Positions 1 to 33,630 of a stretch of 33,630 nucleotides of DNA are shown piece by piece. Under the pieces are notes generated by a model. The model was not told where the DNA came from. It ran no database searches and was given only the letters and a program-made list of their open reading frames with translations. Location: IMG/VR virus record IMGVR_UViG_3300006737_000091, positions 1-33,630 of that record; one strand, given 5' to 3'. This DNA comes from a virus. The first letter of the stretch is position 1. Every line of letters begins with the position of its first letter. The position numbers and the translations under genes are program-made.

Positions 1-2
1 GT

Positions 3-143
3 ATGAACTTAACTAATGATGATTTACAGACTATTCTTTATAGTTTAGAAGGATATATGCAAGGCAATGATGATACAGAATTAGTAAAAGAATTGGACAT
101 TATATGTGATATAATAGAAGTACAATTGAGGACAAAAGTATGA
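3..143 (+). CDS. small conserved-type hypothetical protein (46 aa)
   Basis: An ATG two bases into the window opens a 46-codon frame ending in TGA. The product is acidic and probably alpha-helical, starting MNLTNDDLQTILYSLEGYM and continuing with a GNDDTELVKEL stretch. From memory, proteins of this size and pattern (N-terminal LTNxELQ, then a Y-M-acidic stretch) are common in T4-like marine cyanophages, but their function is unknown. Its stop overlaps the next start in an ATGA arrangement, which suggests translational coupling. The upstream region, including any promoter or ribosome binding site, lies outside the window, so a longer N-terminus cannot be excluded. Confidence 0.6.
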   Translation: MNLTNDDLQTILYSLEGYMQGNDDTELVKELDIICDIIEVQLRTKV

Positions 144-319
144 ACAATGTCTCCCAGAATAGAGGTAGCAACTTTATAGCAACCATGACAGATTACACTT
201 ATTCAGATACATTCTACAATGCAATCGTACATGATGATTATTACTCTAAATGGTGTAGTTTTCCACAGATAGTGAGGAATAGTTGTGGAAAAGTATCAAT
301 TAACAGTGGAAAAGGTTAA
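140..319 (+). CDS. small hypothetical protein (59 aa), start overlaps previous stop
   Basis: This frame of 59 codons begins inside the stop of the preceding small gene (ATGA overlap). The middle has a Tyr/Asp-rich stretch (TDYTYSDTFYNAIVHDDYY). I do not recognise a family. An internal ATG at residue 16 (MTDYTYSD) is an alternative start. Its 3' third is made of DNA carrying an exact inverted repeat of TTTTCCACA, plus a third near copy, so the C-terminal residues may be dictated by a DNA signal rather than by protein function. Because coding and DNA-signal roles compete here, I hold the gene call only moderately. Confidence 0.4.
   Translation: MNNVSQNRGSNFIATMTDYTYSDTFYNAIVHDDYYSKWCSFPQIVRNSCGKVSINSGKG
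259..313. promoter_or_regulatory. cluster of DnaA-box-like sites (TTTTCCACA)
   Basis: TTTTCCACA occurs at 259-267 and its exact reverse complement TGTGGAAAA at 284-292, separated by 16 bases. A near copy, AGTGGAAAA (one mismatch), follows at 305-313. TTTTCCACA differs by one base from the E. coli DnaA box TTATCCACA, and to my knowledge it is the form reported for cyanobacterial replication origins. The cluster could be a DnaA-binding site, a repressor operator with dyad symmetry, or an RNA hairpin. I favour a protein-binding site because a further copy lies at 471-479. Confidence 0.45.
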
Positions 320-349
320 ACTAAATGTATATGAGTGTTTTTGTGAGGT

Positions 350-357
350 GATAAATA
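350..357 (+). promoter_or_regulatory. possible T4-type late promoter box (GATAAATA)
   Basis: GATAAATA matches the NATAAATA form seen before gp25, gp8, gp13, gp15 and the last gene. The next ATG (380) lies 22 bases after the box, within the 19-26 base spacing of those sites. The gene it would serve is doubtful, so the promoter is too. Confidence 0.3.
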
Positions 358-370
358 GGAGTCTTAATTG

Positions 371-400
371 GGTCACTAAATGATAGATTTTATAGTGATC
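371..400. other. inverted repeat / hairpin, first of an adjacent pair
   Basis: GGTCACTA (371-378) can pair with TAGTGATC (393-400) around a 14-base loop. In RNA this gives an 8-bp stem with one G-U pair. No T-tract follows, so it is not a standard terminator. It abuts the next hairpin without a gap. Confidence 0.4.
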
Positions 401-568
401 TTGGGGAGCAGTCTAACAGAAACTCCCCCAAATGTCAAGAGAGTTGTTGTTATGTTACTGAGAAATTATGTTTTCCACACATACAACATTTTATACATAA
501 TAGCACTTGACATGTATAGTGAATCACAGTATAATAACACTATAGAAACTAACACAATCTCCCCCTAA
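380..568 (+). CDS. doubtful small ORF (62 aa), hydrophobic
   Basis: A 62-codon open frame starts 22 bases after a late-promoter-like GATAAATA box. The predicted product has two hydrophobic patches (FIVILGSS near the start and VVVMLLRNYVF plus YNILYIIAL in the middle), so a membrane peptide is conceivable. Against it being a gene, the DNA also holds two adjacent inverted repeats, a TTTTCCACA copy and a full-consensus sigma70 promoter, and the product matches no family I know. It may simply be a non-coding control region without stops in this frame. Confidence 0.22.
   Translation: MIDFIVILGSSLTETPPNVKRVVVMLLRNYVFHTYNILYIIALDMYSESQYNNTIETNTISP
401..431. other. GC-rich inverted repeat / hairpin, second of an adjacent pair
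   Basis: TTGGGGAG (401-408) faces CTCCCCCAA (423-431) across a 14-base loop; the stem is complementary apart from one extra C. Such a G/C block stands out in this AT-rich DNA. It directly follows the hairpin at 371-400. No U-rich tail follows, which argues against intrinsic termination. A similar C-block, CTCCCCCTAA, recurs at 559-568 just before the next gene. Confidence 0.4.
471..479. promoter_or_regulatory. additional TTTTCCACA DnaA-box-like site
   Basis: This is a third exact copy of the 9-base word found in the cluster at 259-313. It lies about 30 bases upstream of the -35 element of the sigma70 promoter at 507-535, a position where a bound protein could affect that promoter. Confidence 0.4.
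507..535 (+). promoter_or_regulatory. exact-consensus sigma70 promoter (early)
   Basis: TTGACA (507-512) and TATAAT (530-535) are separated by exactly 17 bases, the full E. coli-type sigma70 consensus. Transcription would begin near 542 and read into the 51 aa gene at 574. T4-like cyanophages use host sigma70-type promoters for early genes, so this is probably a strong early promoter. Confidence 0.8.
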
Positions 569-573
569 GTTTC

Positions 574-729
574 ATGTCAGTTCTTTTCACTCCCACCACT
601 AATAAGACTGTGAGAGTAACACTAACTCTACAGGTACAAGATGATTTTAATGCAAGGCAAATTGACTGGAGAAAGTTATTTGAATTAGAGGACAATGAAG
701 AGGTGGAAAGTTATATTGAAGAACTGTGA
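574..729 (+). CDS. small conserved-type hypothetical protein (51 aa)
   Basis: A 51-codon ORF lies about 30 bases downstream of the predicted start site of the 507-535 promoter. The product begins MSVLFTPTTNKTVRVTLTL and continues VQDDFNARQIDWRKLFELE, ending in an acidic helix. The pattern of a beta strand (VRVTLTLxVQDDF), an IDW motif and a short acidic C-terminus resembles small proteins I recall from T4-like cyanophages; function unknown. No clear Shine-Dalgarno sequence precedes the ATG, as for many genes here. A CTCCCCCTAA block ends six bases before the start. The gene is too small for enzymatic activity and is more likely an early host-interaction factor (inference). Confidence 0.65.
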   Translation: MSVLFTPTTNKTVRVTLTLQVQDDFNARQIDWRKLFELEDNEEVESYIEEL

Positions 730-800
730 ATAACACACACTAAATGTTATTAGACCTGAGTAAGTCTCTAAACTATTCTGTACACTTTATTATGATGATT

Positions 801-905
801 ATGTCTAAGAACTTCGCACTTTTCTTGCTAGATGTTGTTGATACTGGAGCAGACATATTAACAGTCCTAGATGATATTGTAGAGACAGAAGATACAGTGT
901 TATAA
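801..905 (+). CDS. very small conserved-type hypothetical protein (34 aa)
   Basis: This 34-codon ORF encodes MSKNFALFLLDVVDTGADIL followed by TVLDDIVETEDTVL. The amphipathic LLDVVDTGADILTVLDDIV segment strongly resembles short proteins I recall from T4-like cyanophages. In-frame ATGs at 744, 792 and 795 would give longer forms; I chose 801 because the recognisable pattern starts there, but no ribosome binding site settles the point. The gene ends just before a terminator-like hairpin at 922-946 and probably closes the short early transcript started at 507-535. Function unknown. Confidence 0.55.
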   Translation: MSKNFALFLLDVVDTGADILTVLDDIVETEDTVL

Positions 906-921
906 GTTATAAGAACTGTGT

Positions 922-946
922 GGGTGCTATGTGTTAATTAGCACCC
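922..946 (+). terminator. probable Rho-independent terminator
   Basis: GGGTGCTA (922-929) and TAGCACCC (939-946) form a perfect 8-bp stem around a 9-base loop. It is followed by CTATTTTATG, a modest T-rich tail. It sits 16 bases after the stop of the 34 aa gene and could end the early transcript from 507-535. The broken T-run makes it a moderate call. Confidence 0.6.
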
Positions 947-1171
947 CTATTTTATGTGTGTTGGTGTTAGTGTATTGCCAGTTATTTGTGTGGGTGTGTG
1001 TTATTTTGTGGGGGGCGTGCGAAAAAAACCAAACTACCCTAACCTACAGAGGTGACAAATTGACATAGAGATATAGAGATATAAAAAAAAATTTTGCCTA
1101 AAAAAAATTGCCCATGAAGTTTTTCATTCTATTACCTTTCAGGATATTTAACTTTTGTATGTGGACTGCCC

Positions 1172-1200
1172 TTGGAGTAATTGCAGTGAGCATATATAAA
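1172..1200 (+). promoter_or_regulatory. possible promoter upstream of the 75 aa gene
   Basis: TATAAA (1195-1200) has a weak -35-like TTGGAG (1172-1177) 17 bases upstream. TATATAAA is also close to a late box. The gene starts 20 bases further on. The match is much weaker than at 507-535 or 1444-1472. Confidence 0.35.
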
Positions 1201-1219
1201 GTGTTTAATTGCTAATATT

Positions 1220-1447
1220 ATGGAGACAACCAGTTATCACATATATGCAAGAGACAGAGTATTATATTGCAATTTAAGTGAGGAAGATTTTGAGGAGAAA
1301 TGGCAACTACTGAATGTCATGGTAGGATTGCTCAAGACAGATTATACTGAGAGAGACTTATCATATATTAAGTTAGGTCCCAAAGCAGGAGTTGGAGGAC
1401 CAGGTAGGGTTATCTACAAACATAAGTGGGAAGAGGATTCTTATTGA
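1220..1447 (+). CDS. conserved-type hypothetical protein (75 aa)
   Basis: The 75 aa product starts METTSYHIYARDRVLYCNLS, then EEDFEEKWQLLNVMVGLLKT, and ends with a Gly-rich GVGGPGRVIYKHKW turn. The arrangement of a short beta hairpin with YARDR, an LSEEDFxxKW helix and a DYxxxDLSY motif is one I associate with a small family in T4-like cyanophages; its function is not known to me. Its TGA stop lies inside the -35 element of the promoter at 1444-1472. No Shine-Dalgarno sequence is visible. Probably a soluble cytoplasmic protein. Confidence 0.7.
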   Translation: METTSYHIYARDRVLYCNLSEEDFEEKWQLLNVMVGLLKTDYTERDLSYIKLGPKAGVGGPGRVIYKHKWEEDSY

Positions 1448-1472
1448 CATTCTACATATATGATAGTATAAT
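1444..1472 (+). promoter_or_regulatory. second exact-consensus sigma70 promoter
   Basis: TTGACA (1444-1449) and TATAAT (1467-1472) are again 17 bases apart. The stop codon of the preceding gene (1445-1447) lies within the -35 box. The predicted start near 1479 precedes the glycosyltransferase ATG at 1496; GAAGG at 1479-1483 may act as its ribosome binding site. Confidence 0.75.
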
Positions 1473-1495
1473 TGAATTGAAGGTATTACGAACTT

Positions 1496-2263
1496 ATGGC
1501 AAAAGGATTTACTGTGAAAGCAGCAGCACCTAAACCCAAGGCAGAGGATTGGGATTATGATGCAATCAAGGAGAGAATGAAAGGTAAGACAATAGTATTC
1601 TGTTTACCTGGTAGAGGATGTAGTTATATCTTTCTGAAGAACTTTGTACAACTATGTTTTGACATGGTACAGAATGGTATGTCTATTCAGATTAGTCAAG
1701 ACTATTCTTCAATGGTGAACTTTGCTAGATGTAAGGTTCTTGGTGCAAATGTACTCAGAGGACCAAAGCAAGTACCTTGGGATGGTAAATTAGAATATGA
1801 CTATCAGTTATGGATTGACTCTGATATTGTCTTTACCACAGAAAAGTTCTGGCAACTTTGTGACATGGCAATTCCTGCAGAGGGAGATGAGAGAAAGATC
1901 TCAGCAGGTTGGTATGCTACTGAAGATGGGACAACCACCTCAGTTGCTCACTGGTTAGAGGAAGATGATTTCAGAAAGAATGGTGGCGTAATGAATCATG
2001 AGACTGTGGAATCTATCAGTAAGAGAAGAAAGCCTTTCACAGTAGACTACACTGGTTTTGGATGGGTCTTGATTAAGAAGGGAGTCTTTGAGAATCTACC
2101 TTATCCTTGGTTTGCACCCAAGATGCAAGTGTTTGAGTCTGGGGCAGTGCAGGATATGTGTGGAGAGGATGTATCATTCTGCTTAGATGCAATTGAGCAA
2201 GGTGAGGAGATTTGGTGTGATCCAAGAATTAGAGTGGGTCATGAGAAAACAAGAGTTATCTAG
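1496..2263 (+). CDS. putative GT-A-type glycosyltransferase
   Basis: The 255 aa product resembles nucleotide-sugar glycosyltransferases. After a Lys/Ala/Pro-rich N-terminus comes a beta strand KTIVFCLPGR (31-40), a helix containing FLKNFVQLCFDM, and a hydrophobic strand ending in DSD at residues 108-110 (LWIDSDIVF), the expected DxD metal/sugar-nucleotide site. GFGWVLIKKGVF (about 188-199), GEDVSFC (about 223-229) and a late His in VGHEK fit the acceptor and metal-binding parts of GT-A folds. Proteins like this are frequent in T4-like marine phages, where they may modify DNA, virion proteins or the host surface; the substrate is unknown. It is preceded by a full-consensus sigma70 promoter, suggesting early expression, and closely followed by the 68 aa gene. 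Confidence 0.65.
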   Translation: MAKGFTVKAAAPKPKAEDWDYDAIKERMKGKTIVFCLPGRGCSYIFLKNFVQLCFDMVQNGMSIQISQDYSSMVNFARCKVLGANVLRGPKQVPWDGKLEYDYQLWIDSDIVFTTEKFWQLCDMAIPAEGDERKISAGWYATEDGTTTSVAHWLEEDDFRKNGGVMNHETVESISKRRKPFTVDYTGFGWVLIKKGVFENLPYPWFAPKMQVFESGAVQDMCGEDVSFCLDAIEQGEEIWCDPRIRVGHEKTRVI

Positions 2264-2273
2264 GGAGCCTCTC

Positions 2274-2480
2274 ATGACACTATCAAAACAAGTGCAAGAC
2301 TCACTGGATGATGCACAAGAAAACTTAAGAAATGCTCTTGCTTTTAGTGCAAGAAGTGAGGAACCATATGTGAGCAAACACATTGCTGACCTGATGCATT
2401 CCATAGAAAACATTAAACATGTCACCAATCTATTGGCGATATCTGAAAAAGTAATGAAAGATCTGGAGGATCAAGACTAA
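2274..2480 (+). CDS. small alpha-helical hypothetical protein (68 aa)
   Basis: I chose the ATG at 2274 because AGGGAG lies six bases upstream and because a longer frame from 2187 would overlap the glycosyltransferase by 77 bases. The 68 aa product (MTLSKQVQDSLDDAQENLRN at its start) appears entirely helical and acidic, with heptad-like Leu/Ile spacing (LMHSIENIKHVTNLLAISEKV), so a helical bundle or dimeric coiled coil is likely. No family is recognised. Its TAA overlaps the next ATG by one base (TAATG), suggesting coupled translation. Confidence 0.7.
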   Translation: MTLSKQVQDSLDDAQENLRNALAFSARSEEPYVSKHIADLMHSIENIKHVTNLLAISEKVMKDLEDQD

Positions 2481-2623
2481 TGCCAATTCGTAAATCTCTC
2501 TCTGGTAATGACTTTGTAGAGAGCATACCCAAGAAGACTAGTCAAGGATATGGTAAGCACACCAAGTATGCTGCTACCAGTTCTAACAAAGCAAAGAAAA
2601 AGTACAGGGGGCAAGGTAAGTAA
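2480..2623 (+). CDS. small basic conserved-type protein (47 aa)
   Basis: This 47 aa protein starts at the ATG overlapping the previous TAA (TAATG), and its own TAA overlaps the start of the next gene in the same way. The sequence begins MPIRKSLSGNDFVESIPKKT and is very basic at the C-terminus (SNKAKKKYRGQGK). The GYGKHTKYAATSSNKAKKKY region is a pattern I recall as highly conserved in T4-like cyanophages. The charge suggests nucleic-acid binding or ribosome/RNA polymerase interaction, but this is inference. Its tight linkage to the 216 aa protein suggests joint expression. Confidence 0.7.
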   Translation: MPIRKSLSGNDFVESIPKKTSQGYGKHTKYAATSSNKAKKKYRGQGK

Positions 2624-3273
2624 TGAGTTCACTCATCTGTAATCTCCCTGCCATTGAGGTATGGGTAAGAAAGGAGTATCTAACTGACTTCAAACATGGT
2701 TTTGGTGAATTTACAAAGGGCGTCTGGGTATCTGCTAAAAGCATGCCTGGACGTGCTTTTTATTTTGAGACATATTTACCAGAATATGCTGCAATGTTTG
2801 ACAAGTTACCTATCAGTGCATTCTTAACTGATCCTGAGATACCAGATCCTGATATGAATCTGTTTAATCTACAGTTTTGGAACTGCATGGATTATGGGGT
2901 CACAGCAATCCAAAAGCAATTCATAGGTTCTATGTCATATGAATTGTATACAAGGGATCATGGGACCATGAAAGGCACTTATGTTGCCACTCTGGATAAC
3001 TATCATGACAACCCTGACTTTGTAGATTACTCTACAAGTGAAACACCTGCAGAACATAAGTCACATAACCTCATTGAACTTGATAATGGACAGTATGCAC
3101 TGTACCCAAACAATAGAATGAGAATATATGATAATAGTATTACACCTAAAGAACCTAAACAACCTGACTTTAAGGTGTCTACACAGTATTATCAGGTAGA
3201 AAATGGTAGAGAGTATGATGGAATGGGTGATCAGGATGATTATTTCTGGAAGATTGCGAAAGAACGTGAATAA
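2623..3273 (+). CDS. conserved-type hypothetical protein (216 aa), before the baseplate block
   Basis: The 216 aa product begins MSSLICNLPAIEVWVRKEYL and contains motifs such as GVWVSAKSMPGRAFYFETYL (about 33-52), LFNLQFWNCMDYG (about 86-98), NGQYALYPNNRMRI and a Tyr-rich C-terminus. I recognise it as a type found beside the baseplate genes of T4-like cyanophages but know no function. It does not resemble T4 gp53, gp48 or gp54 in the motifs I can recall. There is no signal peptide or membrane segment. The start overlaps the previous stop, with AAGG upstream. The TAA stop is part of the late box in front of gene 25. Confidence 0.7.
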   Translation: MSSLICNLPAIEVWVRKEYLTDFKHGFGEFTKGVWVSAKSMPGRAFYFETYLPEYAAMFDKLPISAFLTDPEIPDPDMNLFNLQFWNCMDYGVTAIQKQFIGSMSYELYTRDHGTMKGTYVATLDNYHDNPDFVDYSTSETPAEHKSHNLIELDNGQYALYPNNRMRIYDNSITPKEPKQPDFKVSTQYYQVENGREYDGMGDQDDYFWKIAKERE

Positions 3274-3276
3274 ATA
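3269..3276 (+). promoter_or_regulatory. T4-type late promoter box (AATAAATA)
   Basis: AATAAATA contains the TAA stop (3271-3273) of the 216 aa gene and ends 21 bases before the gene 25 ATG. The T4 late consensus recognised by gp55 with the sliding clamp is TATAAATA. This probably starts the gp25-gp6-gp7 transcript. Confidence 0.6.
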
Positions 3277-3297
3277 ACTTATATTTACTGTAGTTTC

Positions 3298-3699
3298 ATG
3301 CCTGTAGAAAGGGTTAGTAGGGGATTTAAGGACCTGAGTATGACATTTCAGGTCAATCCTATCAATTCAGACTTGATCGCAACCAAAAATGAGACTGCTA
3401 TTGCTCGTTCTGTAAGGAATTTAGTAATTACTAGACCTGGTGAAAGATTTTTTAACCCAAATCTAGGTTCCAGAGTCCATGAATTGCTATTTGAGAATAT
3501 GGATGACATAACTGCTTCTCTAATTGAGGATGAAATTAGGGATACCATTGATAATTATGAACCACGTGTAAAATTAAGATCAGTAAAAGCAATTCCTGAC
3601 TTTGATGGCAATGCTTTTGATGTGAAAATTACATATGATATCATAGGAATTGATGCTAGTCCTCAACAATTAGCATTTGCACTACAGTCAACTAGATAA
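3298..3699 (+). CDS. 25: baseplate wedge subunit gp25
   Basis: At 133 aa this matches T4 gp25 (132 aa), which binds the gp6 dimer and helps trigger sheath assembly at the baseplate periphery. The central region contains the family hallmark TRPGERFFNPNLGSRVHELL-like stretch (residues about 45-64), with the PGE(R)xFxPxxGSxxxxLLFE pattern shared with lysozyme-like T6SS TssE proteins. The C-terminal part (EDEIRDTIDNYEPRVKL) also fits. The ATG follows a late box by 21 bases without an obvious Shine-Dalgarno sequence. Its stop is directly followed by the ATG of gene 6 with no gap, so the two are presumably coupled and stoichiometrically linked in the wedge. Confidence 0.93.
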   Translation: MPVERVSRGFKDLSMTFQVNPINSDLIATKNETAIARSVRNLVITRPGERFFNPNLGSRVHELLFENMDDITASLIEDEIRDTIDNYEPRVKLRSVKAIPDFDGNAFDVKITYDIIGIDASPQQLAFALQSTR

Positions 3700-5754
3700 A
3701 TGGCACTAGTAAACTTTACAAATCTGGATTTTGATCAAATAAAAACTTCTTTGAAGGATTATTTGCGTGCAAATTCTAATTTCACTGATTATGATTTTGA
3801 AGGATCTAATCTTTCTACCATACTTGATGTATTAGCATACAATACTTACATAAATTCCTACAATGCTAACATGATTAGCAATGAGGTATTCATTGATAGT
3901 GCCACTTTAAGAGAAAATGTAGTAGCTTTAGCAAGAAATATTGGTTATACACCTAGATCTGTCACTTCTGCAAAGGCTATTGTCTCATTTTTTGTAGATA
4001 CCACTGGATTTACCACTAAACCTGTTACACTTACACTTAAAAAAGGCATAGTAGCTACTTCTGCATCTACTTTTGGGTCAGAAAGTTACTCATTTTGTGT
4101 TCCAAGTGATATTACAGTGCCTGTGGTTGATGGAATTGCTACATTTGCTGATGTGGAGATCTATGAAGGGACATTTTTAACTTCAAACTTTGTTGTTTCT
4201 GCAGAAAACCCTGCACCACCATCAAGATACATCCTTCAGAACCCAAATATTGACACTTCTACCTTAGAAGTGCAAGTTCGTGAGACTCAAGCAAACACTT
4301 CTTCTAAAAAATATGTATTTTCAGATACTTTAATAGAAGTTACCTCCTCTTCATGTGTATATTTCATTCAAGAAGTAGAAGATCAGAGATATGAACTCAT
4401 TTTTGGTGATGGCGTCTTTGGTAAAAAGTTAGAAGCACTTAATTTCATTGAAGTTTCATATATTACAGCCACTGGTGCTGCTGCAAATGATATTTCTTCA
4501 TTCTCATTCAATGGTAGAATTGTAGATAACAATAATAACCTAGTAAGTAGTGGAATTTCTATATTTACAACTATAAATGGTTCTACAGGTGGTAAAGAAA
4601 TTGAATCTGTGGACTCAATTAAGCGTTATGCCCCTAAAATCTATTCTACATTCAATAGAGCAGTCACTGCAGCAGATTATGAGGCACTCATACCTAAAAT
4701 ATACCCTGAAACTGAGTCTGTATCAGTTTTTGGAGGTGAAGATTTGGTTCCTCCAAAATATGGAAAGGTTTTTATCACTATAAAACCCTTTTTTGGACCT
4801 TTTGTGCCAGATGCAATCAAAAATAACTTAAATAACATTTTAAGAAAATATTCTGTTGCTGGAATAGTCACTGAAATACAAGATTTGAAGTTTTTGTTCA
4901 TTGAAGCTGATATTAATGCATATTTTAACCCAAGTTTAACTCAAAGTGCAAATTCTCTTAGAACGCAAATATCTAACAACATAAATGCATATGCTAGATC
5001 ATCTGAATTGAATAAATATGGTGCTAAATTTAAATATAGTAGATTTCAAGCAGTTGTAGATAATACAAGTGACTCTGTAACATCAAATATCACAAAAATT
5101 CAAATGCGTCGTGATATGAAACCTGCTTTGAATACAAATGCAGAATATGAGTTGTGTTTTGGAAATGCATTCTATGTAAAGAGTATAAATGGATATAATA
5201 TTAAGTCATCTGGATTTAGAGTGTTTGGACAACCCACAACTGTCTTTTTAAGTGACCTTCCTAATGCAGATAAGAAAACAGGCAACCTATTTTTATTCAC
5301 ATTACAATCTAGAGGAACTCCTGTCATAGTTTCTGGAAATATGGGTACAATTGATTATCAAAAAGCAGAAATATTGATAAAACCAATTAATATTGTTGGA
5401 ACGTCTAAAAAAGTTCAAGACATACCAATTATAGAAGTTTCTGGATGTCCTAAATCAAATGATGTGATTGGATTGAAAGATTTATATCTACAATTAGATG
5501 TTAATAATAGTACCATTGATATGATTGCTGATAATGTTGAATCAGGAGATGATAGATCTGGGGTTAATTACACAGCTACCTCAAGTTATGTAAATGGTGA
5601 TTTAGCAAGATTAACTGAAGAAGAAAGAAAAAATATTACCATTCTTTCCTCAGATACATATGTGATAGGGGATACTAATTTGCAACTTCTAGGTGGAACT
5701 AGCACTGCATCTTCATCATCTTCCTCTTCTACTACATCAATATCATCATATTAA
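3700..5754 (+). CDS. 6: baseplate wedge subunit gp6 (baseplate J family)
   Basis: The 684 aa product is close to T4 gp6 (660 aa), the wedge protein whose dimers form the ring joining the six wedges. The N-terminus, with FDQIKTSLKDYLRANSNFTD and GSNLSTILDVLAYNTYINSY, is typical of the family, as is the central AVTAADYEALIPKIYPETES motif (about 322-341) of the baseplate J-like domain. It begins directly after gp25. The C-terminus ends in an unusual Ser/Thr tail (about residues 667-684, including SSSSSSSTTSISSY), which I do not expect in gp6 and which may be a flexible linker or a remnant. A 31-base gap separates it from the giant gene. Confidence 0.92.
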   Translation: MALVNFTNLDFDQIKTSLKDYLRANSNFTDYDFEGSNLSTILDVLAYNTYINSYNANMISNEVFIDSATLRENVVALARNIGYTPRSVTSAKAIVSFFVDTTGFTTKPVTLTLKKGIVATSASTFGSESYSFCVPSDITVPVVDGIATFADVEIYEGTFLTSNFVVSAENPAPPSRYILQNPNIDTSTLEVQVRETQANTSSKKYVFSDTLIEVTSSSCVYFIQEVEDQRYELIFGDGVFGKKLEALNFIEVSYITATGAAANDISSFSFNGRIVDNNNNLVSSGISIFTTINGSTGGKEIESVDSIKRYAPKIYSTFNRAVTAADYEALIPKIYPETESVSVFGGEDLVPPKYGKVFITIKPFFGPFVPDAIKNNLNNILRKYSVAGIVTEIQDLKFLFIEADINAYFNPSLTQSANSLRTQISNNINAYARSSELNKYGAKFKYSRFQAVVDNTSDSVTSNITKIQMRRDMKPALNTNAEYELCFGNAFYVKSINGYNIKSSGFRVFGQPTTVFLSDLPNADKKTGNLFLFTLQSRGTPVIVSGNMGTIDYQKAEILIKPINIVGTSKKVQDIPIIEVSGCPKSNDVIGLKDLYLQLDVNNSTIDMIADNVESGDDRSGVNYTATSSYVNGDLARLTEEERKNITILSSDTYVIGDTNLQLLGGTSTASSSSSSSTTSISSY

Positions 5755-5785
5755 TTTACTAGCAAGAAATTAACACAACTATAAA

Positions 5786-8700
5786 ATGTCAGACAATACA
5801 AGAGTCAAAATTAGTTCAGTTGTTAAAAATCAACTGCCAGATTTTATAAGAGCAGATTTTCCACTTGCTGGTGAATTTTTAGACCAATATTATACTGCCA
5901 TAGAAAATCAAGGATCTACACTTGACCTCTTGCAAAATATTGATCAGTATATAAAAATTGATGAGTTAGTAGACCTTGTAGACTCTACTACTTTATCTGG
6001 TAATGTTGGAATAACAAACGATGTTATAGATGTTAAATCTACAACTGGATTTCCTGAGACATATGGATTGCTTGAGATTGATGATGAGATTATAACATAT
6101 ACTGGAATCACTACTAACTCATTTACTGGGTGTGCTAGAGGATTTAGTGGTATTACATCGTATAGAAGTATTAATAAACCAGATTGTCTTGTATTTTCTC
6201 AATCTGGCATTGCTACACACTCTACAGATGCAACTGTCAAAAACTTAAGTGTTCTTTTCTTAAAAGAATTCTTTAAGAAGGTAAAAAAACAAATTACACC
6301 AGGATTTGAAGAAAGACAACTTTCTAGCGATATAGATAAGAGATTATTCATTAAGCAATCAAAAGATTTTTACTCCTCAAAGGGAACAGATCAATCTTTT
6401 GAAATTTTGTTTAGAGCTTTGTATGGAAAAGATGTAGAAGTTATAAAACCAAGAGATTTTCTCTTTATACCATCAAACGCTGACTATAAAGTATCAAAAC
6501 AATTAGTAGTAGAAACTATTGAGGGTAATCCTCAAGATTTAATTAATAGAAACTTATTTCAAGATAATGTATTCAATTTCCCTAAAGCAAATGGTGCTAT
6601 TAGTGGTATAGAAAAAATTACAAGAGGAGATAAAACCTATCATAGGTTAAGTCTAGACTTTAATCCTAATTTAGATTCAATAAGTGGTGATTTTTCTATA
6701 CATCCTAGCACCAAATTAGTAACTCCTGTTTCTGTGGGTGCTACTGTTCTGAATGTGGATTCAACAGTTGGATTTGGAACTACAGGAGTTTTGATAGCAG
6801 ATTATATTGATGGATCTTTTAGTACTATAAATTATACATCAAAATCTTTAAATCAATTCTATGGATGCACTGGAATTGATAAAAATATTTCATCAACTCA
6901 AGATTTAAGAATAGATTCATTTGCTTATGGTTTTTCTGGAAGAGGAACAGAGGATATAGTAAAAGTTAAGGTTACAGGTGTTTTGTCACGTTTAAATTAT
7001 GAATTTGGAGGAAGTTTTTATAATGAAGTAGGAAATATTATTGAACCAAAAGGATTAGGATCTGTTTCTAAGAGTCAAGTAACTGAAAACTTATTTTCCA
7101 ATATTTCAGCTACTTACAATGTAGGATCTATTGAACTTATTGACTCATCTAACTTTACATATAAATTAAACCTTATTAACAACCATGATTTTAAATCTGG
7201 TGATGACGCTTTGATAGATGGACTATCTTGTGAAATTATTTCATTGATAAGTTCTAAAGAAGTATTGATTAAGGGTTCTGGTGAGTTAAATGAAAATAGA
7301 TCATATAAAATTCAAAGATTATTGTCAAATGCTAAGTTAAGCAACTATCCTGATAGTAGTATCTTTACCACTAACATTCAGAACTCTTATTTGGACCAAG
7401 GTTGTGTTTACATAGCATCTCCATCAATTCCAAGTTACTTTAATGATGCTTTAGACATCAGAGAAACAGATATTAAGTTCTCTGGATCATTTGTAGAAGA
7501 TACTGAAATAACAATCAACAATCATGGACTCATAACAGGTGATAATGTTACTTATGTAAATGGTGGTGATGATAACAAGTTAGATATTGATGAAAGTGAG
7601 TATTTTGTTAAAAAAGTAGATATCAATACTATTAAACTTTCTAAGAGTAGTGCAAACATCTCAAATGACATATTTGTTACTTTTAGTGGAACTGTAACTG
7701 ATAATAAATTTGAACTTACTAGATTTGCCCAAAAATCAATACAATCTCAAAAATTAATTAGAAAGATTGATACTCCAGTATCTGCTTTAGTTAATAAACC
7801 TACTCCAAGAGGAAAAACTGGTATTTTGGTAAATGGAGTTGAAATTCTTAATTATAAGTCAAATGATGTTGTTTATTATGGTGCTATTGAAGAAATTCCA
7901 GTTACTAGTGGAGGAGATAACTATGATGTCATAAATCCACCTATTTTGGGCATTACAGATGGAGTTGGAGTTGGAGCTTCTGCTTATTGTGAAGTTCAAG
8001 GTTCTGTAGAGAGAATAGATGTAATAGATGAGGGATTTGACTATCTTGATATACCTACCATAAAAGTAAGTGGCGGAAATGGATCTGGGTGCATAGCATT
8101 TGCTAATTTAATTCAAAAAGATCATTCTTTAACATTTGATTCTACTGAAACTGGAGGAAGCGTAAATCTTACAAATAATACAATAGGATTCACTACATTC
8201 CACAAATTCAGAGATGGGGAACTTGTAACTTACATTACAGACAAACAAACTGCAATATCTGGTTTAACAACCAACGCTCCTTATTTTTGTTCTATTAAAG
8301 ACTCAACTACTGTATCATTACATGATAATTTCTCAGATGCTATCTCTGGCATTTCTAGTGTTAACTTAACTGCTTTTGGAGTAGGAATACAAGAGATTAA
8401 GTGTGCTATTAAGAAAAGAGTTGTTAGTTCTATAAGTATTGGAAGTTCTGGATCTGGTTATACTAATAAACTAACTTCTGTCACATCATCTGGAATTAAT
8501 ACTTCTACTGGAATAATTAACATTCCAAATCATGGATATAAGACAGGAGAACTGATTAGATATGATAATAAGACTACGCCAATAGTTGGACTCTCTACTC
8601 TAACTGATTACTATGTTACTGCAGTAGATGGAGGTTCATTTAAGTTATCTGCTGTTGGAGTTGGTTCTACACCAGCTAGTTTTCATGTGAGAAATAAAGA

Positions 8701-11700
8701 ATATCTTGAATTGTTCTCTGGTGGTTCTGGTATTCATGAATTCAATTATCCACCTGTTACAGTGTCATTAACTGGTCATATAGGTGTATCTACTCTATCT
8801 GGTCAAAACTTTAATGCATTATTACGTCCTGTAGTGAGAGGATCTATAAAGTCAGTTTATATTGAAAGTGGTGGAATTGGATATGGATCATCAGATGTTA
8901 TTAATTATAATAGGCAACCAACCTTTACACCTAAGAGTGGAAAGAACGCTCAATTGGTTCCAATCATTAGCATTGATGGCAAATTAACAGAAGTTATAGT
9001 ATTGAATTCTGGAACTGAATACAACTCACCACCAGATATAAAGTTAGTAGGAAAAGGAAAAGGAACTAAAATTATTCCAATCTTAAAAGGTGGTAGTATT
9101 GAATCTGTAAAGATAATCAATGCTGGCATAGGACACACTTCAACTGATGCTAATATTACAGTAACATCTAACGGAAGTGGAGCTAAATTTTTCTCTAATC
9201 CAAAAACATGGACAATCAACAGTGTTGAAAGATTAATACAAAATGATCAAATTACCACTGATGATGGAATAGTTTCTAATGGTTTAAGTGATGAATATGG
9301 TTTGCAATACTCACACCTATATGCCCCTAGAAAATTAAGACAATCTGTGGTGGTTAAAAAGGCTGTAGGTGATAAAGAAGTTTTTGTTGCTGATCTAGAT
9401 TTACAAGAAGATATTGAACAAGTATCAGTGACTCATTCTCCAATAATTGGATGGGCATATGATGGTGCTCCAATTTATGGTCCATATGGATATACTAGAT
9501 CTTCTGGGGGTCCAATTAAAATTCTTGAGTCTGGATACTCTCCAACCATATCTAGTGTAAGACCTAATCCTCTAACTGCTACAGGAGAGCAAATATACTC
9601 TGAGGGATTTTTTGTGGAGGATTACATCTTCTCTGAAGATAAAGATTTAGATGAACACAATGGTAGATTCTGCAAAACTCCAGAGTATCCCAATGGTGTT
9701 TATGCATATTTTGCACCAATAAATTCAAGTGTAAATGATGATGAGGGTGCATTCAAAAACTTTAGAAAACCACAGTTTCCATATTTTATAGGTAATTCAT
9801 ATAAACATGAACCAATTGAATTTAACTTCAAAAGCACTTCAAATCAAGATCTTTTAGATTTAAATAAGACAAATTTTGTTAGAAATACTGGACCATACAA
9901 TTTTCTTTTAGAAGATACTAGTTATGATTTTCTTATTAATCCTAGCAATATTCATAAACAACGTACTCTTGTTACATCCACTACTTCAGGAGTTATAGAT
10001 TCTGTAGGAATTAATACTGGTGGATCTAGATATAAAGTTGGAGATGAAGTAGTTTTTGAAGATGCAGGATCAAGTGGATATGGAGCTAAAGCATCAGTTA
10101 AGTTTATTCAAGGTAAAACTATAAGTCAAGTTAGTGCTGGATTTACTGAATTTTCTAATGTAGAATTTATACTAGGAAAATATGCTGGACAATTTGTTGG
10201 GTATACTACTGTACCTCATAGTTTTCATGCTGTAGAAAACGTATTTGTTTCTGGATTAAGCACTGCAGGTATAAGAAACAACTCTTCAAAGATTATTGGA
10301 ATATCTACTGATACCTTTAAATTATTCAAATCAGTTAATGCATCATCATCAACTGGCATAGTAACCTATTTTAGTTTAGATAGTGTTTCATCTATAAGAG
10401 AAAATGATATTTTAGGAATAGGAACAGAGCAAGTAAAAGTATTAAATGTTGAGAATGATTTATCTAGAATTAGAGTTATTAGAGAACATAATTCTACTGT
10501 GGGTAATGCTCATACAGCAAATAGTCTTATTTCACAAAAACCAAGAAATTTTTCTTTCATATCTCCAACCAAACTAGAAAATGCTGATTTAAGATTAAAT
10601 AAAGAATTGTATTTTAATCCAGTAGAATCAGTTGGATTGGGAACTCTTTCTGGTGTTGGAATTGGATCAACTTTATCATTCTCAAATCCAGGCACAGGTA
10701 TAAGTGAGATATTTATTCCTACTAAATCTGTTTTTATTAAAAATCATGGATTGTTAACTGGAGATGCTTTAACATATTCTACTAATGCAGGAGCAGCTGT
10801 ATCAGTATCAACTAATGGAATTGATGGATTTGCCTTATCTCAAGGACAAACAGTATTTGCAGCTAGACTTAGTAAAGATTTAATTGGAATTGCTACTTCA
10901 AGAGTAGGATTAGGTTCTACAGGATCTTTTGTGGGAATTGATAGCACAACAACAGTATCCACTCTATTCTTTATTGGAATAGGAACTGGTGTATCTCATA
11001 GTCTTAAAACCAACTATGATAATGTATTGACAGGTTCAGTAAGTAGATCATCAGTAACAGTATCCACATCTTCTACTCATGGTCTTAAGGTAAATGATGA
11101 TATTGTATTAAATATTCAACCAGGAATAACAACAACTATAAAGGTAGCATATAATGATTATAATAGAAGACTAGTAATTGATCCTAGAACATTTGCTTCT
11201 GGAGATGTAAGTATTGGAAATGATACTATAACAATTGCTAGACATGGTTATGATAGTGGACAAAAAGTTATCCACACTGCAACTACTTCATCTGGTGGTT
11301 TAGTTGACAATAGAATTTATTATGTTGCTGTAATAGATAAAAATACAATAAAGTTATCTAACAATTATTATGATGCAATACACTTAGAACCAAAAGTAAT
11401 TAATATTACCAGTGCCTCTGCTGGAACTATTTCTCCAATTAATCCTCCAATAAAATTAGAGAGAAATGAAACAGTGTTATTTGATCTCTCTGACTCATCT
11501 TTATCATTTATTGATGGTGGAGTTTCATATAGTGCTTTTGATTTCAATCTTTATGATGATTCAAATTTAAGTAATTTATTTGTAACATCAGGAAAGACAG
11601 ATGATTTTAATGTGGTTAAAACTGGTGGGGTAGGTATAAGTGCTAATTCTAATTTGACAATAAAAAATGTAAATCAAATTGATAAAGTATTATACTATAA

Positions 11701-14700
11701 CTTGATTCCAGTAAACAAAACGTTAAATTCACCACTTAAAACTGAAATTATTAGAGACACAGAAAATATTAATAATTCTAACTCTGCTAGATTAAGTCCT
11801 AGTGTTTTGACAGGTGCTCATTCTTTAGTAGGAGTTGGAACCACAACATTTTCATTTGTGTCCCCTCATCTTCCTCAAAAATTAGAGTATGTCTCATCTG
11901 ATGGTGTACTATCATATGTTACTAATTCTAAGCATGTTGAAGGAGCTATATCTAATGTTCAAGTTGAAGATAGAGGATATCAATATAGAACTCTGCCTGG
12001 AATAAGCACTATAATATCAAAAAATGGTAATAGTGCCATCCTAGAAACTAGAGGAAGATCTATTGGACAAATAAGTAAAACAAATATTCAAGATATTGGT
12101 TTTGATTATTCTGCAGATAGAACACTTAGACCTGAAGCTAACATACCACAGTTAATTAAATTAGATCTTCTTACATCATTAGATTCTATTGGTATTACAT
12201 CTGTTGGTAACAATTATCTAGAAGCTCCTGATTTGGTCCTTTTAGATGGAATAACAAATAAAGAAGTTGGAGATATTGATCTAGAATATAAATTAGGTGA
12301 CACTCAAGTTAGTATTTTGAGTAATACTAAAACATTGAATAATGTTACTCCTAAAATTATACCTACTAGCAACTCTAATGGATTTACTATTAACAGTATA
12401 GATTATGATGATGGCAATAAAAATGTAACATTAACAATTGGAGCTAGTTTTAGTGATGCTGCAAATTATCCATTTGAGGTGGGTAAGAAAGTTATGATTG
12501 AGGGTGTTAGTGTTGGGGTAGGTAGTACTGGTAGAGGATTTAATAGTGAGAATTATGATTTTAGATTATTTGAAATTCTAGCAACAGATCCTAACATTGG
12601 TGGAACATTAGGAACAGTAAGATACAACTTATCAAATATAATAGCAGATGGTGAAACTCCAGGTACTTTCCAACCTAACCTTTCATCAGCTAAAATAGTT
12701 GCTGAGAAAGATTTTCCAATTTTTGATATTAAGTTGAAAGTTGATGAATTTGAGAAAGGTGAAGATGTTGTTTCTGGATCTAAGAGAGGATCTATACAAT
12801 CTTGGAATAATTCTTATGGTTATCTTAGAGTGTCTTCAACACAAGACTTTGAGATTGGAAAATCCTTTATAGGAGAATCTTCAGGAACTAGAGGAACTAT
12901 AACAGAAGTTTTAGTGGATAATTCTTTATATGATATTAATTCATCATCCATAGTTCAAGAGGGTTTCCAAAATAATACTGGATTCTTAAATAGCAATTTA
13001 CAAAGAGTATTTGATAGTGATTACTATCAATATTTCTCATATTCTTTAAAATCAGAATGTGAGTTTGATAAGTGGAATGAACCAGTCTCTGCTTTAAATC
13101 ATACTGCAGGATTTAAAAAATTTAGTGATTTAATTATAAGAAATGAAGTAGAAGTGGGAATAGCAATTTCTCAATCAGAAACTAAATTTGAGGTTATCAA
13201 TGATTTGATTTCTGTTATGGATATGAACACAGTATTTGATTTTGATTTAGTAAGAGAAAAAACCTTAACTATTGATTCTAAAGTCATATCTGATGAATTA
13301 GTTTTTGATTCTAAGATCTTAAAAGATTTTAATGAATCTATTGGTAATAGAGTATTGACTATTGATGATATTAGTACAGATTTTAATAGTAATGCTAGAA
13401 CAGATGCTTTCCAATCTGTTGATAGTTTTACTCTAGCAAGCGTAAGATATAGAAAGTATATTGCTTTCATAAGAGACAAGAGATTTACCAAAGAGAGACA
13501 AATTTTATTAGTTTCTGCTCTTCATGATGATGTTGGTAACATTTTCCTTAATCAATATGGTAGAGTTGAAACCAACACTGACTTAGGTGAGTTTGGTGGT
13601 GATCTAGGTTCATTTGACATGGATGTAGCGGGTGATGATGGAAGATTATTATTCTTCCCTAAAAAGTTTAAATTCAACAATTATGATGTTTCTAATGTTG
13701 CATTTAATATTTCTGAAAGTGTTGCTGGTGTTGGATCTACTGGATTGGGTGGTATTGTTAATATTGTTAGTAGCACTGCTACCATACCTTTAGGAATCAC
13801 CACACAGTACAATATAGTATCCTTTGCCACCACTTATAGAGGATCTAAGATATTAGTAGCATATGCTGCTAGTGATGCATCATACTGGGAACATGATGAA
13901 ATAACTTTGGTTCATGATGGAACTAATGTGGATTTAGTAGAGTATGGACAATTAACAACATCAAATGTTGGTAGTGCATCTGGTGAACCTGGTCTTGGAA
14001 CTTATAGTGCATACATTGCTGGTGGTAGAGTTAATTTAGATCTGCATCCAACAGTGAGCACTGCAAGCACATATGTTGCTAATACTGTTCATATAGATTT
14101 TGGAAATGCTTCATCTGCTGGTGTTGGAACCACATCATTAAATACTTCTCAATTAGATTCAAAATTTACTTCTATATCTGCTAGTGGATCTCCATCTGCA
14201 ACTACAGTAGCATCATATGAATCTGAAACCTTTAATGGTGCTTATTATATTGTAAGTGTTGAAGATACTACCAATAGTCAATATCAAGTATCTGAGGTTA
14301 TATGTGTTGATGATGGAACTGAGACATATGTTACTGAGTATGCTATCAATCAAACTAATGCTAATTTAGGTGATTTCAGTGCTGCCATTTCTGGAGACTT
14401 TACTAATCTTACATTTACTCCACTAGCAAGTGCTAATGTACAGGTCAGAGTATTCCAAGCTGCTTTAAGACTGGTAAATGAAGCAAGTGATGTTACTGAG
14501 ATAGATTTAACTAATGCCACTATTGACACTGGATTTGGTGCTTATACTGCTACTGAGACTGATGTTAAGAGAGCATTTGAACTTAAGCATAGACAGTTGC
14601 CAATATTCAAGAGAGACTTTGTTGGTAGTGCTACTACAACAGTTGATCTAGTTGAAGATACAGTTAGAATACCTGATCACTACTTTGTAACTGGAGAAAA

Positions 14701-17700
14701 GTTAAATTACAGATATACTGGATCTGGAACAACTTCTGCTATCATAATTGAAGAACAAGCAATAGCAGGTTATGGTACTACTGACAAATTACCAGATGAA
14801 GTCTTTGCTATTAAAGTTGATGACTCCACTCTTAGATTTGCTACTTCTGCAGAAAATGCATTAAAGACAAATCCTACTTATTTGGATATTACTGCAGTAG
14901 GTGTAGGAACTTCTCATTCCTTTACTTCATCTAAACAAAATTCAAGATGTATTTTGAGTATTGATAATGTTATTCAATCACCAATAGTTTCTACTTCTGT
15001 AACTACAACTATTAGTGCTGACGTATCTTCTACTACAGATAAAATCAAGTTATCAGGTATTACCTCCATAACTGGTGGTGATATGTTGAAACTTGGTAGT
15101 GAAATAATGAAGGTCAATTCTGTTGGATTAGGTGCTACTAATGTTCTTCTTGTTACTAGACCTTGGATGGGAACTCAAGTAACATCTCATAGCAATGGAT
15201 CTTTGGTTACTAAAGTAGATGGTGCTTATAATATTGTAGATAGCACTGTTAATTTCTATACTGCTCCTGTTGGACTAACTCCTATTTCAACAACAACTAA
15301 TGAACCAGATGAGAGAGATTTTGTTGGAATAGCAACTCACTCAACATTTAGTGCAAGATCATTTATGAGATCTGGCATTACTGGTAGTTCTAATGAACCA
15401 TATGCTGGCAACTTTATATTTGATGATATTTCTGCTAACTTTACTGGATTGACAACTGAATTTACTCTTCAATCTGAAGGAAGCAATGTAGCAGGTTTCT
15501 CTACAAATAATGCTCTAATATTGGTCAATCAAGTTGCTCAAGGTCCACAAAGATTTACTGGTGGTGTATCTGTGCCTGGTGATTATACATTGATAGAGAG
15601 TGTAGGAATTACCAGTATTCAGTTTACAGGATCTATTTCTTCTGTAGCATCTGATCCTAATAGTTCTAATGTTCCACTTGGTGGTGTTATTGTTTCTGTA
15701 GGATCTACAGAGGGTCTAGGTTATCAACCACTAGTTGCTGCAGGTGGTACTGCAGTTGTTTCTGGATTAGGAACAATTAGTTCAATAAGCATTGGTAATA
15801 GTGGTTCTGGTTATAGATCTGGTATTCAGACAGTGGTAAATGTTGGTGTTCAAACACTGAGCACAACATCACCTAATATTGAGTTTATTGGTACTGCTGC
15901 TATCAGTGGTGGTAATATTGTAAGTGTTGCTATTACTAATCCTGGCACTGGTTATACATCTACCAATCCTCCATTGGTTGTAATAGATGAACCACTATCT
16001 TATAGTAATATGCCTTTGTTCTATTCTTCAAATCAATCTGGAGTAGGATCTGAAGCTAGAGCAAATGTAGTTGTTGGTTTGGGTGGTAGTGTTATTGATT
16101 TTGAAATTACAAATCAAGGATATGGTTATGGAGAAACTCAAAAACTAACCATAGGTGTTGGTGGTTCTGTTGGTATTCCAACTGCAGGTGTTGCTGAGTT
16201 TAGAGAATTCCAATTAACTGTTCAGGAAACAGTGAGTGATAGTTTTGTTGGATTTACTGTTGGTGATTTCCAAGTATTAGATCCTCTTGATGATTTGTTT
16301 GATGGTAAGACAGTTTCATTTGCATTGAAACTAAATGGAGCACAACAAACAATTCAAGCTCAACCAGGTTCAAATATAGATGTTGAAGTTTTAATATTAG
16401 TGTTTATTAATGATATTCTTCAAGTTCCTAATGAGGGTTATGAATTTAAAGGTGGTAGTTTTATTACCTTTAAAGAAGCACCAAAAGAGGGTGACACCTC
16501 CAAAATTCTATTCTATCAAGGAACTGGATCTGTTGATGTTACCAGTGTTGATATATTAGAAACAGTTAAAGCAGGAGATGAATTAAAATTATACGATCAA
16601 GATTTTTCTTTGGAGGAAAATGAAAGAACAGTTACTATTGTTAACTCATCTGATACTGTTTCTACTAATTTGTATGCTGGACCAGGTATCACTACAAATG
16701 AGAGTTTCCAAAGAGCTGTAACTTGGTCTAAGCAAATTGAAGATAAATTCATTGATGGTCAGGCTGTCACTAAAGATAGACCACATTATGAACCATTGAT
16801 ATATCCTATTACAAATATTATTCAACCTGTAGGTGTTGGATCTACTGTAATATTTGTTTCTAACATTAGAACCTTCTTTGATAATTCTAAAGAAAATTAT
16901 GATACGCAAAATGATATTAGAATCATATCTCAAGATAGTTTAGTTGGAGCATCTGCAACTGCCTTTGTTTCTGTTGCTGGAACAGTCACCTCATTTGATA
17001 TAACAAATCCAGGTGTTGGATACACCATAGCACCATCTGTATCTATTACAACTCCAATAGGATTGACAACTTCTCAAGGTGCTAGAGCAACTGCTACTAT
17101 TAGTGGAGTTGGAACTGTCAATGCTATTACTGTTTCCTTTGGTGGAACCACAACTGGATTTGCCTACACTAGCATTTCTGCTCCATCAGTTTTGATAGGT
17201 AAACCAAAATCTATCACATCTTTTGAAACTATCAAGGATGTAGATATATCTGGTGATTTTGGAATCATATCTGGTATTTCTACTACATCTGTTGGAGTAG
17301 CATCTACTGGTATAGTTTTTGATTTACTACTTCCAAAAGATTCTCTATTCAGAGACTCTGATGTAGTTGGCACTGCTATTACTGTCAGTGGAATACAAAC
17401 TGGATATTACTTTACAGTCTTTAATTCTAATGTAGGTGCTTCAGTAACTTCTCTATATCAAGATGGAACTGTGGTGGGTATTGGAACATCATTTATAGAT
17501 AATGTATATGAAGTTGCTCAAGTTTCTATTGCTCAAACTATGGGCATAGGAATTGGATTGACCTATGTTGCACAAGTAACAGTCAGTGTTCAAGATTATA
17601 ATGGATTATCTGGACTTGGACACAGTGAGTTCTTTGGAGAGTATAGTTGGGGCAGAATAGTCACTGCACCTAGAGCATCTGCTAGAACATTTAATTCATA

Positions 17701-17791
17701 TGCTGGAAATAGTGATGGTTTGGTTGGTATAACTACCTCAGCCATTATTGAAAGGATCAACCCATTAAGATCTGCAAATTACAACACATAA
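5786..17791 (+). CDS. 7: giant baseplate wedge protein in gp7 position (4001 aa), YHYH domain
   Basis: This 12-kb gene sits between 6 and 8, the place of T4 gene 7 (1032 aa), but is about four times longer. The N-terminal 350 residues, with FLKEFFKKVKKQITPGFEER and SSKGTDQSFEILFRALYG, match the start I recall for cyanophage gp7-type wedge proteins. Residues about 1211-1340 form a YHYH domain (HSPIIGWAYDGAPIYGPYGY, DLDEHNGRFC, YPNGVYAYF, FPYFIG). The remainder is repeated beta-type modules: at least 14 GxGY units, about seven HGxxTG units, three EI-x-Y units and two HDGT units (about 2670-2772 and 2805-2899). The C-terminus (FGEYSWGRI, then a GITTSAIIERINPL stretch) looks like a conserved end, so the gene is intact. 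It probably initiates the wedge and also displays adhesive modules. CpG is nearly absent from much of it. Confidence 0.8.
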   Translation: MSDNTRVKISSVVKNQLPDFIRADFPLAGEFLDQYYTAIENQGSTLDLLQNIDQYIKIDELVDLVDSTTLSGNVGITNDVIDVKSTTGFPETYGLLEIDDEIITYTGITTNSFTGCARGFSGITSYRSINKPDCLVFSQSGIATHSTDATVKNLSVLFLKEFFKKVKKQITPGFEERQLSSDIDKRLFIKQSKDFYSSKGTDQSFEILFRALYGKDVEVIKPRDFLFIPSNADYKVSKQLVVETIEGNPQDLINRNLFQDNVFNFPKANGAISGIEKITRGDKTYHRLSLDFNPNLDSISGDFSIHPSTKLVTPVSVGATVLNVDSTVGFGTTGVLIADYIDGSFSTINYTSKSLNQFYGCTGIDKNISSTQDLRIDSFAYGFSGRGTEDIVKVKVTGVLSRLNYEFGGSFYNEVGNIIEPKGLGSVSKSQVTENLFSNISATYNVGSIELIDSSNFTYKLNLINNHDFKSGDDALIDGLSCEIISLISSKEVLIKGSGELNENRSYKIQRLLSNAKLSNYPDSSIFTTNIQNSYLDQGCVYIASPSIPSYFNDALDIRETDIKFSGSFVEDTEITINNHGLITGDNVTYVNGGDDNKLDIDESEYFVKKVDINTIKLSKSSANISNDIFVTFSGTVTDNKFELTRFAQKSIQSQKLIRKIDTPVSALVNKPTPRGKTGILVNGVEILNYKSNDVVYYGAIEEIPVTSGGDNYDVINPPILGITDGVGVGASAYCEVQGSVERIDVIDEGFDYLDIPTIKVSGGNGSGCIAFANLIQKDHSLTFDSTETGGSVNLTNNTIGFTTFHKFRDGELVTYITDKQTAISGLTTNAPYFCSIKDSTTVSLHDNFSDAISGISSVNLTAFGVGIQEIKCAIKKRVVSSISIGSSGSGYTNKLTSVTSSGINTSTGIINIPNHGYKTGELIRYDNKTTPIVGLSTLTDYYVTAVDGGSFKLSAVGVGSTPASFHVRNKEYLELFSGGSGIHEFNYPPVTVSLTGHIGVSTLSGQNFNALLRPVVRGSIKSVYIESGGIGYGSSDVINYNRQPTFTPKSGKNAQLVPIISIDGKLTEVIVLNSGTEYNSPPDIKLVGKGKGTKIIPILKGGSIESVKIINAGIGHTSTDANITVTSNGSGAKFFSNPKTWTINSVERLIQNDQITTDDGIVSNGLSDEYGLQYSHLYAPRKLRQSVVVKKAVGDKEVFVADLDLQEDIEQVSVTHSPIIGWAYDGAPIYGPYGYTRSSGGPIKILESGYSPTISSVRPNPLTATGEQIYSEGFFVEDYIFSEDKDLDEHNGRFCKTPEYPNGVYAYFAPINSSVNDDEGAFKNFRKPQFPYFIGNSYKHEPIEFNFKSTSNQDLLDLNKTNFVRNTGPYNFLLEDTSYDFLINPSNIHKQRTLVTSTTSGVIDSVGINTGGSRYKVGDEVVFEDAGSSGYGAKASVKFIQGKTISQVSAGFTEFSNVEFILGKYAGQFVGYTTVPHSFHAVENVFVSGLSTAGIRNNSSKIIGISTDTFKLFKSVNASSSTGIVTYFSLDSVSSIRENDILGIGTEQVKVLNVENDLSRIRVIREHNSTVGNAHTANSLISQKPRNFSFISPTKLENADLRLNKELYFNPVESVGLGTLSGVGIGSTLSFSNPGTGISEIFIPTKSVFIKNHGLLTGDALTYSTNAGAAVSVSTNGIDGFALSQGQTVFAARLSKDLIGIATSRVGLGSTGSFVGIDSTTTVSTLFFIGIGTGVSHSLKTNYDNVLTGSVSRSSVTVSTSSTHGLKVNDDIVLNIQPGITTTIKVAYNDYNRRLVIDPRTFASGDVSIGNDTITIARHGYDSGQKVIHTATTSSGGLVDNRIYYVAVIDKNTIKLSNNYYDAIHLEPKVINITSASAGTISPINPPIKLERNETVLFDLSDSSLSFIDGGVSYSAFDFNLYDDSNLSNLFVTSGKTDDFNVVKTGGVGISANSNLTIKNVNQIDKVLYYNLIPVNKTLNSPLKTEIIRDTENINNSNSARLSPSVLTGAHSLVGVGTTTFSFVSPHLPQKLEYVSSDGVLSYVTNSKHVEGAISNVQVEDRGYQYRTLPGISTIISKNGNSAILETRGRSIGQISKTNIQDIGFDYSADRTLRPEANIPQLIKLDLLTSLDSIGITSVGNNYLEAPDLVLLDGITNKEVGDIDLEYKLGDTQVSILSNTKTLNNVTPKIIPTSNSNGFTINSIDYDDGNKNVTLTIGASFSDAANYPFEVGKKVMIEGVSVGVGSTGRGFNSENYDFRLFEILATDPNIGGTLGTVRYNLSNIIADGETPGTFQPNLSSAKIVAEKDFPIFDIKLKVDEFEKGEDVVSGSKRGSIQSWNNSYGYLRVSSTQDFEIGKSFIGESSGTRGTITEVLVDNSLYDINSSSIVQEGFQNNTGFLNSNLQRVFDSDYYQYFSYSLKSECEFDKWNEPVSALNHTAGFKKFSDLIIRNEVEVGIAISQSETKFEVINDLISVMDMNTVFDFDLVREKTLTIDSKVISDELVFDSKILKDFNESIGNRVLTIDDISTDFNSNARTDAFQSVDSFTLASVRYRKYIAFIRDKRFTKERQILLVSALHDDVGNIFLNQYGRVETNTDLGEFGGDLGSFDMDVAGDDGRLLFFPKKFKFNNYDVSNVAFNISESVAGVGSTGLGGIVNIVSSTATIPLGITTQYNIVSFATTYRGSKILVAYAASDASYWEHDEITLVHDGTNVDLVEYGQLTTSNVGSASGEPGLGTYSAYIAGGRVNLDLHPTVSTASTYVANTVHIDFGNASSAGVGTTSLNTSQLDSKFTSISASGSPSATTVASYESETFNGAYYIVSVEDTTNSQYQVSEVICVDDGTETYVTEYAINQTNANLGDFSAAISGDFTNLTFTPLASANVQVRVFQAALRLVNEASDVTEIDLTNATIDTGFGAYTATETDVKRAFELKHRQLPIFKRDFVGSATTTVDLVEDTVRIPDHYFVTGEKLNYRYTGSGTTSAIIIEEQAIAGYGTTDKLPDEVFAIKVDDSTLRFATSAENALKTNPTYLDITAVGVGTSHSFTSSKQNSRCILSIDNVIQSPIVSTSVTTTISADVSSTTDKIKLSGITSITGGDMLKLGSEIMKVNSVGLGATNVLLVTRPWMGTQVTSHSNGSLVTKVDGAYNIVDSTVNFYTAPVGLTPISTTTNEPDERDFVGIATHSTFSARSFMRSGITGSSNEPYAGNFIFDDISANFTGLTTEFTLQSEGSNVAGFSTNNALILVNQVAQGPQRFTGGVSVPGDYTLIESVGITSIQFTGSISSVASDPNSSNVPLGGVIVSVGSTEGLGYQPLVAAGGTAVVSGLGTISSISIGNSGSGYRSGIQTVVNVGVQTLSTTSPNIEFIGTAAISGGNIVSVAITNPGTGYTSTNPPLVVIDEPLSYSNMPLFYSSNQSGVGSEARANVVVGLGGSVIDFEITNQGYGYGETQKLTIGVGGSVGIPTAGVAEFREFQLTVQETVSDSFVGFTVGDFQVLDPLDDLFDGKTVSFALKLNGAQQTIQAQPGSNIDVEVLILVFINDILQVPNEGYEFKGGSFITFKEAPKEGDTSKILFYQGTGSVDVTSVDILETVKAGDELKLYDQDFSLEENERTVTIVNSSDTVSTNLYAGPGITTNESFQRAVTWSKQIEDKFIDGQAVTKDRPHYEPLIYPITNIIQPVGVGSTVIFVSNIRTFFDNSKENYDTQNDIRIISQDSLVGASATAFVSVAGTVTSFDITNPGVGYTIAPSVSITTPIGLTTSQGARATATISGVGTVNAITVSFGGTTTGFAYTSISAPSVLIGKPKSITSFETIKDVDISGDFGIISGISTTSVGVASTGIVFDLLLPKDSLFRDSDVVGTAITVSGIQTGYYFTVFNSNVGASVTSLYQDGTVVGIGTSFIDNVYEVAQVSIAQTMGIGIGLTYVAQVTVSVQDYNGLSGLGHSEFFGEYSWGRIVTAPRASARTFNSYAGNSDGLVGITTSAIIERINPLRSANYNT
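7500..14935 (+). repeat. coding repeats: HGxxTG modules in the giant protein
   Basis: Roughly 50-65 aa units recur with a core of hydrophobic-x-NHG-x-x-TG-(D/E)-x-(V/I)-x-Y, then a YYV-like strand and a T-x-K-L-S strand. I see copies at residues about 572-632, 792-855, 909-960, 1472-1532, 1639-1700, 1807-1869 and 2953-3049. The divergence is large, so these are protein-level rather than DNA-level repeats. A related NHG unit is in the DUF4815 protein near residue 2201. Confidence 0.6.
7900..17060 (+). repeat. coding repeats: GxGY modules in the giant protein
   Basis: Units of roughly 35-50 aa carry the core (I/V)-x-N-x-G-x-G-Y-x-x-x-P-x-(V/I)-x-(I/V). Copies are visible near residues 707, 745, 889, 1026, 1072, 1109, 1409, 2060, 2102, 2139, 3335, 3385, 3442 and 3739. 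Similar units occur in the gp8-like, DUF4815 and gp14 proteins. Confidence 0.65.
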
Positions 17792-17794
17792 ATA
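17787..17794 (+). promoter_or_regulatory. T4-type late promoter box (CATAAATA)
   Basis: CATAAATA includes the TAA stop (17789-17791) of the giant gene and ends 18 bases before the gene 8 ATG. It gives the gp8 and DUF4815 genes their own late start behind the 12-kb gene. Confidence 0.65.
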
Positions 17795-17812
17795 ACTAAA
17801 AAAATAGTTCAA

Positions 17813-19381
17813 ATGTCAGCAATTATAACTGATCAACTTAGAATATTGAATGCGAAGAATTTTGTTTCTACTGCAACTTCTTCAATTAATTCATATTATT
17901 CTTTTGTTGGTTTGCCTAATGCTACTAATTATTCTTCAACATGGGAATCAAATCCTCCTGCACCAAAGGATAGTTTTGATCAAGAAAATGATTATTGGGA
18001 TACTATGGTAGCACTGAAGAAAATTACTTCTTCAGATGTGCGTAGAGTGGTTACTAAGCACACATGGGCATCAGGTATAACTTATGACATGTATAGAGGT
18101 GATATTAGTAGAACAAACATTTCTAAACCATCTAATGCTACTAACATATATGCAGCAAAATATTTTATAGTAAATGAAGATTTTAAGGTTTATATATGCT
18201 TACAAAATGGAACAGATCCAGAAAACTTATCAGGTAGACCTTCTCTAGATCAACCAACATTTACAGATCTTGAACCAAAAACAGCAGGAGATAGTGGTGA
18301 TGGTTATATATGGAAATATCTTTATACAATAAAACCAGGTGATATTTCTAAGTTTGATTCTACCAATTTTATGCCAGTTCCTACTGATTGGGAAACAAAC
18401 ACAGAGGATGCTGCTGTTAGAGATAATGCATCTAGTAGTGGTCAATTAAAAATTGCTACCATTATCAATAGAGGATCTGGAATAGGAACTGCAAATAGAA
18501 CATATACTGGTGTGCCTATTAGTGGAGATGGATCAGGAGCAGAAGCAACCATAGTTATTAATAATGATGCTAAAGTAGAATCTATCAATATAGCAAAAGG
18601 TGGATCTGGATATACATATGGAACTGTTGATTTGGTTAGAGGAGGAGTTCCTACTGGAACAACAGTGCCAGTCTTTAATGTAATTGTTCCACCTCAAGGT
18701 GGACATGGAGCAGATGTTTATAGAGAGTTAGGAGCGACTAATGTATTGATATACTCTAAAATAGAAAATGATAATGAAAATCCTGATTTTATCACTGGCA
18801 ACCAAATTGCTAGAATAGGAGTAGTAGAAAACCCTCATGCTTTTGAGTCTAATGCAAACTTAACTTTATCCAAAGCAAGTGCTCTTTATGCATTAAAATT
18901 AGTTGGAGCAGGTTTTACTACTGCTACTTTTGATCTAGATGGTGAATTTACTCAAACTATAGGAATAGGATCTACTGCTGTAGGAAGAGTTGTTTCTTAT
19001 GATCAAGTAACTGGTGTATTGAAATATTGGCAAGATAAAAGTTTAGTTGGATTTAATAGTGATGGGTCATTGAAAACTGATCCTACATATGGTCTTTCAT
19101 TACACAGATTTACTGCTAATCCAACTAGTGGAGGAAATGTAAATATAGCTAGTAATGAAGGTACACTAGGAATAGATACTAATTTTGGAACATCAGGAAG
19201 TCCTGGTATAAGTACAGTAATAAATAATAGAAAATATTTTCTTGGACAGAGTTTTGTTCAGGGTGTTGCTAACCCTGAAGTTAAGAAGTACTCTGGAAAT
19301 ATAATTTATGTTGATAACAGACCTTCTATAACTAGGTCTGCAAATCAAAGAGAAGATATCAAAGTTATTTTGCAATTCTAA
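17813..19381 (+). CDS. 8: baseplate wedge subunit gp8-like (522 aa)
   Basis: The position after gene 7 and the motifs identify a gp8-type wedge protein. The N-terminus (MSAIITDQLRILNAKNFVST), NDYWDTMVALKKI, YICLQNGTDPENLSGRPS and GDGYIWKYLYTI (about 163-174) are typical of the family; T4 gp8 is 334 aa. The extra length is partly an inserted beta-rich region, about residues 213-290, with GSGIG and KGGSGYTYG units like those of the giant protein. The PPQGGHGADVYRELGA stretch (about 295-310) resembles the conserved continuation in cyanophage versions. The protein dimerises in T4 and joins gp7, gp6 and gp10 within the wedge. The start is 18 bases after a late box; the next gene begins 7 bases after its stop. 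Confidence 0.85.
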   Translation: MSAIITDQLRILNAKNFVSTATSSINSYYSFVGLPNATNYSSTWESNPPAPKDSFDQENDYWDTMVALKKITSSDVRRVVTKHTWASGITYDMYRGDISRTNISKPSNATNIYAAKYFIVNEDFKVYICLQNGTDPENLSGRPSLDQPTFTDLEPKTAGDSGDGYIWKYLYTIKPGDISKFDSTNFMPVPTDWETNTEDAAVRDNASSSGQLKIATIINRGSGIGTANRTYTGVPISGDGSGAEATIVINNDAKVESINIAKGGSGYTYGTVDLVRGGVPTGTTVPVFNVIVPPQGGHGADVYRELGATNVLIYSKIENDNENPDFITGNQIARIGVVENPHAFESNANLTLSKASALYALKLVGAGFTTATFDLDGEFTQTIGIGSTAVGRVVSYDQVTGVLKYWQDKSLVGFNSDGSLKTDPTYGLSLHRFTANPTSGGNVNIASNEGTLGIDTNFGTSGSPGISTVINNRKYFLGQSFVQGVANPEVKKYSGNIIYVDNRPSITRSANQREDIKVILQF

Positions 19382-19387
19382 AGACTC

Positions 19388-22300
19388 ATGCCACAGGAAA
19401 CAAATCTAAACGTCGCTCCGTACTTTGACGATTTTGATGCAAAAGATACTTATTGTAAAATATTATTTAAACCAGGATTGCCAGTTCAAGCAAGAGAACT
19501 GACAGGGGTACAATCTCTTCTCCAAAATCAAATTGAAAAATTTGGTCAACATATATTTAAAGATGGTGCTTCAGTAACTGGAGGTGGAATTAGATATAAT
19601 GGTGCTTATGATTCAATTAGAATTCAAGTATCAAATGAAGGTATAAATGTAGAATCATATCTAGATGATTTACTAGGTAAAGTAGTAATAGGTAGCACAT
19701 CTGGAGTAAAGGCAAAAATAAAATCGTACATAGGAAGAGTTACTGGTGGCAATTGGTATGTTTTATTTGTTACTTACTTGAATACTGGGGGAGAGGGTAA
19801 TGAAAAATTTGTATCAGGAGAAAGTTTATTATTAGATAATAATTCAATAAGCACTAGAACAGGAGTCATATTTCAACCAGGAGAACCTGTTGCTCAATTA
19901 GTAACTGAAGCATGTTCTTTTATTGGATCTGCTGCTGTTTTATCTGAGGGTATCTATTTTGTAAGAGGATATTTTTTAGAAGTAAAATCTCAAACTTTGG
20001 TATTAGATCCATATCGTAATGATGGTAATTTTAATGTTGGATTGCGTATTCAAGAATCAATTGTTACTTCTGATTTAGATGAGTCTTTAACTGACAATGC
20101 TTCTGGATTTAGTAATTTTACAGCACCAGGTGCTGATAGGTTAAGTATATCTGTGCGTTTAACATCTCTTCCACCAGAGGAAACTAAACCAACAAACTTT
20201 ATAAATTTGATGGAAATCAGAGGTGGTGAATTAATATATGTGCGTAGAGAAAGTGATTATAATGAGTTGGGAGATGAATTAGCAAAAAGAACTTTTGATG
20301 AGTCTGGAAACTATTATATTAAACCATTTTCATTAACTGCCAAAAATACATTGAATGATTTTGAAGGTAATAATGGTATATTTAATTCAAATCAAAAAAC
20401 TTATAACAATAATACTCCAAGTGATGATTTAGGAACTTATAAGTTATCACCAGGAAAAGCATATGTAGAAGGGTATGATATAGAAAGTATTGTTCCTACA
20501 TTTTTAGATTTTGATAAACCAAGAACAACAAAACTTTTAGAATCTCAAAGTATTAATTATGTTACAGGACCTACTTTTACTTTAAATAGAGTTTCTGGTT
20601 CTCCTATCATAGGAATAGGAACAGATTATACTGTAAGTTTAAGAGATCAAAGAATAGGAGCTGCTTCAACTACTGCTGCTGGTAAAGAGATAGGATTAGC
20701 ACGTGTATATGATTTTGCTCTAGAGTCTGGATCATATAATAGTTCAGTCCCCACTGAGAATGAATGGGATATAGCTTTGTATGATATACAAACTTATACT
20801 AGTTTAACTTTAAATACTAATCCAAAAGATGCTTTAGTTGTTCCTACACATATTAAAGGTAAGTCTAGTGGAGCTACAGGTTTCTTAAGATATAATTCTG
20901 TTGGTACTGCTATCACTGCATATAATACCAAAGGTAAGTTTATACCTGGAGAACAGTTAATTTTTAATGGAATAGAAAGTGGAAATGTTGCAGCAGCATC
21001 CACATCTTTCAGCACCAGTGATATTAAGTCTATTAATGGAACTGTAAGCACAGCAAGCACTTTCAATGCTGATGTAAAGCAAACTTTATTTTCAAATCTT
21101 GGAGAAGTCAATGTTAGTTCAGCAACAACTTCAGGTGCTTCCTTAGGAATCTCAACAGTAACTAGTGCAGACCCAAGTAAATTCTTTATTGGAATTGCTA
21201 CAGTTGGTAATATAGTAGAATATAGTAGTCCTGGCAAAAGCATAGTATCCTATGCAAGAGTTGAAAGTGTATCTCAAAATTCTCTTACCATATCTGGAGT
21301 AACCACAGTTGGTGGTGTTTGTGATGGTGGTCTTCCTACAGTAATAGCTGGTGATGCCACTTCTGGAGAAATAAATCCATCCAATTTTAAAATATTAACT
21401 TCACAATTCCAATCATCAACTGACAATGATTTATATACTCATCTACCTAAGAAAAATGTATCTAATGTAGATTTAACAAATTCTCACATTACCATTAAAA
21501 AACAATTTGATGTTACCATCACTGGAAATTCTACTGGAACAATCAGCAGTGGAAGTTCTGATGAAACTTTCTTACCTTATGATGAAGAGGATTATACCTT
21601 AATAAGAACTGATGGTAGCACAGAACCTTTATCTTCAGATAAATTTGTTTTTAATTCAGGTTCTACTCAAGTAACAATTAATGGATTAGGAACTGATAGT
21701 CCAGCAAAGTTGATAGCTACAATAAGAAAAATAAATGTAAAATCAAAAATAAAACAAAAACAAAAAATTAATTTATTAACTGTAGTAGGTTCAGCTAATT
21801 CAACATCTGGTATTGGAACAACCACATTAAATGATGGATTAACTTTCAATTCAATTTTTGGAACAAGAGTTCAAGATGGTGAGATCTCTTTAAATGTTCC
21901 TGATGTAACTGAAGTATTTGGAATATATGAATCCTCTAATGTCAATAATCCAACTTTACCAATATTGACTTTAACTTCTATCAATAGTTCTACAGGTAGA
22001 ACTGGTGATCTTCTAATTGGAGAAAAATTTGTTGGAGATTCAAGTAAGTCAACTGGAATATATGTTAAGAAGAGCACTGACGCTGCTATTGAATTTACTC
22101 TATTAAATGATTTTGATCTTCAGATAGGAGAAATAGTAACTTTCCAAGAGTCTGGAATTAGTGCAACAGTTGGAGCTGTAGCATTAAGTTCTAATAATAT
22201 AACTGATGAATTTACTTATGATGATGGTCAAAGAAATACAATCTATGATTATGCCAGAATAGTGAGAAAAGATGGATATGATGCACCCACAAAGAGAATA

Positions 22301-25300
22301 AGCATAATATTTGAATCTGCATTTTTTACTGCAGCAGACACTGGAGATATCACAACTGTCAATTCATATGATAACTTTGATTATGGTGATTTACATGTAA
22401 TTAATAATTGTAGAGTAAGTGATCTCATTGATATTAGACCTAGAGTTTCTGATTTTACAGGAACATCTCGTTCTCCATTTGAGTTCTTAGGTAGATCATT
22501 TACTTCATCAGGAAATTCTGCTAAGAATATTTTAGCATCTGACAAATCCATATTATTAGATTACTCTTTCTTCCTTCCTAGATGTGATAAAATTTACTTA
22601 TCTAAAAATGGTGAGTTTCAATTAATAAAAGGAGTTCCTGCTGAAACTCCAGAGTTTCCAGTGCCAATAGATGGTGCATTAGAAATAGCATCAATTAAAT
22701 TACCTGCTTACTTATTTGAAGTGAATAATGCAAGTATCACTCTTGCAAACTACAAGAGATATCAAATGAGTGATATCAATAAACTTGAAAAGAGAATTGA
22801 AAACTTAGAATTTTTCACATCTCTTTCTTTATTGGAAAGTGATACATTAAATATGCAAATCACTGATACAGATGGTTTGAATAGATTTAAATCTGGTTTC
22901 TTTGTTGATGATTTTTCTAATACTGAAACTCAACTTAAAACTACAATTGTAAAAAATTCCATAGATTATCATAATGGAGAGTTAAGACCATCACATCATA
23001 CTACTGAATTAGATCTTAAATTAGATTTAAATAGTGCTAATGGTATTAGAAAAACTGGAAGAGTATTAACTTTAGATTATGATGAAGTTGTACATATTGA
23101 ACAACCTTTTGCTACAAGAGTTGAAAATATAACACCTTACTTAGTAAGTTACTATGGTGGAACTGTAGATCTAGTTCCAGATAGTGACATATGGCTTGAT
23201 GAAGTTACATTAGAAGCTAAGCATGATGATTTAGTAACTTATACAAATACATCTGAACAATTAGATGCTTCAGGATTTGATTCTAGAACTGGATATGGTC
23301 CTGTAACATGGAGTTCTTGGTCTGATAATTGGACTGGATTTAAAGAAAATTGGTCAGACACAACTAATGATTGGGTGCATGACCAACTTATTAGAACTAC
23401 TACTGTAAATGAACAAAGAGTTGGACAATCTAGTAGAACAGCAAGTAAGAGTTTAGTTAGAGAAACATTTAGTACTATTAATGAAGGTCCAAAAGTAATC
23501 AATACACAGATTACCTCCAACATGAGGTCTAGAAATATTAAATTTGATGCTAGAACTTTAAAACCATCAACAGGACTTTTTGCTTTCTTTGATGGTCAAG
23601 ATGTATCAAAGTATATAATTCCTAAACTTCTTGAAATTACAATGACTACTGGTACATTCCAAGTAGGTGAAACTGTAATAGGAACCACTGCTAATGGTAA
23701 GGAGTTAATAAGATTTAAGGTAGCACAATCAAATCACAAACGTGGACCTTTTGATGCTCCTACTCAAACATATAAGTCTAATCCATATTATCAGTTTACT
23801 CCTCTTTATTCAGGTGGAACTGGAAGAACTTTGGGTGCAATTATAGTAGATAACATAGTACCAGAATCATCTACTACAACTTCTAACACATCTTCTACTT
23901 CATCAGATTTAGTTGATGTTCCTGAATTGTATTCCTCTACATCTAGTTTACTAAACATAGATTTAGATACTCTAGCAGAAAAAGCAGACAATACATTCTT
24001 TGGGCATATTGAAACTGGTCTTACATTAGTTGGAGAAACATCAAGTGCTCAAGCTACAATTTCTAATTTAAGATTAAGAAGTGATGTGGTTGGTAGTGTT
24101 CTTGGATCTTTCTTTATTCCTGATCCCAATGAGATTACTTCACCAAAATTTGAAACAGGGAAGAAAGTCTTTAGACTTACTAGTAGTAATGTTAATAGTC
24201 AAATAGCATCTAATGTTTCTACTGATGTTTCAAAGGTATTTGAATCCAGTGGAACTATTAGCACTTTACAATCTACCATTATCAGTGTAAAAAATATTGC
24301 AACTGATGTTTTAACTAAAGTTGAAAGTAAGTCCATATCAGGTCCTATTACTACATCTTCTTCTAGCAAAACAATCAGCACTAGACCTTCACCAGCAACT
24401 GTTCATTATATAGAGGATGTTACTGCCACTGAAGTGGCTGACACTTTCTCAGAGCAAGCAACATTTATTGGTAAATTAAGTGATCAGGAATCATATAACA
24501 CTGGTATTGTTCCTGTTACTGATGAAAACAATAATGTAACAATTCAAGTTAATGATCCTATCGCTGCTGCTTATGCTAAGTTTGAAAATGTTGGACAAAC
24601 ACCACCAGATCAAGGTGCTGTAAAATATTGGACTGCAGCAATCGCTTTAGAATTAGGTGCTGATGCTAGTTCATCTGATATTCAAGCAAGAATGGAGGAG
24701 CATCTTGAATTTGCTAATACTGAGGGTGCAGTAGAAGCTTTTGAAGCAAGTGCTGAAGGTCAAGCTAGAGCTGGAGAAACTTTTGCAGCTATTGCAGCAG
24801 AAACTGGTATAACAGAAAAAGGTGGTTACTCTGCATTAACTAAGGAATGTGGATTTGGTGTTAGAGACCCTCTTGCCCAATCATTCTTTGTAGGTAATGC
24901 AATATACGTAACTAAAGTAGATCTTTTCTTTGGATCAAAAGATGAGTTCTTACCATGCAGTGTTCAATTAAGAACAATGAATCTTGGAGTTCCTACTACA
25001 GAAATAATTCCTTTTGGTGAGGTAGTATTAGATCCTGAGGATGTTAATATATCTGATGATGCATCTATTCCCACTACAGTAACATTCCCATCTCCAGTAT
25101 ATCTACCTGAAAATAAATCTTACTCAATAGTTTTACTATCTACAAGCAATGAATATACTGCTTGGATTTCTAGAATGGGTGAAACTGATGTTCAAACTAA
25201 AGATAGACCTGAAGCTGAACAGGTGGTTGTTAGTCAACAACCTACTCTAGGTTCTTTGTTTAAATCCCAAAATGGAGAGACATGGAATGCTAGTCAGTAT

Positions 25301-27319
25301 GAAGATCTTAAATTTACTCTTTATAGAGCAAGATTTAGCGAAAGATCTGGAACTATTAATTTTGTGAATCCACCTTTGGTTACATTCTCTGATGATGTTC
25401 CACCTCTTCTTAAAGATTCATTTGAAATTAAATCAAATAAAATTAGAATTGGTTTTAACACAACCATATCTGATACTGGAATAACAGTTGGAAATATTGT
25501 TCAGCAAAGTGGTAGCAATGCCACAGGAAGATTTGTTGGTGCTGCAGGAACAGCAACTGGCAACTTAACAATTACTAATGCTGGTGTTGGATATACACCT
25601 TCATCTGGAAGTGAAACATATCATCATGTTCCTATGGTCACTCAAACTGGAGGAGGAAGAAATGGAACATTGAATATGACCATAACCAATGGAGTGGCAG
25701 TTGCTGCAACTGTTACTAATGGTGGGACTGGTTATTCTATTGGAGATGTAGTTGGTGTATCCACTGTTGGACTAACATCACTAGGTCAAGGAATTAAATT
25801 CTCAATTGCTTCCATCACTGGAACTAATGAATTTGTTCTTGACAATGTTCAAGGTGATTTTGAAACTGGTGCTACTAAAACTATTCAATATGTCACAGGT
25901 GCTGGTGTAACCACACTAAATCACTCTGCTGGTGGAAATGTTTTATTGTCAGATTCTCCTGTAACTATTGATGATGGACTTCATATAAAAGTCAATCAAA
26001 AAAATCATGGAATGTATTCAACTCAAAATATAGTTGCTATAAATGATGTAACTTCAGATGTTCAACCAACTGTATTATCTGCAGATTATGATTCAGCATC
26101 AACTGGATCTATATCTTTAGATGATGCTACAGATTTTGCTGAGTTTGAAAGTGTGGGTGTTGGTTCTACTAATCTAGGTTATGTCAAGGTTGGAAGTGAG
26201 ATACTCTCTTATAGTGGAGTAAGTAATAACACCTTAACTGGAGTTACTAGAGGAGTTGATTCAACCAAGACGCTATCACATAGTGCTCTTGATATAGTCA
26301 ACAAATATGAGTTAAATGGTATCTCATTAAGAAGAATTAATACTAATCACAACTTAGCAAATGCTACTATAACTAACCCTCAAGGGTTAGATTTCTTCAA
26401 TATAAAAATTGACACATCTGCTAATGGAGTAGATAGATCCGTAGGAACTAGTCTTCCAAAATTAAAATTCAAACAAACCAAATCTTCTGGTGGATCAAAA
26501 ATTGTATCTACTGAAAATATACCATTTGAAGTGATAACACCCATAGTTCAAAATGTCACTCCAGCAGGAACTACTTTAACAGCACAGGTAAGAACCATTA
26601 CATCATCTAGTGTTGATGGATCAGAATCTCCATTTGTTGATAAAGGATTTGAAAATATTAGTCTAGAGGGTGATAACTATATGTCTACTCCTAGAATGAT
26701 AGCTTCTAGAGTTAATGAAACAACATCATTGCCAAGTCTTCCAGATAATAAATCACTCACCATGAGTTTATCTTTATTTGGAGCAGATCCAACTCTTTCT
26801 CCAATAGTTGATTTAGATAGGATTGGGGTCATATTATGCTCTAATAGATTGAATCAACCAATCACTGATTATGTGACAGACAATAGAGTTAACACACTGA
26901 AGGATGATCCTAATGCATTTGTTTATGCATGCAAACCAATTACTTTGAAATCTGGAGCTACTGGAATCAAGATTCACATGGAAGCACATATCAATGTTAC
27001 TAGTGATATAAGAGCATTCTATGCTGTCTCAGAGGGTCCTAATGATGAGTTAATTTATGAACCATTTCCTGGTCATACTAACTTATTAGCAACTGGACAA
27101 ATCATAGATCCAGCAAAAAATAATGGATTACCTGATACTTTGACTGCTAAAACAGATGTTATAGCATATACACCAAATCAAGTAATTTATAATGATTATG
27201 AATTCACCATTGATGATTTGTCTACCTTCAGATACTTTAGTATTAAATTGGTAGGAACTGGTACAAATCAAGCTCAACCACCTAGAGTTAAAAATCTTAG
27301 AGTTATTGCACTTGCATAA
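19388..27319 (+). CDS. giant DUF4815-type baseplate/tail-fibre protein (2643 aa), gp9-gp12 position
   Basis: The N-terminus (NVAPYFDDFDAKDTYCKILF, GLPVQARELTGVQSLLQNQI, FGQHIFKDGASV) is the DUF4815 signature of phage tail-fibre/baseplate proteins. Central motifs KRYQMSDINKLEKRIENLEF and ITDTDGLNRFKSGFFVDDFS (about 1113-1175) and the DPLAQSFFV...DLFFGSKDE domain (about 1827-1937) are typical of the cyanophage gp10-like protein I recall. Odd parts are a Ser/Thr-rich linker (about 1493-1512), a possible DUF4214-like insert (about 1722-1785), two GxGY units (about 2060 and 2108) and an EI-x-Y module (about 2238-2305). It lies between genes 8 and 13, where T4 has 9, 10, 11, 12 and wac, so it may combine their roles in fibre attachment and host contact. 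The first 50 bases hold four CpGs, unusual here. Confidence 0.8.
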   Translation: MPQETNLNVAPYFDDFDAKDTYCKILFKPGLPVQARELTGVQSLLQNQIEKFGQHIFKDGASVTGGGIRYNGAYDSIRIQVSNEGINVESYLDDLLGKVVIGSTSGVKAKIKSYIGRVTGGNWYVLFVTYLNTGGEGNEKFVSGESLLLDNNSISTRTGVIFQPGEPVAQLVTEACSFIGSAAVLSEGIYFVRGYFLEVKSQTLVLDPYRNDGNFNVGLRIQESIVTSDLDESLTDNASGFSNFTAPGADRLSISVRLTSLPPEETKPTNFINLMEIRGGELIYVRRESDYNELGDELAKRTFDESGNYYIKPFSLTAKNTLNDFEGNNGIFNSNQKTYNNNTPSDDLGTYKLSPGKAYVEGYDIESIVPTFLDFDKPRTTKLLESQSINYVTGPTFTLNRVSGSPIIGIGTDYTVSLRDQRIGAASTTAAGKEIGLARVYDFALESGSYNSSVPTENEWDIALYDIQTYTSLTLNTNPKDALVVPTHIKGKSSGATGFLRYNSVGTAITAYNTKGKFIPGEQLIFNGIESGNVAAASTSFSTSDIKSINGTVSTASTFNADVKQTLFSNLGEVNVSSATTSGASLGISTVTSADPSKFFIGIATVGNIVEYSSPGKSIVSYARVESVSQNSLTISGVTTVGGVCDGGLPTVIAGDATSGEINPSNFKILTSQFQSSTDNDLYTHLPKKNVSNVDLTNSHITIKKQFDVTITGNSTGTISSGSSDETFLPYDEEDYTLIRTDGSTEPLSSDKFVFNSGSTQVTINGLGTDSPAKLIATIRKINVKSKIKQKQKINLLTVVGSANSTSGIGTTTLNDGLTFNSIFGTRVQDGEISLNVPDVTEVFGIYESSNVNNPTLPILTLTSINSSTGRTGDLLIGEKFVGDSSKSTGIYVKKSTDAAIEFTLLNDFDLQIGEIVTFQESGISATVGAVALSSNNITDEFTYDDGQRNTIYDYARIVRKDGYDAPTKRISIIFESAFFTAADTGDITTVNSYDNFDYGDLHVINNCRVSDLIDIRPRVSDFTGTSRSPFEFLGRSFTSSGNSAKNILASDKSILLDYSFFLPRCDKIYLSKNGEFQLIKGVPAETPEFPVPIDGALEIASIKLPAYLFEVNNASITLANYKRYQMSDINKLEKRIENLEFFTSLSLLESDTLNMQITDTDGLNRFKSGFFVDDFSNTETQLKTTIVKNSIDYHNGELRPSHHTTELDLKLDLNSANGIRKTGRVLTLDYDEVVHIEQPFATRVENITPYLVSYYGGTVDLVPDSDIWLDEVTLEAKHDDLVTYTNTSEQLDASGFDSRTGYGPVTWSSWSDNWTGFKENWSDTTNDWVHDQLIRTTTVNEQRVGQSSRTASKSLVRETFSTINEGPKVINTQITSNMRSRNIKFDARTLKPSTGLFAFFDGQDVSKYIIPKLLEITMTTGTFQVGETVIGTTANGKELIRFKVAQSNHKRGPFDAPTQTYKSNPYYQFTPLYSGGTGRTLGAIIVDNIVPESSTTTSNTSSTSSDLVDVPELYSSTSSLLNIDLDTLAEKADNTFFGHIETGLTLVGETSSAQATISNLRLRSDVVGSVLGSFFIPDPNEITSPKFETGKKVFRLTSSNVNSQIASNVSTDVSKVFESSGTISTLQSTIISVKNIATDVLTKVESKSISGPITTSSSSKTISTRPSPATVHYIEDVTATEVADTFSEQATFIGKLSDQESYNTGIVPVTDENNNVTIQVNDPIAAAYAKFENVGQTPPDQGAVKYWTAAIALELGADASSSDIQARMEEHLEFANTEGAVEAFEASAEGQARAGETFAAIAAETGITEKGGYSALTKECGFGVRDPLAQSFFVGNAIYVTKVDLFFGSKDEFLPCSVQLRTMNLGVPTTEIIPFGEVVLDPEDVNISDDASIPTTVTFPSPVYLPENKSYSIVLLSTSNEYTAWISRMGETDVQTKDRPEAEQVVVSQQPTLGSLFKSQNGETWNASQYEDLKFTLYRARFSERSGTINFVNPPLVTFSDDVPPLLKDSFEIKSNKIRIGFNTTISDTGITVGNIVQQSGSNATGRFVGAAGTATGNLTITNAGVGYTPSSGSETYHHVPMVTQTGGGRNGTLNMTITNGVAVAATVTNGGTGYSIGDVVGVSTVGLTSLGQGIKFSIASITGTNEFVLDNVQGDFETGATKTIQYVTGAGVTTLNHSAGGNVLLSDSPVTIDDGLHIKVNQKNHGMYSTQNIVAINDVTSDVQPTVLSADYDSASTGSISLDDATDFAEFESVGVGSTNLGYVKVGSEILSYSGVSNNTLTGVTRGVDSTKTLSHSALDIVNKYELNGISLRRINTNHNLANATITNPQGLDFFNIKIDTSANGVDRSVGTSLPKLKFKQTKSSGGSKIVSTENIPFEVITPIVQNVTPAGTTLTAQVRTITSSSVDGSESPFVDKGFENISLEGDNYMSTPRMIASRVNETTSLPSLPDNKSLTMSLSLFGADPTLSPIVDLDRIGVILCSNRLNQPITDYVTDNRVNTLKDDPNAFVYACKPITLKSGATGIKIHMEAHINVTSDIRAFYAVSEGPNDELIYEPFPGHTNLLATGQIIDPAKNNGLPDTLTAKTDVIAYTPNQVIYNDYEFTIDDLSTFRYFSIKLVGTGTNQAQPPRVKNLRVIALA

Positions 27320-27320
27320 T

Positions 27321-27533
27321 ATGAAAGTAGAGGGACATGTCAATCTTAAACGTGATGACAATAATAATGCTATTGTGAATACTAGCAGCAGTGAATATAA
27401 TAATTATATTTCACTACGCAAAAAAAAGAGACAAGGATCTAATAGAATAGATAATATGGAGCATGAATTGAAAAACTTAAAGGATGATATTAATGAAATC
27501 AAAAATTTACTAAGAGCACTGTCTAATGGCTAA
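27321..27533 (+). CDS. small charged helical protein (70 aa)
   Basis: The ATG at 27321 (MKVEGHVNLKRDD) is preferred over an upstream TTG at 27306 that would overlap the giant gene. The 70 aa product has a short N-terminal segment, KVEGHxxLxRD, a basic patch (LRKKKRQGSN) and a C-terminal helix with coiled-coil spacing (MEHELKNLKDDINEIKNLLR). I recall similar small proteins between the large tail gene and gene 13 in T4-like cyanophages; role unknown, likely a virion or assembly component. It overlaps the following gene by eight bases. Confidence 0.7.
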   Translation: MKVEGHVNLKRDDNNNAIVNTSSSEYNNYISLRKKKRQGSNRIDNMEHELKNLKDDINEIKNLLRALSNG

Positions 27534-27912
27534 AAACACTTTTACTTTTGATCCTAGTTCAGGTGTTGCATATGGTGTAAATCTCACCATCAATACAGGA
27601 GCAGACTTGGATGCTGACTATACTGTAGTTGGAACTTCAGGAACTGCTTTTGATTTTACTGGATATACTGGTTCTGCTCAACTTGCAAAGAGTGTTGCTA
27701 TTGGTGCTACACTAGGTGCTCAAGCAACATTCAATGTTGGATTCACCAGTGCCAAGGGTGGGGAGTTTAGATTGTCATTAGGATCTACTGCTACTAGAAA
27801 TTTAAAAGAAGGTAGGTATGTATATGATGTATTGGTTGGATCTGGATCATCAATTTTTAGAATAGTGTCAGGAGATGTATTAGTAATATCTGGTATTTCA
27901 TCAGCACCATAA
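27526..27912 (+). CDS. small beta-rich virion-associated protein (128 aa)
   Basis: The 128 aa product begins MAKNTFTFDPSSGVAYGVNL and shows alternating beta strands: FDFTGYTGSAQLAKSV, TFNVGFTSAKGGEFRLSLG, EGRYVYDVLVGSG and FRIVSGDVLVISGISSAP. This strand pattern resembles the Ig-like N-terminal domains of baseplate upper proteins (BppU type), with TGYTGSAQ and YVYDV as hallmarks. It has no signal peptide. The start overlaps the preceding gene by eight bases, and its stop is part of the late box for gene 13. In T4 this place is held by the whisker gene wac, to which it bears no visible similarity. Probably a minor structural or decoration protein. Confidence 0.7.
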   Translation: MAKNTFTFDPSSGVAYGVNLTINTGADLDADYTVVGTSGTAFDFTGYTGSAQLAKSVAIGATLGAQATFNVGFTSAKGGEFRLSLGSTATRNLKEGRYVYDVLVGSGSSIFRIVSGDVLVISGISSAP

Positions 27913-27915
27913 ATA
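27908..27915 (+). promoter_or_regulatory. T4-type late promoter box (CATAAATA)
   Basis: CATAAATA overlaps the TAA stop (27910-27912) of the 128 aa gene and ends 24 bases before the gene 13 ATG. It likely drives the neck gene pair 13-14. Confidence 0.65.
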
Positions 27916-27939
27916 AACTTATAATAGTAAAGTAGATAG

Positions 27940-28773
27940 ATGGCGCAACCTTCCACTAGATCAGAGCTCATTGATTACTGCAAAAGAAAACTTGGTGCGC
28001 CTGTTCTAGAAATAAATGTTGCTGATGAGCAAATAGATGATCTGATAGATGATGCTATTCAATACTTTCAAGAGAGACACTTTGATGGTGTATATCAAAC
28101 CTATTTAAAGTATAAGATAACACAAGAAGATATTGATAGAGGAAAGGCAACTGGTGGTGCAGGTATAACAACTACCACAGTTAATACTACAGTAGGAGTA
28201 ACAACTCAATTTGGATATACTGAGAATAGCAACTTCCTTCCTATTCCTCCAGAAGTATTAGGAGTAACTAAAATTTTTCACTTTGATGGAAGTAACACCA
28301 TCACTAACAATATGTTTAGTGTGAAGTATCAGTTGTTTTTGAATGACATATATTATTGGGGTGCTACTGAACTTCTTTCATACGCTATGGTAAAAACTTA
28401 TTTGGAAGATATTAATTTTTTACTTACCACAGAGAAGCAGATAAGATTTAACAAGAGACAAGATAGATTATACTTAGACCTTGACTGGGGTAGTTTATCT
28501 GTTGATGATCATCTAGTAATTGATTGTTTTACACTTCTAGATCCAGATTCATATCCTAGAGTTTATAATGATTCATTCTTAAAACCATATGCTACTGCAC
28601 TTATCAAGAGACAGTGGGGGCAAAATCTCATGAAGTTTCAGGGAGTTAAGTTGCCAGGTGGAGTAGAATTAAATGGGAGAGAGATATATGAAGATGCTGA
28701 AAAAGACTTAGATAAGATAAGAGAGATGATGTCTAATACTTATGAACTTCCTCCACTAGATATGATAGGTTAA
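27940..28773 (+). CDS. 13: neck protein gp13 (head completion)
   Basis: The 277 aa product compares with 309 aa for T4 gp13, which with gp14 forms the neck that seals the filled head and accepts the tail. The N-terminus STRSELIDYCKRKLGAPVLE, then INVADEQIDDLIDDAIQYFQ and ERHFDGVYQTYLKYKI, is characteristic of the cyanophage-type gp13. Later motifs include YWGATELLSYAMVKTYLED and PYATALIKRQWGQNLMKF. A short Gly/Thr-rich segment (about 69-90, with TGGAGITTTTVNTTVGVTTQ) interrupts the conserved parts and may be a surface loop. Gene 14 follows after four bases. Confidence 0.88.
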   Translation: MAQPSTRSELIDYCKRKLGAPVLEINVADEQIDDLIDDAIQYFQERHFDGVYQTYLKYKITQEDIDRGKATGGAGITTTTVNTTVGVTTQFGYTENSNFLPIPPEVLGVTKIFHFDGSNTITNNMFSVKYQLFLNDIYYWGATELLSYAMVKTYLEDINFLLTTEKQIRFNKRQDRLYLDLDWGSLSVDDHLVIDCFTLLDPDSYPRVYNDSFLKPYATALIKRQWGQNLMKFQGVKLPGGVELNGREIYEDAEKDLDKIREMMSNTYELPPLDMIG

Positions 28774-28777
28774 TAAT

Positions 28778-30166
28778 ATGGCACTCAATCCTTTCTTTCT
28801 ACAAGGGTCTTCTGGTGAACAAAATCTAGTTCAAAGTTTAATAAATGAACAGATTAAAATGTATGGAGTGGAGATTTACTACATTCCTAGAACATACATT
28901 ACTAAAAACACTGTAATACAGGAGGTCATAGAATCTAAATTTGAAGAAGCAATACCACTTGAAGCATATGTAGATACCTTTGATGGTTATGAAGGACAAG
29001 GTTCTCTGCTATCCAAGTTTGGTGTTCAGGCACTTGATGATTTAACCTTGGTTATCTCAAGAGATAGATTTGAAAATTATATTACGCCACTAATCAAAAA
29101 TATACCAAATATAGAATTAGCAACTAGACCAAAAGAGGGAGATCTTGTATATTTCCCACTAGGAGATAGGTTATTTGAGATTAAATTTGTAGAACATGAA
29201 AAACCATTCTACCAGTTAAAGAAGAATTATGTATATGAACTTAGATGTGAGCTTTACAGATATGAGGATGAGGTGGTTGACACAGGAGTGGGTGATATTG
29301 ATGATAACCTAGAGAAAGCAGGTTACATTGAGACACTTACTCTAGTGGCATCAGGAACACCTGCAGTGCTTACAACTGGCATAGTGGATGGTGGAGTATC
29401 TTTTGTTACTATATCTAACAGAGGAGAGGATTATACTAGTCTCCCAAGAGTAGCAATCTCATCTGCACCTGCAGGAGGAATCACTGCTATTGGTATAGCA
29501 TCTATGACAGATGACATAGTTGATTATGATGGAGTTAAATCTTCTAAAATACAAAGAATTGATATCATCAATCCAGGTTCTGGATATACAGTTGCTCCAA
29601 GTGTAGTTGTTGTAGGTGGTGGAGGAGCAGGTTTTGCTGCTACTGCTACAATCAGTGATGGCACACTAGGAGTTGTTACATTTACTGGTGGTAGTGGATA
29701 TTCTACTGCACCAACAATCACTTTCTCATCAGCACCAGGATCAGGAACAACAGCAACTGCAATTGCGTATGTAGGTAGTGGTAACACAGTTGGTATTGTT
29801 ACTCAGATTGGAATTACTAATGGTGGTTCTGGATATACTAGTGCTCCTACTGCAACAGTTACTTCACCATTTACAGGTGGTTCTGGAAATTACATATTCA
29901 ATGAAGTTGTAACTGGTGCTGCAAGTAGCACAACTGCTAGAGTCAAATCATGGGATGCATCTACTAGAGAACTTAAAGTTTCTATCACAAGTGGTGAATT
30001 TACAGTTGGAGAAGTTATCACAGGTGGTACATCAGGTGCTACTTATGAGTATCAGATAGTTGCTGCTACAAATGATGATGATGGATTTGCAGAGAATACG
30101 CCAATACAAAGTGCTGCAGATGACATCTTAGACTTTACAGAGTCTAATCCATTTGGAATGCCATAA
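28778..30166 (+). CDS. 14: neck protein gp14 with an inserted module array (462 aa)
   Basis: The first 190 residues fit gp14 (T4: 256 aa): NLVQSLINEQIKMYGVEIYY, IPRTYITKNTVIQEVIESKF, RPKEGDLVYFPLGDRLFEIK and FYQLKKNYVYELRCELYRYE. The last 35 residues (NTPIQSAADDILDFTESNPF) also look like the conserved gp14 end. Between them lie about 230 extra residues: four GxGY-type units (about 210, 261-288, 298-322 and 343-365) and one GE..TG module (about 368-428). The extra part is therefore an insertion near the C-terminus, not a simple extension, and probably projects from the neck. It forms the neck with gp13, encoded just upstream. Confidence 0.87.
   Translation: MALNPFFLQGSSGEQNLVQSLINEQIKMYGVEIYYIPRTYITKNTVIQEVIESKFEEAIPLEAYVDTFDGYEGQGSLLSKFGVQALDDLTLVISRDRFENYITPLIKNIPNIELATRPKEGDLVYFPLGDRLFEIKFVEHEKPFYQLKKNYVYELRCELYRYEDEVVDTGVGDIDDNLEKAGYIETLTLVASGTPAVLTTGIVDGGVSFVTISNRGEDYTSLPRVAISSAPAGGITAIGIASMTDDIVDYDGVKSSKIQRIDIINPGSGYTVAPSVVVVGGGGAGFAATATISDGTLGVVTFTGGSGYSTAPTITFSSAPGSGTTATAIAYVGSGNTVGIVTQIGITNGGSGYTSAPTATVTSPFTGGSGNYIFNEVVTGAASSTTARVKSWDASTRELKVSITSGEFTVGEVITGGTSGATYEYQIVAATNDDDGFAENTPIQSAADDILDFTESNPFGMP
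29380..29880 (+). repeat. coding repeats: GxGY array inside gp14
   Basis: Four units share the core N-x-G-(S/E)-x-Y-x-(S/V)-(A/L)-P-(S/T/R)-x-x-(V/I). Three keep the full GGSGY or PGSGY word. They resemble units in the giant gp7-position protein more than anything in ordinary gp14. Confidence 0.7.
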
Positions 30167-30169
30167 ATA
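30162..30169 (+). promoter_or_regulatory. T4-type late promoter box (CATAAATA)
   Basis: CATAAATA contains the TAA stop (30164-30166) of gene 14 and ends 21 bases before the gene 15 ATG. AAAGGA just before the ATG is one of the few good ribosome binding sites in the window. Confidence 0.65.
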
Positions 30170-30190
30170 CAATATAAAAGGATTATAAAA

Positions 30191-31192
30191 ATGTTTGAGT
30201 ATTTTTATCACGAAATAATGAGAAGAACCATTATATCATTTGGTTCTATCTTTAACAACGTAAATATACAACATACTAGTAGCGATGACTCTGTTGTTAG
30301 CACCACTAAAGTTCCTCTAGCATATGGTCCCACTCAGAAATTTTTAGCAAGATTGGAGCAAGTTCCAGATCTAAACAGACCTGTTCAGATCAGTTTGCCT
30401 AGAATGTCTTTTGAAATGAATGGTCTGAATTATGATCCATCTAGAAAATCTACAACCACACAAACATTTTTAAAAGGTGTAAAGGGTGATAAAAGTACAA
30501 TAGCAAAAACATATCTTCCTGTACCATATAACTTAGATTTTGAACTTAGTATTTTTACTAAGTTAAATGATGATATGCTTCAGATAGTAGAGCAAATACT
30601 TCCATATTTTCAACCTGCTTACACTGTATCAGTAGACTTAGTTGATACTATTGGAGAGAAGAGAGATATTCCCATTGTTTTAAATTCAATTACTACTAGT
30701 GATGATTATGAGAGTGATTTCTCCACTAGAAGAGCATTAATCTATACTATGAGATTTACTGCCAAGACATATTTCTTTGGTCCAGTTAACACAGATGTAT
30801 CCAAAGATATTATCAAAAAGGCATCTATTGGATATGTTGCTGGTTCCAAAACTACAACCCCAGTTAGGGAGGTTACTTATAGTGTTGTACCTAGAGCCAC
30901 TAAAGCGTATGGAGATACAGTCACTACAAACCTAAGTGAGAACATAGATGATAAAGTGGCAATCTTTAGTGTTAATAGTGTAGATGGCATACAGAAAACT
31001 AATTACATATACATAGATCAAGAGGAGATGTTTGTAGAGTCTATCTCTGGCACAACACTAACTGTCAAGAGAGCACAAGACAACAGCACTGCAGCATCTC
31101 ATGTTCTTGGTGCAGAAATTAAAGTTATCACTGCTAGTGATAATAGTGCCATAGAATTTGGTGATGACTTTGGATTTGATGGAACCATCTAA
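30191..31192 (+). CDS. 15: tail terminator / sheath stabiliser gp15 with C-terminal module
   Basis: The N-terminus MFEYFYHEIMRRTIISFGSI matches the gp15 type (T4: 272 aa), the hexamer that caps the tail and docks on the neck. SLPRMSFEMNGLNYDPSRK, YNLDFELSIFTKLNDDMLQI, VEQILPYFQPAY and the YTMRFTAKTYFFGPV strand are family hallmarks. Residues about 250-320 are an added module: IFSVNSVDG, YIYIDQEEMFVESI, TLTVKRAQDNSTAASHVLGA. This has the pattern of the EI-x-Y modules in the two giant proteins. The final EFGDDFGFDG may be the original end. The stop overlaps the start of gene 16 (TAATG). Confidence 0.88.
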   Translation: MFEYFYHEIMRRTIISFGSIFNNVNIQHTSSDDSVVSTTKVPLAYGPTQKFLARLEQVPDLNRPVQISLPRMSFEMNGLNYDPSRKSTTTQTFLKGVKGDKSTIAKTYLPVPYNLDFELSIFTKLNDDMLQIVEQILPYFQPAYTVSVDLVDTIGEKRDIPIVLNSITTSDDYESDFSTRRALIYTMRFTAKTYFFGPVNTDVSKDIIKKASIGYVAGSKTTTPVREVTYSVVPRATKAYGDTVTTNLSENIDDKVAIFSVNSVDGIQKTNYIYIDQEEMFVESISGTTLTVKRAQDNSTAASHVLGAEIKVITASDNSAIEFGDDFGFDGTI

Positions 31193-31617
31193 TGACTAAA
31201 AACTTTGACAAATTAAATGATGCATTTAATGTCACTGGGGAAGTAGTCTCTACTGAAACTACTGAAGTTGGAATTACTAAACCTGAGAAGCATGAAAGGT
31301 CAGATATAGAAAGAGATTATGAATATACAAGAGGTAATCTATACAGTATAATAGAAAAGGGGCAAGAGGCAATTGATGGTATTCTTGAGTTAGCTCAGGA
31401 TAGTGAAATGCCTAGAGCATATGAAGTTGCTGGTCAGTTAATTAAGAGTGTATCTGATGCTACTGACAAACTTATGGATTTGCAAAAGAAATTAAAAGAT
31501 GTAGAAGAAGATAAAGTATCTAAAGGTCCCAACACTGTCAACAATGCTTTATTTGTTGGATCAACTGCAGAGTTGCAAAAATTATTAAAGAATAGCATTC
31601 CAAAAGATTCTAAATAA
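31192..31617 (+). CDS. 16: terminase small subunit gp16
   Basis: The 141 aa product is slightly shorter than T4 gp16 (164 aa). It contains the conserved region DIERDYEYTRGNLYSIIEKG followed by EAIDGILELAQDSEMPRAYE and a helix ending KSVSDATDKLMDLQKKLKDV, the antiparallel coiled-coil core that assembles into rings on DNA. The C-terminal VNNALFVGSTAELQKLLK segment is also typical. It recognises phage DNA and stimulates the gp17 packaging motor. Its ATG overlaps the gp15 stop. Unlike in T4, gene 17 does not follow directly; two other ORFs come first. Confidence 0.88.
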   Translation: MTKNFDKLNDAFNVTGEVVSTETTEVGITKPEKHERSDIERDYEYTRGNLYSIIEKGQEAIDGILELAQDSEMPRAYEVAGQLIKSVSDATDKLMDLQKKLKDVEEDKVSKGPNTVNNALFVGSTAELQKLLKNSIPKDSK

Positions 31618-31623
31618 AACATA

Positions 31624-31637
31624 GGGAGAGAAATCCC
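31624..31637. other. small inverted repeat in the gap after gene 16
   Basis: GGGA (31624-31627) and TCCC (31634-31637) could form a 4-bp stem with a six-base loop. No T-run follows, so termination is unlikely. The near-late box TCTAAATA (31609-31616) lies just upstream. A leader hairpin or mRNA processing signal is possible. Confidence 0.25.
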
Positions 31638-31659
31638 AAAGTACTAAGATACTCATAAC

Positions 31660-33378
31660 ATGTCTGACGACTATAAAAATTTGCCATCTATTGACGACTT
31701 TTCAGAGAGTTTAGAAGAACTTCCGTCAGTTGCTGACTTATTAGAAGAAGAAGATTTACCCTCAGTAGAAGGTTATATAGAAGTAGAGGAAGAAACACAA
31801 ACCATAGAAGATGCTAATGGAGAAACTTTTGCGGAAGTAAAGGACATTGTTCCTCCTTGGCCTGAGTTATTACGTCTAGTCAATGATGTAAAAGAAAGTA
31901 TTCCTGAGATACCTGAAATAAAATCATATGATAATGAGTTGCAAGAACTCCTTACTCATATAGAGCAAGTTAAAGAAAGCATTCCAGAAGTTCCAGAAGT
32001 AAGATACTATGAAAGTGATATAGAATCTTTAAAAGAAAGCATAGATGGTGTCAGAGCAGATATTCCTAAATTTCCTAAGTGGGTCAATGAGGTAAATGAA
32101 GTTCCTGATTTTTCTTGGATTGGAAAAACTTTTAGTGTCATAGATGATGACTTTGATAAAGTCAATGATAATCTTAGAACTCTCAAAGATACATTCAATC
32201 AAGACATTGAGAATCTAACAGAAAATTTTGACACCAAAGATTTTGAAAAGAAAGTTGAGATTAAAGAAGTAAAGAAGTATCTGCAAGAAACTAAAGATAA
32301 AATATATGAGGAACTAAAAGAAACTGCTCTTAAAATATATGAGCATAGGAATCAATTTAAAGATGATGATAGATTATTGAAGAAGAGTGTATTGAGTAAA
32401 TTGAATGAAGCAAAACAAAATATTGAAAAGAAGATTAATGAATCTAATAGTAAGTATAGAGATGCTAATAAAGAAATAAAAGACTACTTTAATGGATTGA
32501 AGGAAGAAGTTGCTAATTTGCCAGAGGTAAAATACTATGATAAAGATATTAAAAAATTAAGCGACAAAGCAGAAACTCATACCATTAATATTGCAGAACT
32601 TTATAAAATTGTAAAAGATATAAAAGGAACTCAAGAAACTTTGAGTGAGGAGATAGTTAACAATCGTCCTATTGCACCTGATCCATCTGAGAAACAAGGA
32701 GATGATCCTCTTACTCCCACAGATCAGAAGTTTGCTACTCTTCAAGACTTAGCAGCAAACTATAGATTATTTGTAAACAGAGTTGAGCAGCAGTTATACA
32801 CTATTGGTGGAGGTGGTGCTGGATTTATTAAGGATCTTGATGATGTAAATTTTGATGCTACCAATAATGATTTATTGATATATGATGGAGATAATTCTAG
32901 ATGGGTTGGTATTGCTTCTACTTCATTAGGAAGCAGCACTCTTACTGGATTAGATGATGTAGATGATTCTAATCTAGGAGATGGTAGATTTTTAAGATAC
33001 AATGCTACAGAAGAGGAGTTTACTTTTGAACCAGTCTCTGCTACCAATCTAGAATTAATTGCTGGTGATATTCAGTCTGGTATATTAACTACTTCTGCTA
33101 CAGGACAAGCAACTGTGATGTCTATTAGTGCATCCACTTATAGGTCTGCTAGTTATCAGATACAAGCAGTTCAAGGGTCTAATTATAATATGACAACCAT
33201 CAATGTTATTCATGATGGCACTAATACATACATGAATGAATTTGGAACTCTCAACCAACCAACAGGTATAGCAACCTTCTCTACTGATATTAATAGTGGA
33301 GCATTAAGGTTGTTGGGATACCCTGCTTCATCTAGTTCCACCACCTTTAAAGTTATCTTTACAGCATTGCAAGTATAA
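31660..33378 (+). CDS. coiled-coil structural protein with fibre-type C-terminus (572 aa)
   Basis: The N-terminal 70 residues are very acidic (SIDDFSESLEELPSVADLLE, then more Glu). Residues about 75-340 form a charged coiled coil interrupted by repeated PE(I/V)(K/R)xYDxxIxxL units, such as IPEIPEIKSYDNEL, VPEVRYYESDI and LPEVKYYDKDI. After a GGGGAG hinge (about 384-389) come two LDDV repeats (about 394 and 431) with YDG..W spacing, as in trimeric phage fibres. The C-terminal 80 residues carry an HDGT module (VIHDGTNTYMNEFG) like the pair in the giant protein. I recall a structural protein of this type next to gene 16 in marine T4-like phages. A whisker-like neck fibre is an attractive but unproven role. 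No Shine-Dalgarno sequence is visible. Confidence 0.7.
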   Translation: MSDDYKNLPSIDDFSESLEELPSVADLLEEEDLPSVEGYIEVEEETQTIEDANGETFAEVKDIVPPWPELLRLVNDVKESIPEIPEIKSYDNELQELLTHIEQVKESIPEVPEVRYYESDIESLKESIDGVRADIPKFPKWVNEVNEVPDFSWIGKTFSVIDDDFDKVNDNLRTLKDTFNQDIENLTENFDTKDFEKKVEIKEVKKYLQETKDKIYEELKETALKIYEHRNQFKDDDRLLKKSVLSKLNEAKQNIEKKINESNSKYRDANKEIKDYFNGLKEEVANLPEVKYYDKDIKKLSDKAETHTINIAELYKIVKDIKGTQETLSEEIVNNRPIAPDPSEKQGDDPLTPTDQKFATLQDLAANYRLFVNRVEQQLYTIGGGGAGFIKDLDDVNFDATNNDLLIYDGDNSRWVGIASTSLGSSTLTGLDDVDDSNLGDGRFLRYNATEEEFTFEPVSATNLELIAGDIQSGILTTSATGQATVMSISASTYRSASYQIQAVQGSNYNMTTINVIHDGTNTYMNEFGTLNQPTGIATFSTDINSGALRLLGYPASSSSTTFKVIFTALQV

Positions 33379-33383
33379 AGAAA

Positions 33384-33391
33384 TATAAATA
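33384..33391 (+). promoter_or_regulatory. T4 late promoter box, exact consensus (TATAAATA)
   Basis: This is the only exact TATAAATA among the late boxes listed here. It lies 5 bases after the stop of the 572 aa gene and ends 25 bases before the next ATG. It probably drives the partial gene at 33417 and what follows, expected to include the large terminase gene. Confidence 0.7.
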
Positions 33392-33416
33392 TTAAAGTAA
33401 ATGATGTACTATCATA

Positions 33417-33630
33417 ATGATTTCCTTTCATGAAGCTACCAAATTAAGAGCTGGAGTAGGAAATGTAATTGACGTTTATTTGGCTTGGAGAGGAAGTAAC
33501 TACATGATAAAAATGTTTTTCCCTTCAATCAAAAAACCATCACGCGGAGAAGTTCAGGATCAAATGAGAAAAGTGTATCCTGGCGCAAAACTCTGGAATT
33601 ACCAAGTTTCAAAACATGAATCAGGAGAAC
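33417..33630 (+). CDS. partial small conserved-type protein, cut by the window end
   Basis: An open frame begins at the ATG 25 bases after a consensus late box and runs off the window after 71 codons. The product starts MISFHEATKLRAGVGNVIDV and continues with a YLAWRGSNYMIKMFFPSIKK stretch and PSRGEVQDQMRKVYPGAKLW. The short beta strands followed by KP(S/K)RxEVQxxxxKVYPGAK resemble a small protein I recall near the large terminase gene of T4-like cyanophages; function unknown. It contains four CpGs in 214 bases, more than most of the window. Confidence 0.65.
   Translation, partial: MISFHEATKLRAGVGNVIDVYLAWRGSNYMIKMFFPSIKKPSRGEVQDQMRKVYPGAKLWNYQVSKHESGE

Follow-up and report, generated by a model that had tools for sequence, protein, structure and literature searches.

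The stretch of DNA analysed here, referred to as the window, is the whole of IMG/VR record IMGVR_UViG_3300006737_000091 (33,630 bases), a fragment of a T4-like cyanomyovirus; the 33.6-kb record is probably an incomplete virus genome. Its open reading frames (ORFs) include gp25, gp6, a further baseplate wedge protein and head-tail connector proteins (Table 1), and T4-like cyanophages such as S-SM2, P-TIM68 and Bellamy are closest to them. Two very long ORFs (4001 and 2643 aa; window 5786-17791 and 19388-27319) lie within the baseplate gene cluster, the 4001-aa ORF occupying the position of the annotated baseplate wedge initiator (gp7) in S-SM2. The left end of the window carries a cluster of boxes and two promoter sequences, and since the contig starts at base 1, 258 bp are visible upstream of the cluster. 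At the counterpart place in annotated relatives, a run of tiny genes lies on one side and structural genes on the other.

Table 1. Features of the window discussed in the text (positions count from the first base of the window).
Feature	Position	Strand	Remarks
59-codon (59-aa) ORF overlapping boxes 1-3	140-319	+	no homologue in fetched cyanophage loci
Box 1, putative DnaA box, TTTTCCACA exact	259-267	+	first arm of convergent pair conserved in other cyanomyoviruses
Box 2, putative DnaA box, TTTTCCACA exact	284-292	-	forms a convergent pair with box 1; starts 25 bp apart, spacer of 16 bases (inside the 14-16 peak)
Stretch separating boxes from leftward promoter	293-372		A+T 0.70 vs 0.66 for the genome
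Box 3, putative DnaA box, TTTTCCACT, one mismatch	305-313	-	tandem with box 2, 21 bp (two helical turns); tandem spacer peak 12-13
Leftward sigma70-type promoter, TTGACA-N17-TAGACT, extended -10 (TG)	410-438	-	directed at the boxes; start predicted near 403
Box 4, putative DnaA box, TTTTCCACA exact	471-479	+	28 bp upstream of the rightward promoter -35
Rightward sigma70-type promoter, TTGACA-N17-TATAAT	507-535	+	12/12 matches; predicted start near 542
51-aa gene behind rightward promoter	574-729	+	conserved; 88 homologous hits in fetched loci
gp25	3298-3699		ORF of window
gp6	3700-5754		ORF of window
Further baseplate wedge protein	17813-19381		ORF of window

Boxes and promoters at the left end of the window

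The cluster contains three exact copies of the 9-base word TTTTCCACA and one near copy, all four of which had been reported in the first-pass annotation and were recovered here at the same places. The accompanying claim that the window has no other exact copy held over all 33,630 bases. By itself, the count of TTTTCCACA in the window is weak evidence: shuffled windows had a mean of 0.76 copies, and three copies anywhere were obtained in 5 of 100 shuffles. The clustering is unusual, TTTTCCACA being one of only four 9-mers of the window with three copies inside 221 bp, and the other three are A/T-rich. The position of box 4 is not general among relatives. The cluster had been placed in a control region, a description that stands, with promoters beside the boxes, and that can be refined, as the copies between 259 and 313 fall inside the 59-codon ORF; a search of cyanophage loci found no homologue of this ORF, which is therefore unlikely to be a conserved gene. 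The A+T enrichment between the boxes and the leftward promoter is slight in the window and clear at the counterpart place in Syn9, S-PM2 and S-RIM8, and the stretch is a weak candidate for an unwinding region.

The promoter annotated earlier at 507-535 proved to be a perfect sigma70-type sequence, and its position is conserved in relatives. Among relatives, 43 of 78 cases have a strong same-direction promoter downstream of the boxes and 3 of 78 have one upstream (background 11%). Behind the 51-aa gene lies a second conserved tiny gene (53 aa; window 744-905; 26 hits in fetched loci). A noncoding block (GCGAAAAAAACCAAACTACCCTAACCTACAGAGG...; window 1011-1112), lying about 0.5 kb beyond the rightward promoter, is strongly conserved across many cyanomyovirus loci (77-100% identity over 28-149 bp), and an Rfam search of window 1-3000, which includes this block, gave no match. 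A second perfect sigma70-type promoter (TTGACA-N17-TATAAT, 12/12; window 1444-1472) lies immediately 5' of a glycosyltransferase-like gene at 1496.

Between the boxes and the rightward promoter sits a conserved block (393-440) that reads, on the minus strand, as TTGACA-N17 with TGnTAnnnT, in which the positions most important to sigma70 are constant. This leftward promoter block is present in the window, S-SM2, S-SCSM1, Bellamy and S-SKS1, and of 13 loci fetched independently, 11 have the promoter, mostly in the same position, compared with 3.3% of random windows. The Syn9 group shows a clear -35 only, and P-TIM68 carries the block on the opposite side of the boxes. Bellamy has both promoters and no boxes, indicating that promoters and boxes are separable. 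A reading of the block as an RNA hairpin was dropped, as no structure emerged when 42 sequences were folded to a consensus and the invariant positions match the minus-strand extended -10 promoter. The conserved minus-strand promoter, together with the helical phasing and the box-less relatives that keep the promoters, had been absent from the first-pass annotation.

Conservation and helical phasing of the box cluster

The analysis of 25 complete cyanomyovirus genomes covered the number of exact TTTTCCACA copies and the position of gp25. In ten of these (Syn9, S-PM2, S-RIM8, S-RIM12, S-MbCM100, S-ShM2, S-SM1, Syn19, P-TIM68 and S-SM2), a close pair of exact copies lies ~2-9 kb upstream of gp25, the paired boxes of Syn9 being at 52.6 kb; the remaining copies in these genomes are isolated, with the exception of S-ShM2, which has a second tandem pair nearby. 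Two further genomes carry variant arrays upstream of gp25: in S-SCSM1 an exact box lies 12 bp from one with a single mismatch, and S-SKS1 has TTATCCACA, TTATCCACA and TTTTCCACA in tandem at 21-bp steps. No box cluster was found in the other 13 complete genomes. In S-SKS1, ~8.5-8.9 kb upstream of gp25, the three tandem boxes are followed by about five 22-bp A+T-rich repeats (CTCTTATAAACCTTCTCTAATA) and then by divergent promoters, a layout that is the most origin-like among those examined.

Between genomes the flanks vary while the box words persist, and the word is unevenly spread over phage genomes, so that the even density that had been named as an argument against the cluster was not found. 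When every 9-mer was tested, TTTTCCACA was the sole word paired within 40 bp in all ten genomes, the runner-up being paired in six. These ten genomes were picked for having the pair; the selection-free check used 13 loci that were retrieved through another protein, farther downstream, with the 51-aa gene as the anchor of the alignment. The box cluster was present upstream of this gene in 6 of the 13 loci, compared with 2.4% of random windows. Roughly half of the relatives lack the boxes but retain the promoters. Overall, conservation of the copies, whose absence had been named as a refuting result, was borne out in complete genomes, in IMG/VR and in the fetched loci, and the box cluster is a conserved module at a fixed place in about half of the T4-like cyanophages examined and is not due to chance.

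A scan of IMG/VR for convergent TTTTCCACA pairs returned at least 120 loci. Cyanomyovirus-like loci made up 79 of the 120 matches listed for TTTTCCACA and 3 of the 120 listed for the reversed word. A control word with one base changed gave 99 stretches, 44 of them on cyanomyovirus contigs, so the cyanomyovirus share alone is weak evidence; 31 of these 44 are a single conserved coding site with a 25-base spacer. Among the matches listed, the convergent spacers of 72 dereplicated cyanomyovirus contexts peak at 3-5, 14-16 and 24-26 bases, with a period of 10.5 bp (R = 0.86; none of 20,000 uniform random draws was as extreme), and further peaks, for longer convergent spacers, fall at 27, 35-37 and 46-47. 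Tandem spacers (102 contexts, among the matches listed) peak at 3, 12-13, 23-24 and 33, while divergent pairs among the matches listed have two fixed spacings and no period. The one-base-changed word did not reproduce the helical phasing, and for the reversed word one 10-base spacer dominates among the matches listed. The spacing of the boxes is thus compatible with cooperative binding on one helix face, phasing over several turns being as expected for one protein binding in this manner.

Two other groups of sites were seen in these scans. The reversed word occurs frequently as a palindrome, ACACCTTTT-N10-AAAAGGTGT, in unrelated viral contigs, with an identical spacer at 87 of 122 sites among the matches listed, and is possibly an operator. 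In another set of contigs, mostly rich in G+C and with no clear cyanomyovirus genes, the spacer between convergent TTTTCCACA boxes is fixed at 18 bases.

The box word and host DnaA

The first-pass annotation had given the word as the cyanobacterial form of the DnaA box, which is supported by published work and by the oriC regions of the hosts. That TTTTCCACA is a DnaA box has been shown by binding in Cyanothece, and it is also reported as such in Synechococcus elongatus and Anabaena (PMC4674748). In the family of the likely hosts, the same word is clustered beside dnaN: about 21 of 37 loci contain exact copies, and most of the rest contain near copies. A convergent pair of boxes lies beside dnaN in 12 of these 37 loci, with a start spacing of mostly 20-21 bp. 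Host genomes have 6-17 exact copies each. The variant TTATCCACA of S-SKS1 is the E. coli-type DnaA box. DnaA domain IV (the C-terminal domain) was detected in 52 of 61 host-family genomes, and a gene with this domain in 0 of 25 complete phage genomes, indicating that these phages encode no DnaA-like initiator. Judged by its sequence, the identity of the array as host-type DnaA boxes is well supported. Since the word is shared with cyanobacteria and with host oriC, and the hosts encode DnaA while none of the 25 phages does, host DnaA appears to be the likeliest reader of the boxes, and we consider it probable that host DnaA binds this region.

The array shares with cyanobacterial oriC next to dnaN (PMC4674748) the 9-base word, its clustering and the convergent pairs. 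It differs in being carried by a lytic phage, in having no adjacent dnaA or dnaN and in its flanking divergent promoters, and its pairs are spaced at 13-14 or 23-25 bp as opposed to 20-21 bp at host oriC.

Possible functions of the array

The reading we favour over the others, at about even odds, is that the cluster, as an array of host-type DnaA boxes in an early control region, is part of a replication origin of the phage. The mechanism we infer would start soon after infection, when host DnaA would bind cooperatively to the helically phased boxes and host RNA polymerase would start transcription from the two adjacent divergent sigma70-type promoters; heading into the bound boxes, the leftward transcript may then aid duplex opening or serve as a primer, after which the T4-type replication proteins of the phage would take over. 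Such a combination of oriC and T4-origin traits is one that the phased boxes, the nearby A+T-rich stretch in several phages, the repeats of S-SKS1 and the divergent promoters together resemble. In T4, oriE contains evenly spaced repeats and requires an early-type promoter (PMC3016281); S-SKS1 also has repeats together with such a promoter sequence, and T4 origins, oriE above all, share with the array a T4-like phage and a control region with an early-type promoter. In contrast to the array, no DnaA boxes have been described in T4 origins, which start from R-loops, and the 12-nt repeats of oriE differ in sequence from the boxes and have no assigned protein. For Syn9, which carries paired boxes, a single theta origin has been predicted according to a passage of a review (PMC2984593); that passage mentions no DnaA boxes. 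Among the papers searched we found no experimentally mapped cyanomyovirus origin, and a text search of the literature, which covered few subscription-journal papers, found no report of DnaA boxes in T4-like cyanophages.

Several results count against an origin. The GC-skew minimum proposed as a check gave no support, as neither GC nor AT skew showed a minimum or a switch in strand composition at the boxes, whether raw or at fourfold-degenerate positions; the missing switch is weak evidence, because recombination-driven replication could erase skew. The weakness of the A+T-rich stretch in the window and the unclear leftward promoter of the Syn9 group were also counted against this reading. Since 13 of the 25 complete genomes are without a cluster and Bellamy has the promoters only, not every cyanomyovirus needs the boxes.

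The same arrangement might instead be a switch, in which host DnaA bound to the array regulates the divergent early promoters or halts the leftward transcript before the early genes. DnaA is a known bacterial transcription factor, the strong rightward promoter follows the boxes far more often than it precedes them (43/78 vs 3/78), the leftward promoter is directed at the boxes, and box 4 of the window is only 28 bp from the rightward -35. Yet the box pair usually lies 150-250 bp from that -35, at a distance that varies (157-248) without an obvious rule, and the promoters hold their position in relatives without boxes; transcription control is a possible but rather unlikely role for the array. 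It is improbable that the boxes are a decoy that, on many phage genome copies, titrates host DnaA and stops initiation on the host chromosome. A few boxes multiplied by many phage copies could exceed the 6-17 exact copies of a host genome, but titration needs number rather than a single fixed place, a fixed promoter neighbourhood or just two to four boxes, and would predict more boxes, scattered over the phage genome.

Helical phasing alone would suit any protein that binds cooperatively, and few of the small early genes have a known function, which leaves room for an operator whose reader is encoded by the phage and recognises a DnaA-box-like word by coincidence. Against this, the word is the host DnaA box and is paired likewise at host oriC, its variation to TTATCCACA in S-SKS1 is a change that DnaA tolerates, and a DnaA-like domain was found in 0 of 25 phages, so that we attach little probability to such an operator. 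That the cluster is due to chance, or to the codons of a short gene, is highly implausible: boxes 1-3 do overlap an ORF and the count in the single window is not extreme, but the overlapping ORF is not conserved, and the many genomes, the 9-mer test, the phasing and the fixed position all speak against it. At the family level, a chance cluster was refuted by the 9-mer test, the phasing and the selection-free check of loci.

DnaA boxes in foreign replicons are already known, and the origins of plasmids and temperate phages that have them mostly need an initiator encoded by the replicon. As proposed here, the array would be similar in that a foreign replicon recruits host DnaA; it differs in that no replicon-encoded initiator was identified beside it and in that the group is strictly lytic and T4-like. 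Returning to the origin reading, we put forward tentatively that a large share of marine T4-like cyanophages may begin replication at a DnaA-dependent origin with phased boxes, divergent host-sigma70 promoters and takeover by a T4-type replisome, a hybrid of the bacterial oriC and the transcript-primed origin of T4. The possible use of host DnaA matters, since T4-like phages are regarded as self-sufficient in replication. As a conserved and precisely located candidate that occurs in isolates for which laboratory hosts exist (Syn9, S-PM2, S-RIM8 and S-MbCM100), the array makes the origin question directly testable, and the lineages with and without boxes provide a natural comparison. Were host DnaA used, the synthesis of phage DNA would be tied to the replication state of the host, which could help to explain light-dependent infection.
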